This document shows positions 1-64,000 of a DNA stretch of 64,000 nucleotides, piece after piece (position 1 is the first letter of the stretch; each line of letters opens with the position of its first letter). The position numbers and the translations under genes were made by a program. Below the pieces are notes generated by a model, which saw only the letters and a list, made by a program, of their open reading frames with translations, was not told the origin of the DNA and ran no database searches. The stretch is from an uncultured Pelagibacteraceae bacterium. Its GTDB lineage: Bacteria; Pseudomonadota; Alphaproteobacteria; Pelagibacterales; Pelagibacteraceae. The stretch covers positions 62,001 through 126,000 of the forward strand of contig CACDGO010000001.1 in the NCBI GenBank assembly GCA_902552345.1, written 5' to 3'.

Positions 1-2
1 TC

Positions 3-656
3 TCTGTAATCTTTGTAGTTTTTTTTAGTGATACTTTAATTAAAAAAACTTTTGAAAGTATTTTATCTAGTAATTTAAATAGAGAAGTTAAGATAGGTGA
101 TTTTGATGTAGGTTATTTAAGTGGAGAAGTTAATTTAAAAAAAATTGAGATTAAAAACAAAGATTTTCCAGGTAAACTTCTAGTGGTTGAACAAGCTTTT
201 GCTAAGCTTGATGCTTTATCCTTTTATGAGGATATAATAGTAATTGATAATATTGTTTTAGATGGCATAAGCGTCAATTATTTCTTTGATATAACTAATA
301 GAGCAAGAAGTAACTTTACTTCATTAAAAAGAACTCTTGAAAGTAAAACCAGATCACCTAGAAAACCAGATGATAAAAAGTTCTTGGTAAAACAACTAGA
401 TATTAAAGATATAAATGTTTCGGCATCTTCCGCTGAACTTAATTTAAACCAAACCGTAAAATTAAGTGATTTAAAATTTGAAAATCTAGGGAATTCAAAA
501 GAAAGTAAAAATTATAAAACAATAGCAAGAGAAACACTTGATAAAGCATATAATGAAATAAAAGATAAATTAGCCTCCGGAGCTATTGATCAAGATGTTA
601 TAAAAGATAAAATTAAAGACAAATTACAAAATAAATTTAAAAAGCTCTTAAAATGA
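3..656 (+). CDS. AsmA-like protein, N-terminus cut off by window edge
   Basis: Frame of ORF 183..656 is open back to the window start (SVIFVVFFSDTLIKKTFESILSSNLNREVKIGDFDVGYLSGEVNLKKIEIKN...), AsmA-like N-terminal pattern; the GTG at 183 is probably not the real start. Confidence 0.6.
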   Translation, partial: SVIFVVFFSDTLIKKTFESILSSNLNREVKIGDFDVGYLSGEVNLKKIEIKNKDFPGKLLVVEQAFAKLDALSFYEDIIVIDNIVLDGISVNYFFDITNRARSNFTSLKRTLESKTRSPRKPDDKKFLVKQLDIKDINVSASSAELNLNQTVKLSDLKFENLGNSKESKNYKTIARETLDKAYNEIKDKLASGAIDQDVIKDKIKDKLQNKFKKLLK

Positions 657-1153
657 AAAAAGGGTTTACCTTAATCGAATTACTAGTTACCCTAGCCATT
701 GTAGGCACTTTAATTGGTGTAGGAATATTTATTTATAATGGGTATGTAAAGTCAGCAAAGGCATCTGCTACAATTACGCAATTTAAAATGGTGGAAAATC
801 ATATCAAAAATACTTTAGCGCTTTGTTTTACTAAAGGTGGAGGGAGTGTAAAATTAAATGATAGTAGATCCATTGATTGTGATGCAGCCAATAATAAGTC
901 GAATGTAATATCTATGCTTGATAGTTTTAAAAATTACTATTTGGATCAATCGATTAAAAATCCATATGATAATTCTCATGATGCCATAGTTAGAACAGGT
1001 TCTGGCGGTGATAAAGTCGATGGTCGATTGCGTTTGGATGAGACGGAGTGTCCAGGCGGGTATTCAAAAGGTACCATGATCTCTTTGAGGGCGAAAACAC
1101 ATAAAGAATTAAAACTTTCACTAATTGAGCCAGCAGGGTGGTGTCAGAAATAG
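653..1153 (+). CDS. Type IV pilin/pseudopilin-like protein
   Basis: Class III signal MKKGFTLIELLVTLAIVGTLIGVGIF (prepilin peptidase motif G^FTLIE). Confidence 0.85.
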   Translation: MKKGFTLIELLVTLAIVGTLIGVGIFIYNGYVKSAKASATITQFKMVENHIKNTLALCFTKGGGSVKLNDSRSIDCDAANNKSNVISMLDSFKNYYLDQSIKNPYDNSHDAIVRTGSGGDKVDGRLRLDETECPGGYSKGTMISLRAKTHKELKLSLIEPAGWCQK

Positions 1154-1193
1154 CGATAACTTGAATAAATTTCTTGAAAATTCTATAATAAAT

Positions 1194-1247
1194 TGTAAAC
1201 AAAGGTGCAGTGACAGCATATGTTAAAAGCAATGTTCACTAAAATAA
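1194..1247 (+). pseudogene. Decayed remnant of the C-terminus of the trypsin-like protease at 3608..4588
   Basis: Translates as CKQRCSDSIC*KQCSLK*, versus intact C-terminus CKQRSSDSICQKQCSIK*; high nucleotide identity; same position relative to a downstream propeller gene. Confidence 0.85.
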
Positions 1248-1261
1248 ACCTAAATTAATAA

Positions 1262-3508
1262 ATGATTAAGTTTTTATTAAATTTCATTCTAATTTTTTTT
1301 TATTTTTTAAACGTTCACGCTCAAAACGTTTATCCTGAATATGCTGATAAACTTACATTTCTTCGAGCTGATCAAGGCGTTAATTATCCAGATATTTCTG
1401 ATATAGCATTCAATGCTGATGGAACAAGAATTTTTGTTGGTCATCACCTAACACATAATACTACGCACATATTTCAGTATGATCTGGGAACTGCCTGGGA
1501 TATATCTACATTAGATATATCAAGTTTAGTCACAGCAAATCTTAAAGAAGATAATCATGCTGAAGTGAATCCTGTAAATAATACTAAATTAACTATAGAT
1601 TTTAATGATGATGGAACAAAAATATTTATTCTAGGAAGTTTTGCTGCAACGACGCATATTTATAATTTGACTACTGCTTACGATATCTCAAGTATCGGAG
1701 AAGCAACATATGTTGCTGACGATGGAATTGATTGGAGAAATTATTTAGTTCCTGGGGAAGCCGCAACACATCAAAATGATATAGAATTAAGCCACGATGG
1801 GACTAGAATGTTTTTACTTGATGGAGATGCAACTCCTAAAGTTGTTGAGTATCAATTAAGCACTCCTTTTGACCAAAGCACCGCATCATATAACGGTAAG
1901 TTAGATATTACAGATGCACTTACTTACCGAGCAATGACAGTTGAATTTGATGATGATGGAACAAGAATGTACGTCGGAGAAGCGAGTAACACATCACAAT
2001 TTAATAATATTTATGTATGGAAACTTTCTACTCCTTATTCAGTGACATCCGCTACCTATGCTGGAAAATGGCAAATTGATTTTAGAGGTGTATCAGACTC
2101 AAAAGGAGCCAATTACGCATTCCAATTTGGAAAGCAAGGTATGAAACTTTATGTTACATCCAACGAATATACTAAAGAAGATAATACAAACACAATTTAT
2201 GACGATGTTATATTTGAATATGATTTGATCTGTCCTTATGGAATAGTAGTTTGCGAATTAGATGAAACAAATGTTCAAACAGATACTGCGGTACAAATAG
2301 AATTTGCAAAAAATGTTATTAAACACAACACTTCTACAATTTTTAGAAGATTCGACTGGCTCAGAAGAAATGAAAATAATTTAAATTTATACACTCAAGA
2401 TATTAAATTTAACTTTAGCCCAATTATGGGATTTTTACCTGATGAAATTGAAAAACCCTTAACTAAAAATTTGATTACTAAAGTAAGCTCCATTAAAAAA
2501 GACCCCAATAAAAATAGCAAAAAGATTAAAAAATGGTCATTCTGGTCTCACGGAGATGTCACATTTGGAGAAAGAGATAATTTAAATTTAAATCCGAGGG
2601 AATTTCAAACAAGCGGTTTAACATTTGGTGGAGATCGAAAAATAAACGACCATTTCTTTGGCTTTGCTTTAAGATATGGTAACGAAGATATTGATATTTT
2701 AAAAACTAATTCAAACAAATTTGAAACTGAGTCTCTTTCATTAAATTTATATAATTCATTAAAGATTAACGATAATCTTAATTTAAATTCTCTTTTAGGG
2801 TCGAGTGTTTTAGATATTGATAAATTTGAATCAAACGCAATTACCGGACATAGAAACGGAAAACAAATTTATTCTGCAATAAGCCTCCAAGCAAGAAGCG
2901 GTTTTACAGATTTTAATTTTATGCCTACAGGTAAAATTGAATTTGGTATTACAGAGCTATCAGAGTATAATCAATTTAATACTTCAAATAATCTTTTAGC
3001 AAATCATGATCTTTTAACTTTTGAAACAGGGACATTAACAACAGGATTGAAATTTGATAATCTTAAAGACATTACCAACGGAAAAAGAAGTATTAATGGT
3101 AGTTTTGAATATGTTCAGGACTTTTCTTCTGATATAGATTATGAATTTTTAAACTCTGGTGACACTGTTTATCAAACTAAAACCTACGGTGGTAATTCAA
3201 TACATAATTTAAAAAGCAATATTGGTTTTGAGAGGATATTAAATAGTGGCTTTACTTTTGGGTTTAACTACGAAAATTTCCAAGGGTTTGATGAGAATAG
3301 TGTTAACGAAGATAGTCTTTACTTAAAACTAAGTCATGTTCGAGATGATTATAAGAAAACTAATTTAGATTTCGATCCTATCAATGACAATCTAGCTTTA
3401 AAATATAATCTTAATCTAAGTGGATTTAATTTTTCATTGAACTCTAATCATAGTCTAAAAAATCAAGAACTATTTGACGCTATGGTTAAATTTTCAAATA
3501 AACTTTAG
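1262..3508 (+). CDS. Secreted beta-propeller protein with C-terminal autotransporter-like beta-barrel (paralog 1)
   Basis: Signal peptide MIKFLLNFILIFFYFLNVHA; five DGT(R/K)-type repeats (FNADGTRIFVG, FNDDGTKIFIL, LSHDGTRMFLL, FDDDGTRMYVG, FGKQGMKLYVT); C-terminal half WSFWSHGDVTFGE...GLTFGGDRKINDHFFGFALRYG resembles autotransporter barrels. Confidence 0.75.
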   Translation: MIKFLLNFILIFFYFLNVHAQNVYPEYADKLTFLRADQGVNYPDISDIAFNADGTRIFVGHHLTHNTTHIFQYDLGTAWDISTLDISSLVTANLKEDNHAEVNPVNNTKLTIDFNDDGTKIFILGSFAATTHIYNLTTAYDISSIGEATYVADDGIDWRNYLVPGEAATHQNDIELSHDGTRMFLLDGDATPKVVEYQLSTPFDQSTASYNGKLDITDALTYRAMTVEFDDDGTRMYVGEASNTSQFNNIYVWKLSTPYSVTSATYAGKWQIDFRGVSDSKGANYAFQFGKQGMKLYVTSNEYTKEDNTNTIYDDVIFEYDLICPYGIVVCELDETNVQTDTAVQIEFAKNVIKHNTSTIFRRFDWLRRNENNLNLYTQDIKFNFSPIMGFLPDEIEKPLTKNLITKVSSIKKDPNKNSKKIKKWSFWSHGDVTFGERDNLNLNPREFQTSGLTFGGDRKINDHFFGFALRYGNEDIDILKTNSNKFETESLSLNLYNSLKINDNLNLNSLLGSSVLDIDKFESNAITGHRNGKQIYSAISLQARSGFTDFNFMPTGKIEFGITELSEYNQFNTSNNLLANHDLLTFETGTLTTGLKFDNLKDITNGKRSINGSFEYVQDFSSDIDYEFLNSGDTVYQTKTYGGNSIHNLKSNIGFERILNSGFTFGFNYENFQGFDENSVNEDSLYLKLSHVRDDYKKTNLDFDPINDNLALKYNLNLSGFNFSLNSNHSLKNQELFDAMVKFSNKL

Positions 3509-3607
3509 TAAAAAAAACTATAAAAATTAAGTCTTTCTACTTTATCGAAAAATATTGATAAGTGTCTAATTTATAGATAATATTTTGATAAATTTATTTC
3601 AGAAATT

Positions 3608-4588
3608 ATGGTTGAAACAGTAGTAGCCTTATTATTATTTCTAAATGGAAACATGGTTGAGCATGTTTATAAAGACAACCTTGCTCAATGTAATGAGTCT
3701 AAGAAAATTGCAGAAAGTGTAGTTAACACTAGAAACGTTACATTTGTTTGTAAAGAAGTTAAAGCTAAAACAATAATTGATGATACTAACAACCAGAAAA
3801 AAATCGTTAAAGTATTTGATAATAATATTTTCACCGGCTCTGGATCAGGATTTTTTATTTCAGATGAAGGTCACTTAGTAACTAATCACCACGTCGTAAA
3901 TTATTGTAATATCACTCAGGTAAATTATTTTGGTAAAACTGGAAAAGCTAAAGTATTGGCTTATGACAGAATGAATGATCTTGCTTTGTTAGAAACTGAT
4001 ATTAAACCAAAAGATAAATTTGATATTGCTCCTCAAGACGCTAAACTTTTAGATGATATTTATGTTGCTGGTTATCCTTTTGGGCAAGCAGTAAGCTCAT
4101 CTGTAAAAGTTACCAAAGGTGTTGTGAGTGCTTTAGCAGGTTTACAAGATAATTATGCTTTAGTTCAAATTGATGCAGCCATACAGCCAGGTAATAGCGG
4201 TGGTCCAATTGTAAATGCGAATGGTGATGTTGTTGGTGTGGCAGTTGCAAAATTAGATTATAAAGACGCGTTAGAGTCTTATGGAACAATTCCTGAGAAC
4301 ACTAATTTTGGAATTAAATCTTCTATATTAAAAAACTTTACCTCAGCAAATAGAATGAAAAACTCTAATAAAGAACCAAAAGAAATTCCAAAAGACCAAG
4401 TAGGTGAAAAAATTCAAAATGCAACAGCATATGTTGGATGTTATACAGCTGAGACCAAAATTGCTGCCATGAAAACAGTTGAAACTGCTTTTGGTCAGCC
4501 ACGACTAGCTTTTGACTTTATTTGCTATAATAATTGTAAGCAAAGAAGCAGTGATAGCATTTGTCAAAAGCAATGCTCTATAAAATAA
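3608..4588 (+). CDS. Trypsin-like serine protease with Cys-containing N- and C-terminal extensions
   Basis: Catalytic triad motifs VTNHHVV, MNDLALL, QPGNSGGPIV; no PDZ domain evident; Cys-rich tail CYNNCKQRSSDSICQKQCSIK. Confidence 0.85.
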   Translation: MVETVVALLLFLNGNMVEHVYKDNLAQCNESKKIAESVVNTRNVTFVCKEVKAKTIIDDTNNQKKIVKVFDNNIFTGSGSGFFISDEGHLVTNHHVVNYCNITQVNYFGKTGKAKVLAYDRMNDLALLETDIKPKDKFDIAPQDAKLLDDIYVAGYPFGQAVSSSVKVTKGVVSALAGLQDNYALVQIDAAIQPGNSGGPIVNANGDVVGVAVAKLDYKDALESYGTIPENTNFGIKSSILKNFTSANRMKNSNKEPKEIPKDQVGEKIQNATAYVGCYTAETKIAAMKTVETAFGQPRLAFDFICYNNCKQRSSDSICQKQCSIK

Positions 4589-4601
4589 TAATACAATAGA
4601 A

Positions 4602-6944
4602 ATGTTTAAGCGTTTTTTCATATTCATTTCCTTATATTTATTTTCGATCTCTAATTCGTTTGCTGCCATGGTTACTTTTAATCAATCGGTAACAGTCCCA
4701 GCATCAATTGATGCTCAAATATCTGGCATTCATTTTAATAAAGATGGTACTAAGATGTTCACAGCTTATATGAAACGAGTAGGTGGTGATGGTACTCGTT
4801 ATATAAGAGAATATAATTTATCTAAACCTTTTGATATTTCAACAAGAGTTTATGCAGGAGATAGTGAACGATGCAATTTAACTGGGACAATAAACAATTC
4901 TAACCATTTTATCCATGACCTAGAATTCAGTAAAGATGGAATGAAGTTAATTGTAGTACAAAGTAGAGACACTAATTTTAATGGTGCTGATGGAATCAAT
5001 GTATTTAATTTAACATCACCTTACGATATTTCAACTTGTACAGAATTTAAAAAACAAACCCATCTTGATTATTTTGTACTTACGCATGGAAGTAAGGCTG
5101 GAGATTATAGTAGAGGCACGGAACAAAAACGATACCACAGGGTTCATGGTGTAGAAGTTAATGACGATGGTACAAAAATATTTATGCTCTGGGCCGATTT
5201 TGGTAAATTTTCACAAGGTGATGATAGCGTGGGAGATATTACTGCTAGATTGTATGAGTTTGAGATTTCCACTCCTTATGATGTAAGTGAGCTCGATTTT
5301 TTGGGAGATAAAGAAATTGTGGAAGACGCAGGGATACCGCTACCTGACACATTGTTTGGAGCAAATAGCCCAAGAGGCATGAGATTTTCTCCAGATGGAA
5401 AAAAAATTTTTTTCATCGCTCACGATAATACCGGAAGTACAAATAGTGTGACAGGAATATCTCAAGTTTCACTAGACAAGCCTTTTGACACATCATCGTA
5501 CACTTTAGATGGTGGAATTGATCTTAGTGGATTAAGTACTCCTAATGATCAAGCTAATGGAATTGCATTTAGCGAAGATGGTTTGAAGCTTTATATTGGA
5601 GACGATAACGACACAGGTGTCGATCAAATTATGGAATATGACTTAGCTTGTCCTTTTAACATTATTGCTGGTAAATGTCCTCCGGTTACAAATAAAGATA
5701 GAATTGGTATAGCAGAAGCACAAATAACGGTTGCTAAAAGAACAATTGATCATGCAACAGACAGCGTTTTGAATAGATTACAATGGATTAGAAGAAATAA
5801 AGATAAACAAAATTTATCTAATCTTAATATAGATTATAATTTAAATACCCCTCAACTTGATAATCCATTATTGAATACTTTGGTTCAAAAAATTCCAGAA
5901 AAAATAAACGTACATCGAGCATCTATTAAAAATAAGATAGACAACAAAAAGCAAGATGTATTTTACTGGAGTGAAGGAAGTATTTCCATTGGAAGAGTAG
6001 GAGACACAGATGTTTCTTCTACAAAAATAATTGAAACAGATGCGATTTCTTTTGGTGCTGATAGATATACAGATAACAATGGAATACTTGGAACAGCATT
6101 TAGATTTGGTAAAAATGATATCGATGTCGGAAATTTAGGCAGCAATTTAGATACCGATACATATAACTTTTCAATTTATTCAACTTCACCAATTATGGAG
6201 GACGAAAAGTTTCTAGATACCGTTTTTGGTATAGGTAAATTGAGTTCAAACATATTGAGTGTTGTAGATGGTGAAAATTTGACTGCTGATCGTGACGGTC
6301 ATCAAATGTATGGAACTATTAAATTAAAAGAGGAGATAAAAAAAGATAATCTTATTTTAATCCCTTCTTGGAGACTAGATATTGGCCATACTATTTTAGG
6401 AAGTTATAAAGAGTCTGGACCTGGGGCAATCCATGTCCAAAAACAACATGTTGGATCCAAAAAAATAAGAGCCGGTTTAGCAGTTACAGAAGATTTGTCT
6501 AGTGATAATTATTTTTTTAAAAAACACGGCAAATTAGAGTACGTCGCTGATTTTGATCGCTCTTCTAATTTTAAATATAATTATGTAAGTGATCCAATCG
6601 ACACGTTTAGTGAAAAATTGCATTCAGAGTCTTTACATAATTTTAATGGTGAATTAGGTTTAGATTTAGTATTACCTAATGGTTTTAGTATCTTTATGAT
6701 CTATGAAAGAAATCAAGCTTTAGGGGACTCTCATACTGATAAAATACATTTAGCATTGGGATATCTACCAAACAAAAAAACTAACTATGCTTTTAACTTA
6801 GCAGGCTCAGAAAATCTAGGATCAGAGTATAAGATAAGTAAAATTATAAACGATTTTGAAATAGACTTTAAGCTAAATAATCAAGATGTGTTAAAACCGA
6901 ATAGCGTCGATGAGGCATCTGTAAACATTATACGTAAATTTTAG
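4602..6944 (+). CDS. Secreted beta-propeller protein with C-terminal autotransporter-like beta-barrel (paralog 2)
   Basis: Signal peptide MFKRFFIFISLYLFSISNSFAA; five repeats (FNKDGTKMFTA, FSKDGMKLIVV, VNDDGTKIFML, FSPDGKKIFFI, FSEDGLKLYIG); linker and barrel collinear with 1262..3508; C-terminal Phe. Confidence 0.75.
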   Translation: MFKRFFIFISLYLFSISNSFAAMVTFNQSVTVPASIDAQISGIHFNKDGTKMFTAYMKRVGGDGTRYIREYNLSKPFDISTRVYAGDSERCNLTGTINNSNHFIHDLEFSKDGMKLIVVQSRDTNFNGADGINVFNLTSPYDISTCTEFKKQTHLDYFVLTHGSKAGDYSRGTEQKRYHRVHGVEVNDDGTKIFMLWADFGKFSQGDDSVGDITARLYEFEISTPYDVSELDFLGDKEIVEDAGIPLPDTLFGANSPRGMRFSPDGKKIFFIAHDNTGSTNSVTGISQVSLDKPFDTSSYTLDGGIDLSGLSTPNDQANGIAFSEDGLKLYIGDDNDTGVDQIMEYDLACPFNIIAGKCPPVTNKDRIGIAEAQITVAKRTIDHATDSVLNRLQWIRRNKDKQNLSNLNIDYNLNTPQLDNPLLNTLVQKIPEKINVHRASIKNKIDNKKQDVFYWSEGSISIGRVGDTDVSSTKIIETDAISFGADRYTDNNGILGTAFRFGKNDIDVGNLGSNLDTDTYNFSIYSTSPIMEDEKFLDTVFGIGKLSSNILSVVDGENLTADRDGHQMYGTIKLKEEIKKDNLILIPSWRLDIGHTILGSYKESGPGAIHVQKQHVGSKKIRAGLAVTEDLSSDNYFFKKHGKLEYVADFDRSSNFKYNYVSDPIDTFSEKLHSESLHNFNGELGLDLVLPNGFSIFMIYERNQALGDSHTDKIHLALGYLPNKKTNYAFNLAGSENLGSEYKISKIINDFEIDFKLNNQDVLKPNSVDEASVNIIRKF

Positions 6945-7033
6945 AAAAGAAACCTAAAAACTTAATTTTTACTTTATAAAAAAATATTTGTAAGAATAAA
7001 ATATTATAGTATTTTACTCTCAATATGAGATTT

Positions 7034-7753
7034 TTATTGATTAGAAATTATATTTTTAGCCCTGGAGTCATCTAAATAATAATATTTTTGAATTCTTAAT
7101 TGATTATCAAAATCAATTAGCAGCGGATTTCCTGTAGGGATTTCTAATTCATTTATTTTTGTATCTGAAATCTTAAATAAAAATTTACATAAAGCTCTTA
7201 ACGAATTTCCATGAGCTGATATTAAAATATTTTTCCCATTTTCTAAATTTTTTTTTATTTCAATATCATAATAAGGAACTACTCTTTCATATGTATTTTT
7301 CAAAGACTCAGTTAATGGAATTTTATTTTTAGGAATTCCACTGTTTAAAGGACTAAAATTTTCAAGGTAATTACTATCATCAGCTATGAGAGGCGGTGCC
7401 ACATCCCAAGATCTCCTGTATTTTTTAAATTGTTCTTCACCAATTTTTTTTTTTGTTTCTTCTTTATTTAAACCCGTTAATGACCCATAATGTCTCTCAT
7501 TTAGTTCCCAAGCTGTATTAAAATTCATGGGTAAACTAAGTGATTTTAAAATAATAGTTAGGGTCTCAATTGCTCTTTTAAGATATGAGGTATAACTAAT
7601 ATCTATTCTTATATTTAATTTATTAAGTAAATCTCCCGATTTTTTTGCCTCTTCCTTACCTTTTTCTGAAAGACCAACATCTACCCAACCAGTGAATTTA
7701 TTTTCAGCGTTCCAGATGCTCTGACCGTGTCTTGTTAAGATTAGTTTACTCAT
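7034..7753 (-). CDS. gpmA: 2,3-bisphosphoglycerate-dependent phosphoglycerate mutase
   Basis: LTRHGQSIWNAENKFTGWVDVGLSEKG and SAHGNSLRAL motifs. Confidence 0.92.
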   Translation of the reverse strand: MSKLILTRHGQSIWNAENKFTGWVDVGLSEKGKEEAKKSGDLLNKLNIRIDISYTSYLKRAIETLTIILKSLSLPMNFNTAWELNERHYGSLTGLNKEETKKKIGEEQFKKYRRSWDVAPPLIADDSNYLENFSPLNSGIPKNKIPLTESLKNTYERVVPYYDIEIKKNLENGKNILISAHGNSLRALCKFLFKISDTKINELEIPTGNPLLIDFDNQLRIQKYYYLDDSRAKNIISNQ

Positions 7754-7793
7754 ATAAGTTAGCTAAGTTATTATGTACTATATAAAAAACTAA

Positions 7794-8186
7794 ATGAAAA
7801 ATACTATCTTCCTTGTTTTAGAATATTTATTCTATTTTTCATTTATTATTCTATTAATTCTTTATCTGTTTCCAGGAAGTTTAATTGGCTACTTTTTATA
7901 TGGTAATTTAGGAGAACAACCCAATTTTTTTCCAAATCCAATAGGAACATCTATTAATCATTTGTTATTCTTTTTTTATTTAGGTATCCTTGGTTTTGTG
8001 TTACGCAGCAATCAGAAAAAATTTATAAATAGCCTTTTTTTTTTATTATTAATTTCAATTATTTTAGAATTATTACATTATTTTATTCCAAATAGAGCCT
8101 TTGAACTTAATGATTTATTCGCAAATAGTTTGGGGATACTGATGGCCTATTTAACATATAAATTATTTAAAAAGACTCAATATTAA
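7794..8186 (+). CDS. VanZ-like small membrane protein
   Basis: Four hydrophobic segments; LELLHYFIPNRAFELNDLFANSLGI matches VanZ-like pattern. Confidence 0.6.
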   Translation: MKNTIFLVLEYLFYFSFIILLILYLFPGSLIGYFLYGNLGEQPNFFPNPIGTSINHLLFFFYLGILGFVLRSNQKKFINSLFFLLLISIILELLHYFIPNRAFELNDLFANSLGILMAYLTYKLFKKTQY

Positions 8187-8684
8187 ATGAATACACGTAT
8201 TTTAATTATATTTTTGATTTGGATTTCTAATGTTGTAGCAGAAGAAGTTTCTGGAATTCCAAAAATTATAGATGGAGACACAATTCATATCAACGATTAT
8301 AAATTTAGATTAGAAGGTATAGATGCTCCAGAAATGAGACAACAATGTAAAAAAGAGTTTTTAAAAATTTCATCTATAATTGGATTTTCATTTTACAAAG
8401 ATTATACCTGTGGAAAAGTTTCTAGAAAAAAGCTAATTACTAAAATTAATAAATCAGAAATTAAATGTATATCTACAACTAAAGATAGATACAAAAGATA
8501 TATTGCTACCTGCTTTAAAGGAAAAACTAATCTAAATCAGTGGATGGTAAGAAATGGATTTGCAATAGCATATAGAAAATATTCCAAAAAATATGTATCT
8601 GATGAAGAATTTGCAAAAGAAAATAAATTAGGAATATGGCAAGGAAAATTTATCGAACCAGAAAAATGGAGAAAGCTTAATTAA
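8187..8684 (+). CDS. Secreted thermonuclease (SNase)-family nuclease
   Basis: IDGDTIHINDYKFRLEGIDAPEMRQ...DRYKRYIATCF...NKLGIWQGKF. Confidence 0.85.
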   Translation: MNTRILIIFLIWISNVVAEEVSGIPKIIDGDTIHINDYKFRLEGIDAPEMRQQCKKEFLKISSIIGFSFYKDYTCGKVSRKKLITKINKSEIKCISTTKDRYKRYIATCFKGKTNLNQWMVRNGFAIAYRKYSKKYVSDEEFAKENKLGIWQGKFIEPEKWRKLN

Positions 8685-8704
8685 TTTTTAGTATAAATTA
8701 TAAA

Positions 8705-9304
8705 GTGATTCATTTTAAAAAATTAATATTTATTTCAATTTATTTTATTGTAATAGCCTGCTCTTCAATCCCAAAAAATACACAAAATAGTTGCGCTATC
8801 TTTGAAGAAAGATATCTATGGTACAAACACTCAAAGGCTTCTTATGAAAAATGGGGAGCACCAATCCATTTACAACTAGCATTTGTTAAAAAAGAAAGTG
8901 ACTTCAATTGGCTAGCGAAACCTCCAAGAACTAAATTATTTAAAGTAATACCATTTAAAAGACCTTCATCTTCATTTGGATATTCTCAAGCTGTGAAAGG
9001 AACATGGGAGCAATATAAAAGAGAAACAAATAATCCACTAGCTACAAGAGCGAGATTTAAAGATTCAGTAGATTTTATAGGGTGGTATATTTATAAAACA
9101 AATAAAATATTGAAAATTTCTAAAAAAGATCCTTATCGACAGTATTTAGCCTATTATAAGGGTTGGGGAGATTATAAAAATTACTCAAAAGATAAAAAAG
9201 CTATAATATATGCAAAGTCGGTTAAGGATATGGCAATTAAATATAGAAAACAATTAAAGTTATGTAAAAAAAATCTAGATAAAAATAAATATATTATTTT
9301 TTAA
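8705..9304 (+). CDS. Lipoprotein, transglycosylase SLT-like
   Basis: Lipobox-like VIACSS; KKESDFNWLAKPPR and SSFGYSQAVKGTWEQY resemble SLT fold. Confidence 0.6.
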   Translation: MIHFKKLIFISIYFIVIACSSIPKNTQNSCAIFEERYLWYKHSKASYEKWGAPIHLQLAFVKKESDFNWLAKPPRTKLFKVIPFKRPSSSFGYSQAVKGTWEQYKRETNNPLATRARFKDSVDFIGWYIYKTNKILKISKKDPYRQYLAYYKGWGDYKNYSKDKKAIIYAKSVKDMAIKYRKQLKLCKKNLDKNKYIIF

Positions 9305-12300
9305 GCTGTCTTTGTAATTCAATCTCAACAGCATCCATCCTCTTAGTTCCTCTTCCAACAATTGTGTAAACAGTCGGAATTACATAAAGAGTGAAAAAGG
9401 TAGAAAATAACATTCCACCAAAAATCGTTATACCAACAGTTAAGCGACTTGCTGCGCCGGGGCCAGTCCCAAGAATAAGTGGTAAAACACCAATTATTGT
9501 TGAGATACTTGTCATAAGAATGGGTCTTAATCTTATCGCCGCCGCTTCAAAAACTGCGACTTCTAAATTTTTTCCTTCCTTTCTTAACTGATTTGCAAAT
9601 TCTACAATTAGGATACCGTTTTTAGCTGAGAGACCGATCAAAATAATTAAGGCTATCTGACTATAAACATTTAATGAAGACCCAACTACTAGTAAACCAA
9701 TTAATCCACCAAGAATAGCCATAGGCACAGTTAACATAATTGTTAGTGGATGCCTCCAGCTTTCAAATTGAGCACTCATGGCTAGGTAAGCAGTAATTAA
9801 TGCTAAAGCAAATATTACATAAAGTTCAGTGTTGGTTTTTTTATACTCTTCACTTTCACCTTTATAAGCAATTTTTGCTTGAGGAGTATTTTGTTCTACA
9901 ACACTTACTAAAAACTTCAGAGCCTCATCAAGTGAATAGTCTCCCACAAGTCTTGCCGAGATAGTGACTGCTTTTTGTCTATTGTACCTAGCTAAGAACG
10001 GAGATTGTCCCTCTTCATCGTATGCAACTAAGTTTGACACAGAAACAAGCTTTCCATTATTTTTAGACCTTACGAAAACTTTACTTATACTATCTGGTTC
10101 TTGTCTATCTTTGATATCACCTTGCAAAATTATAGAATATTCTTTTCCATCTCTAGTAAAGTTTGTAACTCTTTTAGAACCAAAAATTGTTTCTATAGTT
10201 TTTCCAATATCTTCTGTCGAGACTCCTAGATCAGCAGCTTTTTTTTGATCTATCTTAACATTCAATTGAGGTTTGTTTAGATCGAAGTCATCTTGAATAG
10301 AAGTAAGGCTAGGATTTTTTCTTGCCTCTTTTTTAATTATCTCTTTCCACTCAATCAATTGTTCGTATGTATTACCTAAAATAACAAATTGGATTGGACT
10401 TTCTATTCCTCCAGTCCTTATCCCCTGAGGCATTATTGGAAAAGCCAAAACACCTGGTACTTTTGTAATTTTTCCAAAAGACTCTCTCATTATCTCAACT
10501 CCATGACGGTCTCTTTTAGCCCAAGGCTCTAAAAGAACAATTATAAAACCACTATTTACTTGTTTAGCTGACTTACCAAAACCTGGAACTCGCATAATTA
10601 ATTTTCTATATTCACCTTTACCTACACTTGGAAGTAACAATTCCTCAATCTCCTCTGCTCTATCTTTGGTAAAATTAAAGCCGGATCCTTGAGGAGCTTT
10701 TACAATTACAAAAAATGCCCCCCTATCTTCAGGTGCAATTAATTCTTTCTTAGCAAAATTAAAAAAGAATATTGTTAATGCAAGTGTTCCTAATAAAAAA
10801 ATAGTTATTGTTTTCCTTTTCTTTATCCAATTTAATAGTGAAACTTTATAAAGGTATGTGAGATCTTTTAAAAACTTTTCAAACTTTAAAACAATTTTTG
10901 ATTTTTGCATATTTTTTTGTAAAAATTTACTAGCCAACATTGGACTTAATGATAGTGCAACAAAACTAGAAATAATTACAGCCGATGCAAGAGTGATTGC
11001 TGTTTGAGTAAAAAGCACTCCCGTGATTCCTTTTATAAAAATAAGGGGAACAAATACTGCTACTAGCACAACAGTTGTAGCAATTATTGCAAATGATACC
11101 TGTTTAGCTCCTTTATAGGCTGCAACTAAAGGTGTATCTCCTAACTCTATTCTTCTCACTATATTTTCGAGCATCACAATGGCATCGTCAACTACAATAC
11201 CGATAGCTAAAACTAAGGCCATCAAAGTAAAAAGGTTTATTGAAAAATCAAAAATATAAATTGATAAAAATGTTGAGATTAATGAAACTGGTAACGCTAT
11301 TAAAGGTACAACCAAAGCTCTTAGGTTGCCTAGAAATAGATAAATAATAACAGTCACCAATATTAATGCAATGATCAGCGTCTTATAAACTTCTTTAATA
11401 GCAGATTTTATATAATTACTTCTATCAAATGAAACTTCCAAGGTAGTACCTGGCGGTAAGCTTGGCTTTAATTCTTTTATCTTTTTTTTGATCCCATTAG
11501 CTACTGCGATGGTGTTTGCATCAGATTGTTGATATATTCCTATTCCAACAACTTGCTTTCCATTACCTTTAAAAAGAGTTCTTGTTGACTCAGCTCCTAA
11601 TTCGATTTTTGAAACATCTGATAAGGTTATAATTGAACCGTCCTTAGCTCTTTTTAGAGGTAGATTTTTATAATTTTCAACTTCTTTATAAGCTTTGTCG
11701 AGTTTTATAGTGAGATCGATATCCTTTGACTCAATTCGCCCAGCTGGGAATTCTGTATTTTCACTTCTTAGCACTGCTTCTACTTCTTGAGTGGTTAGAT
11801 CTCTCGCAGCTAAAGCGATTGGATCTAGCCAAACTCTGAGCGAAAGTTCTCTTTGACCTCCAAGACGAACTCTCCCCACACCATCAACAGTCGAAAAAGT
11901 GTCAGTTAAATATCTATCAGCATAATCAGTCAACTCTAAATCAGTCATTGTTTCAGAATTAAAAGACAACCACATAGTAGTCCTCATCCCAGCACTTTGT
12001 TTGAAAATTTCAGGCTGTTCTGCTCCCTCCGGTAAATTATCTAAAACTCTTGACACTGAGCTCCTAACGTCGTTAGCAACATCATCTAAATTTAGACTAG
12101 TTTCAAACGTGAGTGTAATTCTTGAGCTTTCATCTTCACTAAAGGAGTCAATCGTTTCCAAACCTGGTGTTCCTCCAACAAAATCCTCGATTTTTTGAGT
12201 TATTTGAGTGTCAACTATCTCTGCGGAGGCTCCTCTATAATCAGTTTGAATAGTAACAACAGGAGGCTGGACATCCGGAAGCTCGTCAGTGGGAATTTCT

Positions 12301-12389
12301 TGAAAAGTAACAAGACCAAATATCACTAACACTAAACTCATTACTGATGCTACGACAGGTCTTTTTATAGATAAGTCTGTTAAAAACAT
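9294..12389 (-). CDS. RND-family (AcrB/MexB type) efflux transporter
   Basis: 1031 aa; MFLTDLSIKRPVVASVMSLVLVIFGL...ELPDVQPPVVTIQTDYRGASAEIVD; GIVVDDAIVMLENI. Confidence 0.95.
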   Translation of the reverse strand: MFLTDLSIKRPVVASVMSLVLVIFGLVTFQEIPTDELPDVQPPVVTIQTDYRGASAEIVDTQITQKIEDFVGGTPGLETIDSFSEDESSRITLTFETSLNLDDVANDVRSSVSRVLDNLPEGAEQPEIFKQSAGMRTTMWLSFNSETMTDLELTDYADRYLTDTFSTVDGVGRVRLGGQRELSLRVWLDPIALAARDLTTQEVEAVLRSENTEFPAGRIESKDIDLTIKLDKAYKEVENYKNLPLKRAKDGSIITLSDVSKIELGAESTRTLFKGNGKQVVGIGIYQQSDANTIAVANGIKKKIKELKPSLPPGTTLEVSFDRSNYIKSAIKEVYKTLIIALILVTVIIYLFLGNLRALVVPLIALPVSLISTFLSIYIFDFSINLFTLMALVLAIGIVVDDAIVMLENIVRRIELGDTPLVAAYKGAKQVSFAIIATTVVLVAVFVPLIFIKGITGVLFTQTAITLASAVIISSFVALSLSPMLASKFLQKNMQKSKIVLKFEKFLKDLTYLYKVSLLNWIKKRKTITIFLLGTLALTIFFFNFAKKELIAPEDRGAFFVIVKAPQGSGFNFTKDRAEEIEELLLPSVGKGEYRKLIMRVPGFGKSAKQVNSGFIIVLLEPWAKRDRHGVEIMRESFGKITKVPGVLAFPIMPQGIRTGGIESPIQFVILGNTYEQLIEWKEIIKKEARKNPSLTSIQDDFDLNKPQLNVKIDQKKAADLGVSTEDIGKTIETIFGSKRVTNFTRDGKEYSIILQGDIKDRQEPDSISKVFVRSKNNGKLVSVSNLVAYDEEGQSPFLARYNRQKAVTISARLVGDYSLDEALKFLVSVVEQNTPQAKIAYKGESEEYKKTNTELYVIFALALITAYLAMSAQFESWRHPLTIMLTVPMAILGGLIGLLVVGSSLNVYSQIALIILIGLSAKNGILIVEFANQLRKEGKNLEVAVFEAAAIRLRPILMTSISTIIGVLPLILGTGPGAASRLTVGITIFGGMLFSTFFTLYVIPTVYTIVGRGTKRMDAVEIELQRQLKK

Positions 12390-13262
12390 TTAATTTCTAG
12401 GATTAATTTTTCTTATTTTGACATTATTTCTTACTTTTGAGACACCTTCTGTAATAACAAAGTCACCTTCATTTATTCCAGAGACAACAGAAACTTTACC
12501 AAAATTTCTCTTACCTATTTGAATATCTTTTTTTTTAGCAGTATCATCTTTGACTGTATAAACAAAAGCTGTGCTACCTTGGATTGTCACAGCACTTTCA
12601 GGAACACCAATTTGACTCGTTTCATCATATATGACTTTTACGGTCATTAATTGCCCTGGGATGATCTCAAAACTTGAATTATCTACTAAAACTCTAGATA
12701 AAATTGACCTTGTGGAAGGATCTATCCTCGAGCTGATTGTCTCAATTTTCCCTTGAAAAATTTTATTAAATGCTGAATTCGTAATATCTGCCCTTAGTCC
12801 TTTTTTTAGTATATTTACATAATTTTCTGGAACTTTGATATCTATAACTATCTTTTTTAAATCATCTAAAGTCACTATTAAACTTTCTGAGCCTAAAACG
12901 CCTTGCGCAATTTCTCGTTTACCTAATTTTCCTTCAAAGTCAGCAATTATTTCTTCACCGCTTTTAAGCTTTAAAATTACTTCACCTTTTTTTACAAATC
13001 TATTTTCAATATTTAATTTTCCAGATACTTCAGTTGTTTTAATTCGATAAGTCTTTGAATTTTGCGCAATAGCAGTTCCAAATGTTTCAATACTTTTATA
13101 AAATAAAGATTTCTCAACTTGTTCAACAATTACTCCTGGAGCAGGTCTTACACTAAATTTTTTTTTAAAGTGTAATCCTATAAAATGTCTTGCAGCTATA
13201 ATCGCAAAAATACCTATAAAAAAGATGATTAAAAAAATTTTTAATTTTGAAAATGTTTTCAT
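12390..13262 (-). CDS. RND efflux membrane fusion protein
   Basis: HlyD/AcrA-type periplasmic adaptor directly upstream of RND gene; likely start is internal Met (MKTFSKLKIF) because the longer ORF overlaps the neighbour. Confidence 0.88.
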   Translation of the reverse strand: MKTFSKLKIFLIIFFIGIFAIIAARHFIGLHFKKKFSVRPAPGVIVEQVEKSLFYKSIETFGTAIAQNSKTYRIKTTEVSGKLNIENRFVKKGEVILKLKSGEEIIADFEGKLGKREIAQGVLGSESLIVTLDDLKKIVIDIKVPENYVNILKKGLRADITNSAFNKIFQGKIETISSRIDPSTRSILSRVLVDNSSFEIIPGQLMTVKVIYDETSQIGVPESAVTIQGSTAFVYTVKDDTAKKKDIQIGKRNFGKVSVVSGINEGDFVITEGVSKVRNNVKIRKINPRN

Positions 13263-14077
13263 TTTTTTTCTAGTCCGTACTCTGACCATGAGCCGTCATA
13301 GATAGTTGGCTTTTTACCACTTATGATAGAATTAGCTAGTCCTAAAATACATGCAGTAACACCAGATCCACATGTAAAAGCTATATCTTTGTTATTGTCT
13401 ATTTGATTTTGATTAAAAATATTGATCAATTCATCTCTTTTTTTAAAAGTACGATCTTCGTTTAAAAGTAATTGAAAAGGTAAATTTTTAGAGCCCTCAA
13501 CATGACCACTTTTCAAACCCTGTCTTGGTTCCGGTTGTATACCTAAAAATCTTTGTTTGCTTCTAGCATCTATAAGCTGAAATTTTTTACTTGATATATT
13601 ATCTTCGACTTGTTTTTTATTTATAAGAATTGATTTATTCTCTCTAGCTTTATAATTTGTTTTAAAAATTTTTATTGACTCTTTTGAGGTCGGTCTTTTT
13701 TCTCTTAACCACTTTTTAAAATCTCCATCTAACACTGAAACAAGATTAGTATCGTGATCGAAATAAATAAAAGTGTACCAAACTCTACAAGCACTGTAGA
13801 CATCAGAATTGTCATAGATAACTATATGGTCAGAGTTTTTTAAACCTAGATTGGAAATGATTTCTTCCCATTTTTGCATTGACGGTAGCATATGTGGTAA
13901 TGAAGTGTTCTGATTTGAATTCTTATCAATATCAAAAAAAATTGAATTTTTTATATGATTCAACTTAAATTCTTCCTCAGCATTTCTATTTGAATTAGGT
14001 AAGCACCACGTAGCGTCTAAAATCTTAACATAGTCAATATTTTTTTCCAGCCATTCCGTAGTAACAAGTTGTTTCAT
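13259..14077 (-). CDS. sseA: 3-mercaptopyruvate/thiosulfate sulfurtransferase
   Basis: Two rhodanese domains; active-site loop CGSGVTAC. Confidence 0.88.
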   Translation of the reverse strand: MKQLVTTEWLEKNIDYVKILDATWCLPNSNRNAEEEFKLNHIKNSIFFDIDKNSNQNTSLPHMLPSMQKWEEIISNLGLKNSDHIVIYDNSDVYSACRVWYTFIYFDHDTNLVSVLDGDFKKWLREKRPTSKESIKIFKTNYKARENKSILINKKQVEDNISSKKFQLIDARSKQRFLGIQPEPRQGLKSGHVEGSKNLPFQLLLNEDRTFKKRDELINIFNQNQIDNNKDIAFTCGSGVTACILGLANSIISGKKPTIYDGSWSEYGLEKK

Positions 14078-14523
14078 TATCTATTCTTTTCGAAGTATCT
14101 TTGATGATATTCCTCTGCTTTACAATAATTTTTAAGTGGAGAAATATTGGTTTGAATTTTTCCATTAAGCTCTTTATTAAAAATTTCCATAACTTCTTTT
14201 GCTTCTTTTTTTTGATCTTCATCTTCATAGAAGATTTCACTTCGATATTGAGTTCCAATATCTGGAAATTGCATATCTTTTTGAGTGGGATCGTGCATCT
14301 TAAAAAATAAATCTAAAATTTTTTTGAATGAAATAATTTTCTCGTCAAAAGTTAATCTTACAACCTCAGCATGACCAGTATTACCCTTGCAAACTTCTTT
14401 GTAGGATACTATAGGATTATATCCGCCAGCATAACCTACCTCGGTACCAATAATACCTGGTTTGCTTTTAAAGTTTTCCTCAGGGCCCCAGAAGCACCCT
14501 AGTCCGAGTGTACATTTCTTCAT
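14077..14523 (-). CDS. msrA: Peptide-methionine (S)-S-oxide reductase
   Basis: GLGCFWGPEENF, GYAGG, GHAEVV, YHQRYF. Confidence 0.92.
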   Translation of the reverse strand: MKKCTLGLGCFWGPEENFKSKPGIIGTEVGYAGGYNPIVSYKEVCKGNTGHAEVVRLTFDEKIISFKKILDLFFKMHDPTQKDMQFPDIGTQYRSEIFYEDEDQKKEAKEVMEIFNKELNGKIQTNISPLKNYCKAEEYHQRYFEKNR

Positions 14524-14555
14524 AAGTTAATTATACAGATATTGAGGATATTAAA

Positions 14556-15434
14556 TTGTTAACACGAAATCAATTAGGCGTATTGTACGGTATTGCATCA
14601 GTTGCATGTTTTGCGATGATGGATGCAAGTGTTAAATGGCTTGATATGTTTCCTGTAGGTCAAGTATTGTTTTCAAGGTTCTTTTTTGGCTTGATACCAA
14701 TTTTGATGCTTGTTCCTCGAAGCGAATTTAAAACTTTTTATAAAACAAGAAGACCTAAGTTACATGCATTTAGAGCAATTACAGGCACGCTAGCAATAAT
14801 TGCTTTATTTATAGCATTGAGAGAAATACCTTTGGCAGATGTAGTAAGCTTAACTTTTGGAGGCCCTATTTTCGTTACGTTAGGTTCAATATTTTTTTTA
14901 TCAGAAAAAGTTGGAGTTAAAAGATGGCTCGCTGTTTTAATTGGGTTTATTGGAATGTTGTTGATTGTAAAACCTGCTTATGAGGAATTAAATATATATT
15001 ATATTTTTCCAATAATTTTTTGTATTTTTTTTGCTTGCGTTGCTTTAAGTATAAGAAGCTTATCTTCAACAGAACCTAATTATAGAATAGCGCTTTATTT
15101 CTCACTTTTAAGTATGGTGGTAGGATTATTTACTTTACCGTTTGGATGGGTAATGCCGAATACATTTGAATTATTTCTTTTAATTTTTACAGGAATTATT
15201 GGCTCAGTTGCTAATATACTTTTAACTGTTTCATTAAGATTTGCTGAAGCTTCGCTAGTTACTCCAACTAAATATTTAAATTTAGTTTTTGCAATTTTAT
15301 TAGGTTATTTTATATGGAGTGAAATACCGAAACTTTTAACACTTGTGGGAGCTGGATTGATAATTGTAAGCTCTATAATTATTTTCATGAGGGAATCTGA
15401 ACTAAAAAAAAAAGTGGTAAGTTCTAGGCCGTGA
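14556..15434 (+). CDS. EamA/DMT-family transporter
   Basis: About 10 TM segments with two EamA repeats. Confidence 0.88.
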   Translation: MLTRNQLGVLYGIASVACFAMMDASVKWLDMFPVGQVLFSRFFFGLIPILMLVPRSEFKTFYKTRRPKLHAFRAITGTLAIIALFIALREIPLADVVSLTFGGPIFVTLGSIFFLSEKVGVKRWLAVLIGFIGMLLIVKPAYEELNIYYIFPIIFCIFFACVALSIRSLSSTEPNYRIALYFSLLSMVVGLFTLPFGWVMPNTFELFLLIFTGIIGSVANILLTVSLRFAEASLVTPTKYLNLVFAILLGYFIWSEIPKLLTLVGAGLIIVSSIIIFMRESELKKKVVSSRP

Positions 15435-16054
15435 GAAAGTACCCAAGTTATTGGTTAAAAGCTATTAAGATTTTATCTAAAAAAGATAAGGTTTTAAAGA
15501 AGCTCATACTAAAATATGATGACAAATTCTTAACAACTAAAAAAGATATCTTTTACTCTCTTTGCAAAAGTATAGTTGGTCAACAAATAAGTGTTTCAGC
15601 AGCAAATTCAGTATTTAAAAAGTTTCAGGTAAAATCTAAAAAAATTAATCCTGTTAATGTATCCAAATTGTCTTTAGTTCAATTAAAATCTTGTGGTTTA
15701 AGTAGACAAAAAGCTTTAGGTATAAAAGAATTGTCAATTAAATTTTTAAAAAAAGAATTTAATCCAAAACTTATTAATAAAATGAGTGATGAAGATGCTA
15801 TAATATATTTATCTAATCTTAGACAGATTGGAAGGTGGAGTGCTGAAATGATACTATTATTTACTTATAATCGATCAAATATATGGCCGTTACAGGATAT
15901 CGGTCTACTTAGAGCAATCTCCAATAACTATAAAAAGAAATATTATCCCCCAAAAAGTTTTTTGAAAAAACTTTATAAAAAGTTTACCCCTTATTGTTCA
16001 GTTGCCACTTGGTACCTTTGGCGTAGTATTGATGATGAACCAATTCAGTATTGA
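15431..16054 (+). CDS. alkA: DNA-3-methyladenine glycosylase II (HhH-GPD family)
   Basis: SIVGQQISVSAANSVFKKF; LRQIGRWSAEMILLF...WPLQDIGLLRAI. Confidence 0.82.
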   Translation: MRKYPSYWLKAIKILSKKDKVLKKLILKYDDKFLTTKKDIFYSLCKSIVGQQISVSAANSVFKKFQVKSKKINPVNVSKLSLVQLKSCGLSRQKALGIKELSIKFLKKEFNPKLINKMSDEDAIIYLSNLRQIGRWSAEMILLFTYNRSNIWPLQDIGLLRAISNNYKKKYYPPKSFLKKLYKKFTPYCSVATWYLWRSIDDEPIQY

Positions 16055-16338
16055 GCACCCTCAACAGTTTGGTGTTGTCGGTCTGCAAAACCTTTAAGAA
16101 TCGAATGCGCAGCCTGATATTCTTTTGAATTATAAAAGTTATTTGCCTCATCATAAGACGGGAATTCAATTACAACTGTTCTTGGAGATTTATTGCCTTC
16201 ATTTGATGTTGATCTCCCACCCCTAATTAAAAATTTACCTTTATATTTTTCAACTGCTGCTCTAGCTTTGACTGCATATTCTTTCAACTTTTCCTCATTA
16301 TTTATACTTTTATAAACACACACTACATATCCTTTCAT
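16045..16338 (-). CDS. DUF1330 family protein
   Basis: MKGYVVCVYKSINNEEKLKEYAVKA...FLIRGGRS...VVIEFPSYDEANNFYNSKEYQAA. Confidence 0.82.
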   Translation of the reverse strand: MKGYVVCVYKSINNEEKLKEYAVKARAAVEKYKGKFLIRGGRSTSNEGNKSPRTVVIEFPSYDEANNFYNSKEYQAAHSILKGFADRQHQTVEGAQY

Positions 16339-16371
16339 TTACAACTCCTTTAAAATAAATTAGCTTTCTTC

Positions 16372-16899
16372 ATGGCAGATAAACTTATCATTGATTGGAA
16401 AGAGTACAATCAAATCGTAGAAAAACTAGCCATACAGATCCATAAAAGTGGCTTTAAGCCTAATTTACTCATTGGAATAATGAGGGGCGGTGCTCCAATC
16501 ATAGATGTTTTGAGCCGTGTGTTTAAACTAAAATGTGCTTATTTAGCTGTAGAGTCCTATTCTGGTGATGGTGTTGAAGATCAACAAGGCGATTTAATTT
16601 TTTCAAGGGAAATGAGTTCAACTGTCCAAGAAATGAGCGGAAATATTCTATTATGTGATGATTTATCTGATACTGGAATCACATTAAACAAAAGTATCGA
16701 TTGGCTAAAAAAATACCCACCCTTGAAAGAAAATATAAAAGAAATTAGAACAGCTGTCTTATGGAAGAAAAAAGACTCTACTTTTGAACCTGATTTTTGT
16801 GCGCAAAAATTAGATAGCAATCCGTGGATTGTCCAGCCGTTTGAGCATTATGAAGAGATAAAAGTTGAGGACTTAATAGAGAAACATGAGAAGAATTAA
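16372..16899 (+). CDS. Purine phosphoribosyltransferase
   Basis: PRTase motif ILLCDDLSDTGITL; convergent with purine permease. Confidence 0.82.
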   Translation: MADKLIIDWKEYNQIVEKLAIQIHKSGFKPNLLIGIMRGGAPIIDVLSRVFKLKCAYLAVESYSGDGVEDQQGDLIFSREMSSTVQEMSGNILLCDDLSDTGITLNKSIDWLKKYPPLKENIKEIRTAVLWKKKDSTFEPDFCAQKLDSNPWIVQPFEHYEEIKVEDLIEKHEKN

Positions 16900-16920
16900 G
16901 GGCCAGAGTTACCCGGCCCT
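16899..16920. terminator. Bidirectional hairpin terminator between convergent genes
   Basis: AGGGCC-agagttaccc-GGCCCT flanked by A/T tracts. Confidence 0.75.
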
Positions 16921-16926
16921 AAATTT

Positions 16927-18237
16927 TTAAGCTACGTAGAAACTTACTACGCTAAATACTGCAATTACCCAAATTGCTGGTGAGGTTTTTCCAAATTTAC
17001 CAGTAAAGATTTGAATTAATGCGTAAGAGATGAATGCAAGAGCAATTCCATTACTTATACTGTAAGTTAATGGCATGGTTATCATAGCTACAACTGCCGG
17101 CCCAGACTCAGCTATATCATTCCACTCAATATCTGTAATGTTCCTAACAAACAAAATCGCTACATATAATAATGCTGCTCCATCTATTTCCTTTGGAAGA
17201 CTTGTAGCTAAAGGTGAAAAGAACAAACACGCTAAAAACAGAACTCCAATAACTAACGAAGTCATTCCTGTTCTTCCACCTGCTTTTACACCAGCACCTG
17301 ACTCTACATAACTTGTAACTGTTGTTGTGCCCATCACAGCACCTGCAACTGTTCCAACACTATCAGATAGCATAGCTTTGTTTATATCTTGCACTTTACC
17401 TTTTTTATCTACTTTGCCTGCTACGTTAGCAACAGATGTTAACGTTCCTGCTGTATCAAAAAAGTCAATAAACAATAAAGTAAAAACTATTGAAGCCATA
17501 CCTGCCGTGAGGGCAGCTTTGAGATCAAACTCAAATAGATAAGTCATTGGGGGAATTGATCCAACCACTCCATTAAACTTTGCTAAACCTGTTGCCCAAG
17601 CAATTATACTAAATAGCAGAATACCTATTATAATATTTCCCCTTATTTTCATTTTTTCTAACACAATCATAAAGACAAAAGCCAAACATCCTAAAAGGAC
17701 TAGAGGATTTTTAATATCACCGAGAGTTACAAGCGTAACAGGATGATCTCCAACAACTCCCATTATCTCAAGACCGATAATTGCTAAAAATAGTCCAATT
17801 CCGGCTCCTATTCCAAGTTTTAAACTTTTTGGTATCGAGTTGATTAACCAAGCTCGTAATGGAGTTAATGAAATTGCTAAGAAGATTACACCAGCAACTA
17901 AAACTGCACCCAATGCTGCTTGAGGAGTATAACCCATTCCTGCGACTACACCATAAGCAACAAAAGCGTTTATACCCATACCAGGAGCTAGTCCTATTGG
18001 CCATGTACGTCCATGGAACGCCATTATAAAACAAGCAACTGCTGTAGCTAAAATTGTTGCAGTGAAAACCGCACCAAAATCAAAAAAACCTTTTTCTGTT
18101 CCAGCAAATTCACCAGATAAGATAAAAGGATTTAAAAACATTATGTAAGCCATTGTAAGAAAGGTCGTTACCCCGGCTATTACCTCTGTTTTAAAATTTG
18201 TTTTATGTTTTCTATATTCAAAATATTTTTCCATCAT
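16927..18237 (-). CDS. NCS2/AzgA-type purine permease
   Basis: YRKHKTNFKTEVIAGVTTFLTMAYIMFLNPFIL; GLAPGMGINAFVAYGV; GTTTVTSYVESGAGVKAGGRTG. Confidence 0.92.
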   Translation of the reverse strand: MMEKYFEYRKHKTNFKTEVIAGVTTFLTMAYIMFLNPFILSGEFAGTEKGFFDFGAVFTATILATAVACFIMAFHGRTWPIGLAPGMGINAFVAYGVVAGMGYTPQAALGAVLVAGVIFLAISLTPLRAWLINSIPKSLKLGIGAGIGLFLAIIGLEIMGVVGDHPVTLVTLGDIKNPLVLLGCLAFVFMIVLEKMKIRGNIIIGILLFSIIAWATGLAKFNGVVGSIPPMTYLFEFDLKAALTAGMASIVFTLLFIDFFDTAGTLTSVANVAGKVDKKGKVQDINKAMLSDSVGTVAGAVMGTTTVTSYVESGAGVKAGGRTGMTSLVIGVLFLACLFFSPLATSLPKEIDGAALLYVAILFVRNITDIEWNDIAESGPAVVAMITMPLTYSISNGIALAFISYALIQIFTGKFGKTSPAIWVIAVFSVVSFYVA

Positions 18238-18241
18238 AAAA

Positions 18242-18336
18242 TTAAACCTCCGTTTAAAGTTTATTACTCTATATATGTATCAAAATCTTAACTAAATCAG
18301 GCATAGCTGCCGAGATTCAACCAATAGTAAATATAT
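18242..18336 (-). promoter_or_regulatory. Structured 5' leader of purine permease (candidate cis-regulatory RNA)
   Basis: Minus-strand TTGGTTGAATC-TC-GGCA-GCTA-TGCC-T-GATTTAGTTAA hairpin (18288..18324), flanking ATATAT/ATATAT pairing, and TTAAAC-GGAG-GTTTAA hairpin with the SD in its loop (18242..18257). Confidence 0.5.
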
Positions 18337-18372
18337 CTGTTTATAACTTTTCGTTATAAAATAAGGGTTAAC

Positions 18373-18678
18373 ATGAAAAAATTATTTTTTGCAATTTTAT
18401 ACACATTATTAATAATTTCTTTGGGTGGTTGTAAAGCAGTATCAAATAAAATTGAGGATACGACAGAAAAAGAGAACCAAAAATTAAGTAAATGGTTGAA
18501 TAAACCAGAGGAAGATCTCAAAAGTTTTTATGGTCAACCAGATAAAGTTGAGTTTTTAAAAACTAGAAATAGGAATTACGTTTATATAAATGAAAAATAC
18601 AAGATTAAGTGTGAGCGTAAGTTTGAGGTAAATCCAAGGAATATTGTGGTTGGTTTTAGTAGTAAAAATTGCTTTTAA
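18373..18678 (+). CDS. Small lipoprotein
   Basis: Lipobox LGGC after hydrophobic N-terminus. Confidence 0.6.
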   Translation: MKKLFFAILYTLLIISLGGCKAVSNKIEDTTEKENQKLSKWLNKPEEDLKSFYGQPDKVEFLKTRNRNYVYINEKYKIKCERKFEVNPRNIVVGFSSKNCF

Positions 18679-18683
18679 TTACC

Positions 18684-18702
18684 TGCGGAGTAAAACTCCG
18701 CA
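18684..18702. terminator. Hairpin terminator between convergent genes
   Basis: TGCGGAGT-aaa-ACTCCGCA. Confidence 0.7.
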
Positions 18703-18714
18703 AGTAAGGTAAAC

Positions 18715-19155
18715 TTATTTAATATCAATAAGTCTTTTTTTCTTTATTTCTGGGATTATTTTTTCACAAGAAATGGTCAGCAAACCATCTTTTAGCTCAG
18801 CACCGTTCACTTTTACATCATCTGCAATTGTGAAAGATCTAGCAAAAGATCTTTGAGATATTCCTCGATGAATAACTTCATCGCCATCTTTTTCTTCAGT
18901 TCTTTTAACGTCTTTCGTTTTTACAGTTAAAAGATTATCTTCATATTCAACTTCAACATCATTTTTATTAAAGCCAGCAACTGCTACCTCAATAGCATAC
19001 TTGTCTTTGCCTGCTTTACGTATGTTGTATGGCGGGTAATTGCTTTGAACTACGCCACCATTCCCTAACATAGACTCGAACTGATCAAACATGTCATCGA
19101 AGCCTACGCTAAAAGGTCTAAGTGAATTAAAGATCGATAGATCCTTACTTGTCAT
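18715..19155 (-). CDS. Small heat-shock protein, Hsp20/IbpA family
   Basis: Alpha-crystallin domain: YNIRKAGKDKYAIEVAVAGFNKNDVEVEYEDNLLTVKT...RSFARSFTIADDVKVNGAELKDGLLTI. Confidence 0.93.
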   Translation of the reverse strand: MTSKDLSIFNSLRPFSVGFDDMFDQFESMLGNGGVVQSNYPPYNIRKAGKDKYAIEVAVAGFNKNDVEVEYEDNLLTVKTKDVKRTEEKDGDEVIHRGISQRSFARSFTIADDVKVNGAELKDGLLTISCEKIIPEIKKKRLIDIK

Positions 19156-19213
19156 TTATCCTCCTTTGTTAGCAAGGTTTTATGTCAGTCCCATTTGGCA
19201 ACTAACAAAGTAG
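19156..19213 (-). promoter_or_regulatory. Candidate RNA thermometer in hsp20 leader
   Basis: 9-bp perfect inverted repeat CTTTGTTAG (minus strand, + 19202..19210) / CTAACAAAG (+ 19164..19172) abutting the SD GGAGG, with imperfect extension UCU/GAGG. Confidence 0.5.
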
Positions 19214-19245
19214 ATATGGTTATTATTTTTATTTTTTCAAGATTG

Positions 19246-21330
19246 TTATTTTAAAATCTTTGCAGTTTTTAAAATAAAAGAATATTCTTCAGCTAGTTCA
19301 GTGATAGCGTTGTCGCGGCCTGACATTCCACCATGACCGGCTGCCTCCATTTTACACTTAAGCAACTGAGTATTATTATCACTTTTCAAATCTCTAAGTT
19401 TTGCAACATACTTTACAGGCTCAGAGTAAAGGACACGATTATCGAACAAAGATGTTGTTATAAGCATAGGAGGGTAATCTTTTTTTTCAATATTATTATA
19501 GGGTGAGTAAGATAAAATATATTCAAAATATTCTTTACTCTTAATTGGGTTTCCCCACATCTCCCATTCTCCTGGAGTTAATGGTAATTTTTCATTTAGC
19601 ATTGTAGTCATAGTGTCTACGAAAGGCACTAATAAAAGCATTCCAAAAAATAAATCTGGAGATAAGTTAGCTACCGCTCCACCTGTAAGACCTCCAGCTG
19701 ATCCACCGTAAAAACAAATTCCACCCTTATAAGTATATCTTTGTTCTATTAAATGATTTGCACATGCCACATAATCTAGAAAAGTATTTTTCTTTAATTT
19801 TTTTTTGCCCTCCGTGTGCCAGCTATCACCAAGGTCGCCTCCGCCTCTAATATGCGCTATTGCGAAAATAATTCCTCTATCTACAAGACAAAATCTTGAA
19901 GCGCTAAATGAACAATTAACCGAATGTTTATAAGCTCCGTAACTGTAGAGTAAGACTTTTGATTTTCCATCTTGTTTTGAGTCTTTTAATCTTACTAAAC
20001 TAACTGGTATCATACGACCATCGTGTGATCGAGCTTTAATTCTTTCCACCACATATTTGCTAGGATCGTGACCAGATGGAATTTCTGTTTCTTTAACTAA
20101 TTTTTTTTCTTTAGTGACAATATTATACTCATAAACTCTTCCTGGGGTTGCCATGCTCTCCCAACCAACTCTTATCATTGTAGTATTTGTATCTCTTTGC
20201 ATTAAAGAAATACTAGGAACGCCTATCGGTTCATCTGAAATTTTAATTTCCTCTTCTTTGTTAGTTTTAATATTTCTTACAAAAAGTTTTGGTATTGCAT
20301 CAGACTTTTCTGATCTAAGGATATAATCATCTAAAAATTCAAATCCACCGATAACAGTTTCTTTTTTAGCGGGGATAAAAACTTCTAATTTATCTATCTG
20401 ATTAGTCTTACATCTGAGCACCTTATAATCTCTAGCCCCTTCATTGGTATGAACATAAAAATAACCTTGCCAAGAGTCTATAGAATAACGAACATCATTT
20501 ATTCTTTCTTTAAAAAGGGTGGGATTAATTTCTTTAGTATCAGTAGGAAAAAAATATTCCTCAGATGTGATATGATCAGAAGTACTAATTATGAAATATT
20601 TTTCATCAGAAGTAATACCTATGCCACACGTAAAAGTTTCATCTTTTTCCTCAAAAATTAGCTGATCTTGATCGGAGCAAGTTCCAATTACATGTTTAAA
20701 TATTTGTCTTGGTCTATGATATTTATCCAATTTTGAATAAAAAAAACTTTTATTATCCAAGGCCCAGGTGACACTTCCGCTTGTATTTTCAATTACATCT
20801 TTTTCATTTTTTCCTGTTCTAAGATCTCTCAAATAAATTGTGTAATATTCCGATCCTTTTAAATCTAGAGAATAAGAAATAAAATTATCACAATAAGAAG
20901 CACTTACAGTTCCAACCCCAAAATATTCAGAACCAGTTTTCTTTTTCTCCAAATCACCATCAAAAAATATTTCTTCAGGTTTAGATCCATCAATGAGTTG
21001 CCTCATTCTCTTACCGTAATTACCTTTGGCTTCTGTTTTAGACCAATAATAGTATCTTTTATCTTTATATTTTAATCCAGTATCATCTAATTTAATTTTT
21101 CCTTTGATTTCGTTAAATAAATTTTTCTGTAATTCCTTAACGTCTGTAAAGTAGTCTTCAGTTATTTTGTTGTTAGCTTCTATGTAATTTTTGACCTCAG
21201 CATTCAACTTTTTTGGATCCTTTAAAACTTCAAGTATATTTGGCTGATCAACCCACGAATAATCATCTTCTAGTGGAATCCCGTGATAATTTTTCGTAGT
21301 CTTTATTTTCTTAAGTTTTGGTATATTCAT
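19246..21330 (-). CDS. ptrB: Oligopeptidase B / prolyl oligopeptidase (S9A)
   Basis: GGSAGGLTGG nucleophile elbow; IAHIRGGGDLGDSWHTEGK; DTMTTMLNEKLPLTPGEWEMWGNP. Confidence 0.9.
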   Translation of the reverse strand: MNIPKLKKIKTTKNYHGIPLEDDYSWVDQPNILEVLKDPKKLNAEVKNYIEANNKITEDYFTDVKELQKNLFNEIKGKIKLDDTGLKYKDKRYYYWSKTEAKGNYGKRMRQLIDGSKPEEIFFDGDLEKKKTGSEYFGVGTVSASYCDNFISYSLDLKGSEYYTIYLRDLRTGKNEKDVIENTSGSVTWALDNKSFFYSKLDKYHRPRQIFKHVIGTCSDQDQLIFEEKDETFTCGIGITSDEKYFIISTSDHITSEEYFFPTDTKEINPTLFKERINDVRYSIDSWQGYFYVHTNEGARDYKVLRCKTNQIDKLEVFIPAKKETVIGGFEFLDDYILRSEKSDAIPKLFVRNIKTNKEEEIKISDEPIGVPSISLMQRDTNTTMIRVGWESMATPGRVYEYNIVTKEKKLVKETEIPSGHDPSKYVVERIKARSHDGRMIPVSLVRLKDSKQDGKSKVLLYSYGAYKHSVNCSFSASRFCLVDRGIIFAIAHIRGGGDLGDSWHTEGKKKLKKNTFLDYVACANHLIEQRYTYKGGICFYGGSAGGLTGGAVANLSPDLFFGMLLLVPFVDTMTTMLNEKLPLTPGEWEMWGNPIKSKEYFEYILSYSPYNNIEKKDYPPMLITTSLFDNRVLYSEPVKYVAKLRDLKSDNNTQLLKCKMEAAGHGGMSGRDNAITELAEEYSFILKTAKILK

Positions 21331-21343
21331 ACTTAGAAATTAT

Positions 21344-21856
21344 ATGAATTTGTTTTTGTTGGGAATTATCATTTTCGTCGTAATCTACCTTTTTCTAAAT
21401 TGGTTCGCTAGAGCTAGTTCAAAAAAGATAGCTACTAATATAAAAAAAATTGCAGTTTATATATCACTAATTCTAGCTGTTTTATTTACGATCGGTGGTA
21501 AATTCATCTTTAGTCTTCCAATGTGGTTGATCTTGCTTTCTGGGCTAAAGATAAAGGGATTTACGGCATTACAATTTTACCAATTGTATCGATTAATACA
21601 GTTTATGAGAAATAATTCTGGGAGGTTTTCTCAAGGAAAGTTCGGTCAAACTCAAGGTTCATCAAGTCTTACATCAGAAGAAGCCTATAAATTATTGGGT
21701 CTTAAAAGAGGAGCAAGCAAAGAAGAAGTGTTAAAAGCTGCTAATCAATTACAAAAAAAAATTCATCCTGACATGAACCGCAATGTGGACAGTTCTAGAT
21801 TGAGTCAGTTAGTCAATGAAGCTAAAGAAAAAATAATCAAAACTGATTTTAGTTAG
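21344..21856 (+). CDS. Membrane-anchored J-domain protein
   Basis: N-terminal TM segments then EEAYKLLGLKRGASKEEVLKAANQLQKKIHPDMN (HPD). Confidence 0.82.
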   Translation: MNLFLLGIIIFVVIYLFLNWFARASSKKIATNIKKIAVYISLILAVLFTIGGKFIFSLPMWLILLSGLKIKGFTALQFYQLYRLIQFMRNNSGRFSQGKFGQTQGSSSLTSEEAYKLLGLKRGASKEEVLKAANQLQKKIHPDMNRNVDSSRLSQLVNEAKEKIIKTDFS

Positions 21857-22811
21857 ATAAAAGCTTAATACATTTATTATAAATTTTATCAAAAGAAATC
21901 TTATTTGCACCTAGAGTATCGTGGGTGGTTGTTTCCTCAGTTTCTCCCTCTGGAATTATTACATTAATATTTTCTGAATACTTTCCGTAAGCAAGAACCG
22001 GGCTATCCATAAACAAAGCCACAGTTTTTAAATTTAAAGCAGCACTAATATGCATAAATCCAGTATCATTTCCACAATACAAATTACAATTAGCTATTAT
22101 AGGCAACATCTCGTTTATCTTGTAATTATTTAAAGAAATACAATTCGATCCAATATTTGAGTTTAATATCTCATCTATTAATCGTTGATCATTTTTTCCA
22201 GCGGCTAAATAAAATTTCGAGGGGTATTTTTCATTTATTTTTTCGATTAATTTTATAAAATTTTTAATGCCCCAGCGCTTTGTCGGTCCAGATGCACTTA
22301 TTCCTAAAACAATATTTTTATGACTTTGAGACATATCTTTTTTAGCTTTAAGAATTTTTTTTTCGCTGATTAAAAGATTTGGTTGAGTTGATACGATTTT
22401 GTTTAGTTCATTTTCAGTAAAAATTTTTGCAGTATTAACTACGTGTTGTCCTTTTTTTCTAAATAATGGATATTGAGCTATTTTTTTAATACCTGCGAAT
22501 TTACAAATTAAAAAATATCTTATTGAACTATTAAAGATGAATACTTTATCAAATTTTTTTTCTTTTATATCTTTTGCTAATTTAAAAAATCCACTCAGTC
22601 CATCATGGCAACCGTTATTATCATTTAATCGATCTAATGTTATTACTTCACTAATGTGAGGGTCATCCAGAAAAAGATCTTTTGCTCTTGTATTTTCTTT
22701 AGCTAATATTGAAACAGGTTTTCCATATTTTTTTGAGATTTCATGCATATAATTTATGTGAATTATACAGTCACCCAGGCCTACTTTATTTATGAGAATC
22801 AGAACTTTCAT
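21849..22811 (-). CDS. Glycosyltransferase family 9 (heptosyltransferase-like)
   Basis: GLGDCIIHINYM; GISASGPTKRWGIKNFIKLI; GNDTGFMHISAAL. Confidence 0.8.
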   Translation of the reverse strand: MKVLILINKVGLGDCIIHINYMHEISKKYGKPVSILAKENTRAKDLFLDDPHISEVITLDRLNDNNGCHDGLSGFFKLAKDIKEKKFDKVFIFNSSIRYFLICKFAGIKKIAQYPLFRKKGQHVVNTAKIFTENELNKIVSTQPNLLISEKKILKAKKDMSQSHKNIVLGISASGPTKRWGIKNFIKLIEKINEKYPSKFYLAAGKNDQRLIDEILNSNIGSNCISLNNYKINEMLPIIANCNLYCGNDTGFMHISAALNLKTVALFMDSPVLAYGKYSENINVIIPEGETEETTTHDTLGANKISFDKIYNKCIKLLSN

Positions 22812-22858
22812 TTTTGAAACTTATACTATATTTTATCTCAATAAATTGGGACAATAAG

Positions 22859-23743
22859 ATGATAAAACGAGGTGTATACGCAGCTAGTTTGAGTGTATTA
22901 AACAAAGACTTAACGTTAAATGTTGAGGCCACCATTTTTCATGGTGAGCATTTAATCAAAAAAGGTTGCACAGGTGTTTTTTTCTTTGGTTCAACGGGAG
23001 CAAGTCAGCTGCTTACTTTGCAAGAAAAAAAAGAATTTATCTCAAAAATTGCTATCCATAAATTGAGAAAACAGTTCTTTTTAGGAACCGGATGTAATTC
23101 TTTAAATGATAATATTGATTTAATAAAATATGCAATGGAGTTTGAATTTAGGGATTTTTTAATTATGCCTCCTGCATACTATAAAGGAAATACTGATGAG
23201 GGAGTTTTTGAATTTTATAAGAAAATAATAACTGCAACGCCTAAAGCAAAAATAATTTTATATAATTTTGAAAAATTAAGTGGCTACAAGTTTTCAGTTG
23301 AAGCAGTAACAAAGCTTATTAAAGCATTTCCAGAAAACATAATTGGTTGCAAAGACTCTAGTTATAACTTATTTGAAACTTTAAAAATCTCAAACTTTTT
23401 GATGTTTCCAGGATCAGAAGCAAAACTGCTTAAGGGATTAAAACTTGGATGTTCTGGATGTATTTCTGCAGTAACAAATGTAACTCACTCCATAGCTAGA
23501 AAAGTGTTTGATGATTTTGAAAATAAAAATCTACAGACTAAAAATGATCAATTGATAGCTGTAAGAGAGACATTCGATCAATATAATCTGATATCAGCTT
23601 TGCATAGTTTTCATTCGATAAAAGATGAGAATTATAAGAATATATTACCTCCGCTAACTTTATTAAGTGAGGAAAAACAGAGAGAACTTATTGAAAAACT
23701 AAATAAACTTAAATTTACTAGTGAAAATAACTTAGCGGCTTAA
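22859..23743 (+). CDS. Dihydrodipicolinate synthase-family protein
   Basis: GCTGVFFFGSTGASQLLT; GCKDSS; likely start at internal Met 22859 (MIKRGVYAAS). Confidence 0.8.
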   Translation: MIKRGVYAASLSVLNKDLTLNVEATIFHGEHLIKKGCTGVFFFGSTGASQLLTLQEKKEFISKIAIHKLRKQFFLGTGCNSLNDNIDLIKYAMEFEFRDFLIMPPAYYKGNTDEGVFEFYKKIITATPKAKIILYNFEKLSGYKFSVEAVTKLIKAFPENIIGCKDSSYNLFETLKISNFLMFPGSEAKLLKGLKLGCSGCISAVTNVTHSIARKVFDDFENKNLQTKNDQLIAVRETFDQYNLISALHSFHSIKDENYKNILPPLTLLSEEKQRELIEKLNKLKFTSENNLAA

Positions 23744-23745
23744 TT

Positions 23746-24951
23746 ATGATATTAGCAAGAGTCTTATCTAAAATATATAAAGAAGACGGAATAATACTGG
23801 TTGATCCAAAGGGCCAAAAATATATTTGTGGCAACCCAAGATCAGAAAAACCAATTACCTTAAAAATTTTACAGGAGAGACTTTCGACTAAATTAATATT
23901 ATTTCCTGAAATAGCCTTCCCAGAAGCTTACATGAACGAAGAACTTATAATTGAGAATGCCTCTTTAAGGGAATTTATTTTAGGCTTTGTAAAAAATCTT
24001 GGAAGAACTGAAGTTACTTTACCAAGTTTAATTTCTAAAAAAATATATGGTATTTGGAGAACTTTAACAAATTTTAATCTTCCAGGAAAATCAAAAAAAA
24101 ATGTTGAACATCACTACGATGTAGGTGGCCCTAAAGGAGAAAAGCTCTATGATTTATTTTTAGATAAAAGTTTACGTCAATATTCAATGGCTATGTGGTT
24201 TGATGATACTAAAACACTTGAAGAGGCCCAACAAAATAAAGTAGATCATATAATTAAAAAATTAGATATTAAACCTGGCATGAAAGTTTTAGATGTTGGA
24301 TGTGGCTGGGGTGGACTTGCTTTTGAAATGGCTAAACAAAAGGGATGTGAAGTCCTAGGAATTACTTTAAGTCATAATCAATTAGATTACTGCAAAAAGA
24401 AAGCAAAAGAGCTAAATTTAGATAATCAAGTTAGGTTTGAGATTATGGATTATAGAAACGTTACAGGTTTATTTGATAGGAGTGTTTCGGTTGGCGCTTT
24501 TGAACATTTTGGACGTAAATTCTATAATATTTTTTTTAAAAAAATGAATGAGGTTTTGAAAGATGACGGAATATTCTTACTTCATACGATTGGTGTAGTA
24601 GATAAACCCTCACCGGCTAATCTTTTCATTCAAAAGTATATTTTTCCAGGAGGGGTATGTCCTTCATTGAGTCAAATTATCAATCCAATAGAAAAGACCG
24701 GATTAATTGTGAACGATATAGAGACTTTAATTAGGCACTATGATAAAACTCTTGAGAGCTGGTTGAAACGTTTTTTGGCTAATAAAAATAAAGTAAAAGA
24801 TTTATTCGATGAAAAATTTGTTAAATGCTACGAATATTATATGGCATCTTGTGAAGCGGCTTTCAAATATAGAGACCTAGTGGTTTTTCAATTACAAATT
24901 GTGAAAAACTTTAATAACGCCAAAAGAACAAGAAACTACCTTTATTCCTGA
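23746..24951 (+). CDS. cfa: Cyclopropane-fatty-acyl-phospholipid synthase family methyltransferase
   Basis: VEHHYDVG, LDVGCGWGGLAFEMA, SVGAFEHFG, LHTIG. Confidence 0.9.
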   Translation: MILARVLSKIYKEDGIILVDPKGQKYICGNPRSEKPITLKILQERLSTKLILFPEIAFPEAYMNEELIIENASLREFILGFVKNLGRTEVTLPSLISKKIYGIWRTLTNFNLPGKSKKNVEHHYDVGGPKGEKLYDLFLDKSLRQYSMAMWFDDTKTLEEAQQNKVDHIIKKLDIKPGMKVLDVGCGWGGLAFEMAKQKGCEVLGITLSHNQLDYCKKKAKELNLDNQVRFEIMDYRNVTGLFDRSVSVGAFEHFGRKFYNIFFKKMNEVLKDDGIFLLHTIGVVDKPSPANLFIQKYIFPGGVCPSLSQIINPIEKTGLIVNDIETLIRHYDKTLESWLKRFLANKNKVKDLFDEKFVKCYEYYMASCEAAFKYRDLVVFQLQIVKNFNNAKRTRNYLYS

Positions 24952-24976
24952 AAACTGTTATTAAATAAGTAACAGC

Positions 24977-26188
24977 ATGAAAAGAAAAAAAAAAAAACTT
25001 AAGAAAATTAAGTCAATAAAATCAAAAAGAACAAAACTTAAAAAAAGCAATAAAAAGCCCAAAGTAATTGCAAAAAGAAAATCAAAAACAAAAAAATCAA
25101 TAAAAAGTAAAATTAGAAAAACAAAATTTAAAAAAAATAAAATTAAATTTCGAAGATCGAAAAGAAAAAAAACACAAAAAACAAGAGTAGTTATTTCAAG
25201 CCTTTTAAGTTTAAGTGATAAAATTAAATCAATGTTTAGGTTCAATTTAAATCTTGACCAATCGTTGCAGAATTTTTTTCAAGGCATTTCTAATCGAGTT
25301 TTAAATATTAAAAAAGTTATTCAAGAAGAAAGGGCAAAACAAAAAGAGAAAAAAATAAAAGAAATGGAAAGAGAAAAAATAGAAGCAAAAAAACGGTTTA
25401 TGCAACAAGAGGAAATAGCACTTAAAGCTAAAGCATTAGAACTTAAAGAGGAAAAAGAATTAAGCCGTCAATTATCAATTGATATAAAAAGATTTTTAAG
25501 AGAGGATCAAGCTGAACTTAGAAGAGAGCGAGCAGAAAAACAAAAGAAATTTTTAGAACAAATTAGACTTGAAAAGAAAATTGAGAGTTTTGTTCGTAGA
25601 GAGGAAAAAGAAGTTCAAGCTCTTTCAAAATATGTTCTAAGCCAACAAAGAGAGTCCTACGAAGAAGTTAAACTGCGTATAGATAAAATTAAAGAGAAAT
25701 ATAAAGCTTTAAGACAACAAAAAGTTGAAGAAGCAATTAGAGAACGACTGAATCAATTTGGTGTTGAAGTTAAAGATAGTGATACTAAAGAAATATTATT
25801 AGAGAAAGAGAGAATTTACAACGAGGAAAGAGAGAAGGTAGAGTATGCACTTGAATCTTTCTATAGAGCTTCCCATTCACTTTGTTTCATGATTTCAAAA
25901 AGGTATTTGAGTAAACATCTTCCAATTATGAGGTGTATTGATAAAAGAATAGAAGAGAGTTCAATATATATTAAATGGGATGATACACCTGAAAATGAAT
26001 GGCTAATTTGTATTTATTTAAAGAACGATTCTCCTACTCAAGGAATAGTTATTGAAGATAAAACTGACCCAGAAAATAATATATCTAAAGAATTTAATAG
26101 AGATCAGATCTTTGATGCCTCAGATTTTATGGTAGATTCACTGACGGCTTTACTAGACAGAGAGAGAAATAAAAGAAAAGCTAGTTGA
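24977..26188 (+). CDS. Large protein with extremely Lys/Arg-rich N-terminus, coiled-coil middle and uncharacterised C-terminal domain
   Basis: Residues 1-70 nearly all K/R/S/T/I; long E/K/R helix; conserved-looking C-terminus (LCFMISKRYLSKHLPIMRC...). Confidence 0.75.
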   Translation: MKRKKKKLKKIKSIKSKRTKLKKSNKKPKVIAKRKSKTKKSIKSKIRKTKFKKNKIKFRRSKRKKTQKTRVVISSLLSLSDKIKSMFRFNLNLDQSLQNFFQGISNRVLNIKKVIQEERAKQKEKKIKEMEREKIEAKKRFMQQEEIALKAKALELKEEKELSRQLSIDIKRFLREDQAELRRERAEKQKKFLEQIRLEKKIESFVRREEKEVQALSKYVLSQQRESYEEVKLRIDKIKEKYKALRQQKVEEAIRERLNQFGVEVKDSDTKEILLEKERIYNEEREKVEYALESFYRASHSLCFMISKRYLSKHLPIMRCIDKRIEESSIYIKWDDTPENEWLICIYLKNDSPTQGIVIEDKTDPENNISKEFNRDQIFDASDFMVDSLTALLDRERNKRKAS

Positions 26189-27260
26189 TAAGATCTTTTA
26201 ATTTTTTAATCTCACCGATTTTAAATATAATTGCCTCCTCTTTTTTGTAGCCAAACTTTTCAGCATTTTCTTTAAACCTTACAGGAGGTTCCCAGATTGG
26301 CTCTAAACTTAATATTGCTGTTCCCCAATGCATTCCTATAACTTTTTTTACTTCTAGGTCTTTCATTAAAGATAAAAGTTCTTCAGGATTTGCGTGAGCT
26401 GTAGATTTGTCTTTGACTGGAATAATCGGATAGAAATTGTAAGCACCCAAATTCCCAAAACCCAAATCAATAGGGCCAAATTTTTTTCCTAATTCCTTGT
26501 AAAATGGCGCTGGTCCAGTATCACAAGCAAAAAAGATTTTTTTACCTTTGTATTCAATTAAAAAGCTCCCCCAAAGTGATCTATTCGTATTTCCATCTCC
26601 CCAAATCCATCGTTTAGACCAATGTTGACTTGGAAGCATTGTAACTGTGATTTCATCATTAATTTTAATTTTGTCAAACCAATCCATTTCTTTAACAGTA
26701 CTTTTTCTATATCCATTTTTAGTGAAATATTTCCCAAGCTTAAGAGGCACAAGAACTTTAGTATTCTTATAAGGAAAGTTTTTTATTGTACGAATACTCA
26801 TGTGATCATAATGATTGTGTGTCAGCAAAAATAAATCTATCTTAGGAAGTTCTTTAAGAGTTAAAGGGGACTTTATGTATTTCTTTGGACCAAATATCAT
26901 AGGTCCATAATTTTTTTCGAAAACTGGATCAGTAATAATTGTAGTATCTCCAAGTTTAATTATAAAGCTCGCGTGATCAAGCCACATCACGTATGAGTCA
27001 GATTTATGTTTTTCAAGATTTTTTAAAACTATTTGTTTATCTATTACATGTTCAGGTGGATAATCAATCTTAAGTTTCTTTTTTTCCTCCCTAAAAACTT
27101 TCCAATCCCATTTAAAATTTGGATCTCTTTTTGGACCCCCCTCAAGGTTTCTAAAAGCATATAATTTTCCGTCTTTATAAATATGATGATAAGGTTTTTC
27201 CATAGCATTTAAACTAATACTTAATGAAAATAATATACACAGAATAAGGGGTATTCGCAT
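26181..27260 (-). CDS. Exported metallo-beta-lactamase-fold hydrolase (NAPE-PLD/UlaG-like)
   Basis: WLDHASFIIKLGDTTIITDPVF, LLTHNHYDHMS, ACDTGPAPFYKELG; signal peptide MRIPLILCILFSLSISLNA if start is Met8 of the ORF. Confidence 0.82.
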   Translation of the reverse strand: MRIPLILCILFSLSISLNAMEKPYHHIYKDGKLYAFRNLEGGPKRDPNFKWDWKVFREEKKKLKIDYPPEHVIDKQIVLKNLEKHKSDSYVMWLDHASFIIKLGDTTIITDPVFEKNYGPMIFGPKKYIKSPLTLKELPKIDLFLLTHNHYDHMSIRTIKNFPYKNTKVLVPLKLGKYFTKNGYRKSTVKEMDWFDKIKINDEITVTMLPSQHWSKRWIWGDGNTNRSLWGSFLIEYKGKKIFFACDTGPAPFYKELGKKFGPIDLGFGNLGAYNFYPIIPVKDKSTAHANPEELLSLMKDLEVKKVIGMHWGTAILSLEPIWEPPVRFKENAEKFGYKKEEAIIFKIGEIKKLKDLIN

Positions 27261-27298
27261 ACCCCTTATTAGCACAGACAATTGAATTTGAAAGGAAA

Positions 27299-27502
27299 TT
27301 AAATATCTGAACAGTTAGATTTATTTATTCTTTTATCAAATGATTTAATCGCTTCTTCTGAGATAACCCAAACATACGAGCTTTCTTTTAAACCATTCTC
27401 GTCAGCCGCAGTACATCTTTTACCAAATTTTACTTTGGCTATGTTGCCTCCAGCACAATTAGTTAACATTAACAACAAAATTAAAGTAGATAATATTTTC
27501 AT
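27299..27502 (-). CDS. Small lipoprotein
   Basis: MKILSTLILLLMLTNCAGG lipobox. Confidence 0.6.
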   Translation of the reverse strand: MKILSTLILLLMLTNCAGGNIAKVKFGKRCTAADENGLKESSYVWVISEEAIKSFDKRINKSNCSDI

Positions 27503-27574
27503 AATTAAAATTTACGCTCAGAGTCTGTGCTTTGCTTGGCATAATTTGGACCAAAAAAAGAAATTGAAACTTTA

Positions 27575-28003
27575 TTGAATAAGATAAACTTTAGCCTTAT
27601 GATTGAAATTATGTCCAAAAGCCACATTTATAAATTAAAAGTTTTTGTTGAGGACGTTGACTTTGGTCGGGTATTTTATTCTAGATATCTTCAGTATATC
27701 GAGAGAGCTAGAACAGAGCTCATTTACGAAAAATTTGGTCTAACTTTAACTCAACTTATGAACGAGCATGATATAATGTTTGTCGTTAGGACGTGCAACA
27801 TAAAATATCTAAAATCTGCTGTTTTTGAGGACAATTTAAGTGTTGAAACAACAGTTTTAAAAAAAACTAACGTTAGACTAAACTTGCTTCAAGAGGTAAA
27901 AAGAGATGCAGAAATTCTTGTCAGTGCAGAAGTGGAACTAGCAGTTATAGATCGAAGTGGGTCGATTAAAAAACTTACTGAAGATTTATTCGCAAAAATT
28001 TAA
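27575..28003 (+). CDS. ybgC: Acyl-CoA thioesterase, YbgC/4HBT family
   Basis: VEDVDFGRVFYSRYLQYIERARTELI; start may be 27611 (MSKSHIYKLKV). Confidence 0.87.
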   Translation: MNKINFSLMIEIMSKSHIYKLKVFVEDVDFGRVFYSRYLQYIERARTELIYEKFGLTLTQLMNEHDIMFVVRTCNIKYLKSAVFEDNLSVETTVLKKTNVRLNLLQEVKRDAEILVSAEVELAVIDRSGSIKKLTEDLFAKI

Positions 28004-28115
28004 ATTTGGCCAAGAAACGCCTAATATCTGCCTAAATTTTCGCTATAAACTATATTCAACTCAAGTTTGCAAAATCAGCAATACTGGTAGGGTTAAAAAT
28101 AAATTAAAAGGAATT

Positions 28116-28238
28116 ATGAAATCTAGATTAATAAAAAAAAACAAATTAAAAACAAATATTAATAAGAAATTCAAAAAAATCTCTCTATTCGAACTTCAAA
28201 ATAGTCCAAAATTTCTAAATTTTAGAGTTCGAGCATAA
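28116..28238 (+). CDS. Small basic protein (40 aa)
   Basis: MKSRLIKKNKLKTNINKKFKKISLFELQNSPKFLNFRVRA with AAAGGA SD; the supplied longer ORF 27957..28238 likely over-extends 5'. Confidence 0.5.
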   Translation: MKSRLIKKNKLKTNINKKFKKISLFELQNSPKFLNFRVRA

Positions 28239-28260
28239 TCTTTCCTCCTAAATAAATCAG

Positions 28261-28281
28261 TGGCTTAATTCAATTAGGCCA
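28261..28281 (+). terminator. Hairpin terminator
   Basis: TGGCTTAAT-tca-ATTAGGCCA followed by TTGTTTTT. Confidence 0.6.
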
Positions 28282-28314
28282 TTGTTTTTATGTCAATAAT
28301 TGTTAAATTAATCT

Positions 28315-28800
28315 GTGAAGCGTAATAAACCGAATAATAAAGTGGCAATCATTATGGGTTCCAAATCCGATTATCCCGTAATGAAAGAATGCGAGAAAAT
28401 TTTAAAGACTCTTAAAATCAAATTTCAATTATCAATTGTTAGTGCGCATAGAACACCCAAAAGAATGTTTGAATTTGCTGAGTCAGCTTCAAAAAACGGT
28501 TTTGGTGTAATCGTTGCTGGAGCAGGAGGTTCAGCTCATTTGCCTGGTATGGTGGCATCCTTATCTAGTTTACCAGTTATAGGAGTTCCGATTGAATCAA
28601 AAAAATTAAAGGGTTTAGATAGCTTATTATCAATAGTGCAAATGCCACAAGGTTGTCCCGTAGCTACAATGGCTATAAATGGATCAATGAATGCAGGTTT
28701 ACTCGCAGCTTCAATTATTGGAAATTTTGATGAAAAAATTAGATCAAATTTAGAAAAGTGGAAACGTTTACAAACTAAATCTATTAAAAAAAAACCTTGA
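28315..28800 (+). CDS. purE: N5-carboxyaminoimidazole ribonucleotide mutase
   Basis: IMGSKSDYPVMKEC, SAHRTPKRMFEFA, GAGGSAHLPGMVAS. Confidence 0.95.
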   Translation: MKRNKPNNKVAIIMGSKSDYPVMKECEKILKTLKIKFQLSIVSAHRTPKRMFEFAESASKNGFGVIVAGAGGSAHLPGMVASLSSLPVIGVPIESKKLKGLDSLLSIVQMPQGCPVATMAINGSMNAGLLAASIIGNFDEKIRSNLEKWKRLQTKSIKKKP

Positions 28801-28804
28801 TAAT

Positions 28805-29848
28805 ATGTCAATAAGCGTCCTAGGTATCATTGGTTCAGGTCAACTTGGTTCATTGCTATGTCAGGCTGCAAAAAAACTTAACATAAAGACTATAGTAATA
28901 TCTGACGATGAAATTGGTCCAGCACAAAACTATTCAGATAAATTTATTTTTTCAAAATATGATGATAAAAACAAGATTAGAGAATTCATAAATGAAGTAG
29001 ATATCATAACTTATGAATTTGAAAATATTCCAATAAATATCTTAAAAGAAATAGATAAAGAAAAAAAGGTTTTACCCAAACCTGAAATTAATAAGATTTT
29101 TCGAAATAGAAAATTAGAAAAAAAGTTCGTAAATGATCTTGGTATTCAAACTACAAAGTGGGCATTTATAAAGTCAGCTAAAGATGTCCAACAAAACAAA
29201 AATTTATTACCCGGGATTTTAAAGACAAACACGTTAGGTTATGATGGCCATGGTCAGTATGTTTTAAATACTTTAGATGATGTTAAAAAAGATTGGTGTT
29301 TTACAGCAGATTACATATTAGAAAAGAGAGTAAATTTAAAAAAAGAAATTTCCATAGTTGTCACAAGATTTGAAAATAAAGAAATTTATATTTATGAACC
29401 AATAGAAAATATTCATAAAGACCAAATTTTAAAATACTCAAAAATTCCAGCTGATATAAAACCTGATATTTTCAAAAAAGCTCAAGATAATGCCGAGTTA
29501 ATTGCAAATGAATTAGATTACATTGGAACAATGTGTGTTGAATATTTTATAGATCAAGAAGACAACCTATTAGTTAATGAAATTGCGCCTCGAGTTCATA
29601 ACTCAGGTCATTTAACAATTAATGCATTTAATATCAGTCAATTTGAAAATCACATAAGAGCTGTTTGTGGATTGAAGAAAGAAAATGTACATAAAATAGC
29701 AAACGCTGAGATGGAAAATATATTAGGTAGCGAAATACAGGACTACAGAAAGCGATCTTTTAAAACGGACGAATACTTCTTTGATTATGGAAAAAAAATA
29801 ATTAAAGAAAAAAGAAAAATGGGCCACTTGACAATTTTAAAAAAGTAA
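28805..29848 (+). CDS. purK: 5-(carboxyamino)imidazole ribonucleotide synthase
   Basis: ATP-grasp; LGIIGSGQLGSLLCQAAKKL; NEIAPRVHNSGHLTINA. Confidence 0.95.
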   Translation: MSISVLGIIGSGQLGSLLCQAAKKLNIKTIVISDDEIGPAQNYSDKFIFSKYDDKNKIREFINEVDIITYEFENIPINILKEIDKEKKVLPKPEINKIFRNRKLEKKFVNDLGIQTTKWAFIKSAKDVQQNKNLLPGILKTNTLGYDGHGQYVLNTLDDVKKDWCFTADYILEKRVNLKKEISIVVTRFENKEIYIYEPIENIHKDQILKYSKIPADIKPDIFKKAQDNAELIANELDYIGTMCVEYFIDQEDNLLVNEIAPRVHNSGHLTINAFNISQFENHIRAVCGLKKENVHKIANAEMENILGSEIQDYRKRSFKTDEYFFDYGKKIIKEKRKMGHLTILKK

Positions 29849-29850
29849 AA

Positions 29851-30654
29851 TTATTTTATGGTAATTCGATGCATTATGCGGCTACAATTTTTTATTTCGC
29901 TTGCTTTATGCATCACGCTGAGATTATCCCATAGAACTAAGTCTCCTTTTGACCACTCATAAGAAAATATGAATTCTTCTTTATTTACATGATCAATAAG
30001 AAAATTTTTAATTTTTTCACTTTCATCGATATTTTTAATTTTTATTAGATGACCCGGAGACACATATAAAGATTTTTGTCCATTAACCTCTTGAACGATT
30101 GGATGTTCAGCTTCCAAAACTTTTGAAGATTTAATTCCAGCTCTTTTTTCCAATTCAAGTCTAGTTTTACTAATCGGTCCAGCAGATGAAAAAACACCCA
30201 TAGCATTTTTAATTTTTTGTTTAATTTCATCTGGAAGATTTTTGTAAGCATTAAACCCAGAGGAAAAAATAGTATTGCCTTGTCCTACAGGAATTTCTAT
30301 GCCCATAAGCATAGTATATCTAGGTCTTTCTTTTTCTAAATAAGATGTATCCTGATGTAGCCAAGATCCTCCGAAAGCCAAACTTTTGTCACTAGGTTTT
30401 CTCTCTAAAACATTTATGTAAGGAAAATTTTCTAATCCTTTTAATCTTGGATACTTTACTAATTGCCCAATAGATTTAGCAAAATCCTGGTATTCACTTG
30501 AGTCCAAATTTTGGTTTTTTATAAAAATTACTCCGTATTTATTAAGTATATCTTTAATTTGACCCGTTAAGTCGTTATTTAACTTATTTAAATTTACATC
30601 GTTGATGTAGGCACCAACGTTATTTTTACCTGGAGTTATAGAAACAGCTTTCAT
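29851..30654 (-). CDS. TauD/TfdA-family Fe(II)/2OG dioxygenase
   Basis: GGSWLHQDTSYLEKERPRYTML; C-terminal WDNLSVMHKAS. Confidence 0.87.
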   Translation of the reverse strand: MKAVSITPGKNNVGAYINDVNLNKLNNDLTGQIKDILNKYGVIFIKNQNLDSSEYQDFAKSIGQLVKYPRLKGLENFPYINVLERKPSDKSLAFGGSWLHQDTSYLEKERPRYTMLMGIEIPVGQGNTIFSSGFNAYKNLPDEIKQKIKNAMGVFSSAGPISKTRLELEKRAGIKSSKVLEAEHPIVQEVNGQKSLYVSPGHLIKIKNIDESEKIKNFLIDHVNKEEFIFSYEWSKGDLVLWDNLSVMHKASEIKNCSRIMHRITIK

Positions 30655-31281
30655 TTAGTTTACCGAATTAATTATTGATGGATCATTATTAATTGGATTA
30701 TTAACATCTTTTGAAATTTCATGAAACTTTAAATTGGGTGGTTTAATAGAGTTTAATATTTCCATAGCATCTTTTTTAATATTTAAATAATTATTAATTT
30801 GGCTTTTATTAATTATCATAGGCTCTCTGTGATGGATGGTGCTAATTTTTTCAGTAGCTTCTCTTGTGATAATACAGAACTGGTCATTTTGATATATACC
30901 TGCAAAGTACATCAATTCATTATCTTCCCTTGAAAAATAAAATGGAGTTTTTGTTTTATCATCTCTCTTCCATTCATAGTATCCATCAGCTGGAATAATA
31001 CATCTTGATGACTGGATAAGATTCTTAAAAGTAACTTTTTCCATAAGGGTTTCTCTTCTTGCATTAATAAGAGGAGAAAACTTATCTAATTTTTTAGACC
31101 AACTCGGAACTAATCCCCACTCATATAGCTCAAGAGCCTTGCCATTTGAATAGGATTTTATTACAGGTAACTTTTGAGTAGGGTGCGCATTATAATTATC
31201 TGTATCCTCAACCTTAATGTTTTTTTTTACCAAATCAGCGGTTTTAGTAACTGGTTTTCGAATGCTGTATCTTCCACACAT
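30655..31281 (-). CDS. SOS response-associated peptidase (SRAP/YedK)
   Basis: MCGRYSIR catalytic Cys2; NARRETLMEK; RCIIPADGYYEWK. Confidence 0.92.
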   Translation of the reverse strand: MCGRYSIRKPVTKTADLVKKNIKVEDTDNYNAHPTQKLPVIKSYSNGKALELYEWGLVPSWSKKLDKFSPLINARRETLMEKVTFKNLIQSSRCIIPADGYYEWKRDDKTKTPFYFSREDNELMYFAGIYQNDQFCIITREATEKISTIHHREPMIINKSQINNYLNIKKDAMEILNSIKPPNLKFHEISKDVNNPINNDPSIINSVN

Positions 31282-31391
31282 TATTTGTTTTTTCTCTCTC
31301 TTTTAAGCTTTCTCTTTTCTTTTAAAGATAACTTTGCTTTTTTCATAAAGCTTCTATCCTTTTGGCTTTTACCCGAATATCTTTTTGACAT
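31281..31391 (-). CDS. Small basic protein (36 aa), coupled to SRAP
   Basis: MSKRYSGKSQKDRSFMKKAKLSLKEKRKLKRERKNK*; stop overlaps SRAP start (TAATG); not in ORF track. Confidence 0.5.
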   Translation of the reverse strand: MSKRYSGKSQKDRSFMKKAKLSLKEKRKLKRERKNK

Positions 31392-31393
31392 AA

Positions 31394-32230
31394 TTATTCA
31401 TCTATTATTTCATGAAATTGCTCACCTAGTCCATCTACTTTTAAGTGAAGTTTATCACCTGATTTTAAAAATTCAGGTTTTTCCATTTCCATTGCCGTAC
31501 CCGCAGGTGTCCCGGTAGTGATAATTGTACCAGGATATAAAGTCATAAATTGACTTAAGTGAGAAATTAAAAAATTGAAATTAAAAATCATTCTTTCTGT
31601 ATTTCCAATTTGTCTTCTGTTGCCATTTACATCTAAAGTTAAATTAATATTATTTAAGTTTTTTATTTCATCTTTGGTCACAAGGTAAGGCCCTGTTGGT
31701 CCTGCTATAGATTTACCTTTGATCCATTGACCACCTCTTTCTTTTTGCCAAGATCTCTCAGATATGTCATTGACTATACAATAGCCAAATACGTAATCTT
31801 GAGCATTTTCCTCCTTAATATATTTTCCTTTCCGACCAATAATCATGCCAACTTCAACCTCATAATCCATTTTGCTAGCAGATTTAGGTTTTACTATTAG
31901 ATCGTTAGGACCCTGAATACATCCAGAGCTTTTATTAAAAACAATTGGTTCAGTTGGTAATTTTGATTTAGTGCCTTCAGCATGTGCTTTGTAATTCAAA
32001 CCTATTGCTAAAAAATCTACGGGATTTGAGATGCAAGCTCCAATTCTAATATTTGAGTTGATTTCTTTAAGTTCAGATAATTTTAATTTTTGTAATTTAT
32101 TTAACGTTTCTTCATTAATTGTCTGAGGATTTAAATCTTTAATGTGATCTGATAAATCCCTAATTACATTACTACCGTCTATGGTAGCAACAATTTCACT
32201 TCCTAACTCACCAACTCTTAATAATTTCAT
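31394..32230 (-). CDS. Fumarylacetoacetate hydrolase family protein
   Basis: AIGLNYKAHAEG, KSSGCIQGPNDLI, DYEVEVGMIIG, GTIITTGTPAGT. Confidence 0.9.
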   Translation of the reverse strand: MKLLRVGELGSEIVATIDGSNVIRDLSDHIKDLNPQTINEETLNKLQKLKLSELKEINSNIRIGACISNPVDFLAIGLNYKAHAEGTKSKLPTEPIVFNKSSGCIQGPNDLIVKPKSASKMDYEVEVGMIIGRKGKYIKEENAQDYVFGYCIVNDISERSWQKERGGQWIKGKSIAGPTGPYLVTKDEIKNLNNINLTLDVNGNRRQIGNTERMIFNFNFLISHLSQFMTLYPGTIITTGTPAGTAMEMEKPEFLKSGDKLHLKVDGLGEQFHEIIDE

Positions 32231-32254
32231 TAATTAATTTTAGTCTTGGAATCT

Positions 32255-32701
32255 CTATTTTACAAATCTTTTGATTCTTTCCTCAGTGGTTGTTTCAGGT
32301 CCGGAGTAAGGCGTTTCGTAGCTATTAGTTCTTGTTAGAACGTCAATCCCTTTTGTAAAAATAAAAATAAAAAAAACAATAAAAAAAATTGCAAATATCT
32401 TTGCAGGATTATAATTTCCAGATTGAAAAACACTAACGGGTTGCTCTTGTTTTTTATGAAAAAACTTAAATGTTAAGTAAACTGCAATTATTAGGCCAAT
32501 ATGTGCCATAACTACCCCGGCCCAACCAAAAATAAAAGAGGTCACACTAAATACATAGAGACTGAACACAGTGGACCAAACAAACGACAAAACAATTAAT
32601 ATTTGAAGCCTTACAGACTTTGGTAAGCTTCTTAAGTCGTTTTTACTATCATCAAACATGATGTTAGCAGCTTCAGTCATCCAATTTTTAAAACTTTCCA
32701 T
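32255..32701 (-). CDS. Membrane protein of unknown function
   Basis: Three hydrophobic segments; no recognised motif. Confidence 0.55.
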   Translation of the reverse strand: MESFKNWMTEAANIMFDDSKNDLRSLPKSVRLQILIVLSFVWSTVFSLYVFSVTSFIFGWAGVVMAHIGLIIAVYLTFKFFHKKQEQPVSVFQSGNYNPAKIFAIFFIVFFIFIFTKGIDVLTRTNSYETPYSGPETTTEERIKRFVK

Positions 32702-32738
32702 TATTTCTTATATACTTTTTAAATTAAAATTTAAATTA

Positions 32739-33317
32739 TTATAAATTTCGCACCAATTTTCTTACTTTTTGCATATGTGAATTAAATTTCTCTTGTGTCA
32801 TACCTGGCAAAACCTCATAAAATCTTATGTAAGTTGTTTCCATTCCACCAAGCTTTAAAACTCCTGCTTTAATTCTTCTAAATGGAATATTTTGAAACCA
32901 AGTTTGAATTGAAAACCAATTTCCACCGTAAGACATCGACATTATAGCTTTTTTACCTTTCATCGCGCCTGCAACAGGATAACCCCAATTACCAACAAGT
33001 CTTTTAAATGAGAAAAACCATTTAGGAGCTAAAGTTAAATCAATCCAATTTTCTAAAATTGCTGTTGCTCTAAGATTGTAACATGGTGAAATCATAAATA
33101 ATACATCACTTGCTTCTAATCTTTTTCTATAATCTAAAATTTGATCATTAGGTCCAGAACCGTCAAAAAAAGGAATTTGTTTTTCCTTATGTAAATTAAT
33201 TAAATCAATTTGATGACCTAATTTTTTTGCTTCTTCGATAAAAGTATCTCTTACTGAAGCATTAAATGATTTTTTTACATCATGATGGCCGTAAACAATA
33301 AAAATTTTTTTAGACAT
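32739..33317 (-). CDS. NAD(P)H oxidoreductase, flavodoxin-like fold
   Basis: IVYGHHDVKKSFNASVRDTFIEEAKKLGHQIDLINL, SPCYNLRATAILENWID. Confidence 0.82.
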   Translation of the reverse strand: MSKKIFIVYGHHDVKKSFNASVRDTFIEEAKKLGHQIDLINLHKEKQIPFFDGSGPNDQILDYRKRLEASDVLFMISPCYNLRATAILENWIDLTLAPKWFFSFKRLVGNWGYPVAGAMKGKKAIMSMSYGGNWFSIQTWFQNIPFRRIKAGVLKLGGMETTYIRFYEVLPGMTQEKFNSHMQKVRKLVRNL

Positions 33318-33319
33318 CT

Positions 33320-33475
33320 TTATTTGTCTATATCATTTTTTTCATTTTTTCGTATTAGAAATCCCGAACCTATCCCCACTGCAATGGCTGATATAACCCA
33401 CGAGTACTCTTGTTCGCTGAAAAGAACTAGTAGACCAAAACCTATAATGATTACTCCTAAAAGCTTATTATCCAT
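33320..33475 (-). CDS. Small two-TM membrane protein (51 aa)
   Basis: MDNKLLGVIIIGFGLLVLFSEQEYSWVISAIAVGIGSGFLIRKNEKNDIDK*; 2-bp gap to oxidoreductase; not in ORF track. Confidence 0.55.
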   Translation of the reverse strand: MDNKLLGVIIIGFGLLVLFSEQEYSWVISAIAVGIGSGFLIRKNEKNDIDK

Positions 33476-33502
33476 TGACAAATATAAACCTTATATTAAA
33501 GT
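33475..33502 (+). promoter_or_regulatory. Candidate sigma70-type promoter
   Basis: TTGACA (33475-33480), 16 bp, TAAAGT (33497-33502). Confidence 0.4.
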
Positions 33503-33509
33503 TTACTTA

Positions 33510-33551
33510 CCCATCTGTCATGGGAAAAAAGACGAGGCATTCGACATGCCT
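33510..33551 (+). ncRNA. Candidate structured leader with twin hairpins
   Basis: CCCAT-ctgtc-ATGGG (33510..33524) and AGGCAT-tcgac-ATGCCT (33535..33551), both with 5-nt loops, just after a putative promoter. Confidence 0.4.
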
Positions 33552-33596
33552 GACCTATAAAGGGTTGCAAAGTCGGTAGAAATGAAAGGAGTTGCT

Positions 33597-33788
33597 ATGA
33601 ATAGATTTAGCAAACTGTATGGAAATTCTGCCGTTAAAAAAGCTGAGCAGAAACTCTCAATGCAGTTAAGTAAAAACCAAAAAGCCCCCGAGGCTAACGC
33701 CAATGGGACGGCTGGTTATTTGGTTAAAAACGGAAAAAATTCCGGAAAAATTTTGAAGCATTTAAAAACTGATAAAAACCAGCTTTAA
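33597..33788 (+). CDS. Small basic orphan protein (63 aa)
   Basis: MNRFSKLYGNSAVKKAEQKLSMQLSKNQKAPEANANGTAGYLVKNGKNSGKILKHLKTDKNQL; strong SD AAAGGAG; own terminator. Confidence 0.6.
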   Translation: MNRFSKLYGNSAVKKAEQKLSMQLSKNQKAPEANANGTAGYLVKNGKNSGKILKHLKTDKNQL

Positions 33789-33799
33789 ACTTTTATAGG

Positions 33800-33821
33800 G
33801 TGGGGACTTTAAAATCCCCAC
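33800..33821 (+). terminator. Hairpin terminator
   Basis: GTGGGGA-ctttaaaa-TCCCCAC. Confidence 0.65.
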
Positions 33822-33843
33822 TCAAGTCTTTAATATCCTCCAA

Positions 33844-34935
33844 ATGGAAAAACAAAATTTTTATGATCTCAATTTTGATCAACTAAAAGCTTTTTTAATT
33901 GAAAAAGCAGAAGTTGAGCCAAAAAAAGCAAAGATGAGGTCTCAACAACTTTTTAACGCAGTTTATAAAAAAAATATTAAAAGTTTTGATGAACTTACAA
34001 CATTTGGATCTGAGCTAAGAAATAAGATCAAAGATTTAATTAGTTTAGACAAACCAAAAATTATAGATGTTCAAAAAAGTAAGGACGGGACTATAAAATT
34101 TCTTTTAGAGCTCAAAGACAAACGAAATGTTGAGACAGTTCTTATTCCTGATAAATCACAAAGCAGATATACAATATGTTTATCTGTATCTGTAGGTTGC
34201 TATCTTTCTTGTGAATTTTGCGCAACAGCTCAAATTTCTAAAAAATTGGTAAGGAATCTATCACCAGGAGAAATAATTTCGCAAATCATTTTAAGTAAAG
34301 ATTTTATTAATGATTGGTCAACACAGAAAAAAATAACCAATCAAGTATTGATGGGTGAAGGCTCGCCTTTTTTTAATTTAGATAATGTTAAAGTTGCAAT
34401 TGATAACTCAAAAAATAAAGATGGCTTAGAATACGGAAGAACCAGGATCACTGTCAGTACTGTGGGAGTTGGAATTAAAAAAGATAATGTAGATGCAATA
34501 GAGTGGGCTGCAAATGAGTTAGATGTTTATCTTGCATGGAGCCTACATAGTTCAATTCCAAAACACAGATCAGAATTAATGCCAATAAATGATAAATATT
34601 CAATTAATTCATTATTACCAAAACTGAAAAAATATTACGATAAAACAAAATTACCTATTTTTATTGAGTGGATATGTTTAGATGAGAATTTGACAGACGA
34701 ACACGCTAAAGAACTGATAAAGATTATGAAAAAAGTTCCTTCAAAATTAAATTTAATTGAGTTTAATCCATTATCAAACAAAGATTTTAAACCAGCAACT
34801 CAAAAAAATATTGATAAATTCTCCAAAACAATTCAAGAGGCGGGATTTCTTTCTTTATTCAGAAGAAGCAGAGGTAGAGACATTAATGCATCTTGTGGAT
34901 CGTTAGCGAATAGTAAAGCTATGCTTAATGGATAA
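33844..34935 (+). CDS. rlmN: 23S rRNA (adenine(2503)-C(2))-methyltransferase
   Basis: Radical SAM CYLSCEFCATAQ; RRSRGRDINASCGSLA. Confidence 0.9.
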   Translation: MEKQNFYDLNFDQLKAFLIEKAEVEPKKAKMRSQQLFNAVYKKNIKSFDELTTFGSELRNKIKDLISLDKPKIIDVQKSKDGTIKFLLELKDKRNVETVLIPDKSQSRYTICLSVSVGCYLSCEFCATAQISKKLVRNLSPGEIISQIILSKDFINDWSTQKKITNQVLMGEGSPFFNLDNVKVAIDNSKNKDGLEYGRTRITVSTVGVGIKKDNVDAIEWAANELDVYLAWSLHSSIPKHRSELMPINDKYSINSLLPKLKKYYDKTKLPIFIEWICLDENLTDEHAKELIKIMKKVPSKLNLIEFNPLSNKDFKPATQKNIDKFSKTIQEAGFLSLFRRSRGRDINASCGSLANSKAMLNG

Positions 34936-35878
34936 TTTACATATTTTTTTAGGTGCAACAGTTGCGGACGCAGCAACTAGACCTCTACATTGGGTATATG
35001 ATCCCAAAAAGTTAAAAAAATATATTAAAGGAAAAAAAGAAATAGCTTTTTTGAAAAAAAACAGGAGTCCTTTCTATAACATAAAAACCGGAGAGGTTTC
35101 AGGGTATAATGATATTGGACAAGTAATGTTTCAAACTTTGATTTCTTCAAAAAAAAAATCAGAAATTTTAAAGAATTTTAAAAAAAATATCATTAAACAC
35201 TTTGGGCCAGGGTCAAATTATTGGAAAAATCTAAAACTAAGAAAAAAATATAAAAAAGTAAAATGGAAAAAGCCTATGAATGGCCCATGGATTCATCAGA
35301 ATATCTTAGAGACTATACAAAATATCAAAACTAAGAAAATTATTACTGGTGGTACAAAAGTAAATGAGTCAGATGGTTATTGCGCTGCTCTTCCTTATTT
35401 TCTTTTCAATAATAAAGAAAAAGAACTTAAAAAGGTTATTAAATCTGTAGCTAATTCAAGAATAAATGAAAAATACGCTTTATCTAAATTAAAGATTATA
35501 GAATTAGTTAACAAAAAAAATAGAAATCCTATTCAGTCTTTTGTCAAAAAATACAAAAAGAATAGATATTTTAAAGATGTCATTATCAATATTAAAAAAG
35601 TTTTAAGACTAAAAAAACAAAATCATATTAAGACTGTAAGAAAATTTGGGAAAGCTTGTAGTTATCCCGGCACATTTATGGGATCAATTCATGCGATTAT
35701 ATCATCCAACAGCTATAAATCTGCTATTACAAAAACGATTAAAGCTGGTGGTTGCAATTGTTCAAGAGCAAATTTTGTTGGAGCATATTTCGCAGCATTA
35801 AAACCGAAAAGTATTCCAACTAACTGGGTTAGCAGAACTTTGCCAGCAAAAAAAATTTTGAAATATATTAATTCTTAA
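34928..35878 (+). CDS. ADP-ribosylglycohydrolase family protein
   Basis: GATVADAATRPLHWVYDP; NESDGYCAALPY; GGCNCSRANFVGAYFAA. Confidence 0.75.
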   Translation: MDNLHIFLGATVADAATRPLHWVYDPKKLKKYIKGKKEIAFLKKNRSPFYNIKTGEVSGYNDIGQVMFQTLISSKKKSEILKNFKKNIIKHFGPGSNYWKNLKLRKKYKKVKWKKPMNGPWIHQNILETIQNIKTKKIITGGTKVNESDGYCAALPYFLFNNKEKELKKVIKSVANSRINEKYALSKLKIIELVNKKNRNPIQSFVKKYKKNRYFKDVIINIKKVLRLKKQNHIKTVRKFGKACSYPGTFMGSIHAIISSNSYKSAITKTIKAGGCNCSRANFVGAYFAALKPKSIPTNWVSRTLPAKKILKYINS

Positions 35879-35894
35879 TGTGGTATATTAATTT

Positions 35895-36923
35895 ATGGAT
35901 TCGTTAATTATAGTTTTAGTAGCACTATTAGTCATTATTAATCTGGGAGTCATCTTCTTTTTAATTAGAAATAAGCTTGAAAAACAAATGAATTCAGAAC
36001 AGGCCTTTAAAGATGAATTTAATTCATTTAAAGAAACTTTCAGTCAATCCTTTGGTTCTATGAGCAAAGAAATTGCTAAAGATATGACAGGAGCTTTAAC
36101 TAAAGTTGATGAAAAAGTTTCAGTTTTTAACCAGCAAGTTGGTGAGCTTAATAAAAGCCAAGATAATTTTAGTAGAATTTTAAGCGGAGTAAAAACATAT
36201 GGAACACTTGCAGAATTTGGATTAGGTGCTCTTCTAAAAGATCTATTACCTGCTTCTCAATTTATTGCAAATGCAAAAATGAAAGATGATACGTCTGAGA
36301 CAGTTGAATTTGCTATAAAGCTTCAAGATGTTTTACTGCCTATCGATAGTCATTGGCCAGTTGAGAAATATAAAGCAATTGATGACGCGTACAATGCTAA
36401 TAATAAAGAGGCTCAAGCTGAGGCAAGAAAAGACTTAGCTGCTGCATTTAGATTAAAAGCTAAAACAGTAAATTTAAAATATATAGCTCCACCTAAAAGC
36501 ACAGATTTTGCAATAGTTTACGTTCCAACTGAGGGATTGTTCTCAGAACTTTCAAGTTATAGAGATCCAAAGACAAAAGAATTATTATTGCAAGAACTTA
36601 GAACAAAATACAAAGTAACAGTGTCTGGTCCTAATACTTTATCTGCTTTGTTACAATCTTATCATTTAGGATTTCAAACATTAAAAGTTCAACAACATGC
36701 TACTCAAATCTATAGTGATCTAAGAAATATAAGCTCTAGGTTTGAAAAACATTTTGACGGGATTAAAGACTTAAGAAAGAAATTAGAGCAGGCCATGGCT
36801 GCAACCGACGGTTTTGGTAGGGACGCTAGATCCATAATGAATACGCTTGGGAATATCAAAGATCCAGAGCAAGTAATAGACTCCTTGAAAGAAAATCCGG
36901 AAAAGATAAAAGTTTTAAAGTGA
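35895..36923 (+). CDS. rmuC: DNA recombination protein RmuC
   Basis: N-terminal TM, coiled coil, LLPIDSHWPVEKYKAI, FAIVYVPTEGLFSEL. Confidence 0.9.
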   Translation: MDSLIIVLVALLVIINLGVIFFLIRNKLEKQMNSEQAFKDEFNSFKETFSQSFGSMSKEIAKDMTGALTKVDEKVSVFNQQVGELNKSQDNFSRILSGVKTYGTLAEFGLGALLKDLLPASQFIANAKMKDDTSETVEFAIKLQDVLLPIDSHWPVEKYKAIDDAYNANNKEAQAEARKDLAAAFRLKAKTVNLKYIAPPKSTDFAIVYVPTEGLFSELSSYRDPKTKELLLQELRTKYKVTVSGPNTLSALLQSYHLGFQTLKVQQHATQIYSDLRNISSRFEKHFDGIKDLRKKLEQAMAATDGFGRDARSIMNTLGNIKDPEQVIDSLKENPEKIKVLK

Positions 36924-36932
36924 ACATAAATT

Positions 36933-38354
36933 ATGTCTAACTTTGTCTTTTATGATTTTGAGACTAGTTCATCTAATAAATATTGGGGTCAAATAATTCA
37001 AATTGGTGCTGTATTAACTAATGACAATTTAGATGAACTAGATCGTTTTGATGCTAGGTGTAGATTAAGTCCTGGAATAATCCCAGAAGCTATGGCGCTG
37101 ATCGTGAACAAGACCTCACCCTCAATGCTAAAAAAGTCTAACCTCTCCCATTATGAAATGATTAGGCAGTTTGTTGAAACGCTTAAAAGATGGGGCAAGG
37201 CTACTTATATTGGGTTCAATAGTATTGAGTTTGATGAGGAATTCTTAAGGTGCACTTTGTTTCAAACATTAGAATATCCTTACATTACTAGTACAAACGG
37301 GAACACTAGAGGTGATATCTTAAGTTTGGCAAGAGCCGCTAACTTGTATTACCCAAATACACTTAAAAATTCTGTAAACGAAAAAGGGAACGATGTTTAC
37401 AAATTAGATCAAATGGCACCTTTAAACGGAATTGAACATGGAGATGCACATAGTGCAATTGGTGATGTGATAGCAACTATTGGCATAGCGAAATTAATTT
37501 CTAAAAAAGCCCCAAATGTTTGGAAAGCAAGCATGTTAACTATGGATAAAAACCAGTCTTTAGAATTAATAAAAAAAGAATTACTTTTTTGCACGAATGA
37601 ATATTTTTATGGAAAAAGCAGACCATATATTCAAACATTTATTTGCCAGCATCCTCAATATCAATGGCCACTATGTTTTGATTTGAGACATGATCCTTCT
37701 CAATATTTGGAAATGCCAGTTAAAGAATTGACTGTAGCAATGAAAAAACAACCAAAATTCATTAGAACTGTTAGACATAATAAACATCCAGTTATTATGA
37801 ATCCTTCTTATGGAAATCAATTTGAAGAGTACAAACTTATTGGTACAAAAAAATTAGAGGAAAGAGCAAAAATGATAAAAAATAATGAAGCTTTTGCGGC
37901 AAAGGTTACTTCAGTAAAACGATCTGAAATTGATGAAAAAGAGCAAACAAAGTCACAAGAAGATTTATATAATGAGGAAAGTATTTATGCTAAATTTACT
38001 TCAACAGAAGATAATAAAATAATGCCGGAGTTTCATAGTGCTGATTGGAGCAACAAACTTCAAGTTATCACTAAATTTAAAGATGAGAGATTACAATACT
38101 TTGGTAAAAAACTTCTTTACATGGAAAAACCTGAGATTTTAACTAAATCTGATTTTAATTTAATTCATAAAGATATTTCAAAAAAACTTTTAAGCACTAA
38201 TAATGAAAACTGGAATACAATTCCAAGAACTTATTCAGAAATAGATACTTTAAGAGCTAAATTTGAAAAAGAAAACCAACTAGAAAAACTGAAAATTTTA
38301 GATGATATTAACGCATACGTTGAAGATTTAGAAAAATATTATTCATCTGCATAG
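36933..38354 (+). CDS. sbcB: Exodeoxyribonuclease I
   Basis: FVFYDFETSSSNKYWGQIIQIGAVLTN; GFNSIEFDEEFLR; HGDAHSAIGDVIATI. Confidence 0.92.
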   Translation: MSNFVFYDFETSSSNKYWGQIIQIGAVLTNDNLDELDRFDARCRLSPGIIPEAMALIVNKTSPSMLKKSNLSHYEMIRQFVETLKRWGKATYIGFNSIEFDEEFLRCTLFQTLEYPYITSTNGNTRGDILSLARAANLYYPNTLKNSVNEKGNDVYKLDQMAPLNGIEHGDAHSAIGDVIATIGIAKLISKKAPNVWKASMLTMDKNQSLELIKKELLFCTNEYFYGKSRPYIQTFICQHPQYQWPLCFDLRHDPSQYLEMPVKELTVAMKKQPKFIRTVRHNKHPVIMNPSYGNQFEEYKLIGTKKLEERAKMIKNNEAFAAKVTSVKRSEIDEKEQTKSQEDLYNEESIYAKFTSTEDNKIMPEFHSADWSNKLQVITKFKDERLQYFGKKLLYMEKPEILTKSDFNLIHKDISKKLLSTNNENWNTIPRTYSEIDTLRAKFEKENQLEKLKILDDINAYVEDLEKYYSSA

Positions 38355-38388
38355 TTGACAAAAAATGAAAAATACTTAATTAAAGGCT

Positions 38389-38706
38389 ATGGCATTCAAA
38401 GATTCTACAGATGAAAATTTTAGCAACCAAATAGGTGGAAATAAACTTTCCTTAATTCAATTTTCAGCCGCATGGTGTGGACCCTGTCAGCAGCTTAAAC
38501 CGATAGTAGAGAAAATTTCAAATGATATGTCGGATAAAATAGATTGCTATTATCATGACATTGAAAGTCAACCTAATGAGCCAACTAAGTATTCAGTGAG
38601 AGGTGTGCCAACCATTCTTTTATTTAAAGAGGGCAAACTTTTAGGAACTAAAGTTGGTGCTTCAAGCGAAAAAGATATGCTTGAATTTATTAAACCTCAT
38701 ATTTAA
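38389..38706 (+). CDS. trxA: Thioredoxin
   Basis: FSAAWCGPCQQLKP; VRGVPTILLFKEG. Confidence 0.92.
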   Translation: MAFKDSTDENFSNQIGGNKLSLIQFSAAWCGPCQQLKPIVEKISNDMSDKIDCYYHDIESQPNEPTKYSVRGVPTILLFKEGKLLGTKVGASSEKDMLEFIKPHI

Positions 38707-39965
38707 TTTTTATTTAAAATATTCCCACAGTTATAAAGACTACCAAAACAAACAATTAATTTTTTTTCTTTACTACTTATTTTTTTTAATGCTTCCGCGA
38801 AATTATTACTTTTTTCTACTTTAAATTTATTTTTGACTGCGACTTTATAAAGTTCATTACTTGAGACTGAGTTGAGCTCATTTTCAATGGGCATCGTAAC
38901 AACTTTTTTAAACACCCCTTTAAGCTGTTTAATAAATAAATCTGGTTCTTTATTTTTAGTCATAGCCCAAATTCCATATATAGGAATTTTTATATTTTTT
39001 AAATATGATGCTAAATTTTGTGCATCAGCAGTAGCATGTGCGCCATCAATCATGATGATTTCATTTTTGTGAAGCTTATTTTTAATTTTCCCTTTATTAA
39101 GGTATTGAAATCGACCCTCAAAAGAGAGTAAAGGCAAAGTCTTTTGGATAGTTTTTTTATTTATTTTGAGATCAAGAGCTACTTTTATAGCTAAGCAAAC
39201 ATTTTCAAACATTCCTTTAGAATAAACATTTTTGGTATTAAGTTTTATTTTATATTTTCTATCTTGATAGTAATATCGGCCACCCTTTTTAAAAAGTTTC
39301 CAAGTATCAGGATATATAATTTTACTCTTATTGTTTTTTAATTTAGTCTTTATTTTTCTTAAAACATTTGGTGACTGTTTACCTACATAAATATTTGTAA
39401 AATCACTAAGAAACCCCACATCCTCTTTTATAACCTCATCCAAAGTTTTTCTTTTTAAAAAATTTAAATGTTGTTTATTTATATTTGTGCAAATTTGAAG
39501 TTTCGGGAAGTTATGGATATTGTTAGAGTCCAATCTCCAGAGCGCACCAGTTTCTTGAATATTATAATCAACATTTAATTCTGAAGCATTAATAATGTAA
39601 ACTAAAGTAAGACATTCAAAAATTGTTAAAGGAATATTTAATTTTTCAATCTGTTTTATAGTTTTTTTAATTTCTTTGAAACTCAAGTACTTATCACCCA
39701 TGTAAAATCTCTCTCTTATGTCTCTGAGCGAGGGTGAAATATGCGTCGTTACTTTTTGATTGTTTGCCTCGATAAACGATTTTAAAGAAAACAGTGTAGT
39801 AAACTTACCAGACTCCCCAACCACTGATATTACATTTTTAAGTTTTTTTTCAGGATTTTCTAACAAGTCTAAAGCTAGTTTGATCCTTTTTAGACCAAAG
39901 TTAACAGATTTATTGAAAAGTTTATGATTAGCTAGCTGTTTGTAAAGATTGATCGACTTTGACAT
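38703..39965 (-). CDS. folC: Divergent folylpolyglutamate/dihydrofolate synthase
   Basis: Mur-ligase-like architecture and synteny after accD; degenerate motifs (see findings). Confidence 0.75.
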   Translation of the reverse strand: MSKSINLYKQLANHKLFNKSVNFGLKRIKLALDLLENPEKKLKNVISVVGESGKFTTLFSLKSFIEANNQKVTTHISPSLRDIRERFYMGDKYLSFKEIKKTIKQIEKLNIPLTIFECLTLVYIINASELNVDYNIQETGALWRLDSNNIHNFPKLQICTNINKQHLNFLKRKTLDEVIKEDVGFLSDFTNIYVGKQSPNVLRKIKTKLKNNKSKIIYPDTWKLFKKGGRYYYQDRKYKIKLNTKNVYSKGMFENVCLAIKVALDLKINKKTIQKTLPLLSFEGRFQYLNKGKIKNKLHKNEIIMIDGAHATADAQNLASYLKNIKIPIYGIWAMTKNKEPDLFIKQLKGVFKKVVTMPIENELNSVSSNELYKVAVKNKFKVEKSNNFAEALKKISSKEKKLIVCFGSLYNCGNILNKN

Positions 39966-40842
39966 TAGACTCTTGTTTAGCTTGAGCTTCTGCCTTTTTC
40001 AATAGAACATTTAATAATGTTCCAATAGTTGTATTTAAATATTGTCTTTCAACTATCAGATCTATTCCTCCATGATCCTTGACATATTCAGCCGTCTGAA
40101 AATCATCAGGTAGAGTTTCTCTAACTGTATCTTGAATAACCCTTCTTCCAGCAAAACCTATTACACTTTTAGGTTCGCTTATTAATATGTCACCTAACAT
40201 AGCCCAAGAGGCAGTTACGCCACCAGTTGTTGGATTAGTCAAAACAACAATAAATGGAATATTTTTTTTCTTTAATTCATTAACAGCTAAAGCAGTTCTA
40301 GACATTTGCATTAATGCAATAGAACTTTCATGCATACGTTGTCCACCAGAACAACTAAAAAATATATAGGGCATGTTATTTTCGATGGCGCGCTGAGCTC
40401 CAGCTATAAAAGCTTCACCAGAAGCTGCACCGAATGATCCACCAATAAATCTAAAATCTTGGGCTCCTGCAACTACATCAATACCTTGAACTTTTCCAGT
40501 TGAAATTAAAATTGCATCATCTTGTCCGGTAAGTTTTCTCGCTGCTTTTAAACGATCTGTATATTTTTTCTTATCTTCAAAACTTAACGGATCATCTTTT
40601 GGAAGAGGTGTCTCAATAATTTCAAATTCTTTATTATCAAAAAAAGTTTCAAATCTCTCTTTACAATTAAGCTTATGATGCTCTCCACACTTAGGGCAAA
40701 CTTTTTGGTTGGAATTCATATCCTCAGAATAAATTAGGTTTTTACAACTACATGTAGTCCAAAGATTTGCCTCTACTTTGGAAGATCTTTTTTCGAATAA
40801 TGATTTAATTTTAGGTTTGATAAATTTTGTTATCCAGTTCAT
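39928..40842 (-). CDS. accD: Acetyl-CoA carboxylase carboxyltransferase subunit beta
   Basis: Zn ribbon CSCKNLIYSEDMNSNQKVCPKCGEHH; SCSGGQRMHESSIALMQM. Confidence 0.96.
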   Translation of the reverse strand: MNWITKFIKPKIKSLFEKRSSKVEANLWTTCSCKNLIYSEDMNSNQKVCPKCGEHHKLNCKERFETFFDNKEFEIIETPLPKDDPLSFEDKKKYTDRLKAARKLTGQDDAILISTGKVQGIDVVAGAQDFRFIGGSFGAASGEAFIAGAQRAIENNMPYIFFSCSGGQRMHESSIALMQMSRTALAVNELKKKNIPFIVVLTNPTTGGVTASWAMLGDILISEPKSVIGFAGRRVIQDTVRETLPDDFQTAEYVKDHGGIDLIVERQYLNTTIGTLLNVLLKKAEAQAKQESNVKVDQSLQTAS

Positions 40843-41639
40843 AAAATTTTTCTTTTAAGATTGTACACAACTTTATCTATATTTGTGACAGGATTTTGTC
40901 TCATTTTGAGTGAATTTGTTATTATTTTACACAACATACTGCCTATAACTAGCCCATTTGCTGATCTTAGGGAAGAAATAGTTTTATCTGTAATTCCAAA
41001 TCCAATTACAAGGTTTTTTTTTGGGTTGATTCTTTTTATCTTATTATAGTTCTCAAGAATTTTTCTTGCAGATACTTTTAATTTTCCACCCGTTGTAGAA
41101 AGCATAGATATATAATAAATCATTTCATGTGAGTCCCTTATAATTTTTTTCATCCTCTCTTTTGATGTAGTAGGCGACAAAAGTTGAATAAAAGTAATAC
41201 CTTTTATTTTACATTTATTTGCAAAATTTTTATTTTCAGGATATGGAAGATCCACTATTATAAGACCATCCACACCTGCTTTTTTACAATTATTTAAGAA
41301 ATTATTTTCTCCACTTTGATAAATAAGATTAAAATAACCCATGAGAATTAATGGTTTATTAGGATTGGCTTTTTTAAATTTTTTTACGATTTGAAAAACA
41401 TCTTTAAGTTTTATTCCATTTTTTAGAGCTCTGTGTGAGCTTCCTTGTATCTGACCTCCATCAGCAATTGGAGTATTGTGTGGAAATCCACACTCAAGGA
41501 TATCAGCGTATTTTGAAATTTTATTTAGAATTTTGAGTGAATTATTTTTAGTATTATCACCAGCAACAGTATAAGTAATTAAAGCAGGTCTATTTTCTTT
41601 TTTACAATTCTCAAAAGCTATAGAAATTTTCGACTTCAT
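40839..41639 (-). CDS. trpA: Tryptophan synthase alpha chain
   Basis: PALITYTVAGD, DILECGFPHNTPIADGG, GVDGLIIVDLPYPE. Confidence 0.95.
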   Translation of the reverse strand: MKSKISIAFENCKKENRPALITYTVAGDNTKNNSLKILNKISKYADILECGFPHNTPIADGGQIQGSSHRALKNGIKLKDVFQIVKKFKKANPNKPLILMGYFNLIYQSGENNFLNNCKKAGVDGLIIVDLPYPENKNFANKCKIKGITFIQLLSPTTSKERMKKIIRDSHEMIYYISMLSTTGGKLKVSARKILENYNKIKRINPKKNLVIGFGITDKTISSLRSANGLVIGSMLCKIITNSLKMRQNPVTNIDKVVYNLKRKIL

Positions 41640-42868
41640 CTAATATATGATCCTAATTTTTGTTTAATAATATCTTTATCTTTCAGACTATCACCACAAG
41701 AGTTAACAATAATAATTTCGGAAGATTTTAATTTAGGCGCTAATTTAATTGCTTCAGCAAAAGCATGAGAAGGCTCAAGTGATGGAGAAATATTTTCTAA
41801 CTTTGAAACTAGCTGGTAAGCTTTAAGAGCTTCTTCATCACTTGCAGAAGTATATTTAGCTCTTTTTGTATCTTTAAGAAAACAGTGTAAACTTGAAATA
41901 CCTGGATAGTCTAGTCCGGCGGAAATAGACTCTGTTCTACCTATTTGTCCCTCACTATCCTGAATTACATACTGAGCTGATCCATGCAGTATACCAATCT
42001 TTGAGCCATTAGTTAATGGGGCAGCATGTAATTTGCCATTCTTCGGGCCTCCAGCTTCAACTCCAATAAACTCTACGTCAGTGTCCATAAATTCATTCCA
42101 AAATCCCATAGCAGAACTTCCTCCTCCAACACAATTTAGAAGTTTCATTTTTTTTGGAATTTTCCCAAATTCTTCTTTCACTTGTATCAATAACTCTCTA
42201 GAAATTTGAGCAGTACTCCACGCACAGATTTTTACAAAAATGTTTGGACCTACTGTAGATCCAACACACATGTGTGTTGTATCACAATTTGAAACCCAAT
42301 AACGCATACATTCACTAACGGCATCAACCAATGTTTGACTGCCTGTTGTAACAGGAATTATTTTAGCTCCATTTTTCTTCATAGCCAAAACGTTTGGTTT
42401 TTGTCTTTTTAAATCTTTAGCACCCATAAATATTTTACATTTTAATCCAAATTTTTTAGCTGCCATTGAAAGCATTTTTCCTGCATAGCCTGCACCTGTA
42501 TCTCCAACAATAAATTTTTTTCCTGCTTTTTTTGCAATTAAACAATGAACAGTAGCATTGTAAATTTTATGTGCCCCGCCATTAGCTTCAGAAACAACTT
42601 TTGCATATATTTGTGCTCCCCCAAGATAATCTGTCAAATTTTCTAATTTTATCAAAGGTGTAGGAGCACCGACATAGTTCTTGAAATAATAATCTCTTTC
42701 TTTGATAAAATTTTTATCTTTTCTTAATTTTGCGAATAATTTTGTGAGGTCATCTATAGGTTTTTTTAATGTTTCTGGTATAAAATTTCCACCAAATTTT
42801 CCACCATACATAAAATTCCTATCATGTTGATCTATGAGAGGTACACCTTTTTTAATTTTTAATTTCAT
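41636..42868 (-). CDS. trpB: Tryptophan synthase beta chain
   Basis: GGAHKIYNATV (PLP Lys), CVGGGSSAMGF. Confidence 0.96.
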   Translation of the reverse strand: MKLKIKKGVPLIDQHDRNFMYGGKFGGNFIPETLKKPIDDLTKLFAKLRKDKNFIKERDYYFKNYVGAPTPLIKLENLTDYLGGAQIYAKVVSEANGGAHKIYNATVHCLIAKKAGKKFIVGDTGAGYAGKMLSMAAKKFGLKCKIFMGAKDLKRQKPNVLAMKKNGAKIIPVTTGSQTLVDAVSECMRYWVSNCDTTHMCVGSTVGPNIFVKICAWSTAQISRELLIQVKEEFGKIPKKMKLLNCVGGGSSAMGFWNEFMDTDVEFIGVEAGGPKNGKLHAAPLTNGSKIGILHGSAQYVIQDSEGQIGRTESISAGLDYPGISSLHCFLKDTKRAKYTSASDEEALKAYQLVSKLENISPSLEPSHAFAEAIKLAPKLKSSEIIIVNSCGDSLKDKDIIKQKLGSYIR

Positions 42869-43466
42869 TTAAATTTTTGATAAATCTTTTTATTTTTTGA
42901 TGATCTTTGTATCCTATTTGTGTATCTAATTCCAAACTACTTGATAAATCACAAAATTTCACACCCAATTTAACGAAGTTTTTAATATTTTCATGAGAGA
43001 TAGACCCCGCGAGGGCATATCTTTCACCTTTAGGTAACTTTGAAATTAAATTTTCTGGAAATTTTATAGATTTCTCCATACCAGGTGTGTCGAATAGAAT
43101 TATATCAGCATCTTTATATTCCTCATATTTCGCAATATCTGTTTCATCTCTTACTTTTATTGCTTTAATTGTTTTCAGTCCCATAGATTTAATCTCTTTT
43201 ACTCTTTCGTTTTTTTCTGAACCGTGTAGTTGAATATATTCAAAATTATTTAAAATTATATTTTTAATAAAATCATTTTTTGGATTTACTGTAACGGCAA
43301 CAAATAAAGAGTCTTTTCTATTATAGTTTTTTAATTTTTGAATTTCATTTAAATTTAAATTTCTAGGAGATTTTTCATAAAATACAAATCCCAAAAAATT
43401 TACTTTTAAATCAATACAAAGTTGCACATCTCTGATTGGGTTTAGGCCACAAATCTTTACTTTCAT
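42852..43466 (-). CDS. trpF: Phosphoribosylanthranilate isomerase
   Basis: MKVKICGLNPIRDVQLCIDLKVNFLGFVFYEKSPR; YIQLHGSE. Confidence 0.95.
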   Translation of the reverse strand: MKVKICGLNPIRDVQLCIDLKVNFLGFVFYEKSPRNLNLNEIQKLKNYNRKDSLFVAVTVNPKNDFIKNIILNNFEYIQLHGSEKNERVKEIKSMGLKTIKAIKVRDETDIAKYEEYKDADIILFDTPGMEKSIKFPENLISKLPKGERYALAGSISHENIKNFVKLGVKFCDLSSSLELDTQIGYKDHQKIKRFIKNLNEIKN

Positions 43467-43467
43467 T

Positions 43468-44145
43468 TTACTTTATTTGTTCAGCAAGTTTAAAAATATT
43501 TCTTCTTAAGTTCCCTTTCAGCAAACTCCTTCCCATTACTAAAGAAGTTGCCCCATTTTCAAAAGCTTTTTTTGGAGTCATCACTCTTCTTTGATCTCCT
43601 TTGCTGTCGCCATGCAGTCTAATCCCCGGAGTAATTATCTCTTTTTTAAATACTTTCTTTATTGTTTTGATTTCTTGAGGGCTACAAACTATTGCGTCTA
43701 ATTTTGCTTTATTAGCAAGTCTTGCCTGTTGAAGAACTATTTTTTTTACATCTTTATTAAAACCTATTTCTTTTAAAGATTTATTATTTAAAGACGTAAG
43801 AATAGTAACACCAACTATTTTTGATTTTGAAACTTTTTTTACAGCCTTTAAAGCTTCTATACCTGAACTAATATGGATTGTAATATAATCAAAATTTAAA
43901 TCTTTTATAGATTTTACTGCAGATGCACATGTATTAGGTATATCAGCAAGTTTATAATCTCCAAAGGTAATTTCATTTTTGAATTTTGACAAAAAATTTC
44001 TGCCATTTTTAGAATTTAAAAATTCTAAGCCAAACTTGTACCCAAAACTAATACTTGATTTTTTTGTCTCTTTAATAATTTTGCTAACTTTTAAAATACT
44101 AGTTGTATCGCAAGCAATAAAAACTTTTGGTTTAATTTTTCTCAT
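43468..44145 (-). CDS. pyrF: Orotidine 5'-phosphate decarboxylase
   Basis: GDYKLADIPNTC; TPGIRLHGDSKGDQRRVMTPKKAFENGATSLVMGRSLL. Confidence 0.93.
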   Translation of the reverse strand: MRKIKPKVFIACDTTSILKVSKIIKETKKSSISFGYKFGLEFLNSKNGRNFLSKFKNEITFGDYKLADIPNTCASAVKSIKDLNFDYITIHISSGIEALKAVKKVSKSKIVGVTILTSLNNKSLKEIGFNKDVKKIVLQQARLANKAKLDAIVCSPQEIKTIKKVFKKEIITPGIRLHGDSKGDQRRVMTPKKAFENGATSLVMGRSLLKGNLRRNIFKLAEQIK

Positions 44146-44419
44146 TTATTAATCTTTTAAGTTTTTTACTAGCTCTGAATCTTACTTTATTTTTTTCAGG
44201 TACATATATCAATTCTGAAGTTTTAGGATTACGGGCATTATATTTTTCCTTTATTTTTTTTATAAAAAACGTACCAAAACCTCTTATTTCAACACTTTGT
44301 TTTTTACTTAAAGCTTCATGAATACACTCAGTAAAAATGTCTATTATACTTTCAATTTCAGATTGATTGAGCTTTGTGTTGTTTTGTTTTAGTAGCTTAG
44401 TTATCTCTGGTCTTGACAA
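44132..44419 (-). CDS. ihfB: HU/IHF-family DNA-binding protein (IHF beta)
   Basis: VEIRGFGTFFIKKIKEKYNARNPKTSELIYVPEKNKVRFRASKKLK; downstream of rpsA. Confidence 0.93.
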   Translation of the reverse strand: MSRPEITKLLKQNNTKLNQSEIESIIDIFTECIHEALSKKQSVEIRGFGTFFIKKIKEKYNARNPKTSELIYVPEKNKVRFRASKKLKRLINEKN

Positions 44420-46141
44420 TTATTTATCTTTTTTTCCTTTTTTTCCTATAGCTTTTTCAAAAATACCTTTTAAGGTAGCCCCTGATTTAGTTGCTCCTTC
44501 ACCAAATTTAGCAATTAATGATTTTTCTTCATCAATTTGAGCTGCTTTAACACTTAATTTTACTCTTCTATTTTTAAAATCAAGTTCTGTAATCTTTGCG
44601 TCGAGCGCATTTCCAGATGAGAATACCTCTGGGCGTGCGTCTGCGGCGTCTTTAGCTAAATCTGCTTTTCTAATTGTTACTATTAATTTTTTATCTTTAT
44701 CAATAGATACTTTTACACCTGTTTTTAGTACCTCGTGTATTCGAGTAGTAATGACGTCTCCTACTTTTTTATTATTGTCTTTAAAGAAATCTAAAGGATC
44801 TTTATCAAGTGACCTTTTTGAAAATTTGATTTTATCATCTTTTATTTCCAAAATTTTTACATCTAAAACATCATGTTTTTTAAATTTTTTTAAATCTTCA
44901 ATATTTTCATCATAAGAGATTTCCTTGTAGTGAAGCATTCCTGAAAGGCCAGAGTCAATTAAGTCTCCAAAAATAGCTTTATCGGTTATATTATTTATTT
45001 TGATTTTTACTACTTCACCTTTTTTTTCTCTAATTTTATCCCATGGATTTGGAAGTGTTGCCTTATATGACAATGAAATTCTTTTTGTATCTTTATCGAT
45101 ATTTACGATCTTAAATTTTATTTTTTGTGAAACTGACAAGACTTTGTTTGGTCTTATATTTTTATTTGTCCAGTCTAGTTCAGAATTATGAATTAATCCT
45201 TCAATTCCTTCATCTATTCTAACGAAACAACCATATTCCATTATTTTTGTTACCTCACCATCGTAGATTTCTCCAACTTTATATTTTTTTTCAATATTGT
45301 CATAAGGATCTTCTGTTAATGCTTTAATTGAAGCGGAAACACGATTTGTTTTTTCGTCAATTTTTGTAATTTTGACTTTTAATTTTTGCCCTATAGTTAC
45401 TAAATCTGAGGGTTTTTTTACTCTTCCATGGCTTAAGTCTGAAACATGAAGAAGTGCATCAATACCATTAATATCTAAGAATATTCCCCAATCTGTTGTT
45501 GCTTTAACAATTGCATTTTCAACTACATCTCCCTCTTTAATATTTTTTAAAGCTTCAGTGATCTCAGCGTTTTTACTTTTTTCAAGCACAGCTCTTCTTG
45601 AAACACATACATTTCCCCTATTCTTATCAATTCTAGTTGCAATAACTTTTACGGGAGTATTCATTAAATGATCAACTCTTTTAAGAGGTCTTACATCTAT
45701 TTGAGAAGACGGCATAAAACAAGGTAAACCGTCTACGGTTGCAATAAATCCACCTTTTACTTTTCCTGTTATGTAACCAGTCATCTCTTCTTGAGTTTCG
45801 AATATTTTTTCCATTTTTTTCCAGGCTTTCATCTTTTTAGCCTTGTCTCTAGAAATTACTATTTCTCCTTTGAAGCTCTCAATTCTCTCTAGATAAACAT
45901 CTATTTGAGATCCAACTTTTAATTTGGAAAGTTCATCGTCATTTTTAAACTCTTCTATTGGTATCATTCCTTCCATTTTAGCTTTACAGTCAACAATAAT
46001 ATAATTGGAAGTTATTTCGGTTACAGTTGCTTTTATTATCTCGTTTTCTTTAAGTTTTCTATTCTCGAAGTCTTTATCTAATAAATTTTGGAATTCTTTG
46101 TGTAGTGGATTAGGTTTTTTTAGTTCTTGCTCAGTTGCCAT
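44420..46141 (-). CDS. rpsA: 30S ribosomal protein S1
   Basis: Multiple S1 domains. Confidence 0.97.
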   Translation of the reverse strand: MATEQELKKPNPLHKEFQNLLDKDFENRKLKENEIIKATVTEITSNYIIVDCKAKMEGMIPIEEFKNDDELSKLKVGSQIDVYLERIESFKGEIVISRDKAKKMKAWKKMEKIFETQEEMTGYITGKVKGGFIATVDGLPCFMPSSQIDVRPLKRVDHLMNTPVKVIATRIDKNRGNVCVSRRAVLEKSKNAEITEALKNIKEGDVVENAIVKATTDWGIFLDINGIDALLHVSDLSHGRVKKPSDLVTIGQKLKVKITKIDEKTNRVSASIKALTEDPYDNIEKKYKVGEIYDGEVTKIMEYGCFVRIDEGIEGLIHNSELDWTNKNIRPNKVLSVSQKIKFKIVNIDKDTKRISLSYKATLPNPWDKIREKKGEVVKIKINNITDKAIFGDLIDSGLSGMLHYKEISYDENIEDLKKFKKHDVLDVKILEIKDDKIKFSKRSLDKDPLDFFKDNNKKVGDVITTRIHEVLKTGVKVSIDKDKKLIVTIRKADLAKDAADARPEVFSSGNALDAKITELDFKNRRVKLSVKAAQIDEEKSLIAKFGEGATKSGATLKGIFEKAIGKKGKKDK

Positions 46142-46793
46142 ATTTCTTTTTTTTTACTCTTTCTACGTATTTAGACATTTTTACCATCATAGCTTTTTTA
46201 TCAAGTTTACCGGTGTCGATTTCTATCGAATCTCTATGTTTAAGTAAAGGGGAGTTTTTTCTACTACTATCTAAAATATTTCTTATTCTAAGGGCTTTTT
46301 TTACATCTTTAAGCTTTAGGTGCATTTTTTTGTTTTTTAGTTGCTTGTACCTACGTAATGAAGCAATTTTTAAATTACACTTAAAAAAAAATTTTAGATC
46401 AGATGTTGGTAAAATATTAGTAGATATATCTCGACCTTCAATACAACAATTTTTGTATTTTTTAGAGAAGTTTATTTGAAATTTTTTCAAAATTTTTCTA
46501 ACTTCCTTTTTTTTGGCTATAATAGCACTATGCTCTGAGATAGATGGCGTATGGAGACTAATCTTTTCAAGTCTTTGATATCTTAAATTTTTAAATTTTT
46601 TTTTTAAAAATTTAATGTCATTTTTTGGCTTAAACTTTAGTATAAGATAGCTAGCGTACCTATACAATAAACCTGAGGATAGAAATTTCAAATTATATTT
46701 TTTTGCTATCATTTTTGCACCCGTAGATTTTCCAGTTGCAGCACCGCCATCGCATGAAATTTGGATTGAATTAATATTTTTCATAGTTACCAC
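46131..46793 (-). CDS. cmk: Cytidylate kinase
   Basis: ISCDGGAATGKSTGAKMIAKKYNL; CCIEGRDISTNILP. Confidence 0.93.
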   Translation of the reverse strand: MVTMKNINSIQISCDGGAATGKSTGAKMIAKKYNLKFLSSGLLYRYASYLILKFKPKNDIKFLKKKFKNLRYQRLEKISLHTPSISEHSAIIAKKKEVRKILKKFQINFSKKYKNCCIEGRDISTNILPTSDLKFFFKCNLKIASLRRYKQLKNKKMHLKLKDVKKALRIRNILDSSRKNSPLLKHRDSIEIDTGKLDKKAMMVKMSKYVERVKKKKYGN

Positions 46794-48114
46794 CTAAGAA
46801 TTTCATGTTTTTTAAAAAAGAAGGAGAAGAAGTATAAACAGTTTCAAAGTTCTTAATATTTGTTTTTGCTCCAGTCAAAATTCCTAAAATAAATGCGGAC
46901 ATACAAATTCTATGGTCACCTAGTTTTGGAACATTTATTTTCAAATTTTTAGCATCAATCATGCCTTTACCATAAATTTTAATATTATTACTTGAAGCTA
47001 TACTTTTCACACCAACTTGTTTTAGAATTTTTTGCATTTCTTTTATTCTATTACTCTCCTTGTTTGCCAAATCTTTAATACCTTTAAAATATGATACTCC
47101 TTTTGATAATGCCGCAATTACAAAAAGTATAGGGTATTCGTCCGTTGAATTTACATAATACTCTTTTGAAGACAGGATAGGCTTGATGTTGCTACTTTTA
47201 ATAATAATATCCCCCTGAATTTCAGAATTGTACTTTTTTATATTTTTAAAATAAATATGTGCTCCGTGCTTTTTAAGAAGTTTATAAAATCCAATTCTTG
47301 TTTGATTTAAGCCCACATTTTTTATTCTTAGAAAAGATTTCTCTTTCAGAAGGGTTAAAGCTGTAAAAAAAGCTGCAGAGGAAGGATCTCCAGGCACTAT
47401 AATCTTTATTGGCTTAAGTTGTTTTTTTCCATAAATTTTTATCAATTTTTTTTCGCCATTTTTAACTCGAATAATCTCTTTATTTTGAAGCAACATATTT
47501 TCAGTGTGATCTCTGCTCTTTTCCTTCTCTAAAATATTTGTTTCACCATAAGAATTTAATCCAGCTAAAATAACAGCACTCTTTAGTTGTGCCGAAACAC
47601 CAGCTTTGTAACTAATACCGACTGGCATATTTGAAGAAACTATCCTTAAAGGAAAAGTAAACTTTCCTTTAGGGTAAAAAAATGCACCAAACTCAGACAT
47701 CAATTCAATCAATTTTTTCATATTCCTTTTATTCAAAGATTCATCACCTTTGACTTTAATTTCAATGTTAGGGGTAGATGATATTAATCCTATTAATAAT
47801 CTAGACAAGGTTCCAGAGTTACCAAAATTAAGCTCATTGTTCTTTTTAATAATAAAACTTCCAAGACCTTTACCAAAAATTTGATAACTTCCAACATCTT
47901 GTTTTTTTATATGTACACCTAATTTTTTTAAACAAATAATTGTTGACTTTACATCGTCAGATTCTAGAACATTCTTTACTGACGAAATGCTTTGACTAAT
48001 TGATCCAATTAAAAAACTTCTGATAGAAATAGATTTGTCCGAGTCAACTTTGATAGTTTTGCTAAATGAGGAAATTTTTTCATTTAGACGTAAATTAAAA
48101 CTTTTAGTAGGCAT
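46771..48114 (-). CDS. aroA: 3-phosphoshikimate 1-carboxyvinyltransferase
   Basis: DSDKSISIRSFLIGSIS, NFGNSGTLSRLLIGL, KESNRIKEM. Confidence 0.95.
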   Translation of the reverse strand: MPTKSFNLRLNEKISSFSKTIKVDSDKSISIRSFLIGSISQSISSVKNVLESDDVKSTIICLKKLGVHIKKQDVGSYQIFGKGLGSFIIKKNNELNFGNSGTLSRLLIGLISSTPNIEIKVKGDESLNKRNMKKLIELMSEFGAFFYPKGKFTFPLRIVSSNMPVGISYKAGVSAQLKSAVILAGLNSYGETNILEKEKSRDHTENMLLQNKEIIRVKNGEKKLIKIYGKKQLKPIKIIVPGDPSSAAFFTALTLLKEKSFLRIKNVGLNQTRIGFYKLLKKHGAHIYFKNIKKYNSEIQGDIIIKSSNIKPILSSKEYYVNSTDEYPILFVIAALSKGVSYFKGIKDLANKESNRIKEMQKILKQVGVKSIASSNNIKIYGKGMIDAKNLKINVPKLGDHRICMSAFILGILTGAKTNIKNFETVYTSSPSFLKNMKFLGGNYEKY

Positions 48115-48119
48115 CTATA

Positions 48120-48875
48120 TTAAGAGAATTGTGAACCAAAGTATTGTTCGATGGCCTTTGAAGATCTTAATATTTCTCTTGAAGTACCTTCTGCTATTAC
48201 TGTGTGTTCGCCTAAAACATAGCTTCTATCAGTAATGTCAAATAAATTTTTCACGTTGTGATCTGTTACTAAGATTGCAGTGCCACTAGATTGTATCTTA
48301 AGTATATATTTTTGTATATCTTGTATAACTAAAGGATCTAATGCCGCTAAAGGTTCGTCTAACAAAACAATTTTAGGTTTATTAATCATAACTCTAGCCA
48401 TCATTAATCTTCTGATCTCCCCTCCAGATAAAACTGACGCGTTCAAAGTTCTCAAGTGCTGTAAATTAAATTCGTCAAGAAGTTTTTCAGTGATTGCTTT
48501 TTGATTATCTGGACCCTTTATTGAAACTTGAGCAATACCTAAAATATTATCGTAAACTGACATATCAAAAACACTTCTTTGTTGAGGCAAATAACCTAAA
48601 CCCTCTTTCGATCTTAAATGAATTGGAACTTGTTCAATTGACTTGTTATTAAGAAATATTTTTCCACCTTCAACATTTTGCTCACCTATGCACATTGAAA
48701 ATAGTGTGGTCTTTCCACATCCATTCGGGCCAAGAACGCCTACACATTCTCCAGGAAAAACTTTTAAAGAAAGTTTTTTTAAAATTGGTCTCCCATCAAA
48801 AGATTTACTAACATCTTTTATCTCAAATATTGGCTTATCCTTTTTAAATTTTAAAATTCGAAATCCTTTTTTCAT
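48120..48875 (-). CDS. lptB: LPS export ABC transporter ATP-binding protein
   Basis: GPNGCGKTT, YLPQQRSVFDMSVYDNI, LSGGEIRRLMMARV. Confidence 0.93.
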   Translation of the reverse strand: MKKGFRILKFKKDKPIFEIKDVSKSFDGRPILKKLSLKVFPGECVGVLGPNGCGKTTLFSMCIGEQNVEGGKIFLNNKSIEQVPIHLRSKEGLGYLPQQRSVFDMSVYDNILGIAQVSIKGPDNQKAITEKLLDEFNLQHLRTLNASVLSGGEIRRLMMARVMINKPKIVLLDEPLAALDPLVIQDIQKYILKIQSSGTAILVTDHNVKNLFDITDRSYVLGEHTVIAEGTSREILRSSKAIEQYFGSQFS

Positions 48876-49477
48876 TTCAATTTTATATTAGCATTTATTT
48901 TTTTATCATCAAATGATGCAATATTTAATGTCTGTTTTTTTATATCAAAATAAAGTTTATCTGCAACTATCGTACCTCTACTATCGGTTATTTTTACATT
49001 ATCAGAAATAGTTAAATAACCTTCCTTGTTAGAATAATTAGCTTTTTGGGCAAAAAGATTACTCCCCTCATATGTTGCTTTAACATTTTGTTTAAAGCTC
49101 ATATCTAATGTTTTATTGTTATAAGTACCAAAATCAGATCGGACTTTTAGGATAGTATCATCTTTAAAATAAAATAAAGCTTCTACCGATTTCATTTGAA
49201 CTATTTCTTGATTAGTTTTTTCACTAAAAGCTTCCTTTGATTTTAATATATATCTATTTCCAGCAAGATCTAAACCTGAATACTCAATATTGTAGAAAAC
49301 ATCACTGTCAATGGGTTTTTCTGAAATTTGTTTTTCTATCTTTTTTTGAATTTCTTCAGAAATAATATTTTCATCAGGAATTTTTGATTTATTCGAGTAC
49401 GTAAAATATAAAATTGATGTTCCAAGCAATAATAAAGTAATTTGAATTATTCTTAATTTTTTTTTTCTCTCAATCAT
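48872..49477 (-). CDS. lptC: LPS export protein LptC-like (possibly with LptA-like portion)
   Basis: N-terminal TM anchor, beta-jellyroll OstA-like repeats; operonic with lptB and kdsD. Confidence 0.75.
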   Translation of the reverse strand: MIERKKKLRIIQITLLLLGTSILYFTYSNKSKIPDENIISEEIQKKIEKQISEKPIDSDVFYNIEYSGLDLAGNRYILKSKEAFSEKTNQEIVQMKSVEALFYFKDDTILKVRSDFGTYNNKTLDMSFKQNVKATYEGSNLFAQKANYSNKEGYLTISDNVKITDSRGTIVADKLYFDIKKQTLNIASFDDKKINANIKLK

Positions 49478-50451
49478 TGTGCACCATTTTGTAAAAGAAA
49501 ATGAATATGAATTATTCCTTTTAAAATCTTATCCTTTTTTTTATAATCTTTATCAGAAACGACTAACAGGCTGGTAATCTTTTTCTCATTCATGATAGCT
49601 AAAGCTTTCGAAGATGGCATGTTTTCATTTACCACTAAAGGACTCTTAGTCATAAATTTGTTTAAATTTGAGTTTTTAGTATAGCTTTTAAGTTCTCTTC
49701 TTAAATCACCATCTGTAACTAAACCTCTTATGTATCTATTTTTTAAAATTACAACTATTCCTAATTTTTTTTGATTCATAATTTTTAAAGCATCTTTAAA
49801 ATTTTTATTATAACCGATAACTGGCATTTTTTTTCCAACTACCATTATATCCTTTGCTAAAAGTAATGAAGTTCCGATATTCCCGCCAGGATGAAATACT
49901 TTAAATTTCTCTTTTGAAAATTTTTTTTGATACATTACTGTGGTAGCTAAGCAGTCACCTAAGAGTAAGGTTAAAGAAGTACTAGATGTAGGGACCATTC
50001 CAGTTAAATCAGACTCTTTGACTTTTGGTAGATTAATTTTTATGTCACTTGCTTTGAGCAAAATACTATTTGGTTTTGAGGCCACACCAATTACTTTGAT
50101 CCTATATCTATTGGCATATTTTAGCATATTTGTAAGCTCAGATGTATTACCTGAGTAGGAAAAAATAATTAAAATATCTTTTTTTTCAATTTGACCCATA
50201 TCTCCATGTAACGCTTGAGCGGGGTCACAAAAAAAACTTGGAATACCAACACTTGAAAAAGTAGCTGAAGTTTTTCTGGCAATTAATCCAGATTTTCCAA
50301 TACCAGCAAAAATTATTTTTCCCTTACAATTTAGAATGAGGTCAACAGCTTTGACAAATGATTTATTAAAAATTTTTTTTATTTTTTTTAGCTCATTTAT
50401 TTGAATATCTGCAGACTTTTTTGCAAGAGATATATAGTTTTTTGTTTCCAT
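49474..50451 (-). CDS. kdsD: Arabinose-5-phosphate isomerase (KpsF/KdsD)
   Basis: SIS domain GIGKSGLIARKTSATFSSVGIPSFF; two CBS domains. Confidence 0.93.
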   Translation of the reverse strand: METKNYISLAKKSADIQINELKKIKKIFNKSFVKAVDLILNCKGKIIFAGIGKSGLIARKTSATFSSVGIPSFFCDPAQALHGDMGQIEKKDILIIFSYSGNTSELTNMLKYANRYRIKVIGVASKPNSILLKASDIKINLPKVKESDLTGMVPTSSTSLTLLLGDCLATTVMYQKKFSKEKFKVFHPGGNIGTSLLLAKDIMVVGKKMPVIGYNKNFKDALKIMNQKKLGIVVILKNRYIRGLVTDGDLRRELKSYTKNSNLNKFMTKSPLVVNENMPSSKALAIMNEKKITSLLVVSDKDYKKKDKILKGIIHIHFLLQNGAQ

Positions 50452-50454
50452 TTC

Positions 50455-51117
50455 TTAATGTTCAAAAATATCTTGTTTAAAACCCTTTTGATCTAATTCA
50501 ACTCTTGTATCAAGAAAAGCTAAACAATTCTGAAATAATTCCATTCTATTTTCTCTCAAAAGCATCTTTTCTAATTCTATTTTAATTTTATGCAAATAAA
50601 TAACATCGTTAGCTGCGTACTCTAGTTGTTTATCTGAAAGCTCATCAATATCTTTATTCCAATCACTGCTTCCAAACCGTTTATCGATAGACTTATTGCA
50701 AAATTCCTGCACTAAATTTTTTAAACCGTGCGAGTCTGTATAGGTTCTTACAATTTTTGAGGCAATTTTTGTATCAAATATATTTTGAATTTTGCATTTT
50801 AAAAAATATTCAAGTGCATTTTTATCAAATCTTAAAAAATGTCCAATTTTTAAGATATTTTTATTTTTTAAAACAGAAACTAAATTTGGCGCCTTATAGT
50901 TTTTTTTATTTGGTTGTATAATAAAAACGTTTTGTTTTTCATCGCATATTTGAATAAGACTTAACTTGTCTCTTTCAGGTATCTGCAATCCAGTTGCTTC
51001 TGTATCTATAGCAATACTATCTTTAAATGAACTGGCTATTTCTGATGTTATGTCCTCTTTAATCTTAGTTATTTTCATATATAACTTTAAATACCATGAA
51101 AAATCGAATTTGCACAA
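50455..51117 (-). CDS. rnd: Ribonuclease D-like 3'-5' exonuclease
   Basis: IAIDTEATGLQ, KIGHFLRFDKNAL, YAANDVIYLHKI. Confidence 0.87.
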   Translation of the reverse strand: MCKFDFSWYLKLYMKITKIKEDITSEIASSFKDSIAIDTEATGLQIPERDKLSLIQICDEKQNVFIIQPNKKNYKAPNLVSVLKNKNILKIGHFLRFDKNALEYFLKCKIQNIFDTKIASKIVRTYTDSHGLKNLVQEFCNKSIDKRFGSSDWNKDIDELSDKQLEYAANDVIYLHKIKIELEKMLLRENRMELFQNCLAFLDTRVELDQKGFKQDIFEH

Positions 51118-52040
51118 TTTTAGGTGGTGGTGGATTTATAGGTCGATATCTTGTTCGAAATTTGACCAAGAAAAACTATAGAATTATCCTAACCACTAGA
51201 AAAGCCTTTCAAAAGGGGTATTTAAAGACTCAAGCAACACCTGGTGCAATAGAATTATTAGATTGGAATCCAAATAACTTTAAAGACTTAGAAGAGGCAA
51301 TTTATAATTCTGATGTTGTAATAAATCTAATCGGAATACTTTTTGAAACTAGAAAACAAAAATTTTACAACATCCATGGAAAAATACCCGAAGCTGTAGC
51401 AAAAATTTGCTCAAAATCAAATGTAAAAAAGTTTATTCATGTGAGTGCGATTGGCGCAAACGAAAATTCAAAATCTCTATATCAAAAATCAAAACGTCAA
51501 GGTGAAATCAATGCATTAAAGAATTTTGATAAAACAATCATAATAAGACCAAGTGTTGTTTGTGGGGCCGAAGATAATTTTACCAATTTATTTTCAAAAC
51601 TAAGTATGCTCCCAGTAATTCCAATCGTAGGGATTAATTATAAATTTCAACCAATTTTAGTATCAGATGTTGCTGATGCAATAGTAAAAGCAATTGAAAT
51701 TAAAAACAATGAAGGAAAAATTTATGAGTTAGGCGGGCCAAAACAAATAAGTTTTGGAGAAATGGTAAAATCTATTTTAAATAAAATTAATAAAAAACGT
51801 TTTGTAATTGAAATGCCTATGCCAATTGCTAAAATTCAAAGTTCTATAACTGATTTTCTTCCTTTTCCCCCAATATTAACAAGAGATCAGTGCGAAATCT
51901 TATCTGAGGCAGATAATATTGTTTCAGACGAGCACCTAAATATAAAAGATCTTAATATAAAACCCGCCGATGTAGAGGAAGAAATGAAAAAATGGTTATG
52001 GAGATATAAAGACGGCGGCCAGTTCGCTAAAGCACAATGA
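51096..52040 (+). CDS. NAD(P)-binding NDUFA9-like protein
   Basis: CTILGGGGFIGRYLVRNLTKKNYRIILTTRK; SAIGANENSKSLYQKSKRQGE. Confidence 0.85.
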   Translation: MKNRICTILGGGGFIGRYLVRNLTKKNYRIILTTRKAFQKGYLKTQATPGAIELLDWNPNNFKDLEEAIYNSDVVINLIGILFETRKQKFYNIHGKIPEAVAKICSKSNVKKFIHVSAIGANENSKSLYQKSKRQGEINALKNFDKTIIIRPSVVCGAEDNFTNLFSKLSMLPVIPIVGINYKFQPILVSDVADAIVKAIEIKNNEGKIYELGGPKQISFGEMVKSILNKINKKRFVIEMPMPIAKIQSSITDFLPFPPILTRDQCEILSEADNIVSDEHLNIKDLNIKPADVEEEMKKWLWRYKDGGQFAKAQ

Positions 52041-52381
52041 AAAGTATAAGTTTATTTAGTGGATATATTTATTTAATTTTAGCAATTATAACAGGTATTG
52101 CCACTAACGGTTTTCTTAAAACCACTGAAAGTTTTACTAAGCTCACACCTACAATTTTTTGCATTACAAGTATTGTTGTTTGTATTTTTTGTTTATCCAG
52201 AGCAATGACCATAATACCTGTTGGATTTACTTATGCGACTTACGGAGCATTAACGATAACTGCAGTTACATTATTTGGAATATTTAAATACAATCAAACT
52301 CCTGATCTTTATGCTACTGTTGGATTAATTTTAATTGTTTCAGGAGTAATACTTTTAAACCTTTTTGGTAAATTAAAGTAA
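52037..52381 (+). CDS. Small multidrug resistance (SMR)-like protein, active-site Glu replaced
   Basis: Ungapped similarity to EmrE N-terminus (YIYLILAIITGIATNGFLKTTESFTKLTP). Confidence 0.75.
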   Translation: MKSISLFSGYIYLILAIITGIATNGFLKTTESFTKLTPTIFCITSIVVCIFCLSRAMTIIPVGFTYATYGALTITAVTLFGIFKYNQTPDLYATVGLILIVSGVILLNLFGKLK

Positions 52382-52382
52382 A

Positions 52383-52406
52383 CCCCTGATATTTTTAAAT
52401 CAGGGG
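52383..52406 (+). terminator. Hairpin terminator
   Basis: CCCCTGAT-atttttaa-ATCAGGGG. Confidence 0.75.
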
Positions 52407-52425
52407 CATTTAATTTCTTTATAAA

Positions 52426-52623
52426 CTAATTATTTAAAGATGCTGTGATAGGTTCTTTATTTTTGTTAGCTCTTTTTTCAGCGATTTTTTTCTCGATACT
52501 AGCTATCTTTAGATCAATCTTTGATAGTTTTTTTTGTTTAGTGCTTATCTTATTTTTAAGCTTATCGATTGATTTTAGTATTTTTTTCTTTTTCTTTTCG
52601 TTTTTTTTTAACTTTTTTTTCAT
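52426..52623 (-). CDS. Small Lys-rich coiled-coil protein (65 aa)
   Basis: Strong SD GGAGGA upstream of ATG; MKKKLKKNEKKKKKILKSIDKLKNKISTKQKKLSKIDLKIASIEKKIAEKRANKNKEP. Confidence 0.65.
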   Translation of the reverse strand: MKKKLKKNEKKKKKILKSIDKLKNKISTKQKKLSKIDLKIASIEKKIAEKRANKNKEPITASLNN

Positions 52624-52725
52624 ATTGTTCCTCCAAAAAAGAAAAATCTAAAATAATCTAAAAAATTTTTCAAATTAAATTAAGAAAAATTTTTTAAACT
52701 AAAAGTTGAAAAAATTTAGAAAATC

Positions 52726-53622
52726 CTACGGAACTAATAAATTTATAAATCTGTCTGTTTTTTGGATTTCAAGACTGTTTACGTAACCACAATTTTCACC
52801 ATCAACCTGTGATAGAACTTTATTGTTTACACCATTTATTTTTAATCTGTTCAATTCTTTTTTAATTACACTTTTTGCAGTAGTTAAGTCACCTTTGGTT
52901 AAAATCAACCAAACATAATAAAGTAATTTTATTCTAGTCAGGTCTTTAAATATGTAAGCCACTATCCTGTTTTCAAATATATTGGTATCATTTGTTATAG
53001 AATGGGGACCAGCATAGTATTTTGAATTAGTACATAAAATCCAATCAGCCATAATTTTTTCATTATCTACCTCAACCTCCATTTTATTATTTTTTAAAAA
53101 TAAAAAATGCTGAAAACCTTTTAAAGCGAAAATTACTTTTCCAAGATACTTTTTAATATTAATATTTATGGACTCAACAATTCGAGAGTCAAAACCTACA
53201 CCAGCCATCAAGAAAAAGTACTTATCATTTATTTTTGCTAATGAAATTTTCTTATGATTATCTGATACGAGGACGTTGTAAATCTCCTCCGCCTTTTTCT
53301 TAATTTGAGTTTCTATTTGTAAAATATTTGCAGTGCCAGCAGGTATGTAACCTACTAATTTGTCTTTTAGATTATCACTTTTAAACATTTCATTAATACC
53401 AAAACATACGCTCCCGTCACCGCCAGCAAATACTAACCGATCAAATTTTTTATTAGATAATTCTTTAAAAACTTTTCTTGCATGATCTTCGCTTTCGGTT
53501 TTAAAAAGATCTACAAGGTGATTTTTTTCTAAAAGATAAATAACCTTATTAATTAATTTAAGTTTTCTACCACCTGCTGCATTAGCATTAAATATAACGG
53601 CAAAATTCAATTTTTTATCCAT
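52726..53622 (-). CDS. Diacylglycerol/lipid kinase (YegS/DagK family)
   Basis: FNANAAGGRK; VFAGGDGSVCFGINEM; GYIPAGTANILQ. Confidence 0.9.
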   Translation of the reverse strand: MDKKLNFAVIFNANAAGGRKLKLINKVIYLLEKNHLVDLFKTESEDHARKVFKELSNKKFDRLVFAGGDGSVCFGINEMFKSDNLKDKLVGYIPAGTANILQIETQIKKKAEEIYNVLVSDNHKKISLAKINDKYFFLMAGVGFDSRIVESININIKKYLGKVIFALKGFQHFLFLKNNKMEVEVDNEKIMADWILCTNSKYYAGPHSITNDTNIFENRIVAYIFKDLTRIKLLYYVWLILTKGDLTTAKSVIKKELNRLKINGVNNKVLSQVDGENCGYVNSLEIQKTDRFINLLVP

Positions 53623-53623
53623 A

Positions 53624-53645
53624 TTTTAACAATTCTGTAACATAT
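53624..53645 (+). promoter_or_regulatory. Candidate Pho box in the lipid kinase/plcP divergent gap
   Basis: TTTTAACAATT|CTGTAACATAT, 11-bp phased repeats; TATACT at 53659..53664 as candidate -10. Confidence 0.45.
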
Positions 53646-53686
53646 TTATGATTCTACTTATACTAGAGATTCGTTTTATAAAAAAT

Positions 53687-54502
53687 ATGGAAACAATTCA
53701 AACTAAATCTAAAGGAAAGATTTTAAATTACAAAAGCATCTTTATTTCTGACTTGCACCTTGGGCATAGAAAAAGTGCAGCAAACAAATTATTAGAATTT
53801 TACAAACATTCAAGGTCAGAGAATTTATATCTTGTTGGTGATATCATTGATGTTTGGGCTTTAAAAACAAAATTTTACTGGCCTCAAGAACATAATGATG
53901 TGATTCAAAAAACATTAAGAAAAGCAAGACATGGAACAAAAGTAAAATATATTGTGGGAAATCATGATGATGTCTTCAGAAAATTTTTACCATTACATTT
54001 TGGCGATATTGAAGTGGTAAATAGAGCCATACATGTAAGTTCAGATAATAAAAAGTATATTGTTGTTCATGGTGATGCTTGGGATGGAGTGATGAAATAT
54101 GCTCCATGGTTATCAAAAGTAGGAGCTATCGCTTATAGTTTTTTACTTGAGTTTAATGTTGTTATCAATTTTTTTAGAAGATTATTTAAAAAGGGTAATT
54201 GGTCTTTAGCAAAATATTTAAAACACAAAGTAAAGAACGCTGTAAAATATATAGGCGATTATGAAAAAACTTTAGCAACTTATGCTAAAAGAAAAAATGT
54301 TGATGGCATAATTTGCGGCCATATTCATCATTCTGCCGATCAAGTCTTAGATGGTGTGAGATATTTAAATTGTGGTGATTGGGTAGAAGGTTCAACTTTC
54401 TTGGTAGAACATTTTGATGGTCGCATGGAAGTTATTGACTGGGATAAAATCAGAGGTGACGTTGTTGATTACGAGCCGTATTTAAAAGTAGTAAATAAAT
54501 AA
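53687..54502 (+). CDS. PlcP-like calcineurin metallophosphoesterase
   Basis: SDLHLGHRKS, VGDIIDVW, VGNHDDV, VHGDAWDG, CGHIHHSA; start Met 53687 (METIQTK) preferred over 53648 because the latter lies in the candidate promoter. Confidence 0.87.
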   Translation: METIQTKSKGKILNYKSIFISDLHLGHRKSAANKLLEFYKHSRSENLYLVGDIIDVWALKTKFYWPQEHNDVIQKTLRKARHGTKVKYIVGNHDDVFRKFLPLHFGDIEVVNRAIHVSSDNKKYIVVHGDAWDGVMKYAPWLSKVGAIAYSFLLEFNVVINFFRRLFKKGNWSLAKYLKHKVKNAVKYIGDYEKTLATYAKRKNVDGIICGHIHHSADQVLDGVRYLNCGDWVEGSTFLVEHFDGRMEVIDWDKIRGDVVDYEPYLKVVNK

Positions 54503-55510
54503 ATGAAAATTTTAATCGTTACTGATGCCTGGTATCCGCAAGTAAACGGTGTTTGTAGAACTTTAAAAAATCTTGGCGATGAATTAAAAAAAATTGGACA
54601 TCAGGTTGAATATATTGAACCTAATCAATTTTTTACTGTGCCAATGCCAAAATATAATGAAATAAAACTTTCTCTTAATGTTTGGCCTAGAGTAGGTAGA
54701 TTAATTTCTAAAGCCGATGCTGATATAATTCACATAGCTACAGAAGGCCCGATAGGAATATTTGCAAAAAGATATTGTGTAAAAAATAAGCTTAAGTTTA
54801 CTACGTCTTACCATACTCAATTTGATAAATATTTGAAGCTATACTATCCTTATTTGCCAATTAAGCTTGCTCAAAAGTTCCTTAAAGATTTTCACTCAAA
54901 GGCTGAAAAAATTTTAGTAACAACTCAGTCAATGAAAGATGAACTTCAAGATATTGGTTTTGATAAGGATAAGATGGTTGTTTGGACTAGAGGGGCAAAC
55001 CACGGGGCATTTCAAAAGCCTAAAAAGATTAATTTAGAGTATAAAAGACCAATTTATCTTTATGTGGGAAGGGTATCTATTGAGAAGAATATAAGAGCAT
55101 TTCTGGATTTAGAGTTAGAAGGCACGAAACTAGTTGTTGGTAAAGGACCTGATTTAGATAAACTTAAAAAAGAATACCCTGAAGCTATATTTAAAGGAGA
55201 GAGAACAAATGGTGAGCTTGCAAGTTACTTTGCTTCTTCTGATGTTTTTGTTTTCCCGAGCAAAACAGATACTTTTGGAATTGTAATTATAGAAGCTTTA
55301 AAATGTGGATTGCCAGTAGCTGCTTATCCAGTAGCAGGACCAAAAGATATTTTTAACGGAACAAACATTGGCTCGTTAAACAACGATCTTAAAAAAGCAG
55401 CACTTGAAGCTCTTAAGTCAGATAGAAGCGCTTGCATTGAGCATGCAAAAAAATATACCTGGGAAAATTGCGCAAAAATCTTTTTAAATAGTGCGGTATC
55501 AATTCGCTAA
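54503..55510 (+). CDS. GT4-family glycosyltransferase (Agt-like, glycolipid synthesis)
   Basis: MKILIVTDAWYPQVNGVCRTLKNLGDEL; YVGRVSIEKNIRAFL; FVFPSKTDTFGIVIIEALKCGLPVAAYPV. Confidence 0.87.
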   Translation: MKILIVTDAWYPQVNGVCRTLKNLGDELKKIGHQVEYIEPNQFFTVPMPKYNEIKLSLNVWPRVGRLISKADADIIHIATEGPIGIFAKRYCVKNKLKFTTSYHTQFDKYLKLYYPYLPIKLAQKFLKDFHSKAEKILVTTQSMKDELQDIGFDKDKMVVWTRGANHGAFQKPKKINLEYKRPIYLYVGRVSIEKNIRAFLDLELEGTKLVVGKGPDLDKLKKEYPEAIFKGERTNGELASYFASSDVFVFPSKTDTFGIVIIEALKCGLPVAAYPVAGPKDIFNGTNIGSLNNDLKKAALEALKSDRSACIEHAKKYTWENCAKIFLNSAVSIR

Positions 55511-55552
55511 AAAATATTTCTTTAGTCTATATCTTTAAAGTATAATCAAATC

Positions 55553-56749
55553 ATGGAATTATTATTTTATTCTCTTGCTGGGATAATTGTGATCGTAGTA
55601 ATTGCAGTATCCAGAAAATCCATTGTAGCAGGCATGGAGGCAAGATCCGATGTTAAGAGAGAGAACAAACCAAGTAATAATGAAGAGGGGATAGAAGACA
55701 TCACCAATGAAAATATTGAAAAAACTAATGAGCAAGTAAAGATTATTAATCAAATCGATGATCTAATTTTAATTGTAGATAAATTTAAAAATATCAAATT
55801 TTTTAATAATAGTGCAAAAAAAAAATTTGGAGAAAATAATTTAAATAAGCACGTGGCTACTTTATTGAGAGTTCCTGATTTACTCCAAAATATTGATTTA
55901 GTACTTTTAAAAAAAGAGACAATTACTATGGATTTAGAATTATCCTCTCCCTCATTTCAGTTCTTTAAAGTTCATCTATTCTCTGGACCGACCTCATATG
56001 TCGATGATCCTGATTCAGTTGTTTTATTTCTAAAAGATTTAACTGATATTATAAAAGCGCAAAGGTTTAAATCTGATTTTGTAGCTAATGTCAGCCATGA
56101 ACTTAAAACGCCTTTAGTTTCTATTAAAGGATTTTTAGAAACTATAAGCGGACATGCGAAAGATGATTTAGAAGCACAAAAAAAATTTATACCGATAATG
56201 CTTGAGCAAGCTGATAGGATGGAAAGCTTAATTAAAGATTTACTTTCATTAAGTAGAATTGAGTTAGAGGAACATATACAGCCTCAAGATAAAGTAAATT
56301 TAAAAGAAGTTTTAAGTAACGTTGAAGATATCCATCAAAAAAATTTAAAATCTTTTGAATTTAAAAATAATATAAAAGATGATTTCTTTATTAAAGGCGA
56401 TCATGAAAAATTAATAGAAGTTTTTTCAAATATTATTGATAACAGTATAAAATATTCAGAAAAAAATAAAAAGATTGAAATTAATTGTGGGCAAGGTAAC
56501 GGAAAAGTTATAGGAGACTCTTATACCGTGTCCATTAAAGATAATGGTATTGGAATTCCAACTGAACAACTTCCGAGAATTACTGAAAGATTTTTTAGAG
56601 TTGATGCTGCTAAAAGCAAAAAAGTTGGTGGCACTGGACTTGGAATGGCGATCGTGAAGCACATTGTTAATCAGCATAGAGGAGAACTAGAAATAAAAAG
56701 TGAAGCTCAAAGTGGCACCGAAATAAAGGTCCATTTTTCAAAATTTTAG
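55553..56749 (+). CDS. phoR: Phosphate regulon sensor histidine kinase
   Basis: FVANVSHELKTPLVSIKGFLETI; SIKDNGIGIP; GTGLGMAIVKHI. Confidence 0.92.
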   Translation: MELLFYSLAGIIVIVVIAVSRKSIVAGMEARSDVKRENKPSNNEEGIEDITNENIEKTNEQVKIINQIDDLILIVDKFKNIKFFNNSAKKKFGENNLNKHVATLLRVPDLLQNIDLVLLKKETITMDLELSSPSFQFFKVHLFSGPTSYVDDPDSVVLFLKDLTDIIKAQRFKSDFVANVSHELKTPLVSIKGFLETISGHAKDDLEAQKKFIPIMLEQADRMESLIKDLLSLSRIELEEHIQPQDKVNLKEVLSNVEDIHQKNLKSFEFKNNIKDDFFIKGDHEKLIEVFSNIIDNSIKYSEKNKKIEINCGQGNGKVIGDSYTVSIKDNGIGIPTEQLPRITERFFRVDAAKSKKVGGTGLGMAIVKHIVNQHRGELEIKSEAQSGTEIKVHFSKF

Positions 56750-56812
56750 CAAATATTACAGTTTTATTAAATTTTGTCTTGAGATAGACGGCAAAATAGT
56801 TAAAGTTTTAGT

Positions 56813-57424
56813 ATGACTAGATTAATGAATTATATAAGTCTGGTTTTATTAACTTTAATTTTTACAACTGTTAAAGCAGATGTAAATTTAATAGAGAAAA
56901 CTTTACGTTCTCAACCTCTTACAGTTTTTGATCTTGGGCTTCTAAGACTGAAAAACGATCTTAAGCAAGCTAAAAACGATTTAGTCTTTGAAGTAGATAG
57001 TAAAAATGTATCTACAATTTATACTGAAGCTTTATTTTCAAGACGATACGATGGAATTCAATTAATTGTGTCAGCACCGATGAGCACTCATTTAAATGCG
57101 AACTCGTACATGGCGGACTCATTCAAATGTAGAAAAATTTTTGAAAAAGTTAAAAATAATCTTTTAAAAGGACAAAACGAGAGCAATATGATTCACTCAC
57201 AAGCTGCATCTTATTTAAGCGAAGTATTTACCGCTCCCACACAATGGAATGCTTGGAGATATGACAAAGGATTTACTCAAAAGTTAGTTAACTTTGTACA
57301 ACTAGAAGTTACATTAAAGCCAACTCAATCCTACGCAGTTAAAAATAAAGTAAGACCTTTTAGTTGCGGAGGGTCTTTAGCCTCTGATTATCAACAAATC
57401 GAGATAACTAGAAAGTTCAACTAA
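56813..57424 (+). CDS. Secreted protein of unknown function within pho/pst cluster
   Basis: Signal peptide MTRLMNYISLVLLTLIFTTVKA; no recognised domain. Confidence 0.65.
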   Translation: MTRLMNYISLVLLTLIFTTVKADVNLIEKTLRSQPLTVFDLGLLRLKNDLKQAKNDLVFEVDSKNVSTIYTEALFSRRYDGIQLIVSAPMSTHLNANSYMADSFKCRKIFEKVKNNLLKGQNESNMIHSQAASYLSEVFTAPTQWNAWRYDKGFTQKLVNFVQLEVTLKPTQSYAVKNKVRPFSCGGSLASDYQQIEITRKFN

Positions 57425-57445
57425 AAAGTTATCATTTTAATAAAT

Positions 57446-57463
57446 TTGTAACATATCTGTAAT
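57446..57463 (+). promoter_or_regulatory. Candidate Pho box upstream of pstS
   Basis: TTGTAAC-ATAT-CTGTAAT, 11-bp phased direct repeat, same layout as the enterobacterial CTGTCAT-N4-CTGTCAT Pho box. Confidence 0.55.
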
Positions 57464-57531
57464 AATTAAGAATCCTCTTAATTTTATGTATCCAATGTTT
57501 GTTAATTAATTAATAAATGAAAGGATAAACA

Positions 57532-58536
57532 ATGAAAAAACTATCAATCGCTTTAGCTTCATTAGTTGCAATGTTAGTTGTAACTTCTGCTCAAGCTAGA
57601 GATCAGATTAAAATCGTAGGTTCTTCAACTGTATTCCCTTATGCAACAATCGTTGCTGAAAGATTTGGTTCGTCTGGTAAATTTAAAACACCAGTAATCG
57701 AGTCAACAGGAACAGGTGGTGGAGCTAAATTATTCTGTGCTGGAGTTGGTACAGAGCACCCAGATATAACAAATGCATCTAGAGCTATGAAGGCTAAAGA
57801 GTATGCGCTATGTCAAAAAAATGGTGTTGAAGAAATCGTAGAGATTACAGTTGGTAACGACGGAATAACGTTAGCTTATTCTAAAGATGCTAAACCAGTA
57901 AACTTTACAAAAAAACAATTATGGGCAGCATTAGCAAAAGAAGTTGCTAAAGATGGTGCGTTAGTACCAAATCCATATAAAAATTGGAGTGATATCGACC
58001 CATCATTACCAAACTACCCTATCAAAGTTATGGTGCCTCCAGGAACATCAGGAACAAGAGATGCTTGGAATTCATTAGTAATGAAAAAAGGTATCGATGA
58101 TGCTTCTAAAAAAGCTGGCGCTAAATATAAAGCGTTAAGAGAAGATGGTGCGGTAATTGAAGTTGGTGAGAACGACTCACTTATTATTCAAAAATTAGCT
58201 GCGGACAAAGAAATGTTCGGTTTCTTTGGTTTCAGTTATTTCTTAGCTGCAAAAGATAAATTGCAAGCTGCAAGCATTGAAGGTGGTCAACCAAGTCTAT
58301 CTTCGATTCAAGATTACAGTTACGCAGTTGCAAGACCTTTATTCTTCTATGTGAAAAAAGCTCACGTGGGCGTTGTACCTGGCTTACATGAATTCGTAAA
58401 AGAGTTCACAAGTAAAAAAGCTATGGGTAATAAAGGTTATTTAACTGATATCGGGCTAGTACCTCTAGATGGCAAGTTATACAAAACATCTAGAACTAAC
58501 GCTACGAAGTTAGTTAACATGCCTGCTAAGAAGTAG
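57532..58536 (+). CDS. pstS: Phosphate ABC transporter substrate-binding protein
   Basis: IVGSSTVFPYATIVAERFG; ESTGTGGGAKLFCAG; DITNASRAMK. Confidence 0.95.
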   Translation: MKKLSIALASLVAMLVVTSAQARDQIKIVGSSTVFPYATIVAERFGSSGKFKTPVIESTGTGGGAKLFCAGVGTEHPDITNASRAMKAKEYALCQKNGVEEIVEITVGNDGITLAYSKDAKPVNFTKKQLWAALAKEVAKDGALVPNPYKNWSDIDPSLPNYPIKVMVPPGTSGTRDAWNSLVMKKGIDDASKKAGAKYKALREDGAVIEVGENDSLIIQKLAADKEMFGFFGFSYFLAAKDKLQAASIEGGQPSLSSIQDYSYAVARPLFFYVKKAHVGVVPGLHEFVKEFTSKKAMGNKGYLTDIGLVPLDGKLYKTSRTNATKLVNMPAKK

Positions 58537-58551
58537 TAGTATCAATTAAAC

Positions 58552-58578
58552 AAAAAGGGGGTATTTTACCCCCTTTTT
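58552..58578 (+). terminator. Terminator/attenuator between pstS and pstC
   Basis: AAAAAGGGGGTATTTTACCCCCTTTTT. Confidence 0.85.
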
Positions 58579-58595
58579 ATCTCTGGAAGCTCAAT

Positions 58596-59972
58596 ATGAA
58601 TTTAATACTTGTAACTTTTATTATTCTCTTAGCTTTCACAAGTTATTATTTCGGTAGAAAAAAAGCTCTAGTTATTCAATCATCACAAAGACTTACGGCA
58701 TTACCAAAATTTTATGGATATTATTTAGCTGCTTGGTGTGCTGCACCAGCATTAATAATTTTTGCTCTTTGGTCAGTTTTTGAACCATCAATAGTTAAAA
58801 CATTTATTTTACAAGATTACACTGATCAGAACTTAACTAAAAATGAGCTTCAGCTTATTTACACAAAGGTTAAAGCATTAGCCGCAGGAACTTACACGGG
58901 AAATATTACTAATTTTCTAGATGAGTCTGCTAATAAGTACATTCAATTAAAAGGAATAGCTAACAGCGCTAAAGTAGCAATTATTTTAGCAATTTTAATT
59001 TTCTCTCTGAGTTTTGCGTATAGATCTGTTCAGAAAAATGATCGAATGAGAGAACCAGTAGAAATTTTTCTTAAATGGGTGTTATTTGTTGCATCATTAG
59101 GCGCAGTTTTAGTTACAATCGGAATAGTTTTTTCACTTTTATTCGAAGCGATTAGGTTTTTTCAAGCAGTAAAAATCTTTGACTTTATATTCGGAACTCA
59201 TTGGTATCCTGCTAAAACTTTTGTAAGAGATGGCCAACCAGATCCTGAATTAATGAAGGATGCTTTCGGAGCTGTGCCTTTATTTGCTGGAACTTTTTTT
59301 ATTGCTTTTATTGCAATGTGTGTTGCCATCCCCATAGGTTTGCTGAGTGGGATATATCTATCTGAGTATGCTGGAAGAGGCGTAAGAAAATATGCGAAAC
59401 CTATTATTGAGATTTTAGCTGGTATTCCAACAGTGGTATATGGTTTTTTTGCAGCTTTAACCGTCGGTCCTTTTGTTAAAGAAATTGGTAACGCTATGGG
59501 TTTAGAAGTTTCAGCGGAGAGCGCTTTAGCTGCAGGAGCAGTTATGGGAGTAATGATAATTCCTTTTATTTCAAGTCTAAGCGATGACGTTATGACGGCA
59601 GTACCTCAAAATTTAAGAGATGGGAGTTACGCAATGGGCGCAACAAAATCTGAAACTGTAAAAAAAGTAATTTTTCCAGCAGCCCTACCTGGTATCGTAG
59701 GTTCGATACTTTTAGCAGTATCGAGAGCGGTAGGAGAAACAATGATTGTTGTAATGGCCTCAGGACTAGCGGCTAATCTTACAATGAATCCCCTTGAATC
59801 AACTTCAACCATTACAGCGCAAATTGTAGTAATTTTAATTGGAGACCAACAATTTGGAGATCCAAAAACTCAATCAGCTTTTGCATTAGGAATATCTTTA
59901 TTTATAGTAACTTTACTCTTAAATGTAATCGCTCTTTCAGTTGTTAAAAAATATAGGGAAAAATATGAATAG
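58596..59972 (+). CDS. pstC: Phosphate ABC transporter permease PstC
   Basis: IPIGLLSGIYLSEYA; AGIPTVVYGFFAALTVGP; AVGETMIVVMASGLA. Confidence 0.93.
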   Translation: MNLILVTFIILLAFTSYYFGRKKALVIQSSQRLTALPKFYGYYLAAWCAAPALIIFALWSVFEPSIVKTFILQDYTDQNLTKNELQLIYTKVKALAAGTYTGNITNFLDESANKYIQLKGIANSAKVAIILAILIFSLSFAYRSVQKNDRMREPVEIFLKWVLFVASLGAVLVTIGIVFSLLFEAIRFFQAVKIFDFIFGTHWYPAKTFVRDGQPDPELMKDAFGAVPLFAGTFFIAFIAMCVAIPIGLLSGIYLSEYAGRGVRKYAKPIIEILAGIPTVVYGFFAALTVGPFVKEIGNAMGLEVSAESALAAGAVMGVMIIPFISSLSDDVMTAVPQNLRDGSYAMGATKSETVKKVIFPAALPGIVGSILLAVSRAVGETMIVVMASGLAANLTMNPLESTSTITAQIVVILIGDQQFGDPKTQSAFALGISLFIVTLLLNVIALSVVKKYREKYE

Positions 59973-61236
59973 TTTTAAGAAAAATTTATTAAAAAAAAGA
60001 TATAACGCTGAAAGAAGATTTCAATGGTATGGCAAAATAGCTATAGGATTAGCTTTAAGCTTTTTAGCAGTTTTTATGTTTCAGATATTTTCAAAAGGTT
60101 ACTCAGCTTTCCAAAAAACTTGGATAGTAACAGAAGTTCATTATGATAAAGAATTACTTTTAATCGATGCAGAAAGCCCATCAAAAGATGATTTAGAAAA
60201 TGCAGACTATTATGATGTTGCTTACAAAGCTATGACCTCATTAGATCCTGGACTTCCTGAAGAAGAGGATCGTCAATTGATACAAATGGTTTCGTATAAA
60301 TATGAGGCAGAGGTTAAAGATCTACTTTTAAAAAATCCAGACTATCTAGGTAAAATAGTGCCCATAAAATTAACAGCTTCTGATGATGTTGATCAAGTTC
60401 ATAAGGGAAATTATCCAAGAGATATTCCTGAGGAGAATAGAAGAGTAAATGATTACCAGTTGCAGATTTACGATATGCTTAATGAAAGAGGAGATATTTT
60501 ATTAGAGTTTAACATTAGTTTTTTTACAAGTCCTGATTCAAGAGAGGCAGAACTAGCAGGTATAGCTAGCTCGTTTATGGGAACAGTTTTTAGTATACTA
60601 GTATGTTTAGCGTTTTCATTTCCTGTTGCAGTGCTAGCAGCAATTTATCTCGAGGAGTTTGCACCAAAAAATAAATTTACAGATTTTATAGAAGTAAACA
60701 TTAACAATTTGGCAGCTGTTCCATCGATAGTCTTTGGTTTGCTAGGTCTTGGTGTTTTATTAGCAGTTTTTAATTTACCAAGATCGACACCACTTGTTGG
60801 AGGAATTACTTTGTCTCTTATGACATTACCAACAATAATTATTGCTGCAAGAGCTTCTTTAAAAGCTGTTCCCCCAAGTATAAGAGAAGCTGCTTTAGCG
60901 ATGGGTGCAAGTAATATGCAAACAACCATGCATCATACTGTGCCACTATCAATGCCTGGAACTTTATCTGGAACGATAATTGGCTTGGCTCAAGCTTTAG
61001 GGGAAACAGCCCCTTTAATTTTAATAGGAATGGTTGCTTTTGTGAATACAATACCTGGTACGCCAGTTGATCCTGCTGCAAGTTTACCAGTTCAGATATA
61101 TATATGGTCAGAAAGTGCTGAGAGGGGTTTTGTTGAAAAAGTATCTGCATGTATTATGGTGCTTCTAGCTTTTTTAATTTTAATGAACTTGGCAGCTCAA
61201 ATCGTTAGACACAAATTTGAAAAGAAATGGAGTTAA
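59965..61236 (+). CDS. pstA: Phosphate ABC transporter permease PstA
   Basis: AAIYLEEFAPKN; AAVPSIVFGLLGLGV; LAQALGETAPLILIGM; start Met9 of ORF preferred. Confidence 0.93.
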   Translation: MNSFKKNLLKKRYNAERRFQWYGKIAIGLALSFLAVFMFQIFSKGYSAFQKTWIVTEVHYDKELLLIDAESPSKDDLENADYYDVAYKAMTSLDPGLPEEEDRQLIQMVSYKYEAEVKDLLLKNPDYLGKIVPIKLTASDDVDQVHKGNYPRDIPEENRRVNDYQLQIYDMLNERGDILLEFNISFFTSPDSREAELAGIASSFMGTVFSILVCLAFSFPVAVLAAIYLEEFAPKNKFTDFIEVNINNLAAVPSIVFGLLGLGVLLAVFNLPRSTPLVGGITLSLMTLPTIIIAARASLKAVPPSIREAALAMGASNMQTTMHHTVPLSMPGTLSGTIIGLAQALGETAPLILIGMVAFVNTIPGTPVDPAASLPVQIYIWSESAERGFVEKVSACIMVLLAFLILMNLAAQIVRHKFEKKWS

Positions 61237-61992
61237 ATGAGTAAAATAAAAGCGGAAAATGTAAATGTTTATTACGGATCCAAACAGGCATTATTTGACG
61301 TCTCTATAGATATAGCAGAAAAAGAAGTTACAGCTTTAATTGGACCATCTGGGTGTGGAAAGTCTACTTTCTTAAGATGCTTGAACAGGATGAACGACGT
61401 CATAGAAATTTGTAGAGTTGAAGGCAGTATTAAAATGGACAACCTAGAACTGAATTCAAGAAAGTTAGATGTTGTGAGACTTAGGGAGAACGTTGGTATG
61501 GTTTTTCAAAAACCCAATCCATTCCCTAAAACAATTTATGAAAATGTAGCTTATGGTCCTACTATTCACGGTATTGCACAGAGCAAAGAAGAAATGGATC
61601 AAATAGTTGAAACAAGTTTGAAAAAAGCTGCCTTGTGGAACGAAGTTAAAGATAGACTTGATGAAATCGGAACTGGTTTATCAGGAGGTCAACAGCAACG
61701 ACTATGTATTGCTAGAGCTATATCTGTAAGTCCAGAAGTGATTCTTATGGACGAACCATGTTCAGCGCTTGACCCAATAGCAACAGCTCAAATTGAAGAA
61801 CTTATAGATGATCTTAAAAAAGAGGTCACAATTGTGATAGTTACCCACTCAATGTCACAAGCAGCTAGGGTATCTCAAAAAACAGGTTTCTTTCATTTGG
61901 GAAAACTTATAGAATTTGGACCAACAGATAAAATATTTAAAAATCCTGATAATCAGCAAACTCAGGATTATATTACAGGAAGGTTTGGTTAA
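61237..61992 (+). CDS. pstB: Phosphate ABC transporter ATP-binding protein PstB
   Basis: [33 protein letters not shown]. Confidence 0.97.
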
Positions 61993-62672
61993 TGAGTGAA
62001 AAACCGCACATTGTAAAATCTTACGAAGAGCAACTTCAGTTATTAAAAGATACAATAGTGAAAATGGGAACTGGAGTTGAGAAACAGCTTGAAAACACTA
62101 TTCAATCTTTAGTTAAAAAAGACATTAGTTTAGCAGAAAAATCTATCAAAGATGACGAATTGACTGATAAGTATGAAATAAATATAGAAGAGCAAGTTGT
62201 AAATTTGATTGCCTTAAGGCAACCTATGGCAATAGATTTAAGAGAAACAGTTGTTGCCTTAAAAGTTTCTTCAGACTTAGAGAGAATTGGTGATTTAGCA
62301 AAAAACATCTCAAAACGATTAACTAAAATTGGAACTGATTTACCTAATGATATTACTAAAAATTTCGAAATAGCTGGTTTAAAAGCATCAAAACAAGTCA
62401 ATGCAGTTTTAAATTCGTATTTACATAGAGCTAAAGATACAGCAGAAAATGTTTGGAATTCTGATGAAGAAATAGATCAAATGACTAATTCTAATATGGA
62501 AGCTGCAGTAAAGCATTTAGAAAAAAATAAAAACGATATACAAAAAGTAACCCAACTACTTTTCATGCTTAAAAATATTGAGAGGATTGGAGATCATGCA
62601 ACCAATATTGCAGAGCAAGTTTATTTTCTGATTACAGGAGATTATTTAGAGGGAGACCGACCAAAAGGATAA
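61992..62672 (+). CDS. phoU: Phosphate transport regulator PhoU
   Basis: Two PhoU repeats (SDLERIGDLAKNI; NIERIGDHATNIAE). Confidence 0.96.
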   Translation: MSEKPHIVKSYEEQLQLLKDTIVKMGTGVEKQLENTIQSLVKKDISLAEKSIKDDELTDKYEINIEEQVVNLIALRQPMAIDLRETVVALKVSSDLERIGDLAKNISKRLTKIGTDLPNDITKNFEIAGLKASKQVNAVLNSYLHRAKDTAENVWNSDEEIDQMTNSNMEAAVKHLEKNKNDIQKVTQLLFMLKNIERIGDHATNIAEQVYFLITGDYLEGDRPKG

Positions 62673-63355
62673 TGAGGGCAAATTTATTCATTGTTGAAGA
62701 TGAAATGCCCATCGTAACTTTACTTAAATACAATTTAGAAAAAGAGGGTCACAAAGTTGATTATGCAGTCAATGGAGAAGACGCTATTAGAAATATAAAG
62801 GAAAAAAATCCTGATTTAATTTTATTAGATTGGATGTTGCCAGATATTTCAGGTGTTGAAGTCTGTAAAAATTTGAAAAGAAGCAATCTTCACAAAAATA
62901 TCCCAATCATTATGTTAACAGCCAAAGGTGAGGAAGAAGACAAACTTAAAGGATTTGAAACAGGAGCTGATGACTATGTAACTAAGCCATTCAGCCAAAA
63001 AGAACTTATTGCAAGAATTAACGCTTTATTAAAGAGATCTAAACCAAGTGTTGCCGCTGATGTTGTACTATTTGAGGATCTTAAAGTAGATAGAGTTCAA
63101 CGAAGAGTTTATAGAGCAGATAAACAAGTTATAGTCGGCCCAACCGAATTTAAACTAATTGATTTTTTAATAAAGAATCCAAAAAGAGTATATTCGCGTG
63201 AGCAACTTCTAAATTCTGTATGGGGAGATGATATTTATGTTGAGGCCAGAACTATAGATGTTCATATCAGAAGACTAAGAAAAGCAATAAATATTGATGG
63301 CAAGAAAGATCTTATCAGAACAGTAAGATCTGCTGGCTATTCCTTAGATGTTTGA
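62672..63355 (+). CDS. phoB: Phosphate regulon response regulator PhoB
   Basis: Receiver domain LILLDWMLPDISG...MLTAKGEEEDKLKGFETGADDYVTKPF; OmpR-type C-terminal domain. Confidence 0.95.
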   Translation: MRANLFIVEDEMPIVTLLKYNLEKEGHKVDYAVNGEDAIRNIKEKNPDLILLDWMLPDISGVEVCKNLKRSNLHKNIPIIMLTAKGEEEDKLKGFETGADDYVTKPFSQKELIARINALLKRSKPSVAADVVLFEDLKVDRVQRRVYRADKQVIVGPTEFKLIDFLIKNPKRVYSREQLLNSVWGDDIYVEARTIDVHIRRLRKAINIDGKKDLIRTVRSAGYSLDV

Positions 63356-63861
63356 AGATCTTTTGGCTTTATAAATGATATTAATTTTCCTTTAACTTTT
63401 GATAACTTTTCCCAATCATTGAAATTAAAACTTATTTCAGCAACGGCTGCAGTAGGAAATTTTCTTTTTAAATTTTCAAATTGTTCAGAGTTTTCTTTAA
63501 GACAGATTCGATTTATGAGTTCACTCATTGAAGGTTCATGATTGATTAAAAGTAAAGTTTTATAATTATCAACTGTTTGTTTTAAGATATGAATAATTTC
63601 ATCCTCACTAGCATGATAAAGCGCTTTTTTTTTAATAATTTTCTTAAAACTGATTTTTTCTGACAATATATTTAATGTTTGTATTGTCCTTTTAGAGGAT
63701 GAGCAATAAACTAAATCAAATTTTAATTTCTTTTTAATAAAAAATTCACAAATTAATTTTGCTGAATTTACCCCTCTTTTATTCAATGGCCTGTCATGAT
63801 CATCTAAATTTGGAAAATCCCAACTAGATTTAGCATGTCTCATCGCATATAATTTAAACAT
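63337..63861 (-). CDS. sixA: Phosphohistidine phosphatase SixA-like
   Basis: LYAMRHAKSSWDFPNLDDHDRPLNKRG; LLINHEPSMSEL. Confidence 0.87.
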   Translation of the reverse strand: MFKLYAMRHAKSSWDFPNLDDHDRPLNKRGVNSAKLICEFFIKKKLKFDLVYCSSSKRTIQTLNILSEKISFKKIIKKKALYHASEDEIIHILKQTVDNYKTLLLINHEPSMSELINRICLKENSEQFENLKRKFPTAAVAEISFNFNDWEKLSKVKGKLISFIKPKDLQTSKE

Positions 63862-63883
63862 ATTTTTAATTTAACATTTAAAT

Positions 63884-64000
63884 ATGTCGAAAGCATCATT
63901 TTCAGAAAACGCTAATATTAGCAATCAACTCATAAACAGAGAATTATCTTGGCTTCAGTTTAATGATCGTGTTTTAGAAGAATCAAAAGATAAAACAAAT
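63884..64000 (+). CDS. ppk1: Polyphosphate kinase, N-terminus (truncated by window end)
   Basis: MSKASFSENANISNQLINRELSWLQFNDRVLEESKDKTN, matching the Ppk1 N-terminal pattern (NRELSWLxFNxRVLEEA). Confidence 0.85.
   Translation, partial: MSKASFSENANISNQLINRELSWLQFNDRVLEESKDKTN

What the first reader, a model, noticed from the sequence alone, without database searches (positions are those of the whole stretch)
1262..6944. Autotransporter-like proteins with a beta-propeller passenger, five repeats each
Both proteins show five DG-T/K-[RK]-[MIL]-[FY] repeats, then a shared Cys-Pro boundary (YDLICPYG / YDLACPFN), a helical linker with (F/W)DWLRRN / LQWIRRN, and a C-terminal region with autotransporter barrel-like motifs. 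Classical type Va passengers are beta-helices; a propeller passenger, possibly five-bladed, is uncommon. Together with the adjacent secreted-type protease this could be a surface sensing, adhesion or substrate-processing system.
Basis: partly seen in the sequence, partly recalled or inferred. Interest (0 to 1): 0.68.

Follow-up and report, generated by a model that had tools for sequence, protein, structure and literature searches.

The report
Swappable five-bladed propeller surface proteins, SAR11
The most abundant ocean bacteria appear to display ring-shaped five-bladed binding proteins, related to ones on marine virus tails, on an outer-membrane anchor whose front end is exchanged between strains; the anchor family was known, but the propeller, its variable face and its swapping appear undescribed.

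Summary
Both genes (1262-3508, 4602-6944) encode a signal peptide, five DG-T/K repeats, a two-cysteine boundary, a conserved helix and an autotransporter barrel. AlphaFold gives a five-bladed propeller in both, and for the second protein (modelled full length) an autotransporter barrel as well; Foldseek's top barrel hits are EstA, AaaA, NalP and EspP. Five is a fixed number: 60 of 63 sequences have exactly five blade matches.

The window is SAR11 (Pelagibacterales). The genes end a ~31-kb type IV pilus island that is present or absent as a unit between two neighbouring genes. The family is not new as autotransporters: HTCC1062 hypervariable region 1 holds three, reported in 2007. I found no earlier report of the following:
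- The passengers are five-bladed propellers homologous to marine phage tail-region proteins.
- One propeller face is invariant; the opposite loops vary strongly in sequence and length.
- Passengers are exchanged as cassettes at the Cys boundary: 30-50% identical passengers sit on 95-100% identical barrels.
- A conserved ~55-residue tail follows the canonical twelfth strand.

Best reading: surface-displayed, ligand-binding (adhesin-like) propellers diversifying by cassette swapping. The ligand is unknown. The protease belongs to the pilus island and is not shown to act on these proteins.

The parts
1262..3508 (+). AT1: autotransporter with five-bladed propeller passenger (748 aa)
1262..1324 (+). 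AT1 signal peptide (residues 1-21, MIKFLLNFILIFFYFLNVHAQ)
   Evidence: read from the sequence; not run through a predictor
1328..2230 (+). AT1 propeller passenger; repeats at residues 53, 117, 179, 232, 292
2231..2254 (+). AT1 boundary cysteine pair C324/C331, probably a disulphide (inferred); junction where passengers are exchanged in relatives
   Evidence: invariant in 59 passengers; junction
2270..2374 (+). AT1 conserved helix ending FDWLRRN
   Evidence: alignment to AT2 helix
2531..3337 (+). AT1 autotransporter barrel (canonical strands, by alignment to AT2)
   Evidence: no Pfam hit on its own at E<=1
3338..3505 (+). AT1 C-terminal tail beyond canonical strand 12
3608..4588 (+). Trypsin-like (HtrA-type protease domain, no PDZ) protein, Cys-rich C-terminus; member of the pilus island
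   Evidence: PF13365 E=4.9e-27
4602..6944 (+). AT2: autotransporter with five-bladed propeller passenger (780 aa)
4602..4664 (+). AT2 signal peptide (residues 1-21)
   Evidence: read from the sequence; not run through a predictor
4671..5645 (+). AT2 propeller passenger (residues 24-348, 5 blades x 4 strands, N-terminal strand 24-31 closing blade 5)
5649..5678 (+). AT2 boundary cysteine pair C350/C359
   Evidence: invariant
5694..5795 (+). AT2 conserved helix (residues 365-398) ending LQWIRRN
5958..6764 (+). AT2 autotransporter barrel, canonical 12 strands (residues 453-721)
   Evidence: PF03797
6765..6941 (+). AT2 C-terminal tail (59 aa, 3-4 amphipathic strands, ends in Phe), conserved in the family
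653..1153 (+). Type IV pilin-like protein, last of four pilin genes of the pilus operon
   Evidence: TIGR02532
3..656 (+). DUF748-like (AsmA-type) protein between the pilin genes (cut by window start; whole in L061)
7034..7753 (-). Phosphoglycerate-mutase-like gene: right edge of the pilus/autotransporter island
   Evidence: adjoins the left-edge gene in island-less genomes

Best explanation
AT1 and AT2 are type Va-like autotransporters of a SAR11 cell. Each is exported by Sec, inserts its C-terminal barrel into the outer membrane and passes its N-terminal domain through it with the conserved helix left in or near the pore (inferred from the family). The domain folds outside as a five-bladed beta-propeller in which the N-terminal strand closes the last blade (predicted), and stays tethered. 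Such a ring can close only after its N-terminus has emerged, unlike the beta-helix passengers thought to fold progressively during export (inference). One face of the propeller is built from near-invariant turns; the opposite face carries loops of variable sequence and length and is the likely ligand-binding face. No conserved catalytic residues stand out, so it is a binder (adhesin or lectin-like module), not an enzyme (inferred). Passenger diversity is generated by point divergence and by recombination that swaps the whole propeller at the Cys boundary while keeping helix and barrel (shown by sequence). The genes sit in a type IV pilus island that is gained and lost as a unit, so they probably serve the same surface programme as the pilus: contact with particles, other cells or DNA, or evasion of phage or grazers.
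For: Architecture. Five blades: 60 of 63 sequences have exactly five; 111 of 133 viral blade clusters are five or a multiple of five. Propeller homology: profile hits the YVTN S-layer propeller 1l0q at 1.9e-15; best fold matches are marine phage proteins at TM 0.64-0.72, in tail-gene neighbourhoods. Variable face: A-B and C-D turns 1.2 bits with almost fixed lengths; B-C and D-A loops 2.5-2.8 bits, 0-28 and 5-35 residues. Cassette swapping: sharp junction at the boundary in several pairs (domain identities). Other passengers in the family are binding domains: C-type lectin, LamG/ConA-like, Big_5. Pilus link: whole locus; PilQ and these proteins co-occur in 76 genomes against 30 and 9 with only one, odds ratio 51. 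Recent exchange of the island: dS 0.01-0.05 in most of it against 0.43-1.07 in genes just outside.
Against: No experiment: display, ligand and expression are unknown. Structures are predictions from 26 and 59 sequences; full-length AT2 pLDDT is 72.6. Matches to solved propellers are only TM 0.40-0.48, all to larger rings. AT1's barrel alone gives no Pfam hit. Passenger omega is 0.32-0.56 in the pairs tested: above the barrel (0.16-0.24) but no positive selection. The pilus association counts related genomes as independent, and 12 of 63 near-complete positive genomes lack the secretin hit. The relative sizes of the four loop classes depend on strand limits taken from one predicted model.
Confidence: 0.62

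Rival explanations
1. Phage- or predator-driven surface variation: the propeller is an exposed structure that phages or grazers recognise (or a decoy that competes with phage tail propellers for the same receptor), and swapping is escape, not ligand change.
For: The family lies in hypervariable region 1; passengers are replaced while barrels stay; homologous propellers are in marine phage tail-region proteins, including a baseplate wedge protein; island presence/absence.
Against: No pelagiphage receptor data; bacterial and viral propellers form separate sister groups (support 97), so no recent exchange with phages is seen; omega below 1.
Confidence: 0.3
2. Type IV pilus accessory: the propellers bind incoming DNA, a pilus tip or a surface for pilus-driven uptake (competence-like), with the protease maturing pilins or these proteins.
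For: Same island as PilD, PilT, PilM-Q, PilB, PilC and pilins, with PilY1; co-occurrence with PilQ; protease is under very strong constraint, dN/dS 0.01-0.02.
Against: Some genomes carry these proteins without PilQ and some the reverse; a copy lies far away in this genome at C1:265 kb; two families outside the order carry them with no pilus genes next to them; protease absent from the HTCC1062 region and from L026 and L029.
Confidence: 0.2
3. A surface enzyme of the lactonase/gluconolactonase type that opens or hydrolyses a dissolved substrate.
For: Weak Pfam hits to Lactonase (best 8e-8) and SGL (1e-4) in some members.
Against: Invariant passenger residues are structural Gly/Asp/Phe/Lys of the repeat plus the two cysteines; no conserved polar site; those enzymes are six- or seven-bladed.
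Confidence: 0.05

Closest known systems
SAR11 HVR1 'Type V autotransporters' SAR11_0042/0044/0046 of HTCC1062 (Wilhelm et al. 2007, PMC2217521)
   Same: Same family and setting: genome G046 (1,308,759 bp, gene order as their Table 7, so taken to be HTCC1062) has three homologues with five blades each beside Amt transporters and pilins.
   Different: That paper names them only as autotransporters in a hypervariable region, with one gene copy lost between strains; in the passages I read there is no propeller, passenger exchange or tail.
Large coastal SAR11 autotransporter adhesin next to type IV pilus genes (PMC12636525, 2025)
   Same: Pelagibacteraceae, beside type IV pilus genes, sometimes in hypervariable regions. 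Possibly related to the ~1970-aa frames found here with the same helix-barrel; identity not tested.
   Different: Gene of 5-9.5 kb with repeats against ~2.3 kb here; no mention of a propeller in the text.
Classical type Va autotransporters (EstA, NalP, EspP, AaaA)
   Same: C-terminal PF03797 barrel and overall fold.
   Different: Passengers are beta-helix or SGNH hydrolase; no ~55-residue strand-rich tail after strand 12 (family knowledge).
Five-bladed propeller receptor-binding proteins of phages (phi11 Gp45, PMC4901313) and marine phage tail-region propellers
   Same: Five-bladed ring used for recognition; marine phage proteins are sequence and fold homologues of these passengers.
   Different: Phage proteins have no barrel; phi11 Gp45 was not tested for sequence homology and did not appear in the top 50 PDB fold hits.

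Membership tests
Type Va autotransporter | N-terminal Sec signal peptide | tested here: inconclusive
   Typical hydrophobic leader seen directly in both proteins; no predictor run
Type Va autotransporter | PF03797 beta-domain at the C-terminal end | tested here: met
   AT2 E=1.1e-25; 24 of 26 family members. AT1 only by homology
Type Va autotransporter | Barrel fold like solved translocators | tested here: met
   AT2 model against NalP TM 0.76-0.79, EspP up to 0.82; AT1 full length not modelled
Type Va autotransporter | Exactly 12 strands, chain ends with strand 12 | tested here: inconclusive
   12 canonical strands end at AT2 residue 721; a conserved 59-residue tail with predicted strands and terminal Phe follows, at low confidence
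Type Va autotransporter | Helical linker before the barrel | tested here: met
   Helix 365-398, then a ~50-residue low-confidence stretch
Type Va autotransporter | Passenger exposed on the cell surface | not testable with these tools
   needs protease shaving or proteomics
Five-bladed beta-propeller | Five repeats and a closed ring of five four-stranded blades | tested here: met
   (sequence and prediction; no solved structure)
WD40 / lactonase (7-bladed) propeller families | Family profile above its cut-off and seven blades | tested here: not met
   No propeller Pfam above cut-off in AT1 or AT2; five blades
SAR11 HVR1 autotransporter family | Homology to the three HTCC1062 proteins over passenger and barrel | tested here: met
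   AT2 54%, 30% and 27.5% identical over most of its length

The most novel reading that the evidence does not exclude
SAR11 carries a modular display system: one helix-barrel anchor onto which different recognition heads (five-bladed propellers with an antibody-like variable face, C-type lectins, LamG domains) are exchanged by recombination at a fixed cysteine boundary. The propeller heads are kin to marine phage tail propellers, possibly in an arms race over the same receptors, and the anchor has an enlarged barrel of more than 12 strands with its assembly signal moved to the new C-terminus.
Probability: 0.25. Interest if true: 0.85.

Novelty: new variant of a known kind. Interest (0 to 1): 0.62.

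Why it matters
SAR11 cells are streamlined, yet many keep several ~2.3-kb surface genes of unknown role in their hypervariable region. Recognising them as exchangeable five-bladed propellers with one conserved and one variable face gives a testable function (ligand binding by the variable face) and links bacterial surface proteins to phage tail recognition modules. A propeller also bears on how autotransporter passengers fold during export, since the ring closes with its N-terminal strand. The cultured strain HTCC1062 carries three members, so this can be tested.

Tried and rejected
Repeated capture of propellers from phages: a first quick tree needed several label changes, but after removing three long or unsure rows and thinning, bacterial and viral propellers separated cleanly (support 97); dropped. 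Enzyme of the lactonase type: no conserved site; kept only as a weak rival. Protease as a dedicated partner: it lies beside these genes in most close loci but between pilin genes in G330, and is missing from HTCC1062's region, L026 and L029. Positive selection on passengers: omega below 1 in the pairs tested. Structured RNA in the region: no Rfam match in window 1-20000. Single-protein search of AT1 against PDB sequences: nothing. A membrane-strand hydrophobicity score for the tail gave mixed results and a linker control also scored well, so it decides nothing. PHROGs: no meaningful hit.
Full report
Observation. The two ORFs are at the stated coordinates. AT1 (748 aa) has four strict DG-x-[KR]-[MILVF] motifs and a fifth with QG; AT2 (780 aa) has five; shuffled passengers average 0.03 and 0.08. 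The proteins are homologous end to end at 26% identity. The boundary cysteines, the WLRR/WIRR helix and the barrel are among the most conserved features of 26 homologues.

Structure. AT2 full length (26-sequence alignment; pLDDT 72.6, pTM 0.68) gives a passenger of 20 strands, read as five blades of four with the N-terminal strand (24-31) completing blade five, then a helix (365-398), a poorly predicted ~50-residue linker and a barrel from residue 453. Its best PDB matches are autotransporters: EstA, AaaA, NalP (TM 0.76-0.79 by target length) and EspP (up to 0.82). The AT1 passenger alone (59 sequences) gives pLDDT 83.3 and pTM 0.88 with the same five-blade order. It matches solved WD40 and lactonase propellers only at TM 0.40-0.48, as expected if the ring is smaller, but matches predicted marine phage proteins at TM 0.64-0.72. 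I did not have coordinates, so blade closure is read from the strand order and the fold matches.

Blade number. A blade HMM finds exactly five blades in 60 of 63 sequences, including both window proteins, the phage ICBM2 protein and an autotransporter from another alphaproteobacterial family. Of 133 blade clusters in complete viral ORFs, 104 have five and 7 more a multiple of five. By sequence the passenger profile reaches the YVTN surface-layer propeller 1l0q at 1.9e-15.

Organism and family. The window lies in a ~1.0-Mb Pelagibacterales genome; named relatives are SAR11 single-cell genomes. Five family members are found in this genome. In a 297-genome sample of the order, 106 have a hit, common in one genus and rare in the window's own. 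In 289 sampled genomes of the class, the propeller was found outside the order in only two families. The family was therefore already called Type V autotransporters in hypervariable region 1 in 2007.

Locus. Reading left of the window, the genes form the right end of an island between a nucleotidyltransferase gene (G000:C1:37221) and the phosphoglycerate mutase gene (window 7034-7753). The island holds another propeller autotransporter, PilD, a C-type-lectin autotransporter (PF00059 + PF03797), PilY1, minor pilins, PilT, PilM to PilQ, PilB, PilC and pilins. In four island-less genomes of the same genus the two edge genes adjoin. Against relative G325, AT1, AT2, PilC and the last pilin show dS 0.01-0.05 while mutase, VanZ-like, nuclease and transglycosylase genes just outside show 0.43-1.07, so the island was exchanged recently; the protease alone inside it shows dS 0.30 with dN 0.002. 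Family and PilQ co-occur strongly (76 both, 30 and 9 single, 182 neither), without correction for relatedness.

Passenger exchange. In several pairs, protein identity jumps at the boundary from 30-50% to 95-100%, with DNA identity to 93-100%; for example L030:10638-12860 against L025:5819-7960 has 32% passenger and 94% barrel identity. Passengers on related anchors also include C-type lectin, LamG/ConA-like and Big_5 domains. At the same island slot, G330 and G210 carry a different protein with repeats that look like a beta-helix.

Variable face. Using the strand limits of the AT1 model, A-B and C-D turns average 1.2 bits of entropy with nearly constant length, while B-C and D-A loops average 2.8 and 2.5 bits with lengths of 0-28 and 5-35. 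In propellers these sets lie on opposite faces, so one face is constant and one variable (inference). Invariant passenger residues are the repeat's structural residues and the two cysteines; I see no conserved catalytic site.

Tail. Propeller members, the LamG/Big_5 members and the forms from the other family of the order continue ~70-80 residues past the PF03797 match, against 24-26 in lectin members. The tail is predicted as three to four strands at low confidence, and 61 of 69 complete C-termini end in Phe. An enlarged barrel or a periplasmic tail are both open; a hydrophobicity score did not decide.

Phage link. Homologous propellers occur in roseophages, Lentibacter phage ICBM2 (between tail assembly genes) and a Synechococcus phage gene annotated baseplate wedge protein 53, and in at least 550 viral-contig stretches. 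None of the viral ORFs examined has the barrel. A quick tree puts bacterial and viral propellers on separate sides (97). Five-bladed propellers are used for host recognition in phage phi11.

Conclusion. Shown: sequence architecture, five-fold repeat number, family distribution, island structure, passenger exchange, conserved against variable loops. Predicted: fold. Inferred: surface display, binding function, link to the pilus, driver of diversity. Novelty lies in the passenger and its mode of variation, not in the existence of SAR11 autotransporters. My literature check covered only the open-access library, so an earlier description elsewhere is possible.

Noticed in passing
window 6765-6941 and 3338-3505; family-wide: Conserved ~55-residue extension after the canonical twelfth barrel strand with a C-terminal Phe in nearly all members, absent from lectin autotransporters of the same genome.
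   Followed up: partly
L060:12286-14400 (-), about G000:C1:42286-44400: Autotransporter with a C-type lectin domain as passenger inside the same pilus island.
   Followed up: partly
L098:10626-12758, L099:3626-5824 (-): A different protein with repeats that look like a beta-helix passenger (no Pfam hit, C-terminal Phe) occupies the same island slot in other genomes.
   Followed up: partly
window 3608-4588: Trypsin-like protease without PDZ: dN 0.002 against dS 0.30 relative to G325, whose neighbouring island genes have dS of about 0.05 or less; looks like a separate recombination tract under strong constraint.
   Followed up: partly
L060:14519-16999 (-) and L061:3-1445 (-): PilY1-like protein whose N-terminal part has NHL-like repeats, i.e. 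another possible propeller in the same island (read from sequence).
   Followed up: no
L132:8288-10060 (genome G601): Homologue with only three near-identical propeller repeats; either a real short form or collapsed repeats in the assembly.
   Followed up: no
window 3-656: DUF748/AsmA-like gene lying between two pilin genes, conserved in position in G210, G325 and G330.
   Followed up: no
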